Source: Gluconacetobacter azotocaptans (GTDB taxonomy: Bacteria > Pseudomonadota > Alphaproteobacteria > Acetobacterales > Acetobacteraceae). From it: a stretch of 64,000 nucleotides of DNA. The translations under genes were made by a program, and so were the position numbers. The DNA lies in NCBI RefSeq assembly GCF_014174355.1, contig NZ_JABEQF010000001.1, positions 62,001-126,000 on the forward strand. Direction: 5' to 3'. Shown here piece after piece: positions 1-64,000 of the stretch (the first letter of the stretch is position 1; each line of letters opens with the position of its first letter). The notes beneath the pieces were generated by a model. The model had not been told where the DNA came from, searched no databases, and saw nothing but the letters and a program-made list of their open reading frames with translations.

Positions 1-74
1 AGGGCAGACGATGCGCTCAGGCCTGCCGCAACATGCCCGAACGATCGTCGCGTGGTCATGACTGAACGGGCCAT
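1..74 (-). CDS. Partial gene with Tat-like signal peptide, runs off left edge
   Basis: Only the first 24 codons are in the window. The reading begins MARSVMTTRRSFGHVAAGLS and contains an RRSF twin-arginine-like motif followed by a short hydrophobic, small-residue stretch, as in exported cofactor-containing enzymes. Three consecutive ATG codons occur (ending at 80, 77 and 74). A GAGGAG ribosome-binding site occupies 81-86, so the ATG at 74, with 6 bases of spacing, is the best placed start. The mature protein is outside the window, so no function can be assigned. Confidence 0.5.
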   Translation of the reverse strand, partial: MARSVMTTRRSFGHVAAGLSASSA

Positions 75-264
75 CATCATCTCCTCGATGTAAATGCGAG
101 CCGAGACCACCGAACGCAGGCCGAGGGAAAAATGTCCCTCAATTAAAGAAAGATAGGATTTTTTATTAATAATGCGACGGCGAGGATAACCGGCGGACAC
201 TGTTACGTCACAACGGCGTGGGATGTGCGTCGCTCCGCCATGAATCTGGCTGCGCAGCAGGTCT

Positions 265-423
265 ATGGAGGACGTGCAGCGGCCTCAGGCCAGCAGAACG
301 GCATTGCTCGCCGCGATCACGAACGAGACCATACAAGAGAATGCCGAACTCCGACGCTCTATCGAAGCGGAGCAAGGTCATCGCACCGCCCTGCTGGATG
401 CGTTTGCGAGATTGGCGCCTTAG
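265..423 (+). CDS. Hypothetical 52-residue helical protein
   Basis: A short reading frame starting at ATG 265 gives a 52-residue, acidic/basic, Leu-Ala rich peptide (around LLAAITNETIQENAELRRS) with the look of an amphipathic or coiled helix. It ends in TAG at 421-423. A weak purine stretch (GCAGCAGG) lies upstream. I do not recognise a family. It could be a remnant of a longer gene, because the frame closes only a few codons upstream, or chance coding. The rest of 87-450 shows no other supportable gene. Confidence 0.25.
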   Translation: MEDVQRPQASRTALLAAITNETIQENAELRRSIEAEQGHRTALLDAFARLAP

Positions 424-450
424 CGCACGGCCTTCCGACAGGACACCCTC

Positions 451-1404
451 TCACTCGCCGGGTGTGTCGATCTTTGTCCAGTCGAGGTCGGGATTGAACG
501 TGACAACGCGCGCGACGCGCGACGACGTATCCGGGCCCAGATCCTTCTGGAATACGACGCCTTCCTTGCCGACGATGAAGGTCATGATCCCCGATGCACC
601 ATAAATGGCGGGCCATGCGATCAAGGCAAATCCGTCAACCATCTTTCCTTCGCGAACGTAAGATTTGGCGCCATCGGGCGCGTCGGGGCCGCTCGCAGTC
701 AGAATACGATACCGATATCCCTCATACGGCACTGGATTATTCGGGTCGATCTGGCTGGAATAGCCCTCGGACACCGCAGTTGTGAAGAGAGGCGTGAGGG
801 GGCTTTCGGGTATGCCGGGGGTTGAGGGCCAATAAAGACCATCGTAATTTCCGGAGGTGCTTGCCAGCCGCATTGCGTAAACCCCGGTACCCGTTGCCTG
901 CCTGAACATATCAAAATAGGCGTGTTGGGCGTCGACATAGGCAAGGCATATGCGAATGGCTGCTATTTCGTTCCTACCGATACGACGATTGATGATCTCC
1001 TGCGCGCCGGTACGCGAATCAAATCGCCATTTTCCCGAGGTACGAACGATGGGAATGGGCATCGGCCAATCACTCGGACCGACCTGGATGACCATGCGAT
1101 CCGGCGCGATTGGCGTAATCTTGTGACCGGCGTCGTAAGCCTGCAGGAAGTTCATGGCTTGCGCGCGGTCTTTGACCGCGTCGCCGGAGCGAACAAGCGC
1201 CTCGCTGCCGGGACCGAGCACTTTGCCGATCGCTCCTGCATCGTGCGTCTGCAAGGCGCCGACAAGCGCCGTTACAGCGTCTTGAGGGGAAGCGAAGCTC
1301 GGTTGATCCGAACGCGCCATGGCGGGGCCGCCATACAGAATGGCAAGCGTTACCAGCGTGGTCGTCCCCAAGCGACGTCCGCCTCTCTTTTTATCGGCGA
1401 CCAT
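451..1404 (-). CDS. DUF2950 family exported protein
   Basis: A 317-residue protein with an N-terminal signal peptide (MVADKKRGGRRLGTTTLVTL, then a hydrophobic stretch ending near AMA) and the conserved body of DUF2950 proteins: an N-terminal part with PQDAVTALVGAL, and a C-terminal part with YEGYRYRILTASG, FALIAWPAIYGASGIMTFIV and VFQKDLG. The start at 1404 is chosen because AGGGGAGG lies just upstream and it overlaps the upstream DUF3300 gene by 14 bases, implying translational coupling. DUF2950 and DUF3300 commonly sit together at the end of Bat-type operons. The biochemical role is unknown; the product is probably periplasmic or membrane-associated. Confidence 0.85.
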   Translation of the reverse strand: MVADKKRGGRRLGTTTLVTLAILYGGPAMARSDQPSFASPQDAVTALVGALQTHDAGAIGKVLGPGSEALVRSGDAVKDRAQAMNFLQAYDAGHKITPIAPDRMVIQVGPSDWPMPIPIVRTSGKWRFDSRTGAQEIINRRIGRNEIAAIRICLAYVDAQHAYFDMFRQATGTGVYAMRLASTSGNYDGLYWPSTPGIPESPLTPLFTTAVSEGYSSQIDPNNPVPYEGYRYRILTASGPDAPDGAKSYVREGKMVDGFALIAWPAIYGASGIMTFIVGKEGVVFQKDLGPDTSSRVARVVTFNPDLDWTKIDTPGE

Positions 1405-2695
1405 GAAAACCTCCCCTGCCACCACCACGCCCTTGAGACCTGCCTCCACCGCCCTGACGCTGAAAATTGGCCGATTGCCGACTTTGCGCGCCGCGTTGAC
1501 TGAAAGCACCAGTCCGGCCACCATCACCAACGCCACCAAACGCGCCAGAACGCTGAAAGCCGCCACTTTGCGGTTGAAAGCGCTGCCCGCCCGCTCCTTG
1601 CCCACGTGCAGCGCCGTTGGGACGTCCCTGAAAACTGGGCTGCGGACGACTGCCGGGGTTCAGGTTTGGCCGGTTGGCCGGGGTGGAGCTTCTGGGATGC
1701 TGCGGCGTGGGCCTGTTAACGAGGTTACCGGCCACCGGGACACTCCGCCGGCCGATTGAGTTGGTTGGCAGCCCCGTGCTGCGAACCGGCCGGCCCACGG
1801 GTCCACCGGCGGGTCTTTGCAGGTTGGTCGGCCGTTGACCGCCAGTCCGGTTCCAACTGGGGCTCCACGTGCCGGAGGTCACATGCTGCCGGTTCGTATT
1901 GATGTTATTGTAGCGACTGGCGTTCACATTGACGTTGCCATGGTTCCAGTTCGGACTCGACCACCCCCAAAGCGAAGAGCTGATGGCTACCCCTGTTCCG
2001 AAGGCAAGGCCGCCGAGAAGGGCGGTGCCTGCCACGTAAGCCGGCGCGGGAGCGGCTTCGACCGGAGGATATGTCGGGTAGGGCCACGGGCCGTAGACGG
2101 TCGATGGGCTGTAGGTTGGAACATAGACCACGTCGGGTTGGGCCGGTTCGACGATGATCGTCTCTTGAGACCCGCCATCCGATGGGGCTTGCGTCCGCAC
2201 GGTCTGCTGCGGGGTCGATTGCAGATGGTTTTGCGCCTGTGCCTGACGGCGAAGTCTTTGTACGCTGTTCAGGACGTCTTTTTGCTGATTTGCAAACGCA
2301 TACCCCAATTGCTGGGTCCAACCGAGATTGCCGTTCATCTGTGAAAGCGCCTGCGGGAAGGGAATGAGAGACTTCACACTCGGATCCCAGTCGAGCGCAT
2401 CGAGTGCCTTGGTCAACGCGGCCCCCTTGAGCGACTTATGCGCCGGATCGGACGCCCAACGCTCGGCTTCGACGATTTCCACCGGAAATGTCGACGCTAT
2501 CAACATCTGAGTGAGCAGCGTGTCCGGGTACAGGGCGATGGGCGCAAGCAACGCGTCGATCTGTTCCATGTCGAACTGGTCCGCCCCGGACTGCTGCTGC
2601 ACCGGGGTAGGGCTGGCCTGGGCTTCTGCGCAATTTGGCCATGCAGCGTTCAGAGCCAGCGCTGTCGTCAGTATGGGAAGCCATTGACGTTGCAT
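1391..2695 (-). CDS. DUF3300 family exported protein with basic Gly/Arg/Gln-rich tail
   Basis: A 434-residue protein. The start at 2695 has AAGGAAG upstream and gives a clean signal peptide ending near CAEAQA. The N-terminal half is the DUF3300 domain: IDALLAPIALYPDTLLTQML, then AERWASDPAHKSLKG and WDPSVKSLIPFPQAL, then VYVPTYSPSTVYGPWPYP. The C-terminal ~170 residues are low complexity, dominated by Arg, Gly, Pro and Gln, and end in repeated GGGR/GRGG motifs. Such tails are typical of the family. It is the upstream partner of DUF2950, 25 bases downstream of the batD-like gene. Function unknown; a periplasmic or envelope location is inferred. Confidence 0.85.
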   Translation of the reverse strand: MQRQWLPILTTALALNAAWPNCAEAQASPTPVQQQSGADQFDMEQIDALLAPIALYPDTLLTQMLIASTFPVEIVEAERWASDPAHKSLKGAALTKALDALDWDPSVKSLIPFPQALSQMNGNLGWTQQLGYAFANQQKDVLNSVQRLRRQAQAQNHLQSTPQQTVRTQAPSDGGSQETIIVEPAQPDVVYVPTYSPSTVYGPWPYPTYPPVEAAPAPAYVAGTALLGGLAFGTGVAISSSLWGWSSPNWNHGNVNVNASRYNNINTNRQHVTSGTWSPSWNRTGGQRPTNLQRPAGGPVGRPVRSTGLPTNSIGRRSVPVAGNLVNRPTPQHPRSSTPANRPNLNPGSRPQPSFQGRPNGAARGQGAGGQRFQPQSGGFQRSGAFGGVGDGGRTGAFSQRGAQSRQSANFQRQGGGGRSQGRGGGRGGFHGRR

Positions 2696-2720
2696 GATCG
2701 CGCTTCCTTTATGCAGCGTT

Positions 2721-3958
2721 TCACGAAGTCGGGTTAAGTGGCGGAAGTGCGTTGGTTGTCTTCCTGTGATGACGTTGGCGTCGGAGCAGTCGCGCCGCTT
2801 GACCCAGGCGACGAGCATCGCCACGGTTCCAGCCCCGGGATGGTCCGAACAAATGCCCTTCCAGGATGGCGGCTTGCGCGTTCAGTTGCGGAGAGGACGA
2901 TTCACCCACCCGGCACGCGATCCAACGTTGCAGCGTCCGAAAGGTGGCTTTCGGATCTGCGGTCCGACATGCACGCTCCAGGTTCCGCAAGGCGACCCGC
3001 TCGTCACCGTCCCATGCCGCGCGGAGTGCCGAAAGGCGCGCGACAATGCGGTGACGCCATGCACATGCCAGTATTACCACACCAAGCACGAGAGGCAGGC
3101 CAAGCATGCAAGGGCCGGCCAAAAACCTACCTCGCGATATTACCCTGTTGGACAATGCCGCGCTTGTGACAGTCACCGCTCGCCCGGGCACGCTCAGTGA
3201 GTGTGCCTCATTGTTTTGAAGGTCCCACCAGGGTTGGCTTACTCCCGGGAGGATGGTGCGACCGGATCGTTCAAACACATAGGTGACATGGTCCGTCCGC
3301 TGTCCGATAACCGCGCCGTGTTCGACCCTGTCCTCAATCACGGGGGCATCGACATAGACCTGGACACCGGGGGGAGCAACAAAATCCAGCGCCGAGAGCG
3401 CAAGCCCCGGTACGTCGGTCGCGCGCCGCGTGACCACTCTCTTAAGCGCATCACCGACGTGGAATGTTCCTGAAGGGAAGGGCGCCCAACTCTCGGTCAG
3501 CGTCACGTCGGGGGAGGCCACAATCGGCTCCGACGGATCGAGCCCGGGTGGCACGATAGCCTTCAGAGATAGACCCGGCCCCGTCATCGTCCCGCTAATT
3601 CCCCCGCCTTGTGCCAGTAACGTGACCTGGAAAGGGGGAAAGTGAAGTGTGACCGGCCGGCGCGGATAAACGTCGAACGCGAAGCGCTTGCCAATGTAGC
3701 TTCTACCATCGAGCTGAGCCGTGATCGTCGTTGCCTGGCTCTCGAACCGCAGTACCTGTGGGCCCTCCATGCGAGGCGATGCGACCCGCGGAGGATAGGC
3801 CATTTCGTCCGGAAAAAGGACGTCAGCAAAGATATGCACGGCTTGGCCGACCATCACGGTCCCCGCGGGTTCGCGCGTGGCGCGCAGCAGCACCGTTGAG
3901 CAGAGGCATACTGTACGCACATGAAGCAAACGATCAGGATACCTAACGCCTGTATCAT
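2721..3958 (-). pseudogene. batD: batD-like gene, frameshifted just after its signal peptide
   Basis: From about 3896 down to 2721 one frame encodes a BatD-like protein: LLRATREPAGTVMVGQAV and the following beta-rich domains, a proline-glycine-rich middle (PPGLDPSEPIVASPDV), a transmembrane segment (MLGLPLVLGVVILACAW) and a cytoplasmic tail. The natural start is ATG 3958, which overlaps the TGA of the upstream gene (ATGA) and opens a signal peptide, MIQALGILIVCFMCVQYASA. That peptide is in a different frame: the coding phase slips by one base near 3898. Without the shift it would be a normal ~412-residue exported protein. Either the gene is broken or the base is a sequence error. A start inside the other frame would lack an export signal. 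Confidence 0.7.
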
Positions 3959-4583
3959 GGAGCCGTTCCCTGCTGCTCAAGCTGGTAGGCGAATCGGGCG
4001 CAGAAAATCTGCCCGTCTGGTTTGCACACGGCGTAACCACAAGGCCCGGATCGCTTCATCCGCCATGGCTGGAACCGCGGCGTCATCAGGTGCAGGATGG
4101 TCGTCACGATCCTGATCCCGGCGATATCTCTCATCGGGCACGACCCGTTCCTGCCCGGTCTGCTTGCCCTGGAGGCGAGAGAGGTTTTCGGCCCGGGCGA
4201 GAGCCAGAGCCAGAGCAGGATTGGCAATGGCGTCTGTCCATCCCGGCCGCATTGCCAGCGCCTGGCCATACTGCCGGACCGCACGCATCCGTATATTTTC
4301 CAAGCATCACCAGCGCGTTTCCTCGGTCGTAAGACGACACCGAGGTCTTCGACAAGGCAAAGCTTTGTTCCGCCTCGACAAAGCGACCCGCCTTCATCAG
4401 GGCGACACCACGCCAGACCGGATCGGCGAAGACGTCGGCGGCGCGGTCGAATTTGCCATGTCGAAGCAGGGATGCGCCTCTCTGGTCCGCCGTTGCCCAG
4501 AGCGCGCGCCAGACATCGCGCCAACTGAATCCCGCAAGGGCTATGGCTGAAGCAACGACAATCAGGAGTGCTGCGCGCCTCAT
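3955..4583 (-). pseudogene. batC: batC-like TPR membrane protein, two frameshifts
   Basis: The start ATG 4583 overlaps the stop of batB (ATGA). The protein begins MRRAALLIVVASAIALAGF (membrane anchor), followed by TPR-like repeats (ADVFADPVWRGVALMKAGRF, SYDRGNALVMLGKYTDA). Near 4280-4287 a tandem CGCA duplication (plus strand) adds four bases and shifts the frame; the homologous continuation AVRQYGQALAMRPGWTDAI is in the next frame. A second slip near 4004 (one extra C/G) separates RRVQTRRADFL from the family's ending RFAYQ, which continues to a TGA at 3955-3957. Both lesions break an otherwise recognisable Bat TPR protein. Confidence 0.7.
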
Positions 4584-5491
4584 CCGCGCAGCGTCAAGCC
4601 TCGCCGGAACCAGGGCAGCACCGTGAGCGCCAGCAGCGGCACCAGGTACCAACCGCCATCGCGCCAGCGCTCGGTGGCGCCGGGCTGATCCGGCCTGACG
4701 CCTGGCCGCGACAGGGAACGACCGAGAGCAGTGACATCTGCCGTATCGGTCGTCAGGTGCGTTATCGTCACCCCCGGCGATCGGGCGAGGTCGGCGAAAC
4801 CTTCCCCAGGCTCGCGGCCCGGTGGCAGCATCGGCAGGATGGCGATCGGGAGGCCCTGCTTCGGAAAGCGCGGCGTGGGAGCCACTTCGTCCGCCAGCAC
4901 GAATATCGTGCCCCCCTGCCCACTTTCCGACAGCATTTGCCGTGCATCGGCGATGGCGGCAGGAAGCGCGTCGCCCGACTTCTGCATTATTGTGGAAGAC
5001 AGAGCGCGGGCCATCGTAACCACGACACCATGGTCGGACGTCGGGGGGAGCACGAAATGTGCCGAACCCGCATAGGCAATCAGGCCGGCCGGAAGTGTCG
5101 GTTGCGATTGCAGCAGGTCGGTGACCTTCTCGACCGCACGTTCCAGCCGGCTCGGCTGAAGGTCGGTCGCCTCCATCGAGGGAGTCACCCGCAACAGGAT
5201 CATCACCGGTGCAGGATCGGCGGCGAAAGGCGAGGGTTCACGCTGCCAGGAGGGGCCCGCGACCGCGAACGAGCCGAGCAGCCATCCCCCCAGAAGAACG
5301 TTTTCCGGGCGGAGCCAGGTCCGGCTTCGCGCATCCACCACGAAGTGGATCAGCAAATCGGGATCGATCACAGCCCGCCATCGCCGCGTAATGTCCGCCG
5401 AAAGGTGATGCACCAGCCACAGCACACCCGCCGGTACCATGGCCAGTAGCCAAAGAGGCCCCAGGAAATGAAAGGCGGACACCGCGCTCAT
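4580..5491 (-). CDS. batB: BatB-like von Willebrand factor A membrane protein
   Basis: The 303-residue reading starts at ATG 5491, overlapping the stop of the batA remnant. It has an N-terminal membrane segment (FLGPLWLLAMVPAGVLWL), a second (LLGGWLLGSFAVAGPSW), a vWA domain (PVMILLRVTPSMEATDLQPS, LPAGLIAYAGSAHFVLPPTS) and a C-terminal segment (YLVPLLALTVLPWF) ending in an Arg-rich tail. The usual MIDAS DxSxS motif reads RVTPS, so the first Asp is missing; I recall this as common in the second vWA protein of such operons. The reading frame is intact, but it sits between broken partners and may be non-functional in practice. Confidence 0.75.
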   Translation of the reverse strand: MSAVSAFHFLGPLWLLAMVPAGVLWLVHHLSADITRRWRAVIDPDLLIHFVVDARSRTWLRPENVLLGGWLLGSFAVAGPSWQREPSPFAADPAPVMILLRVTPSMEATDLQPSRLERAVEKVTDLLQSQPTLPAGLIAYAGSAHFVLPPTSDHGVVVTMARALSSTIMQKSGDALPAAIADARQMLSESGQGGTIFVLADEVAPTPRFPKQGLPIAILPMLPPGREPGEGFADLARSPGVTITHLTTDTADVTALGRSLSRPGVRPDQPGATERWRDGGWYLVPLLALTVLPWFRRGLTLRG

Positions 5492-5788
5492 GTCCGTCCC
5501 GATATCGGTCGTCGCGATCGGCGCGGCCGCAGCCATGACGCCTGTATGCCGATCGTCAGCATCAGGACCGCGCCGATCGGCCACCAGAACAGGTCGCTGC
5601 GCGGGCGCTCGGACACAATGTCGATTTCGTGTGTCTCCGTCGCGTTTATCTGGCTATGGACCTGCGCAAGGCTTCCGCGGTCCATGGCTCTGAAGAAGCT
5701 GCCGCCCGTCGATTGCGCGATATCGCGCAATGCCGCCTCATCCAGTTTATCCTCCCCCACCGCGGCCGGATCACCGATTGCAACCGTT
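5488..5788 (-). pseudogene. batA: batA-like vWA gene, 3' fragment only
   Basis: About 100 codons match the C-terminal part of a BatA-type vWA protein: VAIGDPAAVGEDKLDEAALR, then DIAQSTGGSFFRAMDRGSL, HSQINATETHEIDIVSERPR and a final transmembrane segment (LFWWPIGAVLMLTIGIQASW). Homology stops at about 5785-5791, where plus-strand DUF1254 coding sequence begins. The vWA core, N-terminal anchor and all upstream genes of a normal operon (moxR, DUF58) are absent. It ends in TGA overlapping the batB start. A GTG at 5760 could start a 90-residue peptide, but this is clearly a remnant. Confidence 0.7.
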
Positions 5789-5790
5789 AT

Positions 5791-6484
5791 GTCGATCCGC
5801 AGGACATGGAGATGCGCGGCATGCTGGCCGCCCTCTGCATCGTAAAGGGCGAACCCTTCGCGCGGATGGGAACGCCCGCAAGCTGCTCGATCTTGCGGCG
5901 AAGACCGCCTACAAGATGGGCCTTGCTGTGTCCTATGAGCCGCAGACTATCGTGCCCGACGGCTTGTGGTATCCGGACCGGCATTGGCTGAATGTATTTC
6001 CGGGCAACGCAACGTTTACCGCCGAAACCTTCAATTACATTGACCCACGCACTGGCTTCTTCACCAACGCCTATTCGGCGAGCCCTGGTATGGCGGTCAA
6101 CATGGAGAATGTCGGGGCCAAGTATCCAGCCACTTTCGTCGACGCTTCGGGCGCGTTTCTCTCCGGCGACAAGAGCTACAGGCTCAATCTGCCCAAGAAT
6201 ATTCCGGCGGCGCTGTTCTGGCCGGTCACCGTCTACGATTCGATGACGGCGACCCAAGTGCGGAACGGACAGCCCTTCGCCTCGATCAACACCATGGACA
6301 AGCTGCCGATGAACACGGACGGTTCGACCGACATCTATCTGGGGCCACAGCCGCCGGGCGAGGGAAAAACTGGATTAAGACCGTATCCGGCGAAGGCTTC
6401 TTCGTGATCCTGCGCCTTTACGGGCCGACCAGGGCCTTCTTCGACAAGAGCTGGAAGCCTGGCGACATCGAGTTCGTGAAATGA
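5791..6484 (+). pseudogene. DUF1254/DUF1214 protein, 5'-truncated and frameshifted
   Basis: The fragment begins in the middle of a DUF1254-family protein (VDPQDMEMRGMLAALCIVKG) and runs to the family's end (GPTRAFFDKSWKPGDIEFVK, TGA 6482-6484). Two frame slips are visible. Near 5858-5865, GEPFA joins to ARKLLDLAAKTAYKMG in another frame. In the A-run at 6365-6370, GPQPPGEGK is separated from NWIKTVSGEGFFVILRLYG. The missing 5' half, including any signal peptide, was lost at the junction with batA. Intact members are exported proteins of roughly 450-480 residues and unknown function. The next gene is a paralogue in tandem. Confidence 0.75.
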
Positions 6485-6526
6485 CCCCGGCCATGCCGAC
6501 GGCCCATCGGACGACGGAGGACCGCG

Positions 6527-7827
6527 ATGCACAGGACGACGATGCTGACGATCGGACTCGCATGCGTGCTTGTAACTCCGGCCCTGGCGCGGAACTAACT
6601 GACGACAGCACCTTACCTGTTCGAGCGGGGCTATCCCACCGCAGACACGGCGCGACGTGCGCGCGACGATGCCGCCCGGGAGAACGCGGTGGTTGCCTAT
6701 TGCTTCTGGTACCCGGCAGTGTCGGTCGAAGGGATCTTCAATGGCAACCGGGCGGTTGGCATCGAAGACAACATGTCCATGGGCATCGTGGCTGCGGGGC
6801 CTCGACAGGTTGGCTTCACGCTCAATTCCGACACGCCCTACGGAGCGGCTGCCCTTGGGCGAAGTGCCGGTTGGTTATCAGGTCGGGCGCTCGTCCTCGT
6901 ACAAGCTGCTGCTCGCCGTTCGAACACTCCCGGTCGGGGGGAAATGTTCCGGCGGCAATGGACGCGTTGCGCAAGATCAAGATCTATCCGCTCTCCACCG
7001 CCGCGAATCCTGTGCTTATGACGTTCGTCGACACGACCGAAAAATCGATGGACAGTTCCTCGCTACACTGGGAAGGGAACCTCCAGTTCTGGGAGGTGCT
7101 TAACCGCATCATCGACATCGAGCCGCCTGTCGACAAGTTCCTGCCGATGTACGGGCTGCTTGCCACGCTCGGCATCGAGAAAGGCAAGCCGTTCGTGCCT
7201 GACGCGCGCATGAAGAACATCTTGGAGAGTGCCGCCGTCGAGGGGCGGAGGCAGATGATGGTCTCCGCCTTCGACAGTGTGCGACCAGATCGGTTGGCAT
7301 GGCCAGACCGAAAGTGGGAATGGGTTGGCCTGGTACCGGGGAGCGCCCAGTTCGAGACGCCGGCCGGAATCGATCTGGAGGCGCGCGACCGTTGGTTCGC
7401 CCAAGCGATTGTGACATCGCCTGCCATGTTTCGTCGCACCGTCGGCGCCGGCTCGCTCTACTGGCTCGCGGCGCGCGACCGGACCGGCGCCTATCTGGAT
7501 GGTGGAAAAAGTTACACGCTGCGGATTCCGCAGCCGGTCCCCGGGAAATTGTTCTGGCCCGTGACGGTATATGATGCAGAGACCCGTTCGGAGGTGCAGA
7601 CTGACCAGGACGAGGCCGCGCTTCGGTCAATGGTCGAACTGAAGGATGTCGCAGGGAGGGCGCCAGTCGATCTGTATTTCGGCCCCACGGCACCTGACGG
7701 ATACGAAAACCGATGGATCAAGACCATTCCTGGTGAGGGCCGGTTTGCCTATATCCGCATCTACGGTCCGGAGCAGGCGGCATTCGATGGAAGCCGGAAA
7801 CCAGGAGATTTCGAAGAGATGAAGTGA
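6527..7827 (+). pseudogene. Second DUF1254/DUF1214 gene, several inactivating lesions
   Basis: The start ATG 6527 has GGAGG upstream and opens a signal peptide (MHRTTMLTIGLACVLVTPALA). An in-frame TAA at 6596-6598 follows immediately, after which the same frame resumes as PYLFERGYPTADTARRARDD and AYCFWYPAVSVEGIFNGNRA. Around 6840-6860 the frame changes and a block of the conserved middle appears deleted (SDTPYGAA jumps to GEVPVGYQVGRSSSYKLLL). An extra G in the run near 6936-6941 causes another slip before NVPAAMDALRKIKIYPLSTA. From there to TGA 7825-7827 the C-terminal domain is intact (SLHWEGNLQFWEVLNRIIDI, LFWPVTVYDAETRSEVQ, RWIKTIPGEGRFAYIRIYG). Confidence 0.8.
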
Positions 7828-8047
7828 GTCGCGTCAAATGCCAGGGCGGCTGAAGTGTCATATCCGCTTCGTGCCGTTCCAAGAAAGACATCGGTTGCCG
7901 CTAATGATACGAACCGGCACGGGGTCCGCCGATCGGATGGTGGGGTGACTGAATTCCGGCCTCTTTTATCTGTGTCGTTCTCGCGGATCCCGTGCTCGCG
8001 GCACAGATCCGTGGCCGTCTGCGTGAAAATGGCCTGTGCCACGCGTA

Positions 8048-9085
8048 TCATTCATCTTCGGCGGAGGTTTCCCGGGAAGCATCGCTGTCCGGGGTGCGCG
8101 TGGACGTCGATGCGTGGCTGATCCGGCGGAAGAAGGCGGTCAGTCCCAGCGCCATGAAAACTGTCAGAACGGCCAGTGTCTGCCTTTTGCCTCTGCTCCG
8201 TGGCCGGGACCGAAGACCGCCGTCAATATGTCCTTCGTCGGCGGCCGGGGCGAACAAATTGCCGTCTGTTGTCGCCGCGGCATCGGCGGTCGCGAAATAG
8301 CGCGTCAGAATACGGTTCATGATTCGTGCCGTCATGGCCGGGGCCAGCATATGGACAAGTCGACCGCCCCAGGCTGTTGACCCGATCATGACGGTGTCCT
8401 TCGGGTGGGCCAGAAGGTTCACGATGGCGGCGGCAACGCGTCGCGCATCCAGCAGGGGTGGTGGTGCCGAGAGGCGGTGCCCGGTGTAATTCGCACCATG
8501 CGAAATGCCGGGCGTGTCGACAAAGCTGGGATAGACATCGCAGATGTGGATGTGGGGATGCCCGGACAGTTCCCCGCGCAGGGCTTCGGAAAATCCACGC
8601 AGGCCGAATTTGCTGGCGCTGTAGGCGGCGGCATAGGGTGCGGCGCAGAAACCGCCCACCGAAATGACATTGACAAACGTGCCGAACCGCTGGTCGAGGA
8701 AGATCGGCAGAACCGCATGGGCGTCGTTCATGTGACCGAGCAGGTTTGTCCGGACGACCTGTTCATGGGCCCTGATGGGGACCTCGTGAAATCTGCCCAC
8801 AGCGCCGACGCCGGCATTGCTGACCCACATGTCGATCGTGCCGGCAAATACACGGGCCTGCTGCGCCAGGTTCTGGACGGCGGCGGCATCGGTCACATCG
8901 GTCGGGATCACCGTCACTTGGGCGCCGGCGTCGCGGCATCGCGCCGCGATGGCATTCAGGGCGTCAGCATTGCGGGCAGCCAATACCAGCATTGCACCCG
9001 GGCGGGCCAATGTTTCCGCTATCGCTTGGCCGATACCGCTGGATGCACCTGTGATCACCACGTTTGCAGAGGGAAATTCAGGCAT
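8048..9085 (-). CDS. SDR-family oxidoreductase with C-terminal membrane tail
   Basis: A 345-residue protein started at ATG 9085 (AAAGGAC upstream). The Rossmann motif TGASSGIG lies at residues 12-19, NAG at 90-92 and the catalytic YSASK at 155-159 with the upstream Ser in ISVGG. This is a classical SDR core of about 250 residues, likely NAD(P)H-dependent. The extra C-terminal ~90 residues contain a basic stretch and a single hydrophobic segment (LAVLTVFMALGLTAFF), suggesting membrane tethering. The substrate cannot be told. It is transcribed divergently from the Gfo/Idh/MocA gene that starts 167 bases away, so the two may share a control region. Confidence 0.85.
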   Translation of the reverse strand: MPEFPSANVVITGASSGIGQAIAETLARPGAMLVLAARNADALNAIAARCRDAGAQVTVIPTDVTDAAAVQNLAQQARVFAGTIDMWVSNAGVGAVGRFHEVPIRAHEQVVRTNLLGHMNDAHAVLPIFLDQRFGTFVNVISVGGFCAAPYAAAYSASKFGLRGFSEALRGELSGHPHIHICDVYPSFVDTPGISHGANYTGHRLSAPPPLLDARRVAAAIVNLLAHPKDTVMIGSTAWGGRLVHMLAPAMTARIMNRILTRYFATADAAATTDGNLFAPAADEGHIDGGLRSRPRSRGKRQTLAVLTVFMALGLTAFFRRISHASTSTRTPDSDASRETSAEDE

Positions 9086-9252
9086 CTGTCGGGTCCTTTC
9101 GGCGCGGGGCCATCGGTCGCGAATGATCCGGGGAGCAGGCCGTGGGCGCCCTGAAGCGCGCCATAGCGTCGGGCCGATGTCCCTTTCAATAAGCAACCGA
9201 CGGCGACTGGAGGCGTTCATCGCCCTATCCGAAAATTGTTGGAGGACACGGC

Positions 9253-10374
9253 ATGGCACGGCCAGCCAACGAAACGAGGATCCGCTACGCCGTCATCGGG
9301 TGCGGTCAGATTTCCCAGCAGGCGTTCATTCCGGGAATTGCAAGGGCGGACAATTCGGTCCTGAAGGCTCTGGTTACGGGGGACATGGAGAAGGCGAGAG
9401 CGCTGGAGGCCCGATACGGTGTCCGGGTCTGGCATTACGATGACGTGCCGGCCCTGATCGCATCGGGCGAGATCGACGCGGTGTATCTGGCAACGCCGAA
9501 CGCGCTGCATCGACGCTATGCGGTCCCCGTGCTGGAGGCCGGGCTGCATCTTCTGCTGGAAAAGCCCATGGCCACCAGCGTCGAGGACTGCGAGGCCATT
9601 CTGACCGCACAACGCAAGGGCGGCGGCAAGTTGATGATAGCCTACCGCCTGCATTGCGAGCCCGGTACGGTGGAATTGATTTCCCGCTGCCGGAAAGGGG
9701 ATTTCGGCCCCCTTCTGGGCTTCAATTCGACATTCGGGCAGGACTTTGCCGAGGCGAACCATCGCGGCCATTCCGGCTACTGGTCGGGCCCGGTGCCCGA
9801 CATGGGTACTTATCCGCTGAATGCCGTTCGCAACCTGTTCGGCAAGGAGCCGCTGGAGGTTCACGCAGTCGGAACGCGAACGCCAGGCCGGGGCTTCAAT
9901 TTCGACGACACGGTCTCGGTGACTTTGCGTTTTGCGGAGGGAAAACTGGCGCATTTCATGGTCAGCTATGCCAGCGCGCCGGTCGAGAATTTCACGCTTG
10001 TTGGACACCAGGGGACCGTGCAGGCGGGACCGTGCTTCATGTTCGGGCCATCCATCGCCATCACCTACACGACGAAGATCGACAGTAGGGAGGAGGTGCG
10101 TCGCCATGAGCCGGTCGAGCAGGTCGGCGGCGAGACGGCCCATTTTTCGGATTGCATCCTCAAGGATCGCGATCCCGAGCCGAACGGCGAGGAAGGCCTG
10201 CGCGACGTCCGGGTGCTGGCCGCAGTGGAGGATTCCCTGCGGACCGGACAGACACAGTCGCTGGCGGCGATGGCGCCCGCACCGGGTGTGTCCGACAGAC
10301 AGGTCATGCGGCTTCCGCCGGCGGAGGAGCCGGACGGCAGCGACCTGATCGGCGTGACGCTCCAGTCTGCCTGA
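9253..10374 (+). CDS. Gfo/Idh/MocA family oxidoreductase (glucose-fructose oxidoreductase-like)
   Basis: A 373-residue cytoplasmic enzyme starting at ATG 9253 with GGAGG upstream. The N-terminal NAD(P)-binding fold has YAVIGCGQISQQAF at about residues 12-25. The family's EKP catalytic lysine motif is in LLLEKPMATS (103-105), and the C-terminal substrate domain has GYWSGPVPDMGTYPLNAVRN and a conserved FDDTVSVTLRF strand. The closest relatives by motif are sugar dehydrogenases and glucose-fructose oxidoreductase-like proteins. No Tat signal is present, unlike Zymomonas GFOR, so a cytosolic sugar or sugar-acid dehydrogenase is inferred. An MFS carrier follows 187 bases downstream. Confidence 0.85.
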   Translation: MARPANETRIRYAVIGCGQISQQAFIPGIARADNSVLKALVTGDMEKARALEARYGVRVWHYDDVPALIASGEIDAVYLATPNALHRRYAVPVLEAGLHLLLEKPMATSVEDCEAILTAQRKGGGKLMIAYRLHCEPGTVELISRCRKGDFGPLLGFNSTFGQDFAEANHRGHSGYWSGPVPDMGTYPLNAVRNLFGKEPLEVHAVGTRTPGRGFNFDDTVSVTLRFAEGKLAHFMVSYASAPVENFTLVGHQGTVQAGPCFMFGPSIAITYTTKIDSREEVRRHEPVEQVGGETAHFSDCILKDRDPEPNGEEGLRDVRVLAAVEDSLRTGQTQSLAAMAPAPGVSDRQVMRLPPAEEPDGSDLIGVTLQSA

Positions 10375-10561
10375 CCTGCCTTCGCCCCTGGACCAGAACG
10401 CCGCGACGGCCGAAATGGGGTAACGCGCCTCCGGATCGCGGGGCGCTGCTTGCCCCTCCACAATGACCGGAAAACGAACACCCCTGCGGCTGTCGGCACG
10501 GCCCGGCACCCATAGCGGGGGCGATTGGGCGCGGTTGGAAAGCAGATAAGAAAGAGGGGCC

Positions 10562-11842
10562 ATGATCCGCCATCAGACGGACAATATCCGGCGCCGGGAC
10601 GACGTTGCTCTTGACGGCCTCAGTTTCATGCTGGCCGACGTGCAGGACAATCTGGGCGCCTTTCTGACCGGTCTTCTTGCGGCGTATGGATGGCCGGCGG
10701 CCGACATCGGTGTGGCGATCGCGGCCGGCGGAGCAGGGGCGGTGACGGCGCGCCTGCTTGGGGGCTGGGCGCTGGACCGCCTGTCCTCGCGGCGGGGGAT
10801 CCTGGCGGGTTGCTGCGTCGTGACGGCGCTGTCGGTCGCGATTGCGGCCCTGTTTCCCGGTTTCTGGCAGATTGCCTGCGTTCACTTCCTGGCCGGAGGC
10901 GCAGGGGCGCTGTTCTCACCCTTGCTGGCTGCAATCAGCCGCCAGACGGCCGGCGATGATGGCTACATGGCGCGCATGGGGCGCAATGAGTCGTTCAACC
11001 ATATGGGGAATGCCGTCGTCGCCTGTTCCATGAGCGTCGTGGGCAGTACGGTAGGGCCGCTCGCCCCCTTATGGGCCATCGGCGGCCTGGCGGGCGTCAG
11101 TCTGCTTCTGGTGGGCGTGCTGACGTCCCGCGCGGACGCCGGCGAGGTACGGGCTCGCGATACCGCGCCTGATATGGCGAAGGGGCGGGAAACCGTTTGC
11201 GTCCTGGCCGATGGGCGCCTGCTTGTCTTTCTGACATGCTACCTGCTGTTCAACCTGGCGAACGGTGCGACGGTTCCGCTGATGATCGAACGACAGGCCG
11301 CATTTCATTTTGGAAGCGTTTCTTCCATGACCGCGTTATGCGTTGTCATCGCCCAGGCGACCATGGTGCCGGTGGCGTTTCTGATAGGGCGGTCCGCCGG
11401 GCACCGGCCGCGCAAGCCGCCCTTTCTTGTCGCGCTGGCGGTGCAGCCGCTGCGCGACTTCCTGATCATCAGCAGCGCCGGCTGGCCGACGATATGTGCG
11501 GCCCAGATCCTGGACGGCGTGTCCTCGGGCATCATGCTGGTGCTCTTTTACGCCGTACTGTCCGATCTGGCGTCGAACGGCGGTCGACGCAACCTTCTGA
11601 TCGGCGTGGGGCTCGCGGCCGGTACCGTGGGCGCCCTGCTTTCGAATTTCGGCAGCGGCCTGCTGGCGTCGGCCTTTGGCTTCAACACGGCGTTCCTGGC
11701 CCTTGCCGGCAGCGGGATCGTCGTTTTTTTCCTGTTTCTGTTCGCCATGCCCGAAACCCATGAAATGCAGATTTCGTCCACGACGCGAGCCGCCCTGACG
11801 GGCCCGCTTCATCAGCGGCCGTGCGCGGAGCAGGGCAGGTAA
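10562..11842 (+). CDS. MFS transporter
   Basis: A 426-residue polytopic membrane protein with about 10-12 hydrophobic segments in two halves separated by a charged loop (around residues 190-215, EVRARDTAPDMAKGRE). Seen segments include FLTGLLAAYGWPAADIGVAI, LTCYLLFNLANGATVPLMI and the terminal GIVVFFLFLFAMPE. The N-terminal DVQDNLGAFLTGLLA is characteristic of a small MFS group often found in Proteobacteria. GAGG-type bases precede ATG 10562. The substrate is unknown. It follows a sugar-dehydrogenase-like gene in the same direction, which allows, but does not show, a sugar-related role. Confidence 0.8.
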   Translation: MIRHQTDNIRRRDDVALDGLSFMLADVQDNLGAFLTGLLAAYGWPAADIGVAIAAGGAGAVTARLLGGWALDRLSSRRGILAGCCVVTALSVAIAALFPGFWQIACVHFLAGGAGALFSPLLAAISRQTAGDDGYMARMGRNESFNHMGNAVVACSMSVVGSTVGPLAPLWAIGGLAGVSLLLVGVLTSRADAGEVRARDTAPDMAKGRETVCVLADGRLLVFLTCYLLFNLANGATVPLMIERQAAFHFGSVSSMTALCVVIAQATMVPVAFLIGRSAGHRPRKPPFLVALAVQPLRDFLIISSAGWPTICAAQILDGVSSGIMLVLFYAVLSDLASNGGRRNLLIGVGLAAGTVGALLSNFGSGLLASAFGFNTAFLALAGSGIVVFFLFLFAMPETHEMQISSTTRAALTGPLHQRPCAEQGR

Positions 11843-11871
11843 TCGAAGGCTGGGGGTATTACAGATGCCTT

Positions 11872-11904
11872 CGCCGGGCTGGGGGCCGCCTTCGAAGCCC
11901 GGCG
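11872..11904. terminator. Inverted repeat between convergent genes, possible bidirectional terminator
   Basis: CGCCGGGCT at 11872-11880 and its exact complement AGCCCGGCG at 11896-11904 form a 9-bp stem with a 15-base loop in the 72-base gap between the MFS gene and the convergent response regulator. There is no T-run directly after the stem on either strand, so intrinsic termination is plausible but not shown. Confidence 0.4.
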
Positions 11905-11914
11905 ACGGTGAAGA

Positions 11915-12298
11915 TTATCTTCCGACAAGATCGTGAATAATCTTTGCAATATCGGAAATATCGTAGGGTTTGGCGACAAACCGACTGTGGGTAAGAACGA
12001 AGTCGTCCGACACCTTATGCTTCCCGGATGTCACGAGCACGCTCAGGCGGGGCCGGTGCTGGCGTGCCCGCAGAGCCAGTTCCAGGCCGTTCATGGACCC
12101 GGGCATGTCGATATCCGTAAAAAGGGCATCGACCTGGGCCATTTCGCTTTCGAGAACCGTGAGCGCTTCCTCGGCATTGGAAGCTTCGCGCACGTCGAAA
12201 CCGTTGTCTCGCAGTTCATCCGCAACGGCCAGACGCGTCAGAGCTTCATCTTCGGCGACAACGACGCGCAGGCGGCGGGAGGGGAAATCATCAACCAT
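11915..12298 (-). CDS. Receiver-only response regulator (CheY-like)
   Basis: A 127-residue single-domain protein. The acidic pocket is VVVAEDE (residues 12-18), the phospho-acceptor Asp is in FTDIDMPG (about residue 62), the conserved Ser/Thr is in VLVTSG (about 90) and the Lys in VAKPYD (about 110). It has no output domain. The start is ATG 12298; a GTG lies directly before it. It begins 27 bases after the stop of the histidine kinase on the same strand, so the two form a two-component pair. A receiver without a DNA-binding domain must act through protein contacts or as a phosphate relay. Confidence 0.9.
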   Translation of the reverse strand: MVDDFPSRRLRVVVAEDEALTRLAVADELRDNGFDVREASNAEEALTVLESEMAQVDALFTDIDMPGSMNGLELALRARQHRPRLSVLVTSGKHKVSDDFVLTHSRFVAKPYDISDIAKIIHDLVGR

Positions 12299-12325
12299 CA
12301 CCGTTCTCGGGAAAAGACACGCATC

Positions 12326-13513
12326 TCAGCGGCGACTGGGTGGGGAGGGTTCGATGGGAAAGCGGCACGTGAAGCATGTCTCGCCATCGGTGGACGTGAC
12401 GGCCAGTCTTCCCTGGTGGGCCGTGGCAATTTCCGATGCGATATAGAGGCCGAGGCCCAGCCCGTGTTGGCTCGATTGGCCCCCTCCTCTGGCGAACGGC
12501 TGGAAAAGCTTTTCATGAGCTTCGGGTGGAATGGGTTTCCCTGCATTGGAGACTGACAATTCAAATGACTTTTCATTCGTGCTTGCTCTTACGATGATGG
12601 GTTCGTCCGGGTCACCGTGGGTGATAGCGTTGGCCAACAGATTTGAAAATAACTGGGCCACGCGTCCGCTGTCGCATGTTACGGCATGATCCAGCTTGAA
12701 ACTGGTCTTTATACGTCTGCCCGGATGGGCGGTTTCCACTTCCCGCACAATCTGCTCAAGGCTGGCCTGCAAAGCATATTCGATGTTTCGCTCCAGTACG
12801 ATGCCGTCTCCCAGGCGTCCCCGGGCAAAATCCATGAGATCGCTGATCAGGGCCGCCATCCGGGCGGTGCTCTTTTGAATATGCGGCACCAGTTCGACCG
12901 CCCTTTCCGGGCGACGGAGAAGCATTCTTGCCCCGGACTCGATCGACATCAGCGGATTTCGCAGATCGTGACCCAGAACGGCGATGAATTGTTCCCGAAG
13001 TTCGGATTGCGTGCGTTCGCGGGATAACGTGATTTCGTTTTCCGCCAGTCGGGAACTGGCATCCACATGAAAGGCCGCCAGGTCCGCGAAAAGCCGGAAC
13101 ATGGCCAGGATTTCGGGCTTGTCCAGATCATGAGGGACCGGATCGGTCGCGCAGAGCGTGCCGAAGAATGTGCCGTCGGGCAGGAAGATCGGAACCGAAA
13201 TATAGCTTTGGAAATGATAGAGCTGAGGGGCGACGTGCTCGGCGTAAGTGGGATTCACATCGACGTGATCAATCACAACAGGCTCGCCCCGGCAGAGCAC
13301 GTCCTGACTGATCGTCGTTTCGACGGGCAACTTGTCCCCGGCTTCCAGCCCCAAACCGATGCCGTCCCGCACGGCGCAGGCAATCCAGTAACCCTGAGTG
13401 ACACGCGCGATCACGGCAAAGCGCAGGGACGTCGTATGGCGCACGACATCGAGAATCTTGGTGAGGGCTGGAACACGGCCCGCGGCGTGGATATCTTCCC
13501 AATATCTTGTCAT
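12326..13513 (-). CDS. GAF-domain sensor histidine kinase
   Basis: A 395-residue soluble kinase with no membrane segment. The N-terminal GAF domain spans roughly residues 20-160 (SLRFAVIARVTQGYW, FQSYISVPIFLPDGTFFGT). A HisKA helix follows with VLGHDLRNPL (phospho-His about 182), then a HATPase domain with N-box QLFSNLLANAITHG and G-box HGLGLGLYIASEIA. The start ATG 13513 is preferred over an upstream in-frame TTG because AGGTGAG lies directly upstream. The partner receiver gene follows 27 bases downstream. The ligand sensed by the GAF domain is not evident. The divergent neighbour is paoA, but no functional link is proven. Confidence 0.9.
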   Translation of the reverse strand: MTRYWEDIHAAGRVPALTKILDVVRHTTSLRFAVIARVTQGYWIACAVRDGIGLGLEAGDKLPVETTISQDVLCRGEPVVIDHVDVNPTYAEHVAPQLYHFQSYISVPIFLPDGTFFGTLCATDPVPHDLDKPEILAMFRLFADLAAFHVDASSRLAENEITLSRERTQSELREQFIAVLGHDLRNPLMSIESGARMLLRRPERAVELVPHIQKSTARMAALISDLMDFARGRLGDGIVLERNIEYALQASLEQIVREVETAHPGRRIKTSFKLDHAVTCDSGRVAQLFSNLLANAITHGDPDEPIIVRASTNEKSFELSVSNAGKPIPPEAHEKLFQPFARGGGQSSQHGLGLGLYIASEIATAHQGRLAVTSTDGETCFTCRFPIEPSPPSRR

Positions 13514-13791
13514 CTCACCTAACAACCACTCCGCACGAAAATCACTCAAAAATATCGATTGATCCCACGCTGGATGATTACATAAAGCAGGGCGGGGTGC
13601 GAGAGGGCATAACAGATTGAATTATAAGGAATTCGGGCCCGGTGCAGCGGCTGCTCCGCGATATCGGGTCCCGACGCGCGGCCAGTAATCAGCGGGGGAA
13701 AAGGGCCGGAACCATCCCGGCATCAGGCGTTTATTGGTCAGACATCCATAAAGCGATTGCCTTTCGTCCGGGCAGGAAAGGGCTTCCTCTC

Positions 13792-14427
13792 ATGACCCAT
13801 CTTCGGCAGATACCGATATCACGCCGTGATCTCATGACCAGCGGGGCGGCGACCGCGGCGGCAACGGCTGTTCCGACCGGCCGCCCGATTGCCCGGACAA
13901 GAGAAGCGGACCCCCCGCTCATGACCGTCAATTTCGAGGTCAATGGAATCGCCCGCAGCCTGACGGTCGACACCCGTACGACGTTGCTGGATGCCCTGCG
14001 CGAACATCTGCAACTGACCGGCACCAAGAAAGGCTGCGATCATGGTCAATGCGGAGCCTGCACGGTCATCGCCGATGGCCGGCGGATCAATGCGTGCCTG
14101 AGCCTGGCGGTCATGCACGAAGGAAGAAAAGTCACGACCATCGAGGGTCTTGGTACGCCAGATCTTCTCCATCCGGTCCAGGCGGCGTTCATTCGTCATG
14201 ACGGATACCAATGCGGCTATTGTACGCCGGGGCAGATCTGCTCGGCCATTGCGGTATTGCAGGAGATCAGGGCCGGCATTCCCAGTCATGCCACAGAGGA
14301 TTTGATGGCCCGGCCGCAGGCCACAAACATGGAAATGCGTGAACGCATGAGTGGCAATATCTGCCGTTGCGGCGCCTATTCCAATATTGCCCAGGCCATG
14401 GCCGAGGTTGCGGGGGTGAAGGCATGA
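13792..14427 (+). CDS. paoA: PaoA-like 2Fe-2S subunit of aldehyde oxidoreductase, Tat-exported
   Basis: A 211-residue small subunit of a xanthine-oxidase-family enzyme. A twin-arginine signal ([21 protein letters not shown] at 11-12) exports the folded complex. The plant-type 2Fe-2S domain follows ([13 protein letters not shown] with a fourth Cys in [10 protein letters not shown]), and then the second helical 2Fe-2S domain ([13 protein letters not shown] and [11 protein letters not shown]). The start ATG 13792 has AGGAAAGG upstream. It is followed by the FAD and molybdopterin subunits with ATGA overlaps, the order seen in E. coli paoABC, which oxidises aromatic and other aldehydes in the periplasm. 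No PaoD-like maturation factor is adjacent. Confidence 0.9.
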
Positions 14428-15377
14428 AGCCATTTACCTACGAGCGGGTTGCGACACCGGCGCAGGCCGCGGCCGCCGTCTTGCGCAGGCCTGGCGCCAA
14501 GTTCATCGCCGGGGGCACCAACCTGCTGGATCTGATGAAGCTGCAGATCGAGGTGCCGCCGCACCTGGTCGATGTCGGCAGGACTGGCCTGGACAAGATC
14601 GATCCGACGCCCGATGGCGGTCTTCGCATTGGCGCACTGGTCACCAACACGGATCTTGCCGCGGATAGGCGTATCCGTCGGGATTATGGTGTCCTGAGCC
14701 GCGCGCTGGTTGCCGGCGCATCCGGACAGCTCAGGAACAAGGCGACGACGGCGGGTAATCTGCTTCAGCGCACGCGGTGTCCCTATTTCTATGACACCAA
14801 CCAGCCATGCAACAAACGCCAGCCGGGCACGGGCTGTGCCGGGATCGGTGGCGTAAGCCGGCAATTGGGCGTCATCGGGACAAGCGATGCCTGCATTGCC
14901 ACCCACCCGAGCGACATGGCGGTGGCCATGCGTGTATTGGATGCCGTGGTGGAAACAATCGACGCGCAAGGGCGCACGCGGGCCATTCCGATCGCCGAAT
15001 TCCACCGCCTGCCGGACAACACGCCTCATATCGAAACGTCACTTACGGCCGATGAACTGATTACAGGCGTAAAACTACCTGCGCCGATCGGCGGCACACA
15101 GATGTATCGTAAGGTGCGCGACCGGGCATCTTACGCGTTCGCGCTCGTCTCAGTCGCCGCCATCATACAGAAGGATGGTACCGGCCGTGTTGCGGTGGGT
15201 GGCATCGCCCCCCGGCCATGGCGGATCGAGGCGGCCGAAACCGAGTTGCCCCTTGGTGCCAAGGCGGTGACGGACAGACTTCTGGCCGACGCGCACCCTG
15301 CCTCGGACAATGCGTTCAAGATCACCCTGGTCGAGCGCACGCTTGCCGCCGTGGTCAGCAAGGCAAAAGCAGCATGA
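14424..15377 (+). CDS. paoB: PaoB-like FAD (and 4Fe-4S) subunit of aldehyde oxidoreductase
   Basis: A 317-residue medium subunit of the xanthine dehydrogenase family. The FAD-binding part shows [20 protein letters not shown] near the N-terminus and [20 protein letters not shown] in the middle. The cysteine cluster [15 protein letters not shown]...TGCAGIGG matches the extra 4Fe-4S insertion known for PaoB, distinguishing it from ordinary XDH FAD subunits. There is no signal peptide of its own; it would be carried out with the Tat-bearing PaoA. The start ATG 14424 overlaps the paoA stop (ATGA), and its own stop overlaps the paoC start. Confidence 0.9.
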
Positions 15378-17575
15378 AATTCGACCGGCCCGCGGGCCAT
15401 AATCCCATCGACCAGCTTCGTGTCGTCGGCAAGCCGACCGATCGCATCGAAGGCAGGCTGAAGACAACCGGCACAGCGCCTTACGCGTATGAGCGGCATG
15501 ATGTCGTACCCGACCAGGCATATGGTTTTGTCGTGGGCAGCCCGGTGCCGAAAGGGCACATCGAACGCATCGATATCCGCGGTGCAAAGGCATCGCCCGG
15601 CGTGATCGCGGTGGTCACGACGCTGGACATGCCGCGCCTCGAAAAGGGGCCGATGAACGCCGCCTATCTGTTCGGCGGTGCTGAAATACAGCACTATCAC
15701 CAGGCTATTGCGATTGTCGTGGCCAACAGTTTCGAGCAGGCACGTGCCGCCGCCTCTCTCATCCGCGTAAATATTACGGGTCAATCTGGACAGTTCGATC
15801 TTTCGACACAGGTAGCGGACGCGCCGCTGGCCCACGGCAAAATCCCGCCGCTGGATCGTGTCGGGGATTTTGACAGCGCTTTCGCTACGGCGCCCGTCAC
15901 GTTCGACCAGACCTACACCACGCCCGACCAGAGCCATGCGATGATGGAACCCCACGCGACAATCGCCGCGTGGGAGGGGGGCAAGGTCACGCTCTGGACG
16001 TCCAACCAGATGATTGCCTGGGCCAGGCGTGATGTCGCCACGGCCCTCAAGATCCCGCCTGAAAATGTCAGAGTGGATTCCCCATATATTGGTGGTGGCT
16101 TCGGGGGAAAGCTGTTTCTTCGGGCGGATGCGGTCCTCGCCGCGCTGGGTGCGCGGGCTGCGGGGCGGCCGGTCAAGGTCGCACTGACGCACCCGTTTCT
16201 CATGAACAACACGACACATCGGGCCGCAACCATCCAGCGTATCCGTATCGGCGCCACGCGCGACGGTAAAATCACGGCTATCGCCCATGAAAGTACGTCC
16301 GGCAATCTTGCGGGCGGTGGGCCTGAAGCCGCTGTATCGCAGACGAGACTGCTGTATGCCGGGGCAAACCGGCTGACTTCCATGCGGCTGGCGCATCTCG
16401 ACCTGCCGGAAGGAAGTTCGATGCGCGCCCCGGGTGAGGCGGCGGGCATGATGGCGCTTGAAATTGCCATGGACGAAGCAGCCGAACAACTTGGGATGGA
16501 TCCCGTCCAGTTTCGTATCCTCAATGACACGCAGGTGGACCCGGAAAAACCCGATCGTCAATTTTCCCGACGGCAGCTCGTAAAATGCCTGCAACTGGGT
16601 GCCACACATTTCGGCTGGAATCGGCGCAATTCCAGGCCCGCAGCGGTACGAGAGGGGGACTGGCTGATCGGCATGGGTGTCGCGGCGGGTTTTCGCAACA
16701 ACCTTGTGACGAAATCGGGGGCGCGCGTCAGGCTGGGCGACGGGGGTCTTGTCACGGTTGAGACGGACATGACCGATATCGGCACCGGCAGTTACACGAT
16801 CATTGCGCAGACTGCAGCGGAAATGCTGGGGGTGGAACTGGGCCAGGTGAAGGTCAGCCTGGGCGATTCGGATTCGCCGGTGTCGGCCGGGTCGGGCGGG
16901 CAATGGGGCGCAAACAACGCGACGGCGGGGGTGTATGCGGCTTGCGTGAAATTGCGTCGGACAGTGGCGCGGAAACTCGGGCTGGATCCGGACATGGCCA
17001 TCTTTGCGGGTGGTCACGTCCAGGCCGGAGGCCGGCATTTCGGACTGGCGGATGCTACGCGTGATGGAGAGCTGGTCTGCGAAGATGCCATCGAATACGG
17101 CGATCTTGACAAGAAATATCAGCAGTCGACATTCGCGGGACATTTTGTCGAAGTGGCGGTCGATGCCTTTACCGGAGAAATCCGTGTCCGGCGCATGCTG
17201 GCCGTATGTTCGGCGGGTCGCATTCTCAACCCCAAATCGGCACGCAGCCAGGTGATCGGTGCGATGACCATGGGGGTCGGTGCGGCGTTGATGGAAGAGT
17301 TGGCGGTCGACAGAAGCCGCGGCTACTTCGTCAACCATGATCTTGCAGGGTATGAAGTGCCGGTGCATGCGGACATTCCCCATCAGGACGTCATCTTTCT
17401 GGATGAGGTCGATCCGATTTCATCGCCGATGAAGGCGAAGGGAGTAGGCGAACTGGGTCTGTGCGGGGTCAGTGCCGCTGTTGCCAACGCGGTCTACAAT
17501 GCGACCGGCGTTCGGGTGCGCAGCTACCCCATTACCCTGGACAAATATCTCGATCATTTGCCGCAAGTCCTGTAA
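15374..17575 (+). CDS. paoC: PaoC-like molybdopterin catalytic subunit of aldehyde oxidoreductase
   Basis: A 733-residue large subunit that binds the molybdenum cofactor. Seen features: the N-terminal aldehyde-oxidase hammerhead domain ([20 protein letters not shown]), the cofactor-contact loop [20 protein letters not shown], a substrate-side [16 protein letters not shown], and the C-terminal [19 protein letters not shown], whose Glu is the family's catalytic base. The start ATG 15374 overlaps the paoB stop. Together with PaoA and PaoB it should oxidise aldehydes to acids in the periplasm, a fitting activity for an acetic-acid-type organism (inference). Confidence 0.92.
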
Positions 17576-17693
17576 CGGCTATCTTGCCGGCAGGTGGGCG
17601 GAAACGCGCATCATCGTGGTAGATGATCATTGCTGTGTACCGTGACCAGCATGAGCCATGGTGCGGAGCAGGTGGGGCGGCGCTCTCTGCCCC

Positions 17694-18299
17694 TTATCGC
17701 CAGGCGTCGAGGACGAGATCGGCCGTGGCCGTTTCAACCTGCTGGCCATATCGCGTATGATAGACGTGCATCGACGCCTTGTAGGCGGCATCTGACGAGC
17801 TGCAAAGCGCATCGGTGACGACGACGGTTCGATAGCCGCGATCGACCGCGCCCAGAACGGTCGCGAGCACGCAGATATCGGTCTCGCCGCCGCTGATGAT
17901 GAGGGTGTCGATTCTGCGCGTTTGCAGCCGGGAGTGGAGGGCACCATCCATCCACGGCGAGTAGACATGTTTGTCGAACACCTCCGCCGGAGGCACGAAA
18001 CGCGCAAGATCGGGCATCAGCTCGATCATGTCCGCACCGAGCCTTTCGATCGTCATGGAGGCCCAGCGCTGGTAATAGCGGCGCCATGTTCCCCATCCCT
18101 CGCCGGGGTGCGCTGCGGGTATGAAACGGGTGAAAATGGTCCTGGCCGGGTCGTGCGCGACGATCCGTGCCGCCGTCGGACAGACGCGGTCCATCCAGGG
18201 CGTATGCCAATCGGTCTTTTCCGCGAACAGGCGTTGCATGTCGACGCAGACATGGACGCAATGTTCGCCAAGAGGACCATAGCGGACTGCGTTTGGCAT
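17694..18299 (-). CDS. Isochorismatase-like cysteine hydrolase
   Basis: A 201-residue cytoplasmic alpha/beta hydrolase of the isochorismatase/nicotinamidase family. The triad is visible as Asp in CVDMQRLF, Lys in FDKHVYSPW and Cys in ISGGETDICVLATVLGAVDR. ATG 18299 is preferred to the GTG directly before it, because the CGGAGGGG ribosome-binding site is then correctly spaced. The gene converges on paoC and stands alone. Family members hydrolyse amides or vinyl ethers (nicotinamide, N-carbamoyl compounds, isochorismate); the substrate here cannot be decided. Confidence 0.85.
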   Translation of the reverse strand: MPNAVRYGPLGEHCVHVCVDMQRLFAEKTDWHTPWMDRVCPTAARIVAHDPARTIFTRFIPAAHPGEGWGTWRRYYQRWASMTIERLGADMIELMPDLARFVPPAEVFDKHVYSPWMDGALHSRLQTRRIDTLIISGGETDICVLATVLGAVDRGYRTVVVTDALCSSSDAAYKASMHVYHTRYGQQVETATADLVLDAWR

Positions 18300-18607
18300 C
18301 ACCCCCTCCGGATTGCCTCAGCGCACGTCGTCGACTGACAACGAATGGCAGCAGGAAATGTTGCATCTGGTTGTTCTGATCCCAGGGTCAGGGGGCTGAT
18401 GTTCCAGGGCGCCTGCGACATTGCGTGACCGCGCCTGATCATCCCCGCCCGACAAGACATGGGGGCGTTTCCCAGCTTCACCACCGGTGTATCCGCTTTC
18501 GGAAAAAGAACAGGTTTGGTTTATTTTGAGAAAACATAAATAAAATGTGATTGTGAAATTATATCGTCAACATTTATGCAGAAACCGGCTTCGCTCTTCC
18601 AAATTTA
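18300..18607. other. Intergenic, AT-rich stretch
   Basis: No gene is supportable here. From about 18500 to 18610 the sequence becomes markedly AT-rich compared with its surroundings (runs such as AAACATAAATAAAATG), as expected for a promoter or a horizontally acquired scar. I see no clear hairpin or repeat. Confidence 0.4.
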
Positions 18608-18772
18608 CTATGGGGGACCATCGAAGCCATAACTGCCCTTGGCACCGACGCCAATATCGCCGTACCCATTGCCACGCAGGTGCCGCGTGCCGCGATCACC
18701 GTAATTCGGCCCGCATGCCGCCAGTAGAAGCAGGCCGGCCAGCGGCAGGACTTTCAGCGCATGGACCGTCAT
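18608..18772 (-). CDS. Small lipoprotein (54 residues)
   Basis: The peptide begins MTVHALKVLPLAGLLLLAAC, a textbook lipoprotein signal with lipobox LAAC (Cys 20). A short Gly/Asn/Asp/Tyr-rich mature part of about 35 residues follows and ends in GPP. The start ATG 18772 has GCAGGGCG upstream; longer in-frame starts exist but spoil the signal peptide. It would be anchored in the outer or inner membrane. I recognise no named family; many acetic acid bacteria carry tiny lipoproteins of this kind. The function is unknown. Confidence 0.6.
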   Translation of the reverse strand: MTVHALKVLPLAGLLLLAACGPNYGDRGTRHLRGNGYGDIGVGAKGSYGFDGPP

Positions 18773-19127
18773 CACGCGCCCTGCGGCCACGCTGCCATCT
18801 CGGGAACACCCTTCCGGAGGTGACATGACCGGTGCCGAAGCCGTTTCGTCCGTATTGATACCCATCGCCATATCCTTGTGCATCCTATGCCCGGACCTTC
18901 TCCGTCCCCGCAGGGGGCAGGATCCGACCACGAATTCGTCTGGTCCCCATCGTTCGGAGCGGCGCTATTGCGGGCCGTGATCGGGCTTGAGGATCGGCGG
19001 CGTCAGCATTCGATTCGCCTCATGCTCACCCCGGGACACGTTCATCGACGAGGGCGACGGCGGGGCTTTCGCATCAGGGGGATTGCCTCCCTGCTTTGGA
19101 ACGGTGGGCGCTTTGCTTGTCTTATGC

Positions 19128-19265
19128 CTATGGGATCCGGCAGGCGTCGTGAGACGTGCTGCGGTCGCTCGCACCGGGTTGGGCCGTCGGGGCAGGCTGA
19201 CCCCATGCCGTGCCGCTTCCCACAACCAGCGCAACAGAAAGAGGGAGGGCAAGAAACTGGCGCAT
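19128..19265 (-). CDS. Small exported protein, possibly frameshifted
   Basis: ATG 19265 is preceded by AAGGAG with good spacing and opens a convincing signal peptide (MRQFLALPLSVALVVGSGTA, then WGQPAP). The frame ends at TAG 19128-19130 after 45 codons. Shifting one frame continues a hydrophilic Pro/Lys/His-rich stretch (HKTSKAPTVPKQGGNPPDAK, ending in LKPDHGPQ) down to a stop at 18965, typical of small low-complexity exported proteins. So either this is a 45-residue secreted peptide, or an about 100-residue protein broken by a frameshift near 19130. No family recognised. Confidence 0.45.
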   Translation of the reverse strand: MRQFLALPLSVALVVGSGTAWGQPAPTAQPGASDRSTSHDACRIP

Positions 19266-19699
19266 GGCTGTTCTCCTTGTCTTCGATCAAAAAAAACGGG
19301 GTCTGCCGATCTAACTCTCGCCGGCGGGATGAGTTCACGTTTCGGACCACTTTTTTGTGATTTCGTGTGCGCGTGCTGCGCGCGATTCGCGCTCCGGCCC
19401 CGATATTTTCGGGTGTGACCTTCCCGCAAGCGGGGCGTCGCACGAGGCAAGGAGGCAACCTTCCCCTGTTCTCGTCATTATGTTTACAGCTTTCGAACGG
19501 GTTGTTCGCATCAATGGCGGCTCGGTCGTCACGATGGCCTGACATCCCGGCACGGCCTGTCGGCGGTCTGGCCCCTTCTCCCTATGCGCGTTTCGAGCGC
19601 ACCAATCGCGCAACAGGCGAATTTTAATCCTGACCGCAGGAGGAATCTTGCACGATGCATGAAGCATGAAATCGGTCCAACGACATCTGGCATGACATC
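19266..19699. other. Intergenic region upstream of the Rieske-FAD reductase
   Basis: I see no gene that can be supported. The region contains an A8 run near 19290, and GCAGGAGGAATC at 19636-19647, which is a strong ribosome-binding-site match. The ATG codons that follow it (19655, 19666) lead only into very short frames that stop before the reductase frame. Confidence 0.4.
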
Positions 19700-21181
19700 G
19701 TGGCATTCGATGAACTGTCGGCGAATGAACCGCGACGAATCGAAATCGACGGCAAGCCTCTTGTCGTGTTGAAGGAAGGCGGCCGGATCCACGCATTGTC
19801 GGCGAAATGTCCCCATAAGGGGGCGCCGCTGGAGAAAGGCGCGGTGTGCGACGGCACGCTGGTCTGCCCTTGGCACAAAGCGATCTTTTCGGTGGTCGAC
19901 GGGCGATTGATGGAGCCACCGGCACTTGATCCGTTGGAGTCCTTTCCGGTGGAGGTGCGCGACGGGCGCGTCCTGATCCAATACCGCCCGAAAGCGATCG
20001 GCCCGACGTCCAGCGAAGTGCGACGGATGCCGTCGGAAGCGGAATCGGTGGTGATTGTCGGTGCCGGCGCGGCAGGGACCACGACGGCCGTATCCTTGCG
20101 TGAATTCGGGTTCGGAGGGCCGATCGCCCTCATCGATCCCGAGAAACGGGCGCCTTACGATCGCACGGCCCTCAGCAAGACGGTCCTGGCCGGGAAGAGC
20201 GAGGGAAACGCGCCACCTGCACTACTGCCGGCCGACAGGATGTCGGAAGATCGTATCACGCGGATTACCGAGCGGGTGGTCGCGCTGGATCCGGAAACCC
20301 GCAGCGTGACGCTGTCGGATAGTCGGGTGGTCATGGGCAGGCACCTGGTATTGGCGCCGGGTGCCCACCCGGTCCGGCTGCCTGTGGAGGGTGCCGGCCT
20401 GAAAGGCGTGCACAGCCTGCGCACGGCCGACGACGCGCAGCATATTCTGGAAGGCGTTTCCCCAGACGGTCATGCCGTCATTGTGGGAGGAAGCTTCATC
20501 GCCATGGAGGCGGCAGCCGCATTGCGCCAGCGCGGCACGCGTGTGAGCGTCGTTTCACGCGATAAAGTCCCCTTCTGCACCGCCTTCGGCACCAGGGTAG
20601 GGGAGAGCCTTCTGCGGCTTCATCTGGACCATGGGGTGGCCTGGCATGGCGGACGTGAGGTCGCCAGAATCGAACAACAGGCTGGGGCGCTGGCGGTCAG
20701 CCTGGACGATGGCCGGAAGTTGGACGCGGATATTGTGCTGATCGGTGTCGGTGTGCGGCCCGCGACGGGGTTTGTCCCCGCACTGACCGAGGAGGATGGT
20801 GGAATTGACGTTGACGCCGCCTTGCAGGCCAAGCCGGGCATTTACGTTGCGGGCGACTGCGCCCGGCTGGAGCACGCCGGCCGCCGAAGCCGGATCGAGC
20901 ACTGGCGCACGGCCGAGGTCCTTGGACGCCGGGTGGCCCGTACCATCATGGGACAACCGATATCCGCGGCGACGGTTCCCTGGTTCTGGACCCAGCAGTT
21001 CGGAAAAAAGATAGAATATGCGGGGTTTCATCAACCCTTCGACCATATCGTGGTCGATGGCGATGTGGATGCGTTCGATTTCACCGCACGGCATTACCGC
21101 GACAACCGATACGTCGGAATTGTCAGCGCGGGACGCCCCGGTGTGACCGCACACGTCGTTGGGACCGGGCAACTGACCTGA
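19700..21181 (+). CDS. Rieske-domain FAD-dependent reductase (AIF/ferredoxin-reductase-like)
   Basis: A 493-residue protein. An N-terminal Rieske 2Fe-2S domain has CPHKGAPL and CPWHKAIFSVVDGRL (the CxH and CxxH ligand pairs, about residues 37-60). A pyridine-nucleotide disulphide oxidoreductase core follows, with two dinucleotide motifs (VVIVGAGAAGTTTA and AVIVGGSFIAMEAAAAL), GIYVAGDCAR for FAD binding and a C-terminal reductase domain. It resembles rubredoxin/ferredoxin reductases and AIF-like proteins and probably shuttles electrons from NAD(P)H. The start is uncertain: GTG 19700 is the only start in frame after a stop at 19667, yet the in-frame WHDI just upstream looks like part of the family's N-terminus. 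It stands alone and converges on an MFS gene. Confidence 0.85.
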   Translation: MAFDELSANEPRRIEIDGKPLVVLKEGGRIHALSAKCPHKGAPLEKGAVCDGTLVCPWHKAIFSVVDGRLMEPPALDPLESFPVEVRDGRVLIQYRPKAIGPTSSEVRRMPSEAESVVIVGAGAAGTTTAVSLREFGFGGPIALIDPEKRAPYDRTALSKTVLAGKSEGNAPPALLPADRMSEDRITRITERVVALDPETRSVTLSDSRVVMGRHLVLAPGAHPVRLPVEGAGLKGVHSLRTADDAQHILEGVSPDGHAVIVGGSFIAMEAAAALRQRGTRVSVVSRDKVPFCTAFGTRVGESLLRLHLDHGVAWHGGREVARIEQQAGALAVSLDDGRKLDADIVLIGVGVRPATGFVPALTEEDGGIDVDAALQAKPGIYVAGDCARLEHAGRRSRIEHWRTAEVLGRRVARTIMGQPISAATVPWFWTQQFGKKIEYAGFHQPFDHIVVDGDVDAFDFTARHYRDNRYVGIVSAGRPGVTAHVVGTGQLT

Positions 21182-21295
21182 ATGCAATGCCGGGTCTGAT
21201 CCCCCGTGAGCGGACAGGACGGGTTCAAGCTCATCCCCCCTGGCCGCCGTCAGGATGGGGACCGATCCGCTGGAACTTTTCGGCAGGGGCAGGCG

Positions 21296-22600
21296 CTAAG
21301 CTTCATCCTGCGTGTGCATGGTAATCGATCGGCGCACCGTGATGATCGACAGCAGGCCAGCGACAATCAGCGCTGCACTGCACATATACCATGCGGCGTC
21401 GAAGCGTCCCGTGTAGGACACGATATAGCCGGTCACGATCGGGGCAAGAAGCCCGAGCGAATTGCTGAAGGTCAAGGTGACGCCGGTTACTGCGCCGATC
21501 TTCCGTCCATCTTCGACAAGGTCGGTCAGCAGCGCGGTATTGGCGCCATTTGCTGCAATCAGGCAGCACAGCGAGATCGAAAGAACCAGGAGAATGGGCG
21601 CCATGGTATGAAAATGCGGCAGCAACCCGATCGACGCGGCCCCGGTGAGGCAAGCTGCGACAATGAACCGTCGACGCGGGGGATGAAGGCTGTTCCGAAA
21701 CACGATCTGTTCGGAAATCCGCCCCAGTATCACCGCGCCGACCGCGGCGGACAAATAGCAAAGTGCGGTGTTGGTTCCCGACCCGGTGACGTCAATATGC
21801 AGCTCGTGAATCAGATAGAGCGGCATCCATGACATGACCAGGAAGTTGAGGTAATTTTGCGTGCATTGCACGACGAGGATTCCGCAGAACGAGGGCGATC
21901 TGAAGAGGGCCCGCACCTCGCGGATCGATATGGGGGTTCTTCTGTGCCGGTGTGCCCCCTCGGTGGGGTTGCGGTAAATCAGCCACCATGCCGCGGCCCA
22001 GATCAGCCCTATAAGTCCGAGCGCGATAAACTCGAAGCGCCATCCGAACAACGCAATCAGATAGGCGCCGGCGATCGTGCCGCCTGCTAGGCCCAATTGC
22101 ATACCGGTCAGAAGGACGGTCATGACCGAACCGCGTTCTTTCGGAAGCGCCCAGTTTCTGACGACGGTCGCGCCGACGCCGAATGTGGGTGCTTCTCCGA
22201 CACCCAGCAGCACGCGGGTCATCAGGAACTGGGAGATATTCTGAACCATGCCGCCCAGCAGCATCGCGCATGACCACAGGGCGACGGCGACACTGCCGAC
22301 GATACGGGCGCCCACGATGTCGAGCACGATCGTCGATGGCAGATTCAGCAGAAAATAGGACCACAGAAAGCTTGAGGACACCCAGCCCATCTCGACCGGG
22401 GTCAGTGTGAATTCCTTTCCCAGGGCGGGCAGGGCGATCGAAAGCGCCGCGCGATCGCCGTAGCTGATGACGTACATCAGAAACACGAGCAGGAAGAATA
22501 CATAGCGGGACGGGATTTTTCGGTGTGCCAGAGCGCCCATGGCCGACTCTTCCGATGCGATGCCGTATGGCCCCTCGGGGTTGGTCCGTTCACCAGACAT
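21296..22600 (-). CDS. MFS transporter, anion:cation symporter (ACS) type
   Basis: A 434-residue twelve-segment carrier. The N-terminal YVFFLLVFLMYVISYGDRAALSIALPAL and the following GWVSSSFLWSYFLLNLPST match the ACS family, whose members take up organic anions such as glucarate, galactonate, tartrate or phthalate. The GVGEAPTFGVGATVVRNWAL loop is also family-typical. The start ATG 22600 (AAGGGAACG upstream) lies 2 bases after the stop of the EamA-family gene on the same strand, so the two are co-transcribed, possibly as the distal part of the pxp operon. Uptake of 5-oxoproline or a related acid is a reasonable but unproven guess. Confidence 0.85.
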   Translation of the reverse strand: MSGERTNPEGPYGIASEESAMGALAHRKIPSRYVFFLLVFLMYVISYGDRAALSIALPALGKEFTLTPVEMGWVSSSFLWSYFLLNLPSTIVLDIVGARIVGSVAVALWSCAMLLGGMVQNISQFLMTRVLLGVGEAPTFGVGATVVRNWALPKERGSVMTVLLTGMQLGLAGGTIAGAYLIALFGWRFEFIALGLIGLIWAAAWWLIYRNPTEGAHRHRRTPISIREVRALFRSPSFCGILVVQCTQNYLNFLVMSWMPLYLIHELHIDVTGSGTNTALCYLSAAVGAVILGRISEQIVFRNSLHPPRRRFIVAACLTGAASIGLLPHFHTMAPILLVLSISLCCLIAANGANTALLTDLVEDGRKIGAVTGVTLTFSNSLGLLAPIVTGYIVSYTGRFDAAWYMCSAALIVAGLLSIITVRRSITMHTQDEA

Positions 22601-22602
22601 GG

Positions 22603-23526
22603 CTACGTTCCCTTGACGTTGGTGGGGGCCATCATTCCGCCGGTCGCTACCGGTCGTTTTTCCGGTCGGTCATGACGCAGCATCCACACGCCCGAGCCGA
22701 CGATCAGCAGTCCGCCGGTCAGCATCGCAATGCCGGGGATCTCGCCAAAGCCGAACCAGCCGATGACCGAGGCCCAAAGCAGGCCCGAATAGGCAAAGGG
22801 GCCGATGGCGGACACCTGCGCCGAGGCGAAGGCTTCGGTTTGCAGGACCTGCGCGATGCCGGCGAAAGCGCCGACTGCGACCAGGCACAGGCCGTCGGTC
22901 ATATGTGGCGTGGTCCAGATGAACGGCAGGGGAAGGGCCGTGGCGACGGTCATCAGGATGGCTTGCCACAGGGCGATGGTCGTACTCGACTCCGTCGCCG
23001 AAAGCTGTCGGATCTGCATGGTGGTCAACGCACCGACCGCGCCTTGTGCAAGTGCTACGACATAGGCCCAGTTGGGGACGGAATCCGGCCCCGAATGCAG
23101 AAGCCCCTTTCCCAACGCAACGACGATGACCCCGGAGAAGCCGATCGAAACCGCGACCCAGCGATGAAGCGACGGTCTTTCGTGGAGCAGGGGGATCGAC
23201 AGCAGAACGAGGAAGAGCGGCTGCGTGTAGGAGAGCACCTGCTGTTCCGCGAGGGGCAGCCTGGTGACGGTGACCACAATCATGATCATGCTGATCAGGC
23301 CGACGACCGAGCGGATCAGGTGACCGCCGAAATGGTGCGTTTTCAGCGTCATCTTCGTGCGCGCGGCGATCATCATGACGAATGGCAGAGAAAACAGATT
23401 CCGAAAGAAGATGATCTCGAGAGCCGGAAGCTGGGAGCCCGTCAATTTCTGGAGGGCATTCAGCATGGCCGTAAATAATGTGGCCGACGCCAACAGCAGC
23501 GCTCCGCGTTTCAGGTCGTGCTTCAT
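22603..23526 (-). CDS. EamA/DMT-family transporter
   Basis: A 307-residue protein with ten hydrophobic segments in two repeated EamA halves (ALLLASATLFTAMLNALQKL; NWAYVVALAQGAVGALTTMQ; IGPFAYSGLLWASVIGWFGF). The start ATG 23526 is preferred over an upstream GTG because GGGGTG is suitably placed. DMT transporters export or import amino acids, purines and other small metabolites. It lies 172 bases downstream of pxpA and 2 bases upstream of the MFS gene on the same strand. Confidence 0.85.
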   Translation of the reverse strand: MKHDLKRGALLLASATLFTAMLNALQKLTGSQLPALEIIFFRNLFSLPFVMMIAARTKMTLKTHHFGGHLIRSVVGLISMIMIVVTVTRLPLAEQQVLSYTQPLFLVLLSIPLLHERPSLHRWVAVSIGFSGVIVVALGKGLLHSGPDSVPNWAYVVALAQGAVGALTTMQIRQLSATESSTTIALWQAILMTVATALPLPFIWTTPHMTDGLCLVAVGAFAGIAQVLQTEAFASAQVSAIGPFAYSGLLWASVIGWFGFGEIPGIAMLTGGLLIVGSGVWMLRHDRPEKRPVATGGMMAPTNVKGT

Positions 23527-23698
23527 AGCGATGTTCACCCCAAAGCACGACACAGACGCGTGTGCACCTCATAACGGACCGGTCGGGGCCCTGTGGCATC
23601 TTGCCGCCGGACCGTCACGATAATGTAATGCTCCAGATTCCGTTTGTGGTCATAAAAGTTTGCTTCGCCCCGATAGGGAATTCTTATGCCTGTGGGCA

Positions 23699-24466
23699 TC
23701 AGTCCATGAGTCGGTGGGCGGGCGTCAGTTCTGCACCGGTCGCTTCGATTTCAGAGCGAATGGCGCGGGCAAGATCCAGTGATCCCGGCGTGTCGCTATG
23801 CACCAGGATCGAACGCGCCTTCACCGGCAGGCGGGATCCGTCGATTGTCATGACAGATCCGTCCTCCAGAAACCGGCGCACGCGCGCGCGGACGTCGGCC
23901 AGGTCATGAATGACGGCGCCCGGTTGCCCGCGGGGCACCAATGTTCCGGCGGCCGTATAGGCGCGATCGGCCAGAAAGAGGGTCAGCACACGCAGGCCGG
24001 CCTTTTCGGCCGCGCGTTCCGTAAGCTGGCCGGGCATCGAAAACACGGTCAGCTCGCGGTCCAGCGCGGCGATGGTTCGGGCCAGTCGCAGGGCAAGCCC
24101 TTCGTCCGCATTGGCCATGGTGCCGAAGGCGGCGTGATAGCTGACATGCGTCACGCGGTGTCCGTGCCGCGCCGCGACCGCCTGCAGGGCGCCGACCTGA
24201 TAGGCCAGCATGGCCTCCATGTCGGCGTCGGATACCGCCATCGTCCTGCGTCCGAAACCGATGAGATCGGGCAGGCCGGGGTGCGCGCCGATGCCCACCC
24301 CTCTTTCCTTCGCGGCCCGAACGGTGCGGTCCATGATGGCGTAATCGCCGGCATGGAATCCGCATGCGACATTGGCCGAGGAGACGACGCTCATCAGTCC
24401 GTCATCGTCGGCGATGCTCCAGCGGCCGAAGCCTTCGCCCATGTCGGAATTGAGATCGATTTTCAT
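23699..24466 (-). CDS. pxpA: LamB/YcsF family protein, 5-oxoprolinase subunit A
   Basis: A 255-residue member of the LamB/YcsF family with the signature motifs LNSDMGEGFG (residues 4-13), SANVACGFHAGD (about 30-41) and GAHPGLPDLIGFGRR (about 61-75), which line a metal/substrate site. In bacteria PxpA works with PxpB and PxpC as an ATP-dependent 5-oxoprolinase, opening pyroglutamate to glutamate. The start ATG 24466 overlaps the pxpC stop. It is the third gene of the pxpB-pxpC-pxpA operon. Length and order are normal for the family. Confidence 0.9.
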   Translation of the reverse strand: MKIDLNSDMGEGFGRWSIADDDGLMSVVSSANVACGFHAGDYAIMDRTVRAAKERGVGIGAHPGLPDLIGFGRRTMAVSDADMEAMLAYQVGALQAVAARHGHRVTHVSYHAAFGTMANADEGLALRLARTIAALDRELTVFSMPGQLTERAAEKAGLRVLTLFLADRAYTAAGTLVPRGQPGAVIHDLADVRARVRRFLEDGSVMTIDGSRLPVKARSILVHSDTPGSLDLARAIRSEIEATGAELTPAHRLMD

Positions 24467-25470
24467 GCCTGGGTTCCGGACGTAAGGGGAGCGCGCCGTT
24501 GGACGGACCCGCGGTAAAGGGCGACCATCATGCGCAGGTCATCGAGGTAGGATGCGATCGGCTGCATGGCGGCGACCCCTTGGGAATGGTCGCATTGCGC
24601 GAAGCGTATCCGCGTGCCGATGCGCGCCTGGGCGAGGCGCCAGAGATCGGCCTCGATGACACCGGCGATCCGGGGGTAGCCGCCGGCGGTATTGGCGTCG
24701 GCCATCTGCACGATGGGCTCGCCGGCGGGAGGCACCTGGACGATGCCCGGGACAATGCCATACGAGCGCAGTTCGATCGGGCGCTGTAACGCCAAGGGGT
24801 CGCCCTTGAGGCGATATCCCACGCGATCGCTCTGCGGGGTGATGCGCCATTCCGTCTGCCAGAACCGGTCGCGCGCCGCGCCGGTAAAGAGGTGATAGTC
24901 CGTGGCGGGAATGGCGCGCAGCGTCACGACGTTGCCTTCCCCGCGATCGCAGGGGCGGCTGAGGGCCGCGGCGGGAGGCAGCGCCCCATATCCCGACGAC
25001 GCGGGGCCGCCGGCGATTTTCAGGGCATCGTCCACCTCAAGCGGTCTGCCCGACAGGCCGCCGAATCCGCCGCGCAGCTGGGTGCTGCGCGAGCCGAGCA
25101 CCAAGGGTACGTCCAACCCACCCGCGACGCATACATACGCGCGGGCGCCACGGCGCGGGGGACCTACCGTGAGAACCTGCCCAGCCGCCGCATGTTCGAC
25201 GGACCAGGGCAGGACAGGATGTCCGTCGAGTTCCACAGCGGCGTCGACGCCCGTGACGGCGAAGCTGCCGGCGGCTTCGAATCGAATGACGAACGGATAG
25301 GTCTGGATCTCGATGCCCGCATCACCCGGCTGGTTACCCAGAAGAATATTGCCGACCTGAAGAGCCAGGGGATCCATGGCGCCTGAGGTTCCGACGCCGA
25401 GCTGGCGATAGCCGGATCGTCCCAGATCCTGCACCGTATTCAGCGCCGAGGTTTCGAGGACGGTAATCAC
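24463..25470 (-). CDS. pxpC: Biotin-dependent carboxyltransferase-like protein, 5-oxoprolinase subunit C (KipA/AHS2)
   Basis: A 335-residue AHS2-domain protein. Motifs are MITVLETSALNTVQDLGRSG at the N-terminus, GAMDPLALQVGNILLGN, YVCVAGGLDVPLVLGSRSTQ and the C-terminal GYPRIAGVIEADLWRLAQ. This domain is homologous to half of the carboxyltransferase of urea carboxylase, and in B. subtilis it is PxpC (KipA). The start overlaps the pxpB stop, and the gene's own stop overlaps the pxpA start. The divergent operon encodes a biotin carboxylase and BCCP, which gives this CT-like domain possible functional partners beyond plain oxoprolinase activity. Confidence 0.9.
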   Translation of the reverse strand: MITVLETSALNTVQDLGRSGYRQLGVGTSGAMDPLALQVGNILLGNQPGDAGIEIQTYPFVIRFEAAGSFAVTGVDAAVELDGHPVLPWSVEHAAAGQVLTVGPPRRGARAYVCVAGGLDVPLVLGSRSTQLRGGFGGLSGRPLEVDDALKIAGGPASSGYGALPPAAALSRPCDRGEGNVVTLRAIPATDYHLFTGAARDRFWQTEWRITPQSDRVGYRLKGDPLALQRPIELRSYGIVPGIVQVPPAGEPIVQMADANTAGGYPRIAGVIEADLWRLAQARIGTRIRFAQCDHSQGVAAMQPIASYLDDLRMMVALYRGSVQRRAPLTSGTQA

Positions 25471-26150
25471 AGTTCGATACTTTCGGGATGGAAGCGGATA
25501 CGGTCCCCGATCGAAAACAGCGCGGGCGGGTCCCTGTGCGGGTCGAACAGGGCGACTTCGGCAAAGCCGATGGAATTCCAGCCGTTTGGTCCCGTCAGGG
25601 CGGAAATTCCGGCCTGCATGCCGCCGATCGTCACCGTGCCGGCCAGCATTTTCAGCGAGGGAACCGCCTTTCGGGGCGTGGCGATGCGCGGATCAAGGCC
25701 GTGCAGATATCCGAACCCGGGCGCGCTTCCCAGCGCGCAGACCGTATATTCGCCGGCATGGTGGATGGAAATGACGTCCGACGGCGAGAGGCCGGTATGG
25801 GCGGCGACATGGGCAAGGTCTTCGCCCAATGCCCCGCCATAGCGCACGCCGACCTCGAAGAGGCGCCCCTTGATATGCCGTTCGGGCAATGTCTCCCACG
25901 CGTGCCGAAGCCAGTCGGCCACCTTCCGGGGCTGCTCGGGCGGAACGGAAAAGACCAGCATCAGGTTCGTTACGCCGGGGATCAGTTCCTGGACGTCGCT
26001 GCGGCCGCCGGCTTCCTCCATCAACGCCCAGATCTGGCGTTGCTGGGCGAGTGTGAATTCGCCCGGCGCCTCGAACAGCATCGCCCGCGTCCCGATCATG
26101 CTGACGACCGGCAGGTCGCTCGCCGCGTGGGTCACGGCCTCGGCCAGCAT
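25467..26150 (-). CDS. pxpB: 5-oxoprolinase subunit B (KipI/AHS1)
   Basis: A 227-residue AHS1-domain protein with a conserved C-terminal block: HHAGEYTVCALGSAPGFGYL, DPRIATPRKAVPSLKMLAGT and TIGGMQAGISALTGPNGW. Family members have 210-240 residues, which supports the start at ATG 26150 (CCGGAGACC upstream) rather than codons further upstream. It is the first gene of the pxpBCA operon. AHS1 and AHS2 together form a carboxyltransferase-like module. Beginning 388 bases from the divergent SDR-accBC operon, it probably shares control elements with it. Confidence 0.9.
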   Translation of the reverse strand: MLAEAVTHAASDLPVVSMIGTRAMLFEAPGEFTLAQQRQIWALMEEAGGRSDVQELIPGVTNLMLVFSVPPEQPRKVADWLRHAWETLPERHIKGRLFEVGVRYGGALGEDLAHVAAHTGLSPSDVISIHHAGEYTVCALGSAPGFGYLHGLDPRIATPRKAVPSLKMLAGTVTIGGMQAGISALTGPNGWNSIGFAEVALFDPHRDPPALFSIGDRIRFHPESIEL

Positions 26151-26259
26151 GTCGGTCTCCGGACCCGGAGTGTGCGTCGTATCCCTGTTCACCTTACGCC
26201 GTCTCCAGCACAATGTTCGCTCACGCCACGAAGGTGTGAAAGGCCTGGATCTGAGACCG

Positions 26260-26274
26260 ATATCGCAACGATAT
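26260..26274. promoter_or_regulatory. ATA-N9-TAT site, candidate Nac-like LysR operator
   Basis: The sequence is ATA, nine bases (TCGCAACGA), then TAT. This is the core published for Nac-type LysR regulators. It lies about 110 bases upstream of the pxpB start. Binding is inferred, not shown. Confidence 0.4.
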
Positions 26275-26352
26275 ATGCCCAGATTCTCCAATTCGATGAT
26301 CGAAAATATGACAGTTCACGGCGCGCTCGCCAGAGCCATTTTCGCTGTGAGG

Positions 26353-26409
26353 CTATCGGATAATCTTATGGGTCAATCTGGTAACCGCTTCTATCGCATT
26401 ATCTTATGG
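26353..26409. repeat. Tandem 19-bp direct repeat, 38-bp period
   Basis: CTATCGGATAATCTTATGG (26353-26371) is repeated as CTATCGCATTATCTTATGG (26391-26409), two mismatches in 19, with a start-to-start distance of 38 bp. Both copies sit between the two divergent operons and look like a duplicated operator. CTTATGG also occurs upstream of aspC at 30855-30861. Confidence 0.6.
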
Positions 26410-26538
26410 CGCAAGAACGAACTGCTCTTGGCGCTGCGATTGTTACGATACTAGCATCAAGCGGATAATTTCCGGTCGACGCACGATGACCTGCGCCGAG
26501 CGGCGACTTTATTTCTTGCAGGATCGGGATTCAAGCAG

Positions 26539-27294
26539 ATGAGCAACCAGCCGTATCGTACCGCTCTCGTCACCGGAGCGTCCTCTGGAATCGGTGCGGC
26601 GATCGTCGGGCGCTTGCGGGAAGCCGGGATCGAGGTTCACGCCGTCGCCCGCGACAAGGACCGGCTGGCACGGTTGGCCGACGAGACCGGTTGTATTCCC
26701 CATGCGCTGAGCGTGTCCGATCGTGACGGCATGGCAGACCTGCTCAGCACGCTCGACGTCGATATTCTGGTCAATAACGCGGGGCAGTCCCGCACGGGCA
26801 ATATCACCAACACGACCCCGGATGACATTGATGCCCTGGTCGATGTGAATCTGCGCGCTGTCCTGCAGCTGACCCATCTGGTCGTCCCGGGCATGATCCG
26901 GCGCGATCGCGGCCATATCGTCAACATCAGCTCGATCGCCGGTCATTACGCGTTCGCCGGGGGAAACACGATCTACCATGCGACGAAGGCAGGGGTGCAT
27001 TCGCTTTCCCAACAGTTGCGCTGCGATCTTTATGGGTCGCACGTGCGGGTGACCGAAATTTCGCCGGCGCGCGTGGAGACCGAAGTATTCGGTCGATTGA
27101 TCGGCGACATGGAAGAAGCGAAGCGCAGGTTTTTCGACGAGTACGAATCTCTTCTGCCGGTGGACATTGCCAATTCGGTTGCCTTTGCGGTGCTGGCGCC
27201 GCAGCGCATGAACGTCAGCTTTATGGAAGTGCTGCCGACGATGCAGGTGGTCGGTGGTCTGAACTTCGCGAAGAAATCAGCTGATCCGGCGTGA
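26539..27294 (+). CDS. SDR-family oxidoreductase
   Basis: A 251-residue classical SDR: TGASSGIGAAIVGRL at the N-terminus, NNAGQSRTG, the catalytic Ser in NISSIAGHY and Tyr-Lys in YHATKAGVH. It probably binds NADP(H) (Arg in VARDKDRLARL after the second strand). It opens the operon SDR-BCCP-biotin carboxylase-BCCP-like and is joined to the BCCP gene by a GTGA overlap, so it is likely part of the same pathway. Its substrate may be the aldehyde, ketone or alcohol counterpart of what the pxp/biotin enzymes process (inference). Confidence 0.88.
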   Translation: MSNQPYRTALVTGASSGIGAAIVGRLREAGIEVHAVARDKDRLARLADETGCIPHALSVSDRDGMADLLSTLDVDILVNNAGQSRTGNITNTTPDDIDALVDVNLRAVLQLTHLVVPGMIRRDRGHIVNISSIAGHYAFAGGNTIYHATKAGVHSLSQQLRCDLYGSHVRVTEISPARVETEVFGRLIGDMEEAKRRFFDEYESLLPVDIANSVAFAVLAPQRMNVSFMEVLPTMQVVGGLNFAKKSADPA

Positions 27295-27734
27295 CGCCAG
27301 TGGATATCCTGCGCCTTAAACGCCTGATCGATCTGTTCGCGCATGCTCCAATCAACGAACTGGAGGTGGAGGACGGCGGTCAACTGATCCGGATAAGCCG
27401 TGGAAACACGGCCGGTCCGGCGCCGGTCGTCGTGCCGCGACCGCCTGATGGCCCGGCAGCGACGATCGTCCCGGAGCGGCCTGCCGCGCCGGTGGAAGAC
27501 GTTCGCGTTATTACGGCCCCCACCTATGGCGTTCTTCATCTTTCACCGTCACCGGGGACGCCGCCCTATGTGACGATGGGGCAGGACATAGAGGCTGGGC
27601 AACAGGTGGGGCTTGTCGAGGCAATGAAGGTGTTCAACGCGGTCAAGGCGACGCTGTCGGGTCGGATCGTGGAGATCCTGGTTCAGGATGGCGCGGAAGT
27701 GGAGGCAGGTTCGCCCCTGTTTCGTCTGAAATGA
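27291..27734 (+). CDS. accB: Biotin carboxyl carrier protein
   Basis: A 147-residue AccB-type protein. It has an N-terminal helix, a Pro/Ala-rich flexible linker (about residues 43-70) and a C-terminal biotinyl domain with EAMKV, the biotin-accepting lysine being about residue 113, flanked by TAPTYGVLHL and VQDGAEVEAGSPLF. It starts with GTG 27291 overlapping the SDR stop. It pairs with the biotin carboxylase encoded immediately downstream. Because it is in a pxp-linked cluster rather than with accA/accD, it may serve a dedicated carboxylase instead of acetyl-CoA carboxylase. Confidence 0.9.
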   Translation: MTPVDILRLKRLIDLFAHAPINELEVEDGGQLIRISRGNTAGPAPVVVPRPPDGPAATIVPERPAAPVEDVRVITAPTYGVLHLSPSPGTPPYVTMGQDIEAGQQVGLVEAMKVFNAVKATLSGRIVEILVQDGAEVEAGSPLFRLK

Positions 27735-29098
27735 GCGACACACAACGTTTCGACCGGGTCCTGATCGCCAATCGGGGCGAAATAGCCCTACGTATCCAGC
27801 GTGCGTGCCGGCGGCTTGGACTGGAAACGGTCGCCGTTCACTCCGAGGCCGATGCCGAGAGCCGTCATGTGCGCGAAGCGGATGTCGCCTTATGCATCGG
27901 GCCCGCGGCTGCGGCCCGAAGCTATTTGGACACCGATGCGCTGTTGCTGGCCGCCAGGGTCACCGGGGCGTCGGCCATTCATCCCGGATATGGATTTCTC
28001 TCGGAAAATGCCGATTTCGCGGACGCCGTCGAAGCTGCGGGCCTGACGTTCATCGGCCCGACCGGCGCGTCCATTCGCCAGATGGGTGACAAGATCACGG
28101 CCAAGCGCGCCATGCGGGACGCGGGCGTGCCCTGTGTGCCCGGCTCTGACGGACCGTTGCCCGCTTCGATGGACGAGGTTCAGGTCCTGGCCGAGACGGT
28201 TGGCTTTCCGGTGATCGTGAAGGCATCGGGCGGCGGCGGTGGCCGGGGCATGCGTGTCGTGTGGGACGCCGCCGATCTGGCCGAGGCCGTGACGCTGACG
28301 GCGAAAGAGGCCCAGCAGGCCTTCGGCAACCCCACCCTGTACCTCGAGCGCTTCATGCAGAAGCCGCGTCATATCGAGATCCAGGTGCTCTGCGATACCC
28401 ATGGGACGGCCTTGTGGCTGGGTGCACGCGACTGTTCGCTTCAGAGACGCCACCAGAAAGTGCTGGAAGAAGCGCCCGCGCCGGGAATTTCCCCCGCCGT
28501 TATTGCCGAGATCGGCGCCCGTTGTGCCGAGGCGTGCCGCAAGATCGGATATCGCGGGGCCGGGACCTTCGAATTCCTGTATGAGGACGGTATTTTCGCC
28601 TTCATCGAGATGAATACCCGCGTGCAGGTGGAACACCCGATTACCGAAGCGACGACCGGTATCGACATCGTCTGCGAGCAGTTGAAAATCGCGCAAGGCG
28701 AGGCGCTGGCAATCGGGCAGGAAGACGTCGTCACGTACGGTCATGCGATCGAGTGCCGTATCAACGCCGAGGACCCGTTTTCGTTCATGCCGTCACCGGG
28801 TACGATCTCGCGCTGGGACCTGCCGGGCGGTCCGGGAATCAGGGTCGATACGCATGTTGTCGGCGGTTATACGGTCCAGCCCTATTACGACTCGCTGATC
28901 GGCAAGGTCATCGGCCACGGCGCCTCGCGGGAGGAAGCCATCGCGCGTCTGCGCGTCGCGCTGGCGGAAATGCGCGTGGAGGGGGTTTTCACCAATCTGC
29001 GGTTGCATCAGGACGTGCTGGCGGACCCTCGCTTTCAGGAGGGAGGCGTCGATATTCATTATCTCGAGCGGTGGCTTGCGGAGAGGGCGGCGTCGTGA
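27731..29098 (+). CDS. accC: Biotin carboxylase (AccC type)
   Basis: A 455-residue ATP-grasp biotin carboxylase, normal length for AccC. Motifs in order: LIANRGEIALRIQRACRRLG (N-terminal), HPGYGFLSENADFA, the ATP-binding GGGGRGMR, ERFMQKPRHIEIQV, RDCSLQRRHQKVLEEAP and EMNTRVQVEHPITEATTG with the catalytic Arg/Glu residues, then the C-terminal VEGVFTNLRLHQDVL. It carboxylates the biotin on BCCP using ATP and bicarbonate. The start overlaps the BCCP stop, and a BCCP-like gene overlaps its own stop. Confidence 0.92.
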   Translation: MSDTQRFDRVLIANRGEIALRIQRACRRLGLETVAVHSEADAESRHVREADVALCIGPAAAARSYLDTDALLLAARVTGASAIHPGYGFLSENADFADAVEAAGLTFIGPTGASIRQMGDKITAKRAMRDAGVPCVPGSDGPLPASMDEVQVLAETVGFPVIVKASGGGGGRGMRVVWDAADLAEAVTLTAKEAQQAFGNPTLYLERFMQKPRHIEIQVLCDTHGTALWLGARDCSLQRRHQKVLEEAPAPGISPAVIAEIGARCAEACRKIGYRGAGTFEFLYEDGIFAFIEMNTRVQVEHPITEATTGIDIVCEQLKIAQGEALAIGQEDVVTYGHAIECRINAEDPFSFMPSPGTISRWDLPGGPGIRVDTHVVGGYTVQPYYDSLIGKVIGHGASREEAIARLRVALAEMRVEGVFTNLRLHQDVLADPRFQEGGVDIHYLERWLAERAAS

Positions 29099-29550
29099 CC
29101 GGACCATCGAAATTGATCCCCGATCTGGATACGCTGCCGGAAATAGAGGAAATCGGCCAGATCGCGACCTGGCTGGCCGAAGCGGGGCTGGAGTCCATGG
29201 AGCTTTCAAGCTGCATGGGCGGTCGGCTGCGGATCTTGGTGGCGCAAACGCCCCTGCCGGTGGGGCAGGACGTGATCGCCCCGTCTGTGCCGCAACCTGC
29301 GGTGGCCGAGCCGGTGGCCGCGAAGGCGCCGTTCTTCGGCCGTCTGTGTCTGGTGAATCCGCTCGGCGAGGAAGCGTTTGCTCCTGTCGGATCGACTGTC
29401 CGGAAGGGCGATATCGTCGCTCTTCTGACTCTCGAAACTCTTCAGGTTCCTGTCACGGCGCCGATCGACGGCGAGGTGGTGGAAATCGTCGGACGAGCGG
29501 ACGATCTTGTCGGATACGGCGCGGAAATATTGAGAATCAGGCCCCTTTAG
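29095..29550 (+). CDS. Degenerate BCCP-like protein lacking the biotin lysine
   Basis: A 151-residue protein starting at GTG 29095, overlapping the accC stop by the GTGA rule. It has the architecture of a BCCP: N-terminal helical part, Pro/Ala linker (about residues 60-78) and a biotinyl-like beta domain (LVNPLGEEAFAPVGSTVRKG, then PVTAPIDGEVVEIVGRADDL). At the place of EAMKV it reads ETLQV, so the biotin-accepting Lys is replaced by Gln (about residue 117). It cannot carry biotin and is probably a structural or regulatory partner. The operon terminator follows directly. Confidence 0.8.
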   Translation: MTGPSKLIPDLDTLPEIEEIGQIATWLAEAGLESMELSSCMGGRLRILVAQTPLPVGQDVIAPSVPQPAVAEPVAAKAPFFGRLCLVNPLGEEAFAPVGSTVRKGDIVALLTLETLQVPVTAPIDGEVVEIVGRADDLVGYGAEILRIRPL

Positions 29551-29576
29551 CCGGGGAACTGCTCTCGTGGGGCGCA

Positions 29577-29614
29577 GCCGGGGGGAAGCACATGTCTTCC
29601 CCCGGCCTTTTTTT
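29577..29614 (+). terminator. Rho-independent terminator of the SDR-accBC operon
   Basis: A strong GC hairpin: left arm GCCGGGGGGAAG (29577-29588), 7-base loop, right arm CTTCCCCCGGC (29596-29606) with one bulged G, followed by seven T at 29608-29614. It lies just beyond the BCCP-like stop and insulates it from the convergent aspC. Confidence 0.85.
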
Positions 29615-29617
29615 GTC

Positions 29618-30820
29618 TTACGTCAACGAAGACACGAATTCGGCAATACGCCGGCAGCCCTCGCGCAGCGTGTCCGTGTCCGTCGCATAGGAAATGCGGA
29701 AGAAGGGGCTCATCCCGTAAGCCGCGCCCTGCACGGTCGCGACCTGCTGCTCTTCCAGAAGCGCCATGACGAAGTCGGTGTCGGTCTCGATCCGGCGGCC
29801 GCCTTTGGTGGTCTTCCCCAGGCAGGCGCCGATTTCGGGATAGACGTAGAACGCGCCCTGCGGCGTGTGGCATCGCAGGCCGGGGATGGCGTTCAGAAGG
29901 CCGACGACGAGGTCCCGCCGCGCCTGATATTCACGCGCCCGATCCTTGAGATAGTCTTGCGGGCCTTCAAGTGCGGCAATGGCGGCGGCCTGGGCGATCG
30001 TGTTGATGCCGCTGGTGGCCTGACCCTGCATGTTGTTCATGGCGGCGATCAGGTCCCTCGGGCCGCCACAAAATCCGACGCGCCATCCGGTCATGGCATA
30101 GGCTTTGGAGACGCCGTTGACCGTCAGGACCCGATCTTTCAGGCGCGGCTCGATTTCCGCCAGCGTGCGGAATTCAAACTCATCGTATATAAGGTGTTCG
30201 TAGATATCGTCCGTCAGGATCCACACATGCGGATGTTTCATCATGACGGCCGCGATGTCTTCCAGATCCTGTCGGGGGCAGCAGGCGCCCGTCGGATTGT
30301 TGGGGAAATTCAGCACCAGCCACTTGGTCTTCGGCGTGATCGCCGCCTCCAGGTCGCTCGCTGACAGGCGGAAATCATTGCCGGCAGGGCAGGGGACCTG
30401 CACGATCCGGGCGCCCCCCAACCGGGCGATGTCGGCATAGCTGATCCAGTAAGGCGTCGGCAGCACCACTTCGTCACCCGGATTGCAGGTGGCCATCATG
30501 GCATTGTAGATGATCTGCTTCGCGCCGTTCGCGATCAGGATTTCATCCAGCTCGTAACGAAGGTTGTTGTCCCTCAGGAACTTGTTCTGGACGGCCTTCT
30601 TCAGGGCCGGCTTGCCGTCCTGCGGCGGGTATTTTGTGTCCCCACCGCGGGCGGCCACGATGGCGGCCTCGACAACGTGGCCGGGTGTCGGGAAGTCGGG
30701 TTCCCCCGACGACAGGCTGACGATCTTCACGCCTTGGGCCTTGAGCGCAGACGCCTTGTCTGTCATGGCTGCGGAAGCAGAGATCGCAATCCCATTCAGT
30801 CGGTCTGCAAAGCCAGGCAT
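29618..30820 (-). CDS. aspC: Class I pyridoxal-phosphate aminotransferase (aspartate aminotransferase-like)
   Basis: A 400-residue fold-type I aminotransferase of the alphaproteobacterial aspartate aminotransferase group. Seen are LSSGEPDFPTPGHVVEAA, the Tyr-stacking YPPQDG region, the family NFPNNPTGACCPRQ, ILTDDIYEHL (Asp contacting the pyridine N), VSKAYAMTGWRVGF with the PLP lysine at about residue 239, and C-terminal FRISYATDTDTLREGC with the carboxylate-binding Arg. It interconverts aspartate/oxaloacetate with glutamate/2-oxoglutarate, linking glutamate (from 5-oxoproline) to aspartate. It is divergent from aspA. Confidence 0.88.
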   Translation of the reverse strand: MPGFADRLNGIAISASAAMTDKASALKAQGVKIVSLSSGEPDFPTPGHVVEAAIVAARGGDTKYPPQDGKPALKKAVQNKFLRDNNLRYELDEILIANGAKQIIYNAMMATCNPGDEVVLPTPYWISYADIARLGGARIVQVPCPAGNDFRLSASDLEAAITPKTKWLVLNFPNNPTGACCPRQDLEDIAAVMMKHPHVWILTDDIYEHLIYDEFEFRTLAEIEPRLKDRVLTVNGVSKAYAMTGWRVGFCGGPRDLIAAMNNMQGQATSGINTIAQAAAIAALEGPQDYLKDRAREYQARRDLVVGLLNAIPGLRCHTPQGAFYVYPEIGACLGKTTKGGRRIETDTDFVMALLEEQQVATVQGAAYGMSPFFRISYATDTDTLREGCRRIAEFVSSLT

Positions 30821-30919
30821 CGATGGTTTCTCCAGTCTCGATAGCGCGATATTGCTTATGGTTCGGTCAAGTCTAGATCGTTTCGTATTCGCTTAGATAC
30901 CGACGAAAATAGTCTGACC

Positions 30920-30938
30920 CCATACAACAATTATATGG
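30920..30938. promoter_or_regulatory. CCATA-N9-TATGG dyad, candidate Nac-like LysR operator
   Basis: CCATACAACAATTATATGG is a dyad with 5-bp arms and an ATA-N9-TAT core (30922-30936), lying about midway in the 215-base divergent aspC-aspA region. The first eight bases recur upstream of the TonB receptor at 33671-33678. Confidence 0.5.
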
Positions 30939-31035
30939 AGGTGGAGGGGGCTGCCGACATTACAATCCCGGGAACGGTTGGCTCGAACGCCGGGCTTGAC
31001 GTCGATCGTCTCATTCTCCGATCTCAGGATTCACA

Positions 31036-32547
31036 ATGGCCGACACGATGCGGGATAGTGAAGTCAGCGATTGCCTGTCCTCCGGCCCCGTCGGAGGGGC
31101 GGCGGACGGACAGGCCGGTCGGCCAGGCTATCGGGTCGAGCAGGACCTGCTGGGGAAACTCGAGATTCCCGCCGATGCCCTTTGGGGTGTGCATACCCAG
31201 CGGGCCATCGAAAATTTTCGGATCAGCGGCACGCCCATCGGTGCGTTTGAAGAGCTTGTTCGGGCGCTGGTGATCGTCAAACAGGCGGCCGCACGGGCCA
31301 ATTGCGCTCTGGGATATCTGGACGTTGAGCGTGCAACGGCAATTGGCGCGGCGTGTACTGAAATATTGAACGACGGACGCTACCGCGACCACTTCGTCGT
31401 GGATGCCATGCAGGGTGGGGCGGGAACGTCCACCAACATGAATACGAACGAGGTCATCGCGAACGTCGCGCTCGAGATGTCCGGCAGATGCCGGGGCGAC
31501 TATGCCGCCCTGCATCCCAACGACCACGTCAACATGGCGCAGTCGACTAACGATGCCTACCCGACGGCCCTCAGGCTGGCGGCGCTTCTTGCCATCGACC
31601 CCCTGGTCGCTGCGCTGACCGGTCTGGCGGCGGGTCTTGGCGTGAAGGCGGTGGAGTTCGCATCGATCCTCAAGGTCGGCCGTACCCAGTTGCGTGACGC
31701 TGTGCCGATGACACTGGGCCAGGAATTTGGGGCGTTCAAAAGCACGATCGAGGCGGAAATCCGCAGCCTGAAGGACCAGTCGGCCGTGTTTCTTCAGGTC
31801 AATCTCGGGGGGACGGCTGTTGGTACCGGCCTGAATACCGACCCGCGTTACAGGCGGGTGGTCACGGCCGAATTGGCGCAATTGACCGGGCGCCCGATCG
31901 TGCCTGCCGTCGACCTGATCGAGGCGACGTCGGATGTCGGGGCGTTCACACTGTTTTCCGGCGTGTTGAAGAGGCTGGCCCTCAAACTGTCCAAGATGGC
32001 GAGCGATCTGCGATTGCTGTCCAGCGGACCGCGTGCCGGATTGGGCGAGATCGTGCTGCCCGCGGTGCAGGCCGGATCTTCCATCATGCCGGGAAAGATC
32101 AACCCGGTCATACCCGAAGTGGTGAATCAGGTTGCCTACCTCGTCGCTGGGCATGATGTGACGATCACGATGTGCGCGGATGGCGGGCAGTTGCAGCTTA
32201 ACCCGTTCGAGCCGATGATCGGCTATTGTCTGCTTTCCTCGATAAAATTACTGACGTCTGCGGTCAATGCACTTCAGTCGAAATGTGTTGGGGGCATCGT
32301 GGCCGACACCGAAAGGTGCCGGTATTTATCTGAAAATAGTATCGGCGTGGTGACGGCGCTGGTGCCGGTGTTGGGCTACGATATGTGTTCGGCGATCGCC
32401 AAGCGCGCCCTTGCGGAGCACCGGAAGGTTATCGACCTGGTGCTGGAAGAAGATCTTTTGTCCAAGGAGCGGCTTATGGAGATCTTGCGTCCCGAGGCCC
32501 TGACCAGACCAAATCTGGGCGGTGTGCGGGATGAGCCGCCGGGCTAG
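31036..32547 (+). CDS. aspA: Aspartate ammonia-lyase
   Basis: A 503-residue member of the aspartase/fumarase II superfamily. Signature blocks: NMAQSTNDAYPTALRLAALL, VNLGGTAVGTGLNTDPRYR and the catalytic flexible loop GSSIMPGKINPVIPEVVNQV (Ser around residue 348). The MCADGGQLQLNPFEPMIGYC region favours aspartase over fumarase. It splits aspartate to fumarate and ammonia. The N-terminus has about 30 extra residues of low conservation before RVEQDLLGKLEIP. AGGA precedes ATG 31036. Its stop overlaps the convergent LysR gene by 4 bases. With AspC it forms a route from glutamate to fumarate plus ammonium. Confidence 0.9.
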   Translation: MADTMRDSEVSDCLSSGPVGGAADGQAGRPGYRVEQDLLGKLEIPADALWGVHTQRAIENFRISGTPIGAFEELVRALVIVKQAAARANCALGYLDVERATAIGAACTEILNDGRYRDHFVVDAMQGGAGTSTNMNTNEVIANVALEMSGRCRGDYAALHPNDHVNMAQSTNDAYPTALRLAALLAIDPLVAALTGLAAGLGVKAVEFASILKVGRTQLRDAVPMTLGQEFGAFKSTIEAEIRSLKDQSAVFLQVNLGGTAVGTGLNTDPRYRRVVTAELAQLTGRPIVPAVDLIEATSDVGAFTLFSGVLKRLALKLSKMASDLRLLSSGPRAGLGEIVLPAVQAGSSIMPGKINPVIPEVVNQVAYLVAGHDVTITMCADGGQLQLNPFEPMIGYCLLSSIKLLTSAVNALQSKCVGGIVADTERCRYLSENSIGVVTALVPVLGYDMCSAIAKRALAEHRKVIDLVLEEDLLSKERLMEILRPEALTRPNLGGVRDEPPG

Positions 32548-33491
32548 GATGCCTGCGTTCCCGGCCAGTTCCGCGAGGTTGCCATCGCCCGGGCCAGATC
32601 GATCAGCTGTTCGCGGACGGCGACCGAAGCCTCGGTTTCGGGGACCGTTTCGGGAATGCAGAGAGATACGTCTTCCTGGATAACCGGATTGCGCAAGGGA
32701 TAAATTCGGGATTTTTCAGGCACGACAATACGACTGGCGACCGACCATGGCAGAATTGTGCTGCCGATGCCTTCGGCTATCGATTCCTGCAACGTGAGAA
32801 GCGCTTCTATTTCCGCGATGATATTGGGCTTGAGCTGCTTGCGCAGAAAAGCCATGTCAATGCGGCTTCGGACGAAATTATGCTTGGGCGGAACCAGAAG
32901 AGGAATGTCGACGATATCCGCCAGTTGAACCGCGCCTGTCGAATCTTGCGGAAATTCCAGAGATATGGGGGAAAGAAGAAAGAAGTCCTCTTTCATCAAC
33001 GGTGTGAAGACGACACCCTTGATTGGACCGGAGCCATGAATGACGGCCATATCCAGGCGGCCGGTCATGATCAACTCGCTGTATATATCGTCGAAGCTTT
33101 CGGTCAAATGAAGAGTGATACCCGGAAGGCGCGACCGAACGCGCTGGAGGAGGTCGACGGCGAGTGTCGAGCCGGCACTGTATGGCGAAAGACCGACCGA
33201 CACCTTGCCCACCAGTGGCCCGACGCCGTTGCTGATCTCGACCATGGCCCTGTCGAGCTGCTTGATCAATGTTTGCGCGTGCCGATACAATTCCAGGCCG
33301 GCCGTCGTCGGGGTGACCCCGCTCTTGCTTCTGATGACGAGCTTCTGCTTGAAAGCACTTTCAAGTGCCGCCAATTGCTGACTGAGTGCGGGCTGGGCAA
33401 TATTGAGGAGATCAGCGGCGCGCGAGATGCTGCCAAGGTCTATTATTTTTACAAATGCCTGCAGCCGTCTTATGTCCAAGTGAAACTCCAT
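32544..33491 (-). CDS. LysR-family regulator, Nac-like
   Basis: A 315-residue LysR protein with the N-terminal winged helix (LQAFVKIIDLGSISRAADLL, NIAQPALSQQLAALE) and GVTPTTAGLELYRHA in the linker helix, closely resembling E. coli Nac in these blocks. The C-terminal periplasmic-binding-like domain follows (GKVSVGLSPYSAGS, GRLDMAVIHGSGPIKGVVFTP). Nac proteins respond to nitrogen status and bind ATA-N9-TAT. It is encoded tail-to-tail with aspA and divergent from a TonB receptor. Candidate sites occur in three local divergent regions, so it probably controls the pxp, asp and possibly levan genes. The 19-bp dyad at 33509-33527 just upstream may mediate autoregulation. Confidence 0.85.
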   Translation of the reverse strand: MEFHLDIRRLQAFVKIIDLGSISRAADLLNIAQPALSQQLAALESAFKQKLVIRSKSGVTPTTAGLELYRHAQTLIKQLDRAMVEISNGVGPLVGKVSVGLSPYSAGSTLAVDLLQRVRSRLPGITLHLTESFDDIYSELIMTGRLDMAVIHGSGPIKGVVFTPLMKEDFFLLSPISLEFPQDSTGAVQLADIVDIPLLVPPKHNFVRSRIDMAFLRKQLKPNIIAEIEALLTLQESIAEGIGSTILPWSVASRIVVPEKSRIYPLRNPVIQEDVSLCIPETVPETEASVAVREQLIDLARAMATSRNWPGTQAS

Positions 33492-33863
33492 CTTACGGCA
33501 AGGGCGTGTTGCTTAGATAATAGGCAATCTCGCCTCATTAGTCAATGAATCAGCGGGCCGCACGTGCCGGCCCGCAGCTTGCCCATGGGCGGTGTGCGTC
33601 GGTCATGGTGGCGGGTCAGGGCCGCCTTCCCGAGGGGGCGTAAGGCGCCTGGCCGGTGGAAGCGGCGGGGCCATACAATTTAATTATACTGCCATATTCC
33701 GGACTCTGGCGTAATTTGCAACGAAGCAGTCGGCGTTGCTGCCTTGGATTTTCCGAAAGCGTAATTATTGCCCGATCGGCAAGAGTGTGCCGCCGGTAGA
33801 GGCCCGAATATATCGTTCCGTGACAGGATCATTCCTGTGTCAATACATATGAGGAGGACGAAA
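33492..33863. promoter_or_regulatory. Divergent control region of LysR regulator and TonB receptor
   Basis: No gene is present. It holds a dyad TTGCTTAGATAATAGGCAA at 33509-33527 (arms TTGCTTA/TAGGCAA, one mismatch) close to the LysR start, a GC hairpin GCGGGCC...GGCCCGC (33553-33559/33569-33575) without a T-run, and an ATA-N9-TAT site at 33673-33687 in an AT-rich stretch that includes TATACT, a plausible -10 element for the receptor gene. Confidence 0.5.
33673..33687. promoter_or_regulatory. ATA-N9-TAT site upstream of TonB receptor
   Basis: ATA, CAATTTAAT, TAT. Preceded by CC, it begins CCATACAA exactly like the aspC-aspA site. It overlaps the likely -10 region, about 180 bases from the receptor start. 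A candidate binding site for the Nac-like regulator encoded next door. Confidence 0.4.
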
Positions 33864-36596
33864 ATGTTGCTTCACCATTCCCCGGAGTCGCGGTCACATG
33901 GCAATGTTGACGTTGCTCTTTCAACGAAACTTTCAATTAAAAAACGCGAGAAAGTGAAATTATTGGCCACTTCGAAGTGGAAGGCCGGCACTGCTTTACG
34001 GCCCGTGACATGTCTGGCGGCTTTTGGCCTGTTCGCAACCGCTACCGTAACGCTTCCTCAGCCGGCGACCGCACGTGCGAACGATGGAAGTCTGGAGGCC
34101 CAGGGCGCCAGCGGCGCGAAGAAGCCCTCTCGTACTGCCGCGACGGGCAAGGCGCGAGGCGGCGTTCAATCGAAGCACAAGTCTGACGCGGATGAGCAGG
34201 TCATCGTGACCGGCACGCGCGCCCCCAATCGCCACGCGCGTCAGAGTTCGAGCCCCATTACGGTCGTCACGGCGGCTGCGCTGGCGCGTACGGGCGTGCC
34301 GAACCTGGGCGAGGCGCTGGCACGCACCTATCCGTCCATCAACATCCAGGCGATGGGACAGAACGCGGACGCCCTGACGTCGTCCATTCGCATGCGCGGG
34401 TTGAATCCCAATCACGTCCTAGTCCTGGTCGATGGCGTCCGCCGCCACACGACCGCGAATATCAGCACCGGCGCGGGGGTGAATTTCGGATCCACCCCGA
34501 CCGATCTGAACACGATCCCCGCCGCCGCGATCGACCATATCGAAGTGCTGGAAGACGGCGCCGCCGCGCTGTATGGCTCCGACGCGATCGCCGGCGTGGT
34601 CAATATTATTACCAAAAAGAAGCCATCCGGCCTGCATGTCAGCGCGACGACCGGCGCCAACGCCTATAACGGCGACGGCTGGACCGCGCAATTGGACGCC
34701 GACGGCGGCATCAAGCTCGGCAACGACGGCTACCTGCACCTGTCCGGGCAGTTCATGCACCGTGACTATTCCGTCATCAAGGCCATCGATCACCGGCTGA
34801 TCGAAGACCAGGCGCCGCCGGGCGCCTACACGGCGGGGGCCTACACCGGCAACCTCAAGATCCCGCTCTATTCGAATAAGGTCACCAACGTCCCCGAGGA
34901 AACCCGGGAATCCATGGCGCTCGCCTTCGGCAAGCCATTGTCCGAGAAGGTGGACGGGTACGGCCTCATCACGTACGCCCACCGTCATTCGCAGGCGTTC
35001 GAGCAATATCGCCTGCCCACCGTGCTGCCTTCGGTCTATCCGTACGGTTTCGAACCGATCGATGCGGGCGAGGAAAACGACTACGCCGCCACGCTCGGTC
35101 TGAAAGGGCACGATTTCTTCGGCTTCGACTGGAACCTCAGCACCACGTATGGCGCCGATCAGATCAATATCTCGACGAACAACAACATCAATCTCGGCAT
35201 GCTGAAGTCGACATGTGTTCCTGCATCGGTCGACCCCACATCCCCTTATGCGTCGGGGGACGGGTGCGGCTACGCGAAGACCAAATTTTTCCTCAAGGGT
35301 TTCACGGCCGCGCAGTGGGACAACAAGCTGGATTTCCGCCGTGGGTTTACCCTGCCGTTCCATATGCCGCTCAACCTGGCTTTCGGAGCGGAGCATCGTC
35401 TCGAAACATATGAACTGTCGCCGGGCGAACCCTCGTCCTATCAGCTCGGCGGCCCGCAGGCCATCGTCGGGCTGACGCCCAGCAACGCCGGGTCGTGGAG
35501 CCGCGATATCTGGGCCGGATATATCGACACCGACATCAAGCCGCTTCCGCACTGGGATATCGATCTGGCCGGACGGTTCGAGCACTATACGGACTCCGGC
35601 AATACCGAAAACGGAAAGGTTTCGACACGCTACGACTTCACCCGGCGGATCGCGATCCGGGGAACGATCAGCAACGGCTTCCGTGCGCCCACCCTGGCCG
35701 AACAGCATTACAGTTCCGCCAGCCTGTCGCCGACGATTGCGGGCGGCCTCCTGCCCGCAAATTCGACGGCCGCGCGTGAGCTGGGCGCCACGCCGCTCAA
35801 GCCCGAACGGTCGTGGAATCTGTCGGGCGGCTTCGTTCTGGAACCGCTCGACGGTTTCCACGTCGAAGTTGACGCCTACCAGATCGCGATCCGGGACCGT
35901 CTGGTCAGCAGCAGCTCCTATAACGGGTTGCCGGCGGTCGCTGCCCTGGAATCCTTCGGTTTCAGCGTGCCGTCGACCATTCCGCCCCAGAACGTCACAG
36001 CCAATTACATTACGAACGGCGCCAGCACGCGTACCCAGGGTGTGGATATCAAGGCGGACTACCTGCTGCACCTGCATCGCTACGGCAATGTGGCTCTGAC
36101 GGCGGCGCTGGATCTGAACCGGACCCGCGTCGGTCACATCGCCAGCGGCGCGAACGGCGCGCCGCTGCTCAATGCCCAGGCGATCTCGCAGTTCACGACG
36201 GAATATCCGCGGAGCAAGCTGATCCTCAACGCTCTCTGGACGATCGGCAATTTCGACATCAACGTGCGCCAAAGCCGCTATGGCGAAACGACCAGCCTGC
36301 TGACCTACCAGGATTGGGCGACGGGCACCTGTCCCGACGGATCGTCCCAGCAGTATTCGACAAAGTGTTTCTATCAGTTCAAGGGGTCGCCCCGCTGGCT
36401 GACCGATCTGCAGGTCGGCTACCGGGTTAATTCCAACTGGCACGTGGCCCTCGGCGCCAATAACATCTTCAACATTCGTCCCCGTAACATCCCGCAGTCG
36501 ACACGCTATAACGGAACGAATATTTACGACACCAACGCCGCAAGTATTCCGATGACGGGCGGATATTATTACGGTCGTGTCGACGCGACCTTCTGA
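33864..36596 (+). CDS. TonB-dependent outer-membrane receptor
   Basis: A 910-residue receptor. The start ATG 33864 follows GAGGAGG. About 35 charged residues precede the hydrophobic signal segment (PVTCLAAFGLFATATVTLPQ), an unusually long n-region. After a Lys/Ser-rich spacer comes the TonB-box-like EQVIVTGTRAPNR, the plug domain (SIRMRGLNPNHVLVLVDGVR and HIEVLEDGAAALYGSDAIAG) and a beta-barrel ending in an aromatic residue (RVDATF). It imports a large or scarce ligand with TonB energy. Position directly upstream of a GH32 exo-levanase suggests fructan or fructo-oligosaccharide uptake (inference). It is a paralogue of the receptor at 51.7 kb. Confidence 0.88.
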   Translation: MLLHHSPESRSHGNVDVALSTKLSIKKREKVKLLATSKWKAGTALRPVTCLAAFGLFATATVTLPQPATARANDGSLEAQGASGAKKPSRTAATGKARGGVQSKHKSDADEQVIVTGTRAPNRHARQSSSPITVVTAAALARTGVPNLGEALARTYPSINIQAMGQNADALTSSIRMRGLNPNHVLVLVDGVRRHTTANISTGAGVNFGSTPTDLNTIPAAAIDHIEVLEDGAAALYGSDAIAGVVNIITKKKPSGLHVSATTGANAYNGDGWTAQLDADGGIKLGNDGYLHLSGQFMHRDYSVIKAIDHRLIEDQAPPGAYTAGAYTGNLKIPLYSNKVTNVPEETRESMALAFGKPLSEKVDGYGLITYAHRHSQAFEQYRLPTVLPSVYPYGFEPIDAGEENDYAATLGLKGHDFFGFDWNLSTTYGADQINISTNNNINLGMLKSTCVPASVDPTSPYASGDGCGYAKTKFFLKGFTAAQWDNKLDFRRGFTLPFHMPLNLAFGAEHRLETYELSPGEPSSYQLGGPQAIVGLTPSNAGSWSRDIWAGYIDTDIKPLPHWDIDLAGRFEHYTDSGNTENGKVSTRYDFTRRIAIRGTISNGFRAPTLAEQHYSSASLSPTIAGGLLPANSTAARELGATPLKPERSWNLSGGFVLEPLDGFHVEVDAYQIAIRDRLVSSSSYNGLPAVAALESFGFSVPSTIPPQNVTANYITNGASTRTQGVDIKADYLLHLHRYGNVALTAALDLNRTRVGHIASGANGAPLLNAQAISQFTTEYPRSKLILNALWTIGNFDINVRQSRYGETTSLLTYQDWATGTCPDGSSQQYSTKCFYQFKGSPRWLTDLQVGYRVNSNWHVALGANNIFNIRPRNIPQSTRYNGTNIYDTNAASIPMTGGYYYGRVDATF

Positions 36597-36846
36597 AGGT
36601 CGCAGCCGACACCTGAGGGCGTCGTCTGGAAATCGGTCTTATGACCGGAATGGTGCTGGCGGGCTGTATTCCACGTGCAGTTCGCCAGTCACCTCGTCAC
36701 TCGTGGCAATAGATGACGGCCATCGTCATAATGGACAGCCTTCCAGGCTGGCGCTTCACTGCGACATTGTATCAAGATGGCTGGCGTACAGGCGTTCGGC
36801 CCGCCGTTCCGTCGGGCGGATGGCCGCGTTCCCTGAGAGTAGACCC

Positions 36847-38553
36847 ATGACTCGTTTGCTTACGGCCCTGTGCGCTTCCTTCGGCTGCCTGATGCTTGGG
36901 GCGTGCGTCGATATGTCCCCCGCGCAATCGGATGTCCGGGCGCGCGATGCGTCCCCTCTGGGCCATGCATCGGCCTCCGATCCCACGCCGGCGCGTTATT
37001 CCGAAGATCACAGGCTTCAGTTCCATTTTTCTCCGCCGGAATACTGGATGAACGATCCCAACGGGCTCGTTTATTTCGACGGTGAGTATCACCTGTTCTA
37101 TCAATATAATCCCCAGGCCGCGGTGTGGGGGCCGATATCCTGGGGGCATGCGGTCTCGCGCGATCTGGTGCATTGGGAAAATCTGCCCATCGCGCTTAGG
37201 CCGGACAAATGGGGACAGGCCTGGTCGGGCAGCGTCGTTGTCGACTGGAGCAACAGCAGCGGGCTGGGCTCCAATGGGACCCCACCCCTGGTGGCGCTCT
37301 ACACCGCGCACAACCGGGAATTCAAGGCGGCCGGGCTGACGCAACCTGAAGGTCAGCACCTTGCCTACAGCATCGACCGGGGCCGGACCTGGGTGAAATA
37401 TGCAGGCAATCCCGTTCTGCCCAACCCGGGGGACGAAAGAAATTTTCGTGACCCCAAGGTCGCATGGCACGCCGCGTCGCATCAATGGGTGATGGCGCTG
37501 GCAGAAGGCGACCACAGCGTCTTCTACGGTTCGCCCGATCTTAAGAACTGGCGCTATCTCAGCGCATTCGGCAGGAGCATTGGCGGACATGGCGGGGCGT
37601 GGGAATGCCCCGACCTGTTCCCGTTGACTGTCCGGGAAACCGGCGAGACAAAATGGGTGCTTGTGCAGAGCCTGAATGCGGGTGGCCCCAATGGCGGGTC
37701 CGGGGTGCAATATTTCGTCGGTGACTTCGACGGGACGCGTTTCATCCTCGATCCGCAGTTCGCGGCAGCCGTGCGGAAGCTGGGTGGCGTGTGGCTCGAC
37801 TGGGGGCGGGACAATTATGCCGTCGTCAGTTGGTCGGACGTGCCGGCGGCCGATGGACGCCGCATCGCGATCGGCTGGATGGCGAACTGGGACTATGCGG
37901 CAAAGGTTCCGACCGAACGGTGGAGGGGCGCCATGACCTTGCCGCGCACCCTTGATTTGCGAAAGACTGCCGATGGATATCGTCTTTTCGTCAATCCGGT
38001 AAAGGAATTGGATACCCTGCGGGGCGCGCCGCACGCCATGCCCGCCCACGTCGTTGACGGCCCGCTGGCGCTGCCCGTGGCGCCCGGCGCCGCCAGCCAG
38101 TCGGATATGCTGCTGCACTTCGACCGGCCCGCCGGGCCGGTCCGCTTCGGCCTGATCTTTTCCAACGCGCGGGGCGAGGAGTTTCGTGTCGGCTACGACG
38201 ACGCCACGGGCTGCTATTTCAGCGATCGGCGCAAGGCCGGCGATCGGGCCTTCTCGGACCGGTTCGCCATCGGAGTTCACAGCGCCCCGCGTGCCTCGAC
38301 GGCTGATCGGATCGACCTGCGGTTGTTGATGGACGCCTCTTCCATGGAAATGTTCGCCGACGGAGGGCAAACGGTGATGACGGAAACATTTTTTCCGTCT
38401 CAGCCCTTCGACCGCGTTTCGCTTTTCAGCGAAGGTGGGAGTGTGCGGTTCAGGGGAGGCATCGTCTATCCCATGCACCGCATCTGGCCGACCCCGGGAA
38501 GGCAGCAGGTGGAAGTTCCGTCGCATGATGCGAGCCAAAACAGAAACCCATGA
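36847..38553 (+). CDS. GH32 fructan hydrolase lipoprotein (exo-levanase/levanase-like)
   Basis: A 568-residue GH32 enzyme. The lipoprotein signal is MTRLLTALCASFGCLMLGAC (lipobox Cys 20). Catalytic motifs are all present: WMNDPNG at 67-73 (nucleophile Asp 70), FRDPKV at 200-205 (transition-state Asp) and WECPDLF at 252-258 (acid/base Glu). A C-terminal beta-sandwich (LHFDRPAGPVRFGLIFSN, SMEMFADGGQTVMTETFFPS) follows. Acetic acid bacteria such as Gluconacetobacter carry related exo-levanases that release fructose from levan. Membrane anchoring next to a TonB receptor suggests surface or periplasmic processing of imported fructan. It is separated from the receptor by 250 bases that show no clear terminator. 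Confidence 0.9.
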   Translation: MTRLLTALCASFGCLMLGACVDMSPAQSDVRARDASPLGHASASDPTPARYSEDHRLQFHFSPPEYWMNDPNGLVYFDGEYHLFYQYNPQAAVWGPISWGHAVSRDLVHWENLPIALRPDKWGQAWSGSVVVDWSNSSGLGSNGTPPLVALYTAHNREFKAAGLTQPEGQHLAYSIDRGRTWVKYAGNPVLPNPGDERNFRDPKVAWHAASHQWVMALAEGDHSVFYGSPDLKNWRYLSAFGRSIGGHGGAWECPDLFPLTVRETGETKWVLVQSLNAGGPNGGSGVQYFVGDFDGTRFILDPQFAAAVRKLGGVWLDWGRDNYAVVSWSDVPAADGRRIAIGWMANWDYAAKVPTERWRGAMTLPRTLDLRKTADGYRLFVNPVKELDTLRGAPHAMPAHVVDGPLALPVAPGAASQSDMLLHFDRPAGPVRFGLIFSNARGEEFRVGYDDATGCYFSDRRKAGDRAFSDRFAIGVHSAPRASTADRIDLRLLMDASSMEMFADGGQTVMTETFFPSQPFDRVSLFSEGGSVRFRGGIVYPMHRIWPTPGRQQVEVPSHDASQNRNP

Positions 38554-38596
38554 AGGCGGGGGGCAATCCCCTCGCAATCAAATGGCGTTCCGTCAC

Positions 38597-38611
38597 TAGA
38601 CGACCGGTCTA
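38597..38611. promoter_or_regulatory. TetR-family operator TAGAC-N5-GTCTA (copy 1)
   Basis: TAGACGACCGGTCTA is a dyad with perfect 5-bp arms, 20 bases before the TetR start. The same motif recurs at 39301-39315. It resembles operators of NemR/AcuR-type regulators, from memory. Confidence 0.7.
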
Positions 38612-38631
38612 ATCGAGGGTAGGTTAGGCTC

Positions 38632-39231
38632 ATGAACGCCTCTCTCGCCCAGAACGACATGCGTCGCCATATCCTGGAGACGGCCCGGCCGATCATCGGG
38701 GGCAGGGGATTCTCGGCGGTCGGCCTGAACGAGATTCTCGGGGCGGCGCGGGTCCCCAAGGGATCGTTCTATCACTACTTCGCGTCCAAGGAGGCGTTCG
38801 GCGAAGCCCTGCTGGAGCAGTATTTCGCGGCCTATCTGGCGCGGATCGACACTCTGTTCGCGGAACCCGGCCTGAACGCTGCCGAGCGCTTCATGAAATA
38901 CTGGACGGCCTGGCGTGACAGGCACATCGCCGGCGAAGTCCATGATCATTGCCTTGCCGTCAAGCTGGGGGCCGAGGTGTGCGACCTGTCGGAGCGGATG
39001 CGCGTTATCCTGCAGGAAGGCACGGCGGGCGTCGTGGAGAAGTTGTCCCGCTTCATCACGGCGGCAAAGCAGGACGGGTCGCTGACCATACATCAGGATG
39101 CCCGGTCGCTGGCCATGGCGCTCTATCAGCTGTGGCTGGGCGCGACGCTGCTGGCGAAGTTCACGCGGGACAGTCAACCGTTCGACGAAGCCATGACGAC
39201 CACCCGGCAGATGCTGAATCTGTCCGGATGA
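38632..39231 (+). CDS. TetR-family regulator, NemR/AcuR-like
   Basis: A 199-residue TetR protein. The N-terminal HTH is RRHILETARPIIGGRGFSAV, GLNEILGAARVPKGSFYHYF. The C-terminal ligand domain belongs to the group with AVKLGAEVCDLSERMRVIL, containing two cysteines (in HDHCLAVK and EVCDLS) that could sense electrophiles. A TAGAC-N5-GTCTA dyad lies directly upstream and again before the following genes, so autoregulation and control of the downstream detoxification genes are expected. In E. coli, NemR represses N-ethylmaleimide reductase and responds to electrophiles and hypochlorite. Confidence 0.88.
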   Translation: MNASLAQNDMRRHILETARPIIGGRGFSAVGLNEILGAARVPKGSFYHYFASKEAFGEALLEQYFAAYLARIDTLFAEPGLNAAERFMKYWTAWRDRHIAGEVHDHCLAVKLGAEVCDLSERMRVILQEGTAGVVEKLSRFITAAKQDGSLTIHQDARSLAMALYQLWLGATLLAKFTRDSQPFDEAMTTTRQMLNLSG

Positions 39232-39300
39232 CTGTCCCCGTTCGACGAGTCCGGGTGACGGATCCCGGGCAACCGATCGCCACGTGGCGCATTCACGATA

Positions 39301-39315
39301 TAGACGACTGGTCTA
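39301..39315. promoter_or_regulatory. TetR-family operator TAGAC-N5-GTCTA (copy 2)
   Basis: TAGACGACTGGTCTA differs from the copy at 38597 by one central base. It lies in the 223-base gap between the regulator and the CurA-like gene, just before an ATG with AAGGA (39317-39321), and should be the operator of the reductase operon. Confidence 0.7.
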
Positions 39316-39323
39316 ATAAGGAC

Positions 39324-39454
39324 ATGACCTTGCGGAATTTCGAGTTCTACAATCCGGCCCGTGTCCTGCTCCTCTACGATGGTTCCGGCGCAGGGAAGGG
39401 CGGGACATGGGGCGAGGGCGCTCTCCCAGTCTTCCACAATCGGGACGTTTTCCC
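39324..39454 (+). pseudogene. Apparent 5' remnant of an iron-type alcohol dehydrogenase (YqhD/BDH family)
   Basis: ATG 39324, with AAGGA just upstream, opens MTLRNFEFYNPARV, which closely matches the start of YqhD/butanol-dehydrogenase-type enzymes (NFEFYNPTRI). LLLYDGSGAGKGGTWGEGA follows, recalling the LLLYGGGSIK loop normally found about 30 residues later. The rest of the enzyme is missing; the frame runs on out of phase over the next gene. It looks like an internal deletion that removed the dehydrogenase and fused its promoter end to the CurA-like gene. Alternatively it is a translated leader. Confidence 0.45.
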
Positions 39455-40492
39455 ATGGCTGCTGAAAACCATGCCAACCGTCGGATCGTGCTTGCTCCGC
39501 GTCCGTCGGGTGCGCCCGTGCCGGACAATTTCCGGCTGGAAACGCCGTCCGTGCCGGAACCCAGTTCCGGGCAGGTGCTGCTGCGTACGCTCTGGCTTTC
39601 GCTCGATCCCTACATGCGCGGACGGATGTCCGAGGCGCCATCCTATGCGCCGCCAGTGGACATCGGCGAGGTCATGGTCGGGGGAACCGTCTCACAGGTG
39701 GTGACGTCGAACCGTGACGATTTCGCACCGGGCGATCTCGTGCTTGGCGTTTCGGGCTGGCAGGAGTACGCGCTCTCCGACGGGAGCGACCTGACGAAGC
39801 TGCCGCGGGACATGACCCATCCCTCGTGGGCGCTGGGCGTGCTGGGCATGCCGGGCTTCACCGCGTGGCACGGGCTGTTGAAGATCGGCGAACCGAAAGC
39901 CGGCGAGACGGTCGTTGTGGCAGCCGCCAGCGGCCCGGTGGGGGCCACGGTGGGCCAGATCGCCAAAATCCGGGGCGCCCGCGTGATCGGCGTCGCCGGC
40001 GGCGAGAGAAAATGCCGCCATGTCGTCCAGGAACTGGGCTTCGACGCCTGCATCGATCACCGCGCGCCCGACTTCGCGGCGCAACTCAAGGCGGCATGCC
40101 CGGGCGGGATCGACGTCTATTTCGAGAACGTGGGGGGCATGGTGTTCGACGCCGTGCTGCCGCTGCTGAACGATCACGCCCGCATGCCGGTCTGCGGCGT
40201 CATCGCCCATTACAATGATGATTACGCGCTCCAGCCGGGTCCGGACCGGCTGCCGTATTTCGCCAGCCTGATCCTGCGCAAACGCTTCCGCGTGCAGGGC
40301 TTCATCATCACCGATCATTACGCCGACGAATATGCCGATTTTGCCCGGCAGATGGGGGCCTGGGTCCATGACGGTCGCGTCCGGTATTTCGAAGATATTG
40401 TCGATGGGCTTGAGAAAGCGCCCGACGTGTTCATCGGCCTTCTGGAAGGCCGGAATAACGGTAAGCTGGTCGTTCGCATGTCGAACGACTGA
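39455..40492 (+). CDS. NADP-dependent oxidoreductase, CurA/YncB-like (MDR superfamily)
   Basis: A 345-residue zinc-independent medium-chain reductase. Motifs: RTLWLSLDPYMRGRMSEAPS (N-terminal, typical of CurA/leukotriene B4 dehydrogenase-type enzymes), GMPGFTAWHGLLKIGEPKAG, the nucleotide-binding AAASGPVGATVGQIAKIRGA and GGIDVYFENVGGMVFDAVLP. Such enzymes reduce the C=C bond of alpha,beta-unsaturated ketones and aldehydes with NADPH. It lies downstream of the second TAGAC-N5-GTCTA operator and upstream of DJ-1 and Old Yellow Enzyme genes, fitting electrophile detoxification. The ATG 39455 has only a weak ribosome-binding site. Confidence 0.88.
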   Translation: MAAENHANRRIVLAPRPSGAPVPDNFRLETPSVPEPSSGQVLLRTLWLSLDPYMRGRMSEAPSYAPPVDIGEVMVGGTVSQVVTSNRDDFAPGDLVLGVSGWQEYALSDGSDLTKLPRDMTHPSWALGVLGMPGFTAWHGLLKIGEPKAGETVVVAAASGPVGATVGQIAKIRGARVIGVAGGERKCRHVVQELGFDACIDHRAPDFAAQLKAACPGGIDVYFENVGGMVFDAVLPLLNDHARMPVCGVIAHYNDDYALQPGPDRLPYFASLILRKRFRVQGFIITDHYADEYADFARQMGAWVHDGRVRYFEDIVDGLEKAPDVFIGLLEGRNNGKLVVRMSND

Positions 40493-40510
40493 AAGCAGGG
40501 GGCAGCGTAC

Positions 40511-41203
40511 ATGAAAATCCTGATGGTGCTGACATCGCACGACCGCCTGGGGGAAACGGACAAGAAGACCGGCTTCTGGCTGGAGGAATTTGCGGCCCCC
40601 TACTACGTCTTTCTGGATGGGGGTGCCTCCGTAACGTTGGCGTCGCCCAAAGGTGGCCAGCCCCCGCTCGACCCGAAGAGCGACGCGCCCGACTTCCAGA
40701 CCGACGCGACCCGTCGCTTCAGGGCGGACGAAGACGCACAGGAACGCCTCGCCAGCACTGTGCGGCTCGCGGATGCTGTCGGTGGGGAGTACGACGCGGT
40801 GTTCTACCCCGGCGGTCACGGCCCGCTGTGGGATCTGGCCGAGGACAGGGCCTCCATCGCGCTGATCGAGACAACGATCGCCGCCGGCCGGCCCGTGGCG
40901 GCGGTCTGCCATGCGCCGGGCGTGCTGCGGCATGTCCGGGGCGCTGACGGCGCCCCTCTGGTGCAGGGAAAGAACGTCACGGGCTTTTCCAACAGCGAGG
41001 AGGAGGCCGTGGGGCTGACCGGGATCGTGCCGTTCCTGGTCGAGGACATGCTGAAGGCCAATGGCGGCCGCTATTCGAAAGCCGCCGACTGGCAGCCCCA
41101 TGTGGCGGTCGACGGGCTGCTCGTCACCGGGCAGAATCCGGCCTCGTCCGAGGTGACGGCAGAAGCCCTTCTTACATCGCTGCACAAAGCAAATGCATCA
41201 TGA
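40511..41203 (+). CDS. DJ-1/PfpI family protein, HchA-like
   Basis: A 230-residue class I glutamine-amidotransferase-fold protein. The nucleophile elbow is VAAVCHAPGV with Cys at about 133, and the acidic partner is in GFWLEEFAAPYYVF (Glu near 25-26). The layout KILMVLTSHDRLGETDKKTG and YPGGHGPLWDLAED matches the Hsp31/YajL-like glyoxalase group, which handles methylglyoxal and glycated thiols. It begins 18 bases after the CurA-like gene and is followed by an Old Yellow Enzyme, supporting a role against reactive aldehydes. Confidence 0.88.
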   Translation: MKILMVLTSHDRLGETDKKTGFWLEEFAAPYYVFLDGGASVTLASPKGGQPPLDPKSDAPDFQTDATRRFRADEDAQERLASTVRLADAVGGEYDAVFYPGGHGPLWDLAEDRASIALIETTIAAGRPVAAVCHAPGVLRHVRGADGAPLVQGKNVTGFSNSEEEAVGLTGIVPFLVEDMLKANGGRYSKAADWQPHVAVDGLLVTGQNPASSEVTAEALLTSLHKANAS

Positions 41204-41264
41204 CCGTCTTTGTCGTCTTCACCGTCGACGGGGTCAGTGAGGCACAGTCAGGAAAGATACATTC

Positions 41265-42365
41265 ATGAGCGGACCTGTTCTCTTCCAGCCGATAGGGCTT
41301 AAAGATCTGACGCTGCCCAACCGCATCGTCGTGGCGCCCATGTGCCAGTATTCGGCCGTCGATGGCCGGATGACGGACTGGCATCTCATCCATCTGGGGT
41401 CGCTGGCGCTGTCCGGCGCGGGGCTGCTGACGATCGAGGCGACGGCCGTGCTGCCGGAGGGCCGGATCACCTATGGCGATGTCGGTCTGTGGGACGATCA
41501 GACCGAGGGCGCGATGCACCGCGTGCTGGAGGGTGTCCGCTCGGCGTCGGACGTCCGGATTGCCATCCAGCTGGCGCATGCCGGGCGCAAGGCCTCGTGC
41601 GAGGTGCCGTGGAAGGGTGGCGGACATATCCCGCCTGACGCCACGAATGGGTGGCAGACGGTGGCACCGTCGGACGCGCCCTTCCAGTCCACCGATCATG
41701 CGCCGATGGCGCTGGACCGCGAGGGCATGGTCAGGGTACGCGACGCCTTCGTCGCCTCCGCCCGCCGGGCCGCGGCGCTGGGGATCGACGCCGTGCAGTT
41801 GCACGGGGCGCACGGCTACCTTCTGCATCAGTTCCTCTCGCCGCTGTCGAACCGGCGGGACGACGCCTATGGCGGATCGCTCGAAAACCGGATGCGCTTT
41901 CCGCTGGAGGTGTTCGACGCCGTTCGCGAGGCTTTCACCGGCGGGCCGGTCTCCGTGCGGGTATCCGGCACGGACTGGGTGGAGGGTGGCTGGGATGTCG
42001 AACAGACCATCGCCTTCGCGAAGGCCCTGGAAGGGCGCGGTTGCGACGCCATCCACGTTTCCAGCGGCGGCTTGAGCCCCCGGCAGGCCATTCCGGTGGC
42101 GCCGGGGTATCAGGTGCCGCTGGCCCGCGCGGTCAAGCGGGAAACGACCATGCCCGTCGTGGCGGTCGGCCTGATCACCGGCTTCGAGCAGGCCGAGGCC
42201 ATCGTGGCGACGGGGGACGCCGACATGATCGCCCTCGCGCGCACCATCCTCTATGATCCGCGCTGGCCTTGGCATGCGGCAGCGCATCTGGGTGGCCATG
42301 TCAAAGCGCCCAACCAGTATCTTCGCTGCCAGCCGCGGACACACAAGGATCTTTTCGAAGTCTGA
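41265..42365 (+). CDS. Old Yellow Enzyme, YqjM-type FMN ene-reductase
   Basis: A 366-residue TIM-barrel flavoprotein. The YqjM/thermophilic-like subclass is indicated by VVAPMCQYSA with Cys at about 27, which tunes the FMN, and by LHGAHGYLLHQFLSPLSN and RDDAYGGSLENRMRF (substrate and FMN contacts; His pair nearby in IQLAHAGRKAS). It reduces activated C=C bonds with NADPH. It is last in the TetR-controlled set, 61 bases after the DJ-1 gene. The role matches NemA of E. coli, although the subclass differs. Confidence 0.9.
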   Translation: MSGPVLFQPIGLKDLTLPNRIVVAPMCQYSAVDGRMTDWHLIHLGSLALSGAGLLTIEATAVLPEGRITYGDVGLWDDQTEGAMHRVLEGVRSASDVRIAIQLAHAGRKASCEVPWKGGGHIPPDATNGWQTVAPSDAPFQSTDHAPMALDREGMVRVRDAFVASARRAAALGIDAVQLHGAHGYLLHQFLSPLSNRRDDAYGGSLENRMRFPLEVFDAVREAFTGGPVSVRVSGTDWVEGGWDVEQTIAFAKALEGRGCDAIHVSSGGLSPRQAIPVAPGYQVPLARAVKRETTMPVVAVGLITGFEQAEAIVATGDADMIALARTILYDPRWPWHAAAHLGGHVKAPNQYLRCQPRTHKDLFEV

Positions 42366-42471
42366 TGCCTGTCGGTCGCGCGTGATTCTGTTTCACACCG
42401 ACCGACCTTCAAGCAGGATGTCCAGGACGGCCTGGACCGGCTCGATCCCGTCCGTTTTCCCGCCCCGTCTG

Positions 42472-43830
42472 CTACCTGATCGCTGGAAGAAGGTCGTCGA
42501 TGACGCGATAGAGACGATCGCACAGCAGGTCGATTTCCTCGATCGTGCAGCACAGGGGCGGGGCAAGGCCGATAATGTCGTCACCGAACGCCCGGAACAG
42601 TATCCCGGCCTCGTAACCGGCCTTGGACAGCTTGGCCGCAAGCTGGAGATCAGGGGCGGGCTTGCGTTTGGTCGCCTTGTCGGACACCAGTTCGATGCCG
42701 GCCAGCATGCCGCTGATCCGCACATCGCCGATCAGGGGATGGTCGGACATCGTGGTCAGGCGGGCTGCGAGATGCGCGCCTGCCCGCAGGCCGTTATCCA
42801 GCATGCCGCCCTCGTACAGATCAAGGACCGCAAGGCCGATCGCCGCACTCACGGGATGGGCGCTGTAGGTCATGCCGTGTCCGACCGGCGTGCCGGCGGG
42901 GGTGTGGTCGCGAATGGTCGTATATATGTCTTCGGACATGAAGACCGCGCCCATCGGGGCGTAGCCGGACGTCAGGCCCTTCGCCACGGTCATCATGTCG
43001 GGGACCACCTGCTCGGTCTCGCAGGCGAAGAGCGGGCCGGTCCTGCCGAAACCGGTAATGACCTCGTCCGCGACGAACAGGATGCCGAGTTCGGTGCAGG
43101 TGCGCCGCATCGCGGCAAGCCAGCCGGGGGGCGGCACGATCACGCCGCCTGATCCCTGCACCGGTTCGCAGAAGAAGGCCGCGACCCTGTTGGCCCCGAG
43201 ATCTTCCACCTTCTGGCGAAGCGAGGCGACCGATTCCGCGATGATCGTCGCCGCCTCGCCGTCACCGGCATGGCGGTAGGGATAGGGGCTGGGAATATGA
43301 TGCTGCCACGACAGCGGCACGTTGGCGTCGCGGTGGAAGGTCGCCAGGGCGGTCAGCCCCGCCCCTGTATAGGTCGAGCCGTGATAGCCCCGCGACAGCC
43401 CGATGACGTGCCGCTTCCCCGGCGTGCCGCGTGCATGCTGATAGAAGCGGATGAAGCGCAGCGCGCTGTCTACCGCGTCGGATCCGCCCTGGGAAAAGAA
43501 GACGCGGTTCAGGTCGCCAGGCGCCCGCGCCGCAAGCCGCCCGGCGAGTTCGATCGCGGCCTCGCTCGCAAAGCCGAAATAACCCGTGGCGTACGGCAGG
43601 CGCGCCATCTGTTCGGCAGCGGCGTCGACCACGCTCTGGCATCCGTAGCCGACGTTGACGCACCACAGGCCCGAGAAACCGTCCAGAAGCTCTTTGCCAT
43701 GGATGTCGGTGACCCATGCGCCCTTGCCCGAACGGAGAATACGGGCCCCCGCTTCTTCATGGTCCCGCCATGAGGAAACCGGATGAATGAGGTGATCCCG
43801 GTCGGTCCGGAGAAGTGTTTCGGCGTCCAT
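42472..43830 (-). CDS. Class III omega-aminotransferase
   Basis: A 452-residue PLP enzyme of the beta-alanine/putrescine/omega-amino acid aminotransferase class: GFSGLWCVNVGYGCQSVVDA, FFSQGGSDAVDSALRFIRFY, SRGYHGSTYTGAGLT, FFCEPVQGSGGVIVPPPGWL, LFVADEVITGFGRTG and the PLP lysine in AKGLTSGYAPMGAV (about residue 284). It transfers the amino group of a terminal amine to pyruvate or 2-oxoglutarate, yielding a semialdehyde that the aldehyde dehydrogenases of the neighbouring arms could oxidise. It is the most distal gene of the minus arm, downstream of the Lrp/AsnC gene. Confidence 0.9.
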   Translation of the reverse strand: MDAETLLRTDRDHLIHPVSSWRDHEEAGARILRSGKGAWVTDIHGKELLDGFSGLWCVNVGYGCQSVVDAAAEQMARLPYATGYFGFASEAAIELAGRLAARAPGDLNRVFFSQGGSDAVDSALRFIRFYQHARGTPGKRHVIGLSRGYHGSTYTGAGLTALATFHRDANVPLSWQHHIPSPYPYRHAGDGEAATIIAESVASLRQKVEDLGANRVAAFFCEPVQGSGGVIVPPPGWLAAMRRTCTELGILFVADEVITGFGRTGPLFACETEQVVPDMMTVAKGLTSGYAPMGAVFMSEDIYTTIRDHTPAGTPVGHGMTYSAHPVSAAIGLAVLDLYEGGMLDNGLRAGAHLAARLTTMSDHPLIGDVRISGMLAGIELVSDKATKRKPAPDLQLAAKLSKAGYEAGILFRAFGDDIIGLAPPLCCTIEEIDLLCDRLYRVIDDLLPAIR

Positions 43831-43992
43831 GTCGCGGTCGATCCCGGTTGTTTCGTCGTCCAGGATCGAATTTTGCCCGAGTGGCGCAGACGATGTGACC
43901 GGAAATTCCTTGGCCGGGAAAAGATCATGCCGTTTCGCGACCGTGATCAGCCGGATCGGCCGGCCGTTGTCGCAGGGACGCCTTTCGCCGCG

Positions 43993-44490
43993 TCAGGTCG
44001 CGGCGGACTCAATGATGCTTTCGATCGAGATCGCCGGCTTGATGATCGGCGACTTGATGACGATGTAGCTGAAATATTTCTCGATGCCGATGTTGCTGTC
44101 CAGCAGCGCCTCGATCACGCCCTGATAATGTTCGACGCTCCGGGCCATGAATTTCAGCAGGTAGTCATATCCCCCGCTGACCAGATGACACTCCACGACC
44201 GATGGAATCTTCTGGATATGGTTCTCGAAACGCGAAAAATCGTCGCGCCGGTGGTCGGACAGCGTCACCTCGGTAAACACGGTCAGCAGGCTGCTGATTT
44301 TCTGCAGATTGATATGCGCGCCGTAGCTGGTGATGTATCCGCTCTTTTCCAGCCTCTTGACCCGGATCAGGCAGGGGCTGGCCGAAAGCCCGACGCGGCG
44401 TGCCAGTTCGACGTTCGTCAGACGGCCATTGCTCTGGAGCTGGGCCAGAATGCGCAGGTCGATCCGGTCAAGCTTGGAGAGTGGCAGCAT
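43993..44490 (-). CDS. Lrp/AsnC family regulator
   Basis: A 165-residue protein: N-terminal HTH (LDRIDLRILAQLQSNGRLTN, VELARRVGLSASPCLIRVKR) and a C-terminal RAM/AsnC domain (VTLSDHRRDDFSRFENHIQK, VECHLVSGGYDYLLKFMARS). The start ATG 44490 is preferred to an upstream GTG because it begins at the usual family N-terminus (LSKLDRIDLRIL). Its place between an aminotransferase and an amino-acid/opine dehydrogenase suggests a local regulator sensing the amino-acid substrate, as BkdR/PutR-type Lrp proteins do. Gene order supports co-expression with the oxidase operon. Confidence 0.9.
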   Translation of the reverse strand: MLPLSKLDRIDLRILAQLQSNGRLTNVELARRVGLSASPCLIRVKRLEKSGYITSYGAHINLQKISSLLTVFTEVTLSDHRRDDFSRFENHIQKIPSVVECHLVSGGYDYLLKFMARSVEHYQGVIEALLDSNIGIEKYFSYIVIKSPIIKPAISIESIIESAAT

Positions 44491-44571
44491 GGCTCGGGAT
44501 ACCTTGTTCACGACGCGCGGGGTCGCGATGCGAGGGGCACGGTGTGCAGGGGCTTGGCGCGGCCGCGTGGA

Positions 44572-45738
44572 TCACGGCGCGTCGCGATGCTCCATATTGC
44601 GCTGGAAACGCCCCACATGGAAAGGCTCCAGCGGGATGTCGGTCTGCCCCGTCGCGATCAGCTCCGCCATGGTGGCGCCGACGCCGGGGCCGAGCTGGAA
44701 GCCATGCCCGCAGAAGCCGAACGCATAGAACAGGCCCGATACCCGGTCGCTCGGCCCCATGATGGGCAGGCTGTCCTGGACATAGCCCTCGACGCCCGAC
44801 CATGTGCGGATCACGCGCAGGCGGGCCATGGCCGGCACCAGGCGCGCAAGATGGGGCATCTGGCGCAGCGTGTTCATCGGGTCGAGTCGCGCACGCTTCG
44901 TCACCAGGTCGGCGGAGCTGCGCCGTCCGCCGCCGAACACGATGTTGCCGCGCTTCACTTGGCGCAGATACACGCCCTCTTCCGTCACGCTGGACGCCGA
45001 ACCGATGACGGGCTGGATGCGGTAGGGCAGGGGTTCGGTGACACCCATTTGCGGCCCTTGCGGGGCCATCGGAACGTCCTCGCCGAACGATGCCGCCATG
45101 CTTCGCCCCCAGGCGCCGCTTGATATCTGGAGAAGGGGGGCGTGATAGCGGCCGCCATCCTTCGTCTCGATGATGAAATCCACGCTATCTTTCATGATCG
45201 ACGTGACTTCCGTCTGTTCGACCACCTGCGCGCCGGCCCGCCTGGCGGCCCGGCCGAATGCGGGGGCCGCCAGGCGTGGATTGGCATGTCCGTCATGCGG
45301 CGAATAGGACACGGTATGGATGTCCGGCCCCACCATGGGAAACATGGCGCGGGCCTGGTCCCCGGTCATCATCGTCAGGTCCAGCCCCCAGGGCTTGCAG
45401 TCCCGGGCGTATTGCTCCAGCCGGGCGCCGTCTTCGGCGCGGGTGGTCACACGGATGTGGCCGCCGGGCAGGAATTCGGCGTCCTCGCCGATCAGTTCGG
45501 GCAGCCGCCCCCAGATGTCGCGGGACCGGTTGGCCAGCGGCAATTGCGGCAGATACCGGCCCTGTCGGCGCACATTGCCGAAATTCGTACCGCTGGCTGC
45601 CTGCCCGATCAGGTCGCGTTCGAGCAGGATCACCGACAGGCCGTGCGTGCGCAGGAAGAACGCTGTGGCGGCCCCCATGAAACCGCCGCCCACGATGATG
45701 ACATCGGCCCGGGCCGGTTCCCGTGCAAAGGCGTTCAT
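44572..45738 (-). CDS. FAD-dependent oxidoreductase, DadA/opine-oxidase beta-subunit-like
   Basis: A 388-residue DAO-fold flavoprotein: VIIVGGGFMGAATAFFLRTH binds the FAD ADP moiety (about residues 13-32), GHIRVTTRAEDGARLEQYAR and HANPRLAAPAFGRAARRAGA in the middle, and GVEGYVQDSLPIMGPSDRVS with FGFCGHGFQLGPGVG at the C-terminus. It is translationally coupled (ATGA) to the upstream HcnB-like gene, which itself overlaps an HcnA-like gene. This three-gene set is the architecture of HcnABC, octopine/nopaline oxidase and D-hydroxyproline dehydrogenases. It is the substrate-oxidising subunit; the substrate is not determinable here. Confidence 0.88.
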   Translation of the reverse strand: MNAFAREPARADVIIVGGGFMGAATAFFLRTHGLSVILLERDLIGQAASGTNFGNVRRQGRYLPQLPLANRSRDIWGRLPELIGEDAEFLPGGHIRVTTRAEDGARLEQYARDCKPWGLDLTMMTGDQARAMFPMVGPDIHTVSYSPHDGHANPRLAAPAFGRAARRAGAQVVEQTEVTSIMKDSVDFIIETKDGGRYHAPLLQISSGAWGRSMAASFGEDVPMAPQGPQMGVTEPLPYRIQPVIGSASSVTEEGVYLRQVKRGNIVFGGGRRSSADLVTKRARLDPMNTLRQMPHLARLVPAMARLRVIRTWSGVEGYVQDSLPIMGPSDRVSGLFYAFGFCGHGFQLGPGVGATMAELIATGQTDIPLEPFHVGRFQRNMEHRDAP

Positions 45739-47102
45739 GGCGTGATCCTGCAATCGAGCGGAAGGGGTTTCAGTGGCGCTGCCGTGCGAATGCGTCCGAC
45801 CTGTTCGACGGGCACGCCGCGTGCGGCGGCCAGGATTTCGGCGGCAGCCAAGCCGCACATTCGCCCCTGGCAGCGTCCCATGCCCGGCCGCATGAGGGCC
45901 TTGGCCCGGTTGATCTCGGGCGAATCGAGTGCCGTCGCCGCGTGGCGGATGTCGCCCGCCGTGACGTTTTCGCAGCGACAGACGACGGTTTCGTCCGGTA
46001 GCGCGGCCGCCAGATGGGCGGGCCACGGGAATGCCCCGGCCAGCCCCCCGGCGAAGCGGTCCATGGTGGCGATGACCCCGCGCAGCCCCTCGATTTCGTC
46101 CGTCGCGACGGGAAGGGTGCGATCCTGCAGCAGGGCACAGGCGGCCAGTCGGCCGGCGGCCTCGGCCGCGTCCGCGCCACGCAGAAGCACGCCGTCGCCG
46201 GCCAGATAGACATCCTGGCGGCTGGTGCGTCCGTCCAGGTCGACCTGCGGACGCCATTGCGTAAAGCGACGGTCGAACATGAAATCGCATTTCAGCAGGT
46301 CGGCGAGCTGGGTCTCGGCGCGCAGCCCGTACCCCGTTCCCACGGCGTCGCAGGCGGTGCGGCGCAGGCGTCCGCGCGAATCTTGCCACAGCACGCCGGT
46401 CACGCCGTCCTCGCGTCCCTCGATGCGCTGGGGCGTGATGCCGGCATGCAGCTTCACGCCCGCGCGCATCAGGTCGGCCATATAGCGCACGCCGTTGACG
46501 ACGACGCGCGCCCGGCTCATCATCCCGCGCAGGCCACGCAGGCGGGTCGCGAGGCTGCTGGTGTCCAGGACGGCGGCCGGCGTCACGCCTGCCCGCAGAT
46601 ACTGCCATGCCACCAGATAGAGCAGGGGCCCCGTGCCCATGAACACCGGCGTCCCGCCGATCGCGCAGGCCTGGGCCTTGAGTGCGATCTGCGACGCGCC
46701 CAGACTGTAGACCCCCGGCGTGGTCCAGCCGGGAAGCGGCATGATCCGGTCGGTCGCGCCGGATGCGATGATGATGGCCGAGAAGGGCTGCACCGTGATC
46801 GCGCTGCCGCGAACGGACAGCAATCCCTCGTCCGCCACGCCCCAGACGGTGGTGCCGGGGCGGTAGTCGATATGGGGCCGCAGGCTTTCGAAATCGGCAT
46901 GCAGCGCGCGGGCGCGGGCGGCCTCGGTGCCATAGAGCTTTTCGGCCGGCCGGATGAAATTCTCCGGTTGCCGCCGGTAGATCTGTCCGCCCTGGCGTTC
47001 GTTTTCGTCGATGACGACGGGCCGCAGGCCGGCCTGTAACAGACGCTGTGCCGCGCGGGTGCCGGCCGGCCCGGCCCCGACGACGATTACCGGTTCAGCC
47101 AT
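45735..47102 (-). CDS. FAD/NAD-binding oxidoreductase with BFD-like 2Fe-2S domain (opine oxidase alpha/HcnB-like)
   Basis: A 455-residue subunit. N-terminal VIVVGAGPAGTRAAQRLLQA and GGTPVFMGTGPLLYLVAWQY are the dinucleotide folds, with IIASGATDRIMPLPGWTTPG between. Near the C-terminus CRCENVTAGDI and GMGRCQGRMCGLAAAE supply the four cysteines of a BFD-type 2Fe-2S cluster. It carries electrons from the DadA-like subunit to the small ferredoxin-like subunit or the respiratory chain. The start overlaps the small 2Fe-2S gene by 16 bases, and the stop overlaps the next gene. Confidence 0.88.
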   Translation of the reverse strand: MAEPVIVVGAGPAGTRAAQRLLQAGLRPVVIDENERQGGQIYRRQPENFIRPAEKLYGTEAARARALHADFESLRPHIDYRPGTTVWGVADEGLLSVRGSAITVQPFSAIIIASGATDRIMPLPGWTTPGVYSLGASQIALKAQACAIGGTPVFMGTGPLLYLVAWQYLRAGVTPAAVLDTSSLATRLRGLRGMMSRARVVVNGVRYMADLMRAGVKLHAGITPQRIEGREDGVTGVLWQDSRGRLRRTACDAVGTGYGLRAETQLADLLKCDFMFDRRFTQWRPQVDLDGRTSRQDVYLAGDGVLLRGADAAEAAGRLAACALLQDRTLPVATDEIEGLRGVIATMDRFAGGLAGAFPWPAHLAAALPDETVVCRCENVTAGDIRHAATALDSPEINRAKALMRPGMGRCQGRMCGLAAAEILAAARGVPVEQVGRIRTAAPLKPLPLDCRITP

Positions 47103-47386
47103 GGGACCTCTCGCGTCATGATGCGCATGCCGTCGCGCACCTCGGTCGAACAGGCGCGGATTTCCTCGCCGCCCTCTGTCCAGACCCAGCAGTCCTGACA
47201 GGCGCCCATAAGGCAGAATCCGGCGCGGGGCTTGCCGTCGAACTCATTCTGTCGCAGCCGGGGGCCGTTGGTCAGCAGCGCGGTCAGGACGGTGTCGCCC
47301 TCCAGCGCGCCGATTTCATGCCCGTCGACCACCAGCCGGACGGGCCGGCGTCCGGTCTCGTCCACGCGTCGGAATAAAGCCGTCAT
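47087..47386 (-). CDS. Small 2Fe-2S protein (opine oxidase gamma/HcnA-like)
   Basis: A 99-residue protein with the HcnA/SoxA-like ferredoxin motif: GFCLMGACQDCWVW (three cysteines) and a fourth Cys in EIRACSTEVRDGM. The N-terminal RPVRLVVDGHEIGALEGDTV supplies the beta-grasp start. The start ATG 47386 has AGGAAGG upstream. It is the first gene of the three-subunit dehydrogenase operon and overlaps the next by 16 bases. The length is normal for the family. It provides the third redox centre of the complex. Confidence 0.88.
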   Translation of the reverse strand: MTALFRRVDETGRRPVRLVVDGHEIGALEGDTVLTALLTNGPRLRQNEFDGKPRAGFCLMGACQDCWVWTEGGEEIRACSTEVRDGMRIMTREVPWLNR

Positions 47387-47752
47387 CGCGCCTTCCTGTG
47401 CTGCGGCCCGGACGGCAGGCCCGGGCATGAAACGTCCGATGAAAACCGCTCCGAACCGGCCGCGATGCCCTGCGCGCGGCGGCTGGTCGGGAACAGATAC
47501 GGTAGCAACCTTTGACCGGACCACGTGGAAGGTGTCGAACGAAAATGCCCCAAGGAAAGCATAAACTGCCGTTTCGGTTTCAATTACGCAACATCGTGGC
47601 CCCGGCTTCCTGCGACGCTTCGTGACACTGAAATCGTGCCCTCGCCGTCGTTCGCCCGCGATGCCTGCGTGCCGCAGTCGCCGGGCCAGGCCGCTGCGCC
47701 AAGGCCGCGCCGGGCGGGCGGTGTCAGCAGGGGGCAGCCCACGGAGGATGCC
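47387..47752. promoter_or_regulatory. Divergent control region of oxidase and dehydrogenase arms
   Basis: No gene is present. This region must drive the minus oxidase/Lrp/aminotransferase arm and the plus ALDH/M20/dehydrogenase arm. GGAGG at 47743-47747 serves the ALDH gene. AT-rich bases at 47540-47595 are the most likely promoter area. I could not define an operator by eye. Confidence 0.4.
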
Positions 47753-49237
47753 ATGTCCGGTTCATTGTCGTTCGACCCAGCCTCGGTCCCACTGCCCGAC
47801 GGGCATCTGATCGCGGGCGAATTGCTGCGGGGCGCCGACGGCATCGACGTTCGTGCGCCGTCGGATGGTTCGCTGCGCGGCCGCATTCCCGAAGGCGACG
47901 CCGACCTGGTCGACCGCGCGGTTCGCAACGCCGCGCACGTCCAGCAGACCAGTGGGTGGGCAACCTGCCCGCCGCGCGACCGTGCGCGGGTCATCCGCCG
48001 CTGGGCCGACCTGGTGGAAGTCCATCGCGAGGAACTGGCGCGCCTCGAATCCCTGTGCTCGACGCGCCCGATCGCCGAGACGATGGGATGGGACGTCCCC
48101 TTCACCGCCGAGGGGCTTCGCTTCTTCGCCGAATATGCCGACAAGCTGGGGGGGGAGGTCGCCGCCACGCAGTCCGACCTGCTGGGCATGACGATCGGCG
48201 AACCGTACGGGGTCGTGGGGGCGATCGCGCCGTGGAATTTCCCGCTGGTCATGGGTAGCTGGAAGGTGGTGCCGGCGCTGGTCGCGGGCAATGCGGTCGT
48301 GCTCAAGCCGTCGGAAATGACGCCCTTCTCGATCGTGTATCTGGCCCGGCTGGGGATTGAGGCCGGGCTGCCGGCCGGTCTGTTCAATGTCGTGCAGGGC
48401 AGCGGCGCCGTCGCGGGCGATGCGCTGTCGCGGCATCCGCTCTGCGGCAAGCTGACCTTCACCGGTTCGACGCGGACCGGCATCGCGGTCATGAAGGCGG
48501 CCGCCGACAGCGGGCCGAAGCCGGTTACGCTGGAACTGGGCGGCAAGAGTCCGCAGATCGTATACGACGATATCCGGTCGGTGGACGACGTGGCGGACCG
48601 GGTGTTTCGGGCTTTCACGGGCAACGCCGGGCAGGTCTGCGTCGCGGGCTCGCGCCTGATCGTCCATCGCCGCGTGGCCGACGACATGGTGGCCCGGATC
48701 GTCGCCCTGGCCGACAAGGTCGTGCCCGGCCCGACCTGGAGCGGGGATGCCCGCTACGCGCCGATTATCTCGGCCCCCCAGGCCGCACGCATCGAGGAGA
48801 TCGTCGCGCGCAGCCTCGCCACCGGCGCCGTCGCCGCCGCCCCCCTTGCGCGGTCGCCCGTGGCGGGAGAGGGCCGTTTCCTCAAACCGTGCGTGCTGAC
48901 GAACGTCACCGCGCAGACCGCTGCGGTGCAGGAGGAAATCTTCGGTCCGGTGCTGACCGTCCAGACCTTCGAGGACGAGGCGGAGGCGCTGTCCCTGGCC
49001 GCGCACCCTGTCTACGGCCTGGCGGCCGGGGTCCACACCGCGGACCTGGGCCGCGCGATGCGGGCCGTGCGGGCCCTGAAGGCCGGCACGGTCTGGGTCA
49101 ATCGCTATGGACGTTCGGCCGATTTCGTGATTCCGACCGGCGGGTTCGGTGGATCGGGAATTGGCAAGGACCTGGGGCGTCAGGCGGTCGAGGCCAATCT
49201 GCGCCACAAGAGCGTGCTGATGGCGTTTGGAAACTGA
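47753..49237 (+). CDS. NAD(P)-dependent aldehyde dehydrogenase
   Basis: A 494-residue ALDH of normal length. APWNFPLVMGSWKVVPALVA (oxyanion Asn), VTLELGGKSPQIVYDD with the catalytic Glu at about 261, and GNAGQVCVAGSRLIVHRRVA with the nucleophile Cys at about 296. The EEIFGPVLTVQTF and GGFGGSGIGKDLGRQAVEAN blocks are standard. It resembles gamma-aminobutyraldehyde/betaine-type enzymes. The start ATG 47753 follows GGAGG. It heads the plus arm of the catabolic island and could oxidise the semialdehyde produced by the class III aminotransferase. Confidence 0.9.
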   Translation: MSGSLSFDPASVPLPDGHLIAGELLRGADGIDVRAPSDGSLRGRIPEGDADLVDRAVRNAAHVQQTSGWATCPPRDRARVIRRWADLVEVHREELARLESLCSTRPIAETMGWDVPFTAEGLRFFAEYADKLGGEVAATQSDLLGMTIGEPYGVVGAIAPWNFPLVMGSWKVVPALVAGNAVVLKPSEMTPFSIVYLARLGIEAGLPAGLFNVVQGSGAVAGDALSRHPLCGKLTFTGSTRTGIAVMKAAADSGPKPVTLELGGKSPQIVYDDIRSVDDVADRVFRAFTGNAGQVCVAGSRLIVHRRVADDMVARIVALADKVVPGPTWSGDARYAPIISAPQAARIEEIVARSLATGAVAAAPLARSPVAGEGRFLKPCVLTNVTAQTAAVQEEIFGPVLTVQTFEDEAEALSLAAHPVYGLAAGVHTADLGRAMRAVRALKAGTVWVNRYGRSADFVIPTGGFGGSGIGKDLGRQAVEANLRHKSVLMAFGN

Positions 49238-49242
49238 ACGTC

Positions 49243-50430
49243 ATGGCCGTCGAACCCGACCTGCTGGTCGCGCTGCGCCACGATTTGCACGCCCACCCGG
49301 AACTGCGATTCGAGGAGGACCGGACGTCCGACATCGTGGCCGGCCAGTTGGCGTCATGGGGCTACCGACCGCATCGCGGCCTGGCGAAGACAGGTGTCGT
49401 GACCAGTCTGGATACCGGCCGCCCCGGGCCTTCCATCCTGTTGCGCGCCGACATGGACGCGCTGCCGATCACGGAACGCGCCGACCACGATCACGTCTCG
49501 CGTCATGCCGGCCGGATGCATGCCTGCGGTCATGACGGCCACACGGTGATGCTGCTGGGCGCCGCGGCCGAGCTTGCGGCCCGGCCGCCCGCCTGCGGCC
49601 GGGTGCATTTCGTCTTTCAACCCGGCGAAGAAGGCGGAGCGGGCGCGGATGTCATGATCCGCGAGGGCCTGTTCACGCTGTTTCCGGCAGACCGCTGCTT
49701 CGGCCTGCACAACTGGCCCGGGCTGGAAGCCGGTCGCTTCGGCGTGCGCGCGGGGCCGATCATGGCGGGGGGCTGGCGGTTCGCCGTCACAATTCTGGGG
49801 CGCGGCGCGCACGCGGCCCAGCCGCACCGGTCGATCGACCCCGTGGTGGCCGGGGCCGCATTCGTGCAGGCGGCTCAGCAGCTGGTCGCCCGTCGTACCG
49901 ATCCGCTGGTGCCCGCCGTGGTTTCGGTGTGCACGTTTCATGCGGGCAGCACCGACAATATCCTGCCGGATCGTGCCGAACTCGCCGGCACGATCCGCGC
50001 GCTGGACGCCACGGCGCTCGACGCGCTGAAGCAGGGTCTGCGTGACGTTGCCGAGGGGACGGCCCGCGTCTTCGGTGTGCATATCGATATCAGCTTTCAC
50101 AGCCCCTATCCCGTGACCGTCAATTCCCCCGCCGAGGCCGAACTGGCGGGCCAGGTCATGCGCAGCCTGGATGATGCGTCGCAGGTGGCGCCGGCCGAGC
50201 GGAATGTACCGCCCAGCCTGGCGTCCGAGGATTTCGGCTTCATGCTGCGACGGCGTCCCGGGGCGTACGCCATGATCGGCAACGGCGCGTCGGCGCCGCT
50301 TCATGCACCGGACTACGACTTCAACGACTGGATCATTCCCCGCGGCATTGCGTACTGGACGGCCCTCGCACGCCATTGCCTGTCCGGGAACGACCACAAC
50401 ATCACGCAACAGGAGGAGACGCCATCATGA
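49243..50430 (+). CDS. M20-family amidohydrolase (hippurate/N-acyl-amino-acid hydrolase-like)
   Basis: A 395-residue M20D peptidase-family protein: LRHDLHAHPELRFEEDRTSD, ADMDALPITE, HACGHDGHTVMLLGAAAEL (metal-binding Cys/His), VFQPGEEGGAGADVMI (Glu pair), the dimerisation-domain ILGRGAHAAQPHRSIDP and the C-terminal SLASEDFGFML. Such enzymes remove acyl groups from N-acyl or indole-conjugated amino acids. It begins 5 bases after the ALDH stop and overlaps the next gene (ATGA). A role in releasing a free amino acid from an amide conjugate is inferred. Confidence 0.9.
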   Translation: MAVEPDLLVALRHDLHAHPELRFEEDRTSDIVAGQLASWGYRPHRGLAKTGVVTSLDTGRPGPSILLRADMDALPITERADHDHVSRHAGRMHACGHDGHTVMLLGAAAELAARPPACGRVHFVFQPGEEGGAGADVMIREGLFTLFPADRCFGLHNWPGLEAGRFGVRAGPIMAGGWRFAVTILGRGAHAAQPHRSIDPVVAGAAFVQAAQQLVARRTDPLVPAVVSVCTFHAGSTDNILPDRAELAGTIRALDATALDALKQGLRDVAEGTARVFGVHIDISFHSPYPVTVNSPAEAELAGQVMRSLDDASQVAPAERNVPPSLASEDFGFMLRRRPGAYAMIGNGASAPLHAPDYDFNDWIIPRGIAYWTALARHCLSGNDHNITQQEETPS

Positions 50431-51503
50431 CGACCCATACGATCGCCGTTCTGCCGGGCGATGGAATCGGCAAGGAGGTCATGCCCGAGGCCCTGAAGGT
50501 TCTCGATCGGGTGGGCGCGATGTTCGATATCGGCTTCCGTTTCTCGCATTTCGACTGGAGCTGCGAGACCTGGCTGGCGACCGGCAGCATGATGCCGCCG
50601 GACGGCATGGACCGGCTGTCGCAGCATGATGCGATCCTGCTCGGGGCGGTGGGCTATCCCACCGTGCCCGACCATATCTCGCTGTGGGGCATGCTGATCC
50701 CAATCAGGCGAGATTTTGACCAATACGTCAATCTGCGCCCGGTGCGACTGCTGCCCGGCATTCCGTGTCCGCTGGCCGGCCGGGGGCCCGGCGACATCGA
50801 CTTCTGGATCGTGCGTGAGAACACCGAGGGCGAATATTCGCAGATCGGCGGTCGCTTCGCCGAAGGCAGCGAGGCGGAAGGGGTCGCGCAGACCGCGATC
50901 TTCACGCGCCGGGGCACGGATCGCATCATGCGGTACGCCTTCGACCTGGCACAGCGCCTGAACCGCCCGCATGTCTCGTCGGCCACCAAGTCGAACGGGC
51001 TGTTCCATTCCATGCCGTACTGGGACGAACGGTTCGAAAGGATGGCCGCCGAATACCCGCAGATCCGGACCGACGTTCACCATATCGATATCCTCGCCGC
51101 GCGGTTCGTCATGTATCCGGAACGCTTCGACGTCGTCGTGGGCAGCAATCTGTTCGGCGACATCCTGTCCGATCTCGGGCCCGGCGTTACCGGGACGATC
51201 GCGATCGCGCCGTCGGCGAACATCAACCCGGAACGGCGGTTCCCGTCGATGTTCGAGCCCGTGCACGGTTCGGCGCCCGACATTGCAGGGCGCAACATCG
51301 CCAATCCGATCGGGCAGGTGTGGGCGACGGCGATGATGCTGGACCATCTGGGCGAGGCCGAGGCGGCTTCGCGGGTGTTGCGCGCCATCGAACATGTGAC
51401 GGCAAATCCGTCGGCGACCGTGCGCACCGCCGACATCGGCGGCACCGCCAGCACATCCGCCTGCGGGGATGCGATCGTCGCGGCGCTCGATCAGGTGGAC
51501 TGA
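50427..51503 (+). CDS. Tartrate dehydrogenase/decarboxylase-like (isopropylmalate dehydrogenase family)
   Basis: A 358-residue beta-decarboxylating dehydrogenase. IAVLPGDGIGKEVMPEALKV at the N-terminus, FWIVRENTEGEYSQIGGRF, the metal-binding VGSNLFGDILSDLGPGVTGT and FEPVHGSAPDIAGRNIANPI near the NAD site are all present. HISLWGMLIPIRRDFDQYVN is typical of TtuC/YeaU-type tartrate or D-malate dehydrogenases rather than LeuB. It oxidises D-malate or tartrate with NAD. ATG 50427 overlaps the M20 stop, with AGGAGGAG upstream. Confidence 0.88.
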   Translation: MTTHTIAVLPGDGIGKEVMPEALKVLDRVGAMFDIGFRFSHFDWSCETWLATGSMMPPDGMDRLSQHDAILLGAVGYPTVPDHISLWGMLIPIRRDFDQYVNLRPVRLLPGIPCPLAGRGPGDIDFWIVRENTEGEYSQIGGRFAEGSEAEGVAQTAIFTRRGTDRIMRYAFDLAQRLNRPHVSSATKSNGLFHSMPYWDERFERMAAEYPQIRTDVHHIDILAARFVMYPERFDVVVGSNLFGDILSDLGPGVTGTIAIAPSANINPERRFPSMFEPVHGSAPDIAGRNIANPIGQVWATAMMLDHLGEAEAASRVLRAIEHVTANPSATVRTADIGGTASTSACGDAIVAALDQVD

Positions 51504-51727
51504 CATTTCGAGACCCGGAGCGACGGGCGCGCCCCGACTTCTTCCGAATAGCGCCAGTCAACCGCAGCTTCTCCTGCGCTTCAATGCAAAATCGACACGA
51601 TGTGCGCATTGTTCTGTGTTCAGAATAGTCCTGCCAGGACGGCCTGCCCGTACGATTTCCGACGCTGGTCCCGATCGCTGGATGCCGCAGATGGGTCTTT
51701 CTGAATTTTCTATAGAGGAGCAGGAAC

Positions 51728-54163
51728 GTGCGACGAACCACCATCCTTCTTTCCGCAACGACAGCGCTGGTGACGGTGGCGTCCCTCGCGGCACCGGCCC
51801 GTTCCTACGCGCAGTCGGCGACCAGTTCCGTCACCGCGCCCTCGGACGTCGTGCGCAAGGCGTCCGTTGCGTCGCCGGCGCCGGGCACCGGGGACGGCGA
51901 GCGGGATGAACTGGTGATCGTCACCGGCACGCGCGATCCGCACCAGACCGCGCGCAGCAGTGTCAGCCCTATCCAGGTCGTCACCGCGACGCAGCTTGCG
52001 GCCACCGGGCAGGCCGACGTCCGGGACGCCCTGATCCAGCTTGCGCCTTCGGTCGCGCGGTCCACCCGCGTGAACGGCAGCGCCAACATGACCGACGCGA
52101 TCAGCCTGCGCGGCCTGACGCCGAACCAGACCCTGGTCCTGGTCAACGGAAAACGCCGGCATACCACGGCCGTCCTGTCGAACAATGCCGGCCCGCAGCA
52201 GGGTTCGTCGCCGGTCGATATCGACATGATCCCGGTTTCGGCCGTGGACCACATCGAAATTCTCCAGGACGGCGCCGCCGCGCAGTACGGTTCGGACGCG
52301 ATCGCCGGCGTGGTCAACATCATTCTCAAGCACGATACGCATGGGCTGACCGTCCAGGCGATCAACGGCGGACGCTATGCGGGCGACGGATTTACCTCGG
52401 GCGAATCACTGAACTGGGGAACATCGCTGGCGGGCCGAGGTTTTTTCGACCTGAGCGCCGAATATAAATATCAGGACCATACCGTCCGCGCCACGCCGGA
52501 CAGCCGCACGGGCCGCTACGACTTCAAGGATATCGGCGACCCGCTGCAGCAGCGTGGAACGATCTCGTACAATATGGAATATGCCATTGCCGACGATGTA
52601 AATCTGTATTCCTTCGCGACCTATGGCCACCGGCACGGGGAAAGCTATCAGGATTACCGTGTTCCGACGGCAAGTCTGCCCATGTACCCCAATGGATTCA
52701 GTCCGCGCGAGACCATTGACGAGAACGATTACGGTGTGACCGTGGGGTTCAAGGGACGCAAGTTCAACTGGGACTGGGACCTCAGCACGACGTATGGCGG
52801 CGACGCGGAACGGATGGGGCTGATCGACAGCATCAACACGGCGATGCTTCAGGATTTCGGAAATTCGCCGACGCGCTTTCACCTGATGTCGTTCAGCAAC
52901 ACCCAGTGGACGACGGATGCGGGCGTAAGGCACGCGTTCAATGTTCCGCTGCTGGCTGCCCCGCTCAATTTCGCGCTGGGCGCGCAATATCGTTATGACA
53001 GCTACCATATCGGCGCGGGCGACATGGGGTCGTGGTACGGAACGGGTTCGTCGGCCTTTCACGGCCTGAGCTCCAGCAATGCCAGCGACAGCAATCGCGA
53101 CGTGACCGCCGGCTACATCGACATCTCCACCCAGTTGCTGCCCAAATGGCAGGTCGACCTGGCTGGACGGTTCGAGCATTACACCGACGCGGGCGATACC
53201 GAGACCGGCAAGGTCTCCTCGCGCTACGATGTGAACCGCTATTTCGGCCTGCGCGGCACGGTTGCCAGCGGGTTTCGCGCCCCGACCCTGGCGGAGGAAC
53301 ACTGGTCGAACATGTCCGTCGCCCCGACGACGGCCAGCGGCTATATTTCCGTCAATTCGGCGGGCGCGCGGATGCTGGGGGCCCAGCCGCTGAAGCCCGA
53401 GCGCTCGACAAGCTTCAGCGCCGGTTTCGTCGTCAATCCGATCAACAACCTGCATGTCACGGTCGACGCCTACCAGATCGACTTGCGCGACCGGATCATG
53501 GCGGCCGGCGTCTACAGCGGTCCCAGCGCCATCGAGGCGCTGGAGCTGAACGGCTTCACCATTCCATCCGGCATCTCGTCCAAGGCGGTCACGGCGCAAT
53601 ATTATGCCAATGCCGCCAGCACCCGCACGCGCGGCCTGGATATCACGGCCAACTACCTTACGCATCTTGGGCGCTTCGGTCAGATCAACTGGGATCTGGC
53701 GGCCAATTTCAACCAGACGAACATCCGGCATGTCGGCACGGACGGAAACGGCAACGCGCTTCTGAACCTGCAACAGCAGGCGTACATCACAAGCTATACG
53801 CCGCGAAACCGGCTGATTTTCGGCGGTGTGTGGCATTACGGCAAGATGGATTTCAGTGTCCATGAAATCCGCTCGGGGCGGGCCACGTCGCAACTGTCGT
53901 ACTATACCGGGCCGAACGCCTATTCGAACACGCAGTTCATGCGCTTCGTCAATCCGCCGCGCTACGAGACCAATCTGGTGATCGGTTATCAGCTTACCCC
54001 GCGCTGGCGCGTGGCGCTGGGGGCGAACAATGTCGGCAACGCCAAGCAGAAGAAAATTCCGGCGGAGTTCCGCTATCTCGGTGCCTATGCCTACGACGTG
54101 AACATCGAGCAGATCGGCTATAATGGCGGGTTCTACTACTTCCAGGTGAACTTCAAACTCTGA
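51728..54163 (+). CDS. TonB-dependent outer-membrane receptor
   Basis: An 811-residue receptor starting at GTG 51728 with GAGGAG upstream. The signal peptide is MRRTTILLSATTALVTVASL...SYAQS. A TonB-box-like ELVIVTGTRDPHQ follows, then the plug (ISLRGLTPNQTLVLVNGKRR, HIEILQDGAAAQYGSDAIAG) and a barrel ending YYFQVNFKL. It is clearly a paralogue of the receptor at 33.9 kb, whose plug blocks it shares. It sits 224 bases downstream of the tartrate-dehydrogenase-like gene and upstream of the amine operon, so it probably imports the island's substrate (inference). Confidence 0.9.
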   Translation: MRRTTILLSATTALVTVASLAAPARSYAQSATSSVTAPSDVVRKASVASPAPGTGDGERDELVIVTGTRDPHQTARSSVSPIQVVTATQLAATGQADVRDALIQLAPSVARSTRVNGSANMTDAISLRGLTPNQTLVLVNGKRRHTTAVLSNNAGPQQGSSPVDIDMIPVSAVDHIEILQDGAAAQYGSDAIAGVVNIILKHDTHGLTVQAINGGRYAGDGFTSGESLNWGTSLAGRGFFDLSAEYKYQDHTVRATPDSRTGRYDFKDIGDPLQQRGTISYNMEYAIADDVNLYSFATYGHRHGESYQDYRVPTASLPMYPNGFSPRETIDENDYGVTVGFKGRKFNWDWDLSTTYGGDAERMGLIDSINTAMLQDFGNSPTRFHLMSFSNTQWTTDAGVRHAFNVPLLAAPLNFALGAQYRYDSYHIGAGDMGSWYGTGSSAFHGLSSSNASDSNRDVTAGYIDISTQLLPKWQVDLAGRFEHYTDAGDTETGKVSSRYDVNRYFGLRGTVASGFRAPTLAEEHWSNMSVAPTTASGYISVNSAGARMLGAQPLKPERSTSFSAGFVVNPINNLHVTVDAYQIDLRDRIMAAGVYSGPSAIEALELNGFTIPSGISSKAVTAQYYANAASTRTRGLDITANYLTHLGRFGQINWDLAANFNQTNIRHVGTDGNGNALLNLQQQAYITSYTPRNRLIFGGVWHYGKMDFSVHEIRSGRATSQLSYYTGPNAYSNTQFMRFVNPPRYETNLVIGYQLTPRWRVALGANNVGNAKQKKIPAEFRYLGAYAYDVNIEQIGYNGGFYYFQVNFKL

Positions 54164-54169
54164 TCCCGA

Positions 54170-54218
54170 GCCCGCCGCGGCATCGCGGGCGGCAGGGAAT
54201 GCTGCCCGTGGTTTTCAA
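54170..54218 (+). terminator. Possible terminator after TonB receptor
   Basis: GCCCGC (54170-54175) pairs with GCGGGC (54185-54190), and a second small hairpin (CAGGGAATGCTG region) precedes GGTTTTC. The stems are short and the T-run is only four bases, so this is weak support. Confidence 0.3.
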
Positions 54219-54315
54219 TTCGGCATATTATGTGCCGACGTAGGAAAAAACCGGCCTCGCGTGGCCGGAAACCCATGCTCTACTGCACTTCACGACGCAG
54301 GAGGTCCTGTTCACC

Positions 54316-54984
54316 ATGTCTCTCTTCAAGCCTAAATTCGTTACGTTTGACTGCTACGGTACCCTCGTCAATTTCGCGATGGGGCCAACGGCGCGCCGGC
54401 TCTACGCCGATGCCATTCCCGCCGAAGCCATGGACCGGTTCGTGGCCGACTTCGCGGGCTATCGGCTCGATGAGGTTCTGGGCGAATGGAAGCCCTACCG
54501 CAACGTGGTGCTGAACGCCGTCGAACGCACCTGCCGGCGCTGGAACATTCCTTTCGACGTTTCGGTGGCCAACCAGTTCTACGACGCGGTGCCAAGCTGG
54601 GGCCCGTGGCCCGACGTAGCGGAGCCCCTGGCCCGGGTCGCGAAGGAATTTCCGCTGGTGATCCTGTCCAACGCCATGAATTCCCAGATCCATTCCAACG
54701 TGGCGAATATCGGCGTGCCGTTCCATCGGGTGCTGACGGCCGAGGATGCGCGGGCCTACAAGCCGCGGATGCGGGCGTTCGAATACATGTTCGACTCGCT
54801 CGGCTGCGGGCCGGAGGATATCCTGCATGTCTCGTCGTCGCTGCGCTACGACCTCATGCCCGCCCGCGACCTGGGCGTGAAGAACAAGGTGTTCGTCGCC
54901 CGCGGGCATGAACCCTCGACCCCGGAATATGGCTACACCGAAATTCGGGACATCGGCGGCCTGCCTGGCGTCCTCGGGCTGTAG
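54316..54984 (+). CDS. HAD-family hydrolase, haloacid-dehalogenase type II-like
   Basis: A 222-residue HAD hydrolase: TFDCYGTLVNF with the nucleophile Asp at about 12, VILSNAMNSQIHSN (motif II), AYKPRMRAFEYM (motif III Lys) and HVSSSLRYDLMPARDLG (motif IV region). The wording of these motifs matches proteins annotated as haloacid dehalogenase type II that sit in amino-acid/amine operons. It is the first gene of the catabolic operon with the FAD oxidase and ABC importer. True dehalogenase activity is doubtful; a phosphatase or other hydrolase is possible. Confidence 0.85.
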   Translation: MSLFKPKFVTFDCYGTLVNFAMGPTARRLYADAIPAEAMDRFVADFAGYRLDEVLGEWKPYRNVVLNAVERTCRRWNIPFDVSVANQFYDAVPSWGPWPDVAEPLARVAKEFPLVILSNAMNSQIHSNVANIGVPFHRVLTAEDARAYKPRMRAFEYMFDSLGCGPEDILHVSSSLRYDLMPARDLGVKNKVFVARGHEPSTPEYGYTEIRDIGGLPGVLGL

Positions 54985-55039
54985 GACCCGGCTGCGTCGC
55001 GATGAACGCGGCGGGAAACATGGCAACAGGAGGAGGCAC

Positions 55040-56317
55040 ATGAAGGCGGACAGCTACTGGATCGATACCGCCCCTGCCTTTGACGGCGGCGCCTCCGGCC
55101 CCGTTCCGGCGCGGGCGGACGCCGTGGTGATCGGCGGCGGCTATACCGGCCTGGCGGCGGCGCGTGCTCTGGCGATGGCGGGCGCGCGGGTCGTGGTGCT
55201 TGAAGCAGGGCGCGCGGCTCATGCGGCCTCGGGGCGCAATGGCGGCCAGTGCAATAACGGCCTGGCGCAGGATTTCGGATCCATGGCCGGCGCGTACGGG
55301 TTGGATCGCGCGCGGGCGTTCTACCGCGATTTCGACGATGCCGTAACCACCGTCGAGACCCTGGTCAGGGACGAAGGGATCGACTGCGATTTCAGCCAGG
55401 GCGGCAAGCTGAAGCTGGCGGCCAAGCCCGAGCACGTCGCCAAGCTGGAAGCCAGCGCCGAGTTGCTGCGGCGGGAGGTGGATGCCGATGTCACGTTCCT
55501 CGACGCGGCGGAAACCCGGCGCGAGGTCGCATCCGACACGTTCCATGGCGCGCTGCTGTTCCGGCGGAGCGCATCGATGCATGTCGGACGCTTCGGCGCG
55601 GGGCTGGCCGCCGCGGCGGCTAGGCGAGGCGCGCAGGTGTTCGAAAACGCATTCGTCAGCCGCCTCGAACCCCTGGGCGGCGGCCGCTATCGCGTAACGT
55701 CCACCCGCGGCGTGGTTGACGCCGAACGGGTGCTGATCGCCACCGGCGCTTCGGAAAAGGGGCCGTTCGGCTGGTTTCGGCGTCGGATCGTGCCGATCGG
55801 CAGCTTTATCGTGGCGACCGAACCGCTGCCCGGCGATATGCGCCGGCGCATTCTGCCCGGCGCGCGCACCTGCACGACCACGCGCCTGATCGGCAATTTC
55901 TTCCGTACAACACCCGACGACCGGCTGATCTTCGGCGGCCGGGCCCGCTTCGCCCTGCCTGGGCCGCGCGACGACGCCAAGAGCGGCATCGTGCTGCGGC
56001 GCGCGATGGTGGGCATGTTTCCCGAACTGGCGCAGACGCGCATCGACTATTGCTGGGGCGGTGTCGTGGACATGTCGGCCGACCGCCTGCCGCATGCGGG
56101 CCGGCACGAGGGCCTTTTCTTCGCGACAGGGTTCAGCGGGCATGGCACGCAGATGTCGGTTCATCTCGGCGCGGCCATGGCCGCGGCCATGCTGGGCACG
56201 CGCTCGGACGTCGTCTGGGACCAGGGGAGGTGGCCTGCCATAACCGGTCATTACGGCAAGCCCTGGTTCCTGCCGGCGGTCGGCGCCTGGTACCGGATCA
56301 AGGATGCGCTGTCGTGA
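55040..56317 (+). CDS. FAD-dependent amine/amino-acid oxidase, PuuB-like
   Basis: A 425-residue DAO-family flavoenzyme: DAVVIGGGYTGLAAARALAM (FAD motif), HAASGRNGGQCNNGLAQDFG (typical of gamma-glutamylputrescine oxidase PuuB-like proteins), GVVDAERVLIATGASEKGPF and the C-terminal GLFFATGFSGHGTQMSVHLG. The start ATG 55040 follows AGGAGG. It oxidises a primary or secondary amine to an aldehyde with O2 or a carrier as acceptor. A following ABC importer, a succinate-semialdehyde-type dehydrogenase and a GNAT protein give a plausible uptake-oxidise-oxidise pathway. Confidence 0.88.
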   Translation: MKADSYWIDTAPAFDGGASGPVPARADAVVIGGGYTGLAAARALAMAGARVVVLEAGRAAHAASGRNGGQCNNGLAQDFGSMAGAYGLDRARAFYRDFDDAVTTVETLVRDEGIDCDFSQGGKLKLAAKPEHVAKLEASAELLRREVDADVTFLDAAETRREVASDTFHGALLFRRSASMHVGRFGAGLAAAAARRGAQVFENAFVSRLEPLGGGRYRVTSTRGVVDAERVLIATGASEKGPFGWFRRRIVPIGSFIVATEPLPGDMRRRILPGARTCTTTRLIGNFFRTTPDDRLIFGGRARFALPGPRDDAKSGIVLRRAMVGMFPELAQTRIDYCWGGVVDMSADRLPHAGRHEGLFFATGFSGHGTQMSVHLGAAMAAAMLGTRSDVVWDQGRWPAITGHYGKPWFLPAVGAWYRIKDALS

Positions 56318-56333
56318 CGGCGGGGTCCTGACC

Positions 56334-57905
56334 ATGGGCGCCGGCGCGCTGTCCCCGCACTGCCCCGTCTCCCGCCGGGCGGCCCTGGGTCTTGGCCTTG
56401 GCGGCACGGCGGCCATTCTGGCCGGCCCCCGGGCAGCGGCGCAGGGGGCAGGGGTGCCCCGGCGCGGCGGGCATCTGCGCCTGGCCGGGCTGGCCGGATC
56501 GACCGCCGACACGCTGGACCCCGCGCGGATGTCGGTTGCCAACGATTTCGTGCGGGGCAAGTCGTTCTATGACGGGCTCGTGGCGTTGGACGATGCGATG
56601 GTGCCGCACCCCGCTCTGGCGGAACGTCTGGATACCGACGATTTCCAGACATGGCACATCACGCTGCGCCGGGGCGTGACGTTTCATGACGGCGGCCCGT
56701 TGACGGCATCGGATGTCGTCTATTCCCTGAGCCGGCACAAGGATCCGGCCGTCGCCTCGCAGCAACGGATCGCGGCGCAGCAGATGCGTGATATCCGCGC
56801 GACCGGGCCGCTGACGGTCGAAATCGGGCTGGTGGGGCCGAATGTCGATTTCCCCGCCATTCTCGGGATGGATAATTTCGCGGTCATCCGCGACGGAACC
56901 AGGAATTTTTCGTCCGCCAACGGCACCGGTCCCTTCATCTGCACCGGTTTCCAGCCCGGTATCCGGACCACCGGGCGTCGCAACCCCGACTATTGGGGCG
57001 CGGCCGCGTGGCTCGACACGATCGACCTGATCGCAATCTCCGACGACATGTCGCGGCACGATGCCCTGCTGTCGGGCGACGTGGATATCATCGGATCGGC
57101 CAATCCCCGTCTTGTCCGGCTTCTGCGGACGCGCGGGTTCGGGATCATGGAAAGCCCGGTGGGCACCTACACGGACCTTGCCGTCAGGCTCGACCAGGTT
57201 CCGGGGAACAACGCCGACTTCGTGACCGGCATCAAATATCTTGTCGACCGGGAACAGGTGCGCGATTCCGTATTCCTCGGTTTCGCGCGGATCGGCAACG
57301 ACCATCCCATTCCGCCGGAAGATCCTTATTTTGCCGCCGACCTGCCACAACGGGCCTACGATCCCGACCGGGCGCGATTCCATCTGAAACGATCGGGAAT
57401 GAGTGGGAAGGACCTGGCGTTTTTCTGTTCTCCGGCGGCGCTGGCCTCGGTCGATATCGCCGTGCTGCTGCAATACGCGGCCCAGCGCGCGGGAATGGAT
57501 GTGGGCATTCGCCGCATGCCGGTGGACGGGTACTGGAGCCAGTACTGGATGAAAATGCCGATGAGTTTCGGCAATACGAATGCGCGCCCCTCGGCCGATA
57601 TGGCCTTTACGCTCAGCTTTTCCTCCCAGGCCTCGATGAACGAGTCCCGCTGGCGTGATCCGCGCTTCGACGCGTTGCTGCTGCAGGCCCGCGGCGAGCG
57701 GGACGATACGGTGCGCCGGCGCATCTATCACGACATGCAGGCTATGGTGCGTGACGGGTCCGGCGTCTGCATTCCCGCCTTCACCACCAGCCTGGACGCG
57801 TTCGCCCCGCAGGTGCGGGGCCTGCGCCCCAATCGTGCGGGACAATTGATGGGGTACGGCTTCACCCGGTCCGTGTGGCTGGATGACGGGGGTACGCATC
57901 GATGA
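56334..57905 (+). CDS. ABC transporter substrate-binding protein, dipeptide/opine type
   Basis: A 523-residue SBP_bac_5 protein with a twin-arginine-like signal (SRRAALGLGLGGTAAILAGP), unusual for this family but known in some. Body blocks: HITLRRGVTFHDGGPLTASD, VVYSLSRHKDPAVA, GTGPFICTGFQPGI and YLVDREQVRDSVFLGFARIG. It delivers peptides, opines or related amines to the permeases encoded next. The start ATG 56334 lies 16 bases after the oxidase stop, and its stop overlaps the permease start (ATGA). Confidence 0.88.
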   Translation: MGAGALSPHCPVSRRAALGLGLGGTAAILAGPRAAAQGAGVPRRGGHLRLAGLAGSTADTLDPARMSVANDFVRGKSFYDGLVALDDAMVPHPALAERLDTDDFQTWHITLRRGVTFHDGGPLTASDVVYSLSRHKDPAVASQQRIAAQQMRDIRATGPLTVEIGLVGPNVDFPAILGMDNFAVIRDGTRNFSSANGTGPFICTGFQPGIRTTGRRNPDYWGAAAWLDTIDLIAISDDMSRHDALLSGDVDIIGSANPRLVRLLRTRGFGIMESPVGTYTDLAVRLDQVPGNNADFVTGIKYLVDREQVRDSVFLGFARIGNDHPIPPEDPYFAADLPQRAYDPDRARFHLKRSGMSGKDLAFFCSPAALASVDIAVLLQYAAQRAGMDVGIRRMPVDGYWSQYWMKMPMSFGNTNARPSADMAFTLSFSSQASMNESRWRDPRFDALLLQARGERDDTVRRRIYHDMQAMVRDGSGVCIPAFTTSLDAFAPQVRGLRPNRAGQLMGYGFTRSVWLDDGGTHR

Positions 57906-58858
57906 CCCGCAGCCTGGGTCCGCTCATCCTCGGACGGCTGGCGGCCTCCGCCTTTTCGCTGGCGTTCGTCGTCGTGACGATCTTCGCGATCACCGCGGCC
58001 CTGCCGGGCGACGTCGCGGATACGCTGCTCGGCCAAAGCGCGACGCCTGAGGCCGCGGCGTCCCTGCGTCATGCCATGGCGCTGGACCAGCCGGCGTGGC
58101 TGCGGTTCTGGCACTGGGCGGGGGACATGCTGCACGCCGATCCCGGCCGGTCGCTGCTGACCGGCCGCCCCGTCGCCGAACTGGTGGGGCCGAGGCTGTA
58201 TAACTCGCTGCTGCTGGCGGGGGCGACGGCGGCGGTTTCCGTACCGTTGTCCCTGGCCCTGGGGCTGGCCTGCACGATGGCGCGCGGCACGGTGTTCGAC
58301 CGGGCGGCGACGGTGCTGATGCTTGGTACCGTCTCGGTGCCGGTGTTCCTGATCGCGACGGTCGCGGTGTTCGTGTTCGCGGTGCAGTTCCATCTCGCGC
58401 CCGCACTGGCGGATATCAACGCGGTCCATTCGCCGTTGCAGTTCGTCAGGGTCTTCCTGATGCCGGTGGCCACGCTGTCCGGCGCGACGACCGCGCAGAT
58501 GAGCCGCATGATCCGGGCCTGCATGATCGACGTGTTTTCCGCGCCCTGGATCGAAATGGCGGTGCTGAAGGGCGTGCCGCCGGTCCGCATCGTGCTGTTC
58601 CATGCCCTGCCGAACGCCATCGGCCCGGTGGTGAACGCGATCGCGCTCAGCCTGTCGTCGCTGCTGGGCGGCGTCGTGGTGGTCGAAACGGTGTTCAGCT
58701 ACCCCGGCATGGCGGGGTTGATGGTGGATTCGGTCGCGGCGCGCGATGTGCCGGTGGTCCAGTGCTGCGCGCTGATCTTCTGCATGGTCTATCTGGCCCT
58801 GACGACGCTGGCCGATGTCGTGGCGGTGGCATCCGCGCCCCGGGGGAGGGACCGGTGA
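57902..58858 (+). CDS. ABC permease, DppB-like
   Basis: A 318-residue permease of the peptide/nickel class with about six membrane segments (LAFVVVTIFAITAALPGDVA; LYNSLLLAGATAAVSVPLSL; the cytoplasmic EAA-type loop AVLKGVPPVRIVLFHALPNA; GAGMAGLMVDSVAARDVP at the end region). The LGQSATPEAAASLRHAMALD periplasmic loop is typical of DppB/OppB. It is coupled to the SBP and to the second permease by 4-base overlaps, so the importer is stoichiometrically translated. Confidence 0.9.
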   Translation: MTRSLGPLILGRLAASAFSLAFVVVTIFAITAALPGDVADTLLGQSATPEAAASLRHAMALDQPAWLRFWHWAGDMLHADPGRSLLTGRPVAELVGPRLYNSLLLAGATAAVSVPLSLALGLACTMARGTVFDRAATVLMLGTVSVPVFLIATVAVFVFAVQFHLAPALADINAVHSPLQFVRVFLMPVATLSGATTAQMSRMIRACMIDVFSAPWIEMAVLKGVPPVRIVLFHALPNAIGPVVNAIALSLSSLLGGVVVVETVFSYPGMAGLMVDSVAARDVPVVQCCALIFCMVYLALTTLADVVAVASAPRGRDR

Positions 58859-59697
58859 GCGCCGTCGGCGCCTTCCTGTCGCGCGGTGGACGGCACGGGG
58901 CGATGTTCGCGGCGCGGCTGGCGCCGGGGCCGCGTCGCGCACTGGGGCTGCTGGCCGTGTGGTTCGTCATCGCCTTCGCCGGTCCGCTGCTGGCCCCCCA
59001 TGCGCCGGGCGAGATCGTTGACCGCGATGTCTTCGCCGGCGTCTCGCTCCACCACTGGCTCGGCACGGATTATCTGGGCCGCGACCTGGGCAGCCGGCTG
59101 CTGTGGGGCGTGCGCTATACCGTGCTGATCTGCACCCTTTCGACGCTGCTGTCGTGCTGCTGCGGCATCGTGCTCGGCATCGCCGCGACGGCGACGTCGG
59201 TCTGGGTCGAGCGGGTTCTGGGACGGCTGATGGATGGGCTGCTGTCCATCCCCAGCCTGCTGTTCGCGCTGCTGGTCATCGCGGCGGCCGGTGAATCGAT
59301 CCCGGCCCTGATCCTGACGATGGGCGTGATCTATATGCCGGGCTCGTATCGCACCAGCCGCGCCCTGGCCCTGCGGATCGCGCGGGCGGATTACGTTACG
59401 GCGGCGCTGGCGCGCGGCGAAGGCCGGGCCTTCGTCATCCTGCGCGAAATCCTGCCGAACATGACCGGGCCTCTGCTGTCGGATATCGGCCTGCGCTTTG
59501 TTTATGCCGTGCTGCTGCTCAGCAACCTCAGCTTCCTGGGGCTGGGGGTGCAGCCGCCCCTGGTCGACCTGGGGTCGCTGGTGCGCGAAAACGTGCTGGG
59601 CCTGGCCTACGGCGCGCCGGCGGTCGTGGTGCCCACCCTTGTGCTGGCGCTGCTGACGGTGGGCATCAACCTCGCGCTTGACGGACGGCGGCCATGA
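58855..59697 (+). CDS. ABC permease, DppC-like
   Basis: A 280-residue permease starting at GTG 58855, overlapping the DppB-like stop. N-terminal segment LGLLAVWFVIAFAGPLLAPH, the family LGTDYLGRDLGSRLLWGVRY, the EAA loop ALARGEGRAFVILREILPNM and a C-terminal VVVPTLVLALLTVGINLALD match DppC/OppC proteins. With the preceding permease it forms the membrane channel of the importer. It overlaps the ATPase gene (ATGA). Confidence 0.9.
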   Translation: MSAVGAFLSRGGRHGAMFAARLAPGPRRALGLLAVWFVIAFAGPLLAPHAPGEIVDRDVFAGVSLHHWLGTDYLGRDLGSRLLWGVRYTVLICTLSTLLSCCCGIVLGIAATATSVWVERVLGRLMDGLLSIPSLLFALLVIAAAGESIPALILTMGVIYMPGSYRTSRALALRIARADYVTAALARGEGRAFVILREILPNMTGPLLSDIGLRFVYAVLLLSNLSFLGLGVQPPLVDLGSLVRENVLGLAYGAPAVVVPTLVLALLTVGINLALDGRRP

Positions 59698-61520
59698 CGA
59701 ACCTGATTTCGGTCCGGGGTCTGCGTGTGACGGGACGGCGCGCGGATGGCGGCGACGTCCCGATCGTGCGCGACGTCAGCCTGGAGGCACGCCAGGGCGA
59801 GGTGCTGGCCCTGGTCGGCGAATCCGGCTCGGGCAAGACCACGATCGCCCTGGCCCTGATGGGCCATGCCCGCGCCGGATGCGGGATTTCGGGCGGCGAG
59901 ATCGAGGTGGCCGGTCACAGGGTCGACCGGCTGGATGCCGCGGGGCTGCGGGCCTTCCGGGGGCGGACGATCAGCTACGTGGCGCAGAATGCCGGATCGG
60001 CGTTCAACCCGGCGCTGACGCTGCACCGGCAGGTGATCGAGCCCGCGCTGACGCACTGGGTACTGCCGCGCCGGGAAGCGGAGCGCCGCGCGGTGGAACT
60101 GTTCCGCGCGATGGCCCTGCCGCACCCTGAAACGATCGGCGCCCGTTACCCGCATCAATTGTCCGGCGGCCAGCTCCAGCGGCTGATGGCCGCGATGGCG
60201 CTGATTACGGAACCCGAAGTGGTGGTCTTCGACGAACCGACCACGGCGCTGGACGTGACGACGCAGATCGAGGTTCTGGAGGCCTTCCGGGCCGTGCTGG
60301 CGCATCGGGGCATCACCGGGGTCTATGTCACGCATGACCTGGCCGTCGTGGCGCAGGTTGCCGACCGCGCCGTGGTGCTGCGCCATGGCGCAGTGTGCGA
60401 AAGCGACGCCACAGCGATGGTTCTGGAGCGTCCGCGCACCGCCTATGCCCGCCAACTGGTCGAGGCGTGCCATCTGCCGGTGCGCCCCGCACGCCCCGCG
60501 GCCGCGCCCGCTGACGGCGCGGCCGCCGAACCGGTGCTGACGGTGTCGGACGTCATCGTGGGGTATGGGCGCGTGGACGCACGGGGCCTGCCCGCGCGGC
60601 GCATTCTGGACGGCATCGACCTGTCGGTGCCCCAGGGCCGCATCCTGGGCATCATCGGCGAGTCCGGCTGCGGCAAGAGCACGCTGGCGCGCACCATTGC
60701 GGGACTGCAGCCCCCGGCGGCCGGTACGCTGCGTTTCCGGGGAGATATCCTGGCGGGCGGCGTGGGGCATCGCACGCCCGAACAGCGCCGGCGCCTGCAG
60801 ATCGTGGCGCAGAACGCGGATCTGGTGCTCAATCCGGCATGGACCGTGGGCGCCATCCTTGAGCGCGTGCTTGAATTCTTCCACGGCCTGCGCGGCGTTG
60901 CGGCCCGTGCCGAGGCGCTGAGGCTTCTGGATCTTGTCCATTTGCCGCATGCCCTCTTCGACCGGCGCCCGATGGAACTGTCGGGCGGCCAGAAGCAGCG
61001 GGTCAATTTCGCCCGGGCCCTGGCGGCGCGCCCCGATCTGGTCCTGTGCGACGAGATCACCGCGGCGCTGGACCCGGTGGTGGCCGCGGCGATCCTGGAG
61101 CTGATGTCCGAACTGCAGGCGACGCTCGGCCTGTCATGCGTCTTCATCACCCATGATCTGCATGCGCTTCGGGCAGTCTGCGACCGGGTGGCCGTGCTGC
61201 TGGGCGGGCATGTGGTCGAACAATGCGAAGCCGCGTCGCTGATGGATGGGGCGCATCATCCCTATACCCAGCTTCTGGTCTCCTCGGTGCCCGAGATGCG
61301 CGCGGGATGGCTGGACGAGGTCGCGGCACGGCGGCGCGCGACGACACCCGGCCCGGTGCCGCCCGCGGCCGATGGAGGGTGCCCGTTCACGCCCCGTTGC
61401 GGCCTGCGGGTCGAGGGGGTGTGCGACCGCGTGCCGCCTCCCATCATCAACAGCCCGGACGGCCAGCGGATCGCCTGCCATCTGCCGCCGGACGAACTGC
61501 CTGTCCTGCCACGGACATGA
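59694..61520 (+). CDS. Fused dipeptide-type ABC ATPase (DppD-DppF in one chain)
   Basis: A 608-residue protein with two complete ATPase domains. First: Walker A GESGSGKTT (about residues 42-50), signature LSGGQLQR, Walker B VVVFDEPTTALD. Second: Walker A GESGCGKST, signature LSGGQKQR, Walker B LVLCDEITAALD. Both Walker B motifs keep the catalytic Glu, so both sites should hydrolyse ATP. The C-terminal CPFTPRCGLRVEGVCD is the cysteine-containing oligopeptide-transport tail. Fusion of DppD and DppF is common in alphaproteobacteria. It completes the importer. Confidence 0.92.
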   Translation: MTNLISVRGLRVTGRRADGGDVPIVRDVSLEARQGEVLALVGESGSGKTTIALALMGHARAGCGISGGEIEVAGHRVDRLDAAGLRAFRGRTISYVAQNAGSAFNPALTLHRQVIEPALTHWVLPRREAERRAVELFRAMALPHPETIGARYPHQLSGGQLQRLMAAMALITEPEVVVFDEPTTALDVTTQIEVLEAFRAVLAHRGITGVYVTHDLAVVAQVADRAVVLRHGAVCESDATAMVLERPRTAYARQLVEACHLPVRPARPAAAPADGAAAEPVLTVSDVIVGYGRVDARGLPARRILDGIDLSVPQGRILGIIGESGCGKSTLARTIAGLQPPAAGTLRFRGDILAGGVGHRTPEQRRRLQIVAQNADLVLNPAWTVGAILERVLEFFHGLRGVAARAEALRLLDLVHLPHALFDRRPMELSGGQKQRVNFARALAARPDLVLCDEITAALDPVVAAAILELMSELQATLGLSCVFITHDLHALRAVCDRVAVLLGGHVVEQCEAASLMDGAHHPYTQLLVSSVPEMRAGWLDEVAARRRATTPGPVPPAADGGCPFTPRCGLRVEGVCDRVPPPIINSPDGQRIACHLPPDELPVLPRT

Positions 61521-61591
61521 CAGTGGACAGTACCTGCGGGGCCATTCCCGCCCCTTCGCCGATGGCCGGCATTTTCACGGAGACGCACCGA

Positions 61592-63061
61592 ATGATCGCC
61601 TTGCAGTTGAACGATCCGGGCCTGTTTCGCCAGCAGGCGTTCGTGGACGGAGCATGGATCGACGCCGCCGATGGACGCACGATCGCGGTGGACGATCCCG
61701 CGACGGGCGAGATCATCGGTCACGTCCCCGCCTGCGGCACGGCCGAAACCCGCGCCGCGATCGAGGCTGCCGGGCAGGCCCAGGCGGATTGGAAACGCCG
61801 CGCCCCTGCCGAACGCGCGGCGGTGCTGACGGTCTGGCACGACCTGATACTGGAAAACAGCGAAGATCTGGCCCGGATCATGACGATCGAGCAAGGCAAA
61901 GTCCTGGCCGAGGCGCTGGGCGAGGTCCGCTATGCCGCATCATTCTTCAAATGGTTCGCCGAGGAAGCGCGGCGCATCGACGGTGCCGTTCTTGCCCCGC
62001 CGGCGCGCGATCGCCGTATCCTGGTCCTGAAGGAGCCGGTGGGGGTCAGCGCCGCGATCACGCCGTGGAACTTCCCGCTGGCCATGATTACCCGCAAATG
62101 TGCACCGGCCCTCGCGGCCGGGTGCAGCATGGTGGTCAAGCCGTCGGAACTGACGCCGTTCTCGGCCCTGGCGGTCGCTGTGCTGGGCGAACGCGCCGGC
62201 GTCCCCGCCGGATTGTTCAGCGTCGTTACCGGGATGCCGGAGGCCGTCGGCGCCGAACTGACCGGCAACCCGGCCGTGCGCAAACTCTCCTTCACCGGTT
62301 CGACGCGGGTGGGGGCGATCCTGATGCAGCAATCGGCCGACACCATAAAGCGACTGAGCCTCGAACTGGGCGGCAACGCGCCGTTCATCGTCTTCGATGA
62401 CGCGGCGTGCGATCTTGCCGTCCAGGGGGCGATGGCCAGCAAGTTCCGCAATGCCGGGCAGACGTGTATCTGCGCCAACCGGGTCCTGGTCCAGTCCGGC
62501 ATTCATGACCGGTTCGTCGCGGGACTGCTGGACGAGGTCGCGGGCCTTCGTGTCGGGCCGGCCCTCGACCCGGCCTCGACCCTGGGGCCGCTGATCAATG
62601 ACGCTGCGGTCGCCAAGATGCGCGCGCATGTCGAGGACGCGCTGGAACGCGGCGCGCGCTATGCCTCGGCGCCGCTGTGTGTCGAGGGCCGTTTCGTCAG
62701 TCCGGTGGTGCTGACCGGCGTGACCACGGACATGCGGATCGCGCGGGAGGAAACATTCGGCCCCGTCCTGCCGGTCTTTCGCTTTGAAACCGAGGTCGAG
62801 GCCGTACGCATCGCCAACGCGACGCCGTTCGGGCTGGCCAGCTATTTCTTCACCGCCAGCCTGGACCGTGCCTGGCGGGTGGGCGAGGCCCTGGAATTCG
62901 GCATGGTGGGGCTGAATACCGGCGCGATCTCGATGGAATCGGCCCCGTTCGGCGGAGTGAAGCAGTCGGGCCTGGGCCGTGAGGGCGGCCACCCCGGTCT
63001 GGACGAATTCCTCGAAATCAAGAGTTTCCATATCGGTGGCCTCGGGGGGGATGTTTCATGA
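61592..63061 (+). CDS. gabD: Succinate-semialdehyde dehydrogenase (GabD-like)
   Basis: A 489-residue ALDH. IEQGKVLAEALGEVRYAASF, AAITPWNFPLAMITRKCAPA, LSLELGGNAPFIVFDDA with the catalytic Glu at about 258, and NAGQTCICANRVLVQ with the nucleophile Cys at about 292, show the SSADH signature, including the second Cys two residues on. The C-terminal VGLNTGAISMESAPFGGVKQ is typical of GabD. It oxidises succinate semialdehyde, or a close semialdehyde, to succinate. GGAGA precedes ATG 61592. It lies downstream of the amine oxidase and importer, implying an amine-to-succinate route. Confidence 0.9.
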   Translation: MIALQLNDPGLFRQQAFVDGAWIDAADGRTIAVDDPATGEIIGHVPACGTAETRAAIEAAGQAQADWKRRAPAERAAVLTVWHDLILENSEDLARIMTIEQGKVLAEALGEVRYAASFFKWFAEEARRIDGAVLAPPARDRRILVLKEPVGVSAAITPWNFPLAMITRKCAPALAAGCSMVVKPSELTPFSALAVAVLGERAGVPAGLFSVVTGMPEAVGAELTGNPAVRKLSFTGSTRVGAILMQQSADTIKRLSLELGGNAPFIVFDDAACDLAVQGAMASKFRNAGQTCICANRVLVQSGIHDRFVAGLLDEVAGLRVGPALDPASTLGPLINDAAVAKMRAHVEDALERGARYASAPLCVEGRFVSPVVLTGVTTDMRIAREETFGPVLPVFRFETEVEAVRIANATPFGLASYFFTASLDRAWRVGEALEFGMVGLNTGAISMESAPFGGVKQSGLGREGGHPGLDEFLEIKSFHIGGLGGDVS

Positions 63062-63963
63062 CCTCTCCTGGCACTTTCTCGAACCCCCGGAATGCCGACA
63101 TGACCGACGCCGACCGCCTTTCCGCAATCGAAATCCGCCCCATGCGTGACGGCGATATCGACGTCGCCAGCGGGTTGTCGAAGGCGCTGGGCTGGCCCCA
63201 TCGGCTTGAGGACTGGCAGTTCATGTTCGGGGCGGGTCACGGCCTGGTCGCCGTGACGCCGACCGGCGAACTGGTGGGCACGATCATGTGGTGGCCCTAC
63301 GGCGCGCGCGACGCGTCAGTGGGCATGGTGATCGTGTCGGGCGCGTGGCAGGGCCACGGCATCGGCCGGCGGCTGATGACCGGCGCGCGCAATGCGCTGC
63401 CCGGCCGCACGCTGCACCTGAATGCGACGCCGGGCGGATTTCCGTTGTATGAAAAACTCGGGTTCCGTCCGTGCGGCCTGATCGAGCAACGCCAGGCCAT
63501 CGCCACGACCCAGCCGCTGATCCTGTTGCCCGAGGGCATGCGCCTGCGGCCGGCGGGGCAGAACGATCTCGCGGCCCTCGCGGCGCTGGACCAGGCGGCA
63601 AACGGCATGGAACGGCGGGACCTGCTGTGCGACCTGCTGGCTGCCGGCAAGGGTATTGTGGTGGACGATGGCGGCGCGATCGTCGGCTATTCGGTCTGCC
63701 GGCCGTTCGGCTGGGGCAAGGTGGTCGGCCCGGTGATTGCCACGTGCGATCAGTTCGCCTCGGCCATGATCGCCCATTGGGTCGGCAGTTGCGCCGGACA
63801 GTTCATGCGCCTGGACGTGCCGGCGGAGTGCGGCCTGTCCGCATGGCTGGACGAAATCGGGCTGCCGCGCGTCGACACGGTGACCACCATGAACACTGCG
63901 ACCGGTCATGAGGCCACACGGGGGGCAACGGTCTTTGCCCTGTGCAGCCAGGCATTGGGATAG
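63058..63963 (+). CDS. GNAT-family N-acetyltransferase, two-domain
   Basis: A 301-residue protein. The N-terminal half is a GNAT domain (EIRPMRDGDIDVASGLSKAL; VIVSGAWQGHGIGRRLMTGA is the acetyl-CoA loop; NATPGGFPLYEKLGFRPCG). The C-terminal half (VVDDGGAIVGYSVCRPFGWG, KVVGPVIATCDQFASAMIAH) matches the second acetyltransferase-like domain of this group. ATG 63058 overlaps the gabD stop; another ATG at 63100 would remove 14 residues before the conserved start. It may acetylate an amine or regulate the pathway; the substrate is unknown. Confidence 0.85.
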   Translation: MTSPGTFSNPRNADMTDADRLSAIEIRPMRDGDIDVASGLSKALGWPHRLEDWQFMFGAGHGLVAVTPTGELVGTIMWWPYGARDASVGMVIVSGAWQGHGIGRRLMTGARNALPGRTLHLNATPGGFPLYEKLGFRPCGLIEQRQAIATTQPLILLPEGMRLRPAGQNDLAALAALDQAANGMERRDLLCDLLAAGKGIVVDDGGAIVGYSVCRPFGWGKVVGPVIATCDQFASAMIAHWVGSCAGQFMRLDVPAECGLSAWLDEIGLPRVDTVTTMNTATGHEATRGATVFALCSQALG

Positions 63964-63977
63964 GAAGCAGCGTCACC

Positions 63978-64000
63978 ATGTCCTTCGTCATCAAGTCCAC
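63978..64000 (+). CDS. Partial gene at right edge
   Basis: ATG 63978 with AGGAAG upstream starts MSFVIKS and runs off the window 14 bases after the GNAT gene. It is very likely the next gene of the same operon. Only about seven codons are visible, so the product cannot be named. Confidence 0.5.

Follow-up and report, generated by a model that had tools for sequence, protein, structure and literature searches.

Pairing of pxpABC with biotin carboxylase genes in Gluconacetobacter azotocaptans and many other bacteria suggests lactam ring opening by way of carboxybiotin

The window considered here, a stretch of 64,000 nucleotides on contig C1 of the Gluconacetobacter azotocaptans genome, contains homologues of PxpA, PxpB and PxpC together, as judged from family matches. 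The three genes lie on the minus strand and diverge, across a single control region, from a plus-strand operon encoding an SDR oxidoreductase, a BCCP, a biotin carboxylase (BC) and a BCCP paralogue designated psB. Open reading frames and family matches thereby confirm the layout described in a first-pass annotation of the sequence (Table 1). Overlaps of four bases occur at pxpB/pxpC, pxpC/pxpA, SDR/BCCP, BCCP/BC and BC/psB, the last of these depending on the start chosen for psB. Beyond pxpA, the MFS gene is kept next to pxpA and the EamA gene in the Acetobacter and Gluconacetobacter loci.

The control region is 388 bases long and harbours two copies of a 24-nt direct repeat, which are 83% alike and set 38 bases apart. 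Their core, WTWATCTTATG, has just these two occurrences in the window, where 0.03 would be expected. Alignment of the control regions from seven related Acetobacteraceae shows the same core there, the second copy being imperfect in L020. LysR proteins can bind repeats of this kind and, as a guess, the NAC-like LysR protein encoded in the window is a candidate regulator acting on them.

Table 1. Features of the two divergent operons and their neighbours (positions in the window)
Feature	Position	Strand	Family match
MFS transporter, possible uptake	21296..22600	-	PF07690 E=8.9e-54; best NCBIfam TIGR00893 181.7 bits, below cut-off 395
EamA-family transporter, conserved in Acetobacter and Gluconacetobacter loci	22603..23553	-	PF00892 E=5.6e-22
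pxpA, LamB/YcsF family, proposed ring-opening hydrolase	23699..24466	-	NF003814 328.7 bits, above cut-off 226
pxpC, carboxyltransferase subdomains A+B	24463..25470	-	TIGR00724 288.5 bits, above cut-off 230.2
pxpB, carboxyltransferase subdomains C+D	25467..~26150	-	TIGR00370 172.9 bits, above cut-off 145.55 (frame from 26291, TTG; start at 26150 picked by similarity)
Shared control region of divergent operons	26151..26538	.	
Direct repeat copy 1, possible regulator site	26353..26376	.	
Direct repeat copy 2	26391..26414	.	
SDR oxidoreductase, YdfG-like	26539..27294	+	NF007829 159.2 bits, below cut-off 411
BCCP, EAMK biotinyl motif	27291..27734	+	TIGR00531 95.3 bits, below cut-off 115.2
Biotin carboxylase (BC), AccC type	27731..29098	+	TIGR00514 647.4 bits, above cut-off 626.5
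psB, BCCP paralogue without biotinyl lysine	29095..29550	+	PF00364 29.9 bits (frame from 29086; start at 29095 chosen by the analysts)
Aspartate-type aminotransferase (AAT), conserved neighbour	29618..30820	-	NF004769 505.5 bits, below cut-off 617
Aspartate ammonia-lyase, neighbour in some Acetobacteraceae	31036..32547	+	NF008909 681.2 bits, above cut-off 510
LysR regulator, NAC-like	32544..33491	-	NF008410 296 bits, below cut-off 309

PxpB and PxpC carry, by family match, the carboxyltransferase domains of urea carboxylase, and the model of the window PxpC (pLDDT 87.4) has YbgK (5DUD), 3MML and urea carboxylase (5I8I and 3VA7) as its nearest solved folds. In urea carboxylase itself a lysine, K1605 of KlUA, is given as the most likely general base of the carboxyltransferase in the available text of PMC5770610. 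The corresponding position is an arginine in the window PxpB, as it is in 20/20 type I rows and 75/75 unlinked rows; across the whole alignment arginine is found in 109 of 119 rows, with lysine confined to seven type III rows and three of urea carboxylase. In other words, the arginine form of PxpB is common to the BC-linked types I and II and to the unlinked forms. A plain split urea carboxylase at the window locus was rejected on account of this change, and such a description fits the type III loci better. One part of the first-pass proposal of a split biotin-dependent carboxylase, that the locus holds the same parts as urea carboxylase, is not supported in that form; the other part, a functional tie between PxpABC and the BC and BCCP, is supported by the accounting and linkage given below.

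The named loci, to which several of the counts below refer, are the best 80 of 100 fetched by PxpC similarity alone and are hence close PxpC relatives rather than independent draws. In the BC, nine of ten catalytic positions, numbered after E. coli AccC, are invariant in 78/78 rows, and the tenth, H236, is histidine in the window BC and asparagine in 19 of the 78. The biotinyl lysine of the BCCP is present in 80 of 81 aligned rows, the remaining row being truncated. A psB-like open reading frame accompanies 78 of the 80 named loci, as well as both loci of the G. azotocaptans genome, and its biotinyl column contains lysine in none of 81 frames (one is gapped there), with a model (pLDDT 88) whose best Foldseek match is the E. 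coli biotinyl domain 1BDO. The second BCCP-like gene of the first-pass annotation is, in this regard, upheld as a conserved subunit, but one lacking the biotinyl lysine and with a role that the earlier scheme left unexplained; psB probably serves the PxpABC side in a structural or docking capacity. As for PxpA, 27 columns are at least 95% conserved across 103 PxpA sequences of all types. The role of ring-opening hydrolase is assumed for PxpA in the available text of PMC13274462 and, given this together with the conserved columns common to all types, PxpA is more likely to be such a hydrolase than the mere substrate-binding partner first proposed.

The genome of G. azotocaptans (4.13 Mb) contains three BCs. 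One, presumed to be housekeeping, lies beside a BCCP on contig C3 and falls in the AccC group of the BC tree; the two others lie one beside each of the genome's two pxpBC pairs, and at both of these loci BCCP-BC-psB adjoins pxpABC. The CoA-type carboxyltransferase family (Carboxyl_trans) has two matches only, one on contig C4 and the other on C3; they are taken to be AccA and AccD and are neither linked nor dedicated to the BC and BCCP of the window. A pyruvate-type carboxyltransferase has no match in the genome. Since only the AccA/AccD set was found, with no pyruvate-type enzyme, PxpBC is the only recognised candidate for carboxyltransferase partner of two of the three BC-BCCP pairs. The idea that the BC and BCCP work with an acyl-CoA or pyruvate carboxyltransferase of their own was likewise rejected, as no genes for such an enzyme were found in the genome.

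A search of genomes for conserved linkage of pxpABC with BC, as the first-pass annotation had suggested, does find it. A BC lies in the examined flank of 76 of the 80 named loci, and for two of the other four the cluster turns up at a different place in that genome. A wider sample, not chosen for linkage, comprises 99 non-fused PxpB places in Pseudomonadota, that is, 140 PxpB places minus two of the G. azotocaptans genome and 39 with frames of at least 900 aa (38 of these being at least 1,179 aa, the size of urea carboxylase, while the frame of G241 has 937 aa and scores below the family cut-off). Within ~10 kb a BC occurs in 23 of the 99, against ~1.4 expected at the BC density of the G. azotocaptans genome, and in 22 of these 23 it is on the pxpB strand; fused PxpBC is BC-linked in 11/11 cases. 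L199 and L113 are counted as linked, and L200 is type III-like with BC absent from the examined stretch. The BC-linked places are spread over three PxpBC clades or more, and the BCs of the three large ones belong to separate lineages. On the PxpBC tree the BC label requires six changes against a shuffled mean of 34 (0/500 as low), in a tree from which L073 was removed (its PxpB/PxpC pairing is unsure) and in which L065 is labelled 'no', though a BC lies ~13 kb away, and the M. smegmatis row is labelled 'BC' on PDB 9YX5 alone. Chance neighbourhood of pxp and BC genes was rejected on the basis of the named loci, the wider sample and the label shuffling.

Both trees come from quick searches and carry no bootstrap values, and that of PxpBC was flagged for long branches and letter make-up. 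In the BC tree, type I BCs form one starred clade (98), nested in a 29-row, likewise starred group of AccC-type BCs (95); type II BCs form a starred clade too, as do those of type III together with a partial Rhizobium BC, which has a further PxpA and a BCCP of small size as neighbours. The identities of BC and PxpC co-vary (Mantel r 0.86, 0/999, 58 rows, with Bradyrhizobium and a few other rows omitted), a relation which shared descent alone could produce. Many genes neighbouring the pxp-BC clusters have a catabolic look. Among the named loci the AAT gene is found in 67/80, relatives of the LysR gene (at least 38% identity) also in 67/80 and relatives of the aspartate ammonia-lyase in 7/80. 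These counts come from targeted search, all-against-all clustering of neighbours being left unused as it mixed families from shadow ORFs.

The emerging picture, which we consider rather probable, is that the products of the two divergent operons make up a single multi-subunit, biotin-dependent, ATP-driven lactam carboxylase/hydrolase; the pairing kept across many bacteria suggests that a lactam ring is opened after CO2 loading from biotin. The genes present, their arrangement and conservation, the state of the motifs and the genome-wide accounting are observations, whereas each catalytic step, the formation of a complex and the substrate are inferred, as follows. The BC would carboxylate biotin on the BCCP, using ATP and bicarbonate, after which the BCCP would dock onto PxpB-PxpC, a carboxyltransferase of the urea carboxylase type. 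PxpBC would then place the carboxyl group on a cyclic amide, at its N (or O); hydrolysis of the activated ring would fall to PxpA, and the resulting carbamate would shed CO2 to give the open-chain amino acid. Such a carboxylation cycle would pay for an unfavourable ring opening, the equilibrium constant of which is reported, for 5-oxoproline, as ~0.035 in the available text of PMC13274462. The substrate is probably an acidic lactam and the product an aspartate- or glutamate-like acid, which could be handled by the AAT, the SDR, the aspartase or an RraA-like aldolase/oxaloacetate decarboxylase. In this regard the extra AAT, SDR and aldolase/oxaloacetate-decarboxylase genes would argue for a cyclic amide other than 5-oxoproline.

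The PxpABC 5-oxoprolinases (YbgJKL of E. coli, KipI/KipA/YcsF of B. subtilis and PxpABC of C. glutamicum) belong to the same three families as the proteins of the window, and share with them the conserved PxpA columns, the arginine at the key PxpB position and, in YbgK 5DUD, the fold closest to the window PxpC model. What the window adds is a dedicated BC, BCCP and psB, together with AAT and SDR genes (and, in many of its relatives, an aldolase), and its PxpC scores 292.1 bits against NF045499, the NCBI family for 5-oxoprolinase PxpC, short of the cut-off of 500. The available text of PMC13274462 describes the unlinked PxpABC of these three species as an ATP-dependent oxoprolinase with biotin unmentioned, and there both the phosphorylation of 5-oxoproline by PxpBC and the coupling of ATP to lactam opening are assumed rather than shown. 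The widespread and repeatedly evolved BC tie matters in offering PxpABC a testable mechanism, namely amide activation by carboxylation.

It is conceivable, if unlikely, that PxpABC of the window is an ordinary ATP-dependent oxoprolinase, with the BC, BCCP and psB performing a separate carboxylation of the same pathway by means of an unrecognised carboxyltransferase. PxpABC evidently manages without a dedicated BC at the 76 of 99 sampled places that have none nearby, the arginine-type PxpB is shared by linked types I and II and unlinked forms, and the BC operon of the window also includes an SDR gene, with AAT and other pathway genes close by. However, the genome has no CoA- or pyruvate-type carboxyltransferase found beyond AccA/AccD, the BC sits near pxpB/pxpC and shares their strand at the second G. 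azotocaptans locus and in types II and III, and BCs of different lineages take part in the recurring pairing. More doubtful is a wider proposition, that all PxpABC 'oxoprolinases' are driven by carboxybiotin, PxpBC being an arginine-type carboxyltransferase fed by any BC/BCCP of the cell, housekeeping AccB/AccC included. The BC-linked clades would then have a private supply, plus psB for assembly in type I, and the accepted phosphorylation of the lactam by PxpBC would be wrong.

We regard as distinctly improbable the reading that makes the BC and BCCP surplus subunits of acetyl-CoA carboxylase, working with the housekeeping AccA/AccD or for dosage only, with their position beside pxp one of regulatory convenience. 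The nesting of the type I BC clade within the AccC-type group and the score of the window BC above the AccC cut-off are as such a reading would have it, but three clades or more, with BCs of different lineages, retain the linkage, psB accompanies the type I clusters and the neighbouring genes have, in many cases, the catabolic look noted above. That the biotin genes are a functionless relic, left as an ancestral biotin-dependent carboxyltransferase drifted into a biotin-free oxoprolinase, is very improbable, since the sampled rows preserve the biotinyl lysine and nearly all of the BC catalytic positions considered, and the window genes overlap and are widely kept, even if a few type I loci have no BC, or neither BC nor BCCP, in the examined stretch. 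Three such loci keep PxpABC: Lonsdalea L049 (BCCP absent too; the two BCs of the genome are a presumed housekeeping one and one of type III), L159/G222 (no BCCP; of the three BCs in the genome one is AccC-type and two are in ~1,200-aa frames, of urea carboxylase size) and L028, an A. vitis plasmid that keeps BCCP and psB (two of the genome's seven BC matches were inspected). These three loci also weigh against the proposed carboxylase/hydrolase, as do the arginine in PxpB and the 76 sampled places with no BC close by.

The proposed carboxylase/hydrolase shares its BC, BCCP, CT_A_B and CT_C_D parts with urea carboxylase and urea amidolyase (3VA7, 5I8I), and differs from them in having these parts in separate genes, in the lysine-to-arginine change and in scores far below the TIGR02712 (urea carboxylase) cut-off of 1303.85 bits (158.4 for PxpC and 491.4 for BC); the genes identified between 21.3 and 33.5 kb include no allophanate hydrolase. 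Type III loci (pxpA-BCCP-BC with urea-carboxylase-like PxpB/PxpC) and type II loci (pxpA, usually fused pxpBC and a BC usually fused to BCCP) resemble the window in uniting PxpA, a urea-type carboxyltransferase and BC/BCCP in one cluster. They are unlike it in having their own carboxyltransferase and BC clades (L193 standing apart in the carboxyltransferase tree), type III also retains the urea carboxylase lysine, and psB has no match in the type II or type III loci examined. In the mycobacterial PDB entry 9YX5, PxpB/PxpC relatives of the type II clade, listed as allophanate hydrolase subunits 1 and 2, are in one solved entry with AccA3, a BC-BCCP protein, which speaks in favour of the proposal. 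Unlike the window, this entry also has two beta chains of propionyl-CoA carboxylase, which are presumably AccD4 and AccD5, such that the PxpBC-type contact there may be peripheral, and PxpA has no matching chain in it.

Among the literature matches listed, no title or abstract beginning describes pxpABC with a biotin carboxylase. If the proposal is true, a multi-subunit, urea-carboxylase-like class joins the biotin enzymes, and a role is given to many pxpA-adjacent genes named 'acetyl-CoA carboxylase subunit' or 'biotin/lipoyl-containing protein'; psB, moreover, introduces a conserved protein of carrier fold without the carrier lysine. Fungal lamA/lamB are associated with the use of 2-pyrrolidone, and nothing relevant to these genes and 2-pyrrolidone is apparent by title among the matches listed. 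ATP-driven lactam opening, as proposed for the window, is also the reaction of the HyuAB-type lactamases (caprolactamase and the eukaryotic-type oxoprolinase), which are without similarity to PxpABC according to the available text of PMC8453981. A HyuA/HyuB pair adjoins the second pxp locus of the G. azotocaptans genome.

The first-pass annotation had described pxpB-pxpC-pxpA as diverging from SDR, biotin carrier protein (BCCP), biotin carboxylase (BC) and BCCP-like genes, and had suggested that together they might form a split amide or lactam carboxylase. The layout is borne out by the ORFs, their family matches and their order in the window: the minus strand reads pxpB-pxpC-pxpA, then EamA and MFS transporters, and the plus strand SDR-BCCP-BC-psB (psB being a BCCP paralogue that lacks the biotinyl Lys), followed by an aspartate-type aminotransferase, an aspartate ammonia-lyase and a NAC-like LysR regulator. 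Adjacent genes of an operon share 4 bases, except at the pxpA-EamA junction, which has no overlap, and the gap between the operons contains two 24-nt direct repeats, the core of which has no further occurrence in the window and is visible in related Acetobacteraceae. The source is a Gluconacetobacter or a close relative; the closest named PxpC in a similarity scan (best 100 loci) is that of G. johannae, at 91% identity. The best reading of the cluster, which we favour with moderate confidence, is as a biotin-dependent lactam carboxylase/hydrolase, every catalytic step of which we infer.

The window's own genome (57 contigs searched, completeness given as 100%) contains two PxpB genes, two PxpC genes and three BCs. 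One BC, on contig C3 and adjoining a BCCP, is presumed to be the housekeeping copy; the remaining two adjoin the two pxpBC pairs, one each, the second pair lying on contig C6 in a single run, MFS-pxpB-pxpC-pxpA-BCCP-BC-psB, which adjoins a MarR-type regulator and a HyuA/HyuB pair. Matches to CoA-type carboxyltransferases (CTs) occur in two places only, in ORFs read as AccA and AccD, and a genome-wide search found no pyruvate-type CT. PxpBC is therefore the sole recognised partner for two BC-BCCP sets. HyuA/HyuB, of the hydantoinase/oxoprolinase family, and MarR also stand beside the second-type locus in several Gluconobacter, Gluconacetobacter and Acetobacter genomes; in such loci two unrelated kinds of lactam-opening genes are adjacent.

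Positions of features in the window and in fetched pxp loci (L numbers; L008 is the second pxp-BC locus of the window's own genome)
Feature	Sequence	Positions	Remark
PaoC, molybdopterin aldehyde oxidoreductase	window	15218-17575	1331 bits, above the NCBIfam cut-off of 1180
ORF	window	17694-18302	no NCBIfam match at E 1e-20
Ferredoxin-reductase-like gene	window	19700-21181	beyond the MFS gene
PaoC to ferredoxin-reductase-like gene	window	15218-21181	far side of the MFS gene
psB	window	29095-29550	
psB	L008	6441-6881	
HyuA/HyuB pair and MarR-type regulator	L008	2119-5816	beside the pxp-BC locus
BCCP and psB	L028	8370-9291	no BC between or near them
Bradyrhizobium cluster with two pxpBC pairs	L043	9309-16493	single BC-BCCP set in the examined stretch; also in other Bradyrhizobium loci and L214
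Type III cluster	L021	from 19463 on	also L193, L195, L197, L198, L199, L201, L202, L208

Linkage of pxp genes with BC was looked for in two samples of genomes and found in both. Among named genomes, with loci fetched on PxpC similarity alone and the best 80 of 100 used, a BC lies in the examined flank at 76. As for the misses, L065 has pxpA-psB-BC-BCCP some 13 kb off on the same contig and L059 has such a cluster on a different contig of the same genome; in L049 (Lonsdalea) neither of the genome's two BC matches is window-type, and L028 (an A. vitis plasmid) shows no BC in the 21 kb examined, two of that genome's 7 BC matches having been inspected. The other sample, an even draw of 299 Pseudomonadota genomes, gave PxpB in 103 genomes at 140 places, of which 99 were used (outside the own genome, open frame <900 aa) with up to 20 kb around each; BC is present at 23 and absent from 76 of these, PxpA is present at 88, and fused PxpBC is BC-linked in 11/11 cases.

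In a CT tree of 119 rows of joined PxpB and PxpC, the window's clade (type I; 20 rows, support 100, 18 labelled BC-linked) falls in a larger group that also includes the E. coli YbgJ clade. Type II (13 rows), in which pxpBC is usually fused and BC usually fused to BCCP, takes in the mycobacterial sequences from PDB 9YX5. Type III, pxpA-BCCP-BC with a urea-carboxylase-like CT, is placed nearer the urea carboxylases, six rows together and L193 separate, and one more BC-linked place, L113, stands alone next to an unlinked row. The BC-link label changes 6 times on this tree, against 34 by shuffling. In a tree of 63 BC domains, types I and II each form one starred clade, that of type I nested in a group to which L113 and the presumed housekeeping AccC rows also belong. 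The type III BCs share a starred clade with a partial Rhizobium BC, which has a small BCCP and a second PxpA as neighbours. From these clades, CT and BC travel together, distinct BC lineages being paired with PxpBC. BC and PxpC identities co-vary (Mantel r 0.86, 0/999 permutations, 58 rows), for which shared descent alone could suffice.

The 9YX5 chains comprise PxpB-type, PxpC-type, AccA3 and a pair of propionyl-CoA carboxylase beta chains whose names point to AccD5 and AccD4; the titles of its sister entries, 9YX1 and 9YX2, refer to the M. smegmatis long chain acyl-CoA carboxylase complex. By its chain list, 9YX5 hints at a possible physical tie between PxpB/PxpC types and AccA3.

The biotinyl Lys of BCCP is present in 80/81 rows, the 81st being truncated; three rows fall outside type I, two being the own housekeeping copy and one coming from the second Rhizobium cluster. 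Nine of ten BC catalytic positions (E. coli AccC numbering) are invariant in 78/78 rows, of which the housekeeping copy accounts for two, and the H236 position is Asn in 19. Across 103 PxpA sequences of all types, 27 columns are ≥95% conserved and none passed the cut for a consistent difference between type I and unlinked sequences. The CT gives a telling negative result. K1605 of K. lactis urea amidolyase, the Lys of TKYNP, is described as most likely the general base of the CT (PMC5770610). This column is Lys in 3/3 urea carboxylase rows and in all seven tested type III rows, which keep the catalytic Lys, whereas it is Arg in 20/20 type I, 13/13 type II, L113 and 75/75 unlinked PxpB rows. 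The window PxpB therefore has the oxoprolinase-type site, and its action on carboxybiotin, whatever its nature, would not be a copy of urea carboxylase chemistry. Type III, with BCCP-BC, usually pxpA, and a split CT, makes a stronger candidate for a genuine split amide carboxylase.

A second BCCP-like ORF is found at the cluster in 78/80 named loci and both own loci (81 ORFs in total); L059 and L065 lack it there and have psB elsewhere in the genome. Since an ORF was counted as psB, not BCCP, when it lacked E[AV]MK, the missing motif is by construction, and the finding is that an extra BCCP-like ORF is present each time. In a joint alignment, Lys occupies the biotinyl column in 0/81 psB rows (one gapped there) against 79/79 BCCP rows, the L084 psB having a Lys one residue before it. 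The psB model (pLDDT 88) matches biotinyl domains, 1BDO first. psB occurs in 5/99 sampled PxpB places, all five type I, and persists in the L049 and L159 clusters, where the stretch examined shows neither BC nor BCCP; its role is therefore probably on the side of PxpABC.

Public annotation labels psB a 'biotin/lipoyl-containing protein' and, in one case, gives PxpC the name 'biotin-dependent carboxyltransferase family protein'. pxpABC can be seen there paired with BC/BCCP, an arrangement that no paper among the matches listed in a literature search describes.

With regard to substrate, an aminotransferase, an SDR match and a LysR relative each occur at 67/80 named loci and an RraA-like gene at 49/80, for which the annotation of two plasmids gives 4-carboxy-4-hydroxy-2-oxoadipate aldolase/oxaloacetate decarboxylase; the aminotransferase is found at 0/11 of the loci that are of the same kind as the second own locus (L078-L080, L083-L090). 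ABC transporters, amino-acid or other, also lie near named pxp loci. Together, these neighbouring enzymes and transporters suggest that a polar cyclic amide is taken up and that the product is an amino-dicarboxylate. 5-Oxoproline is a possible substrate, but would not be expected to need the extra neighbouring enzymes.
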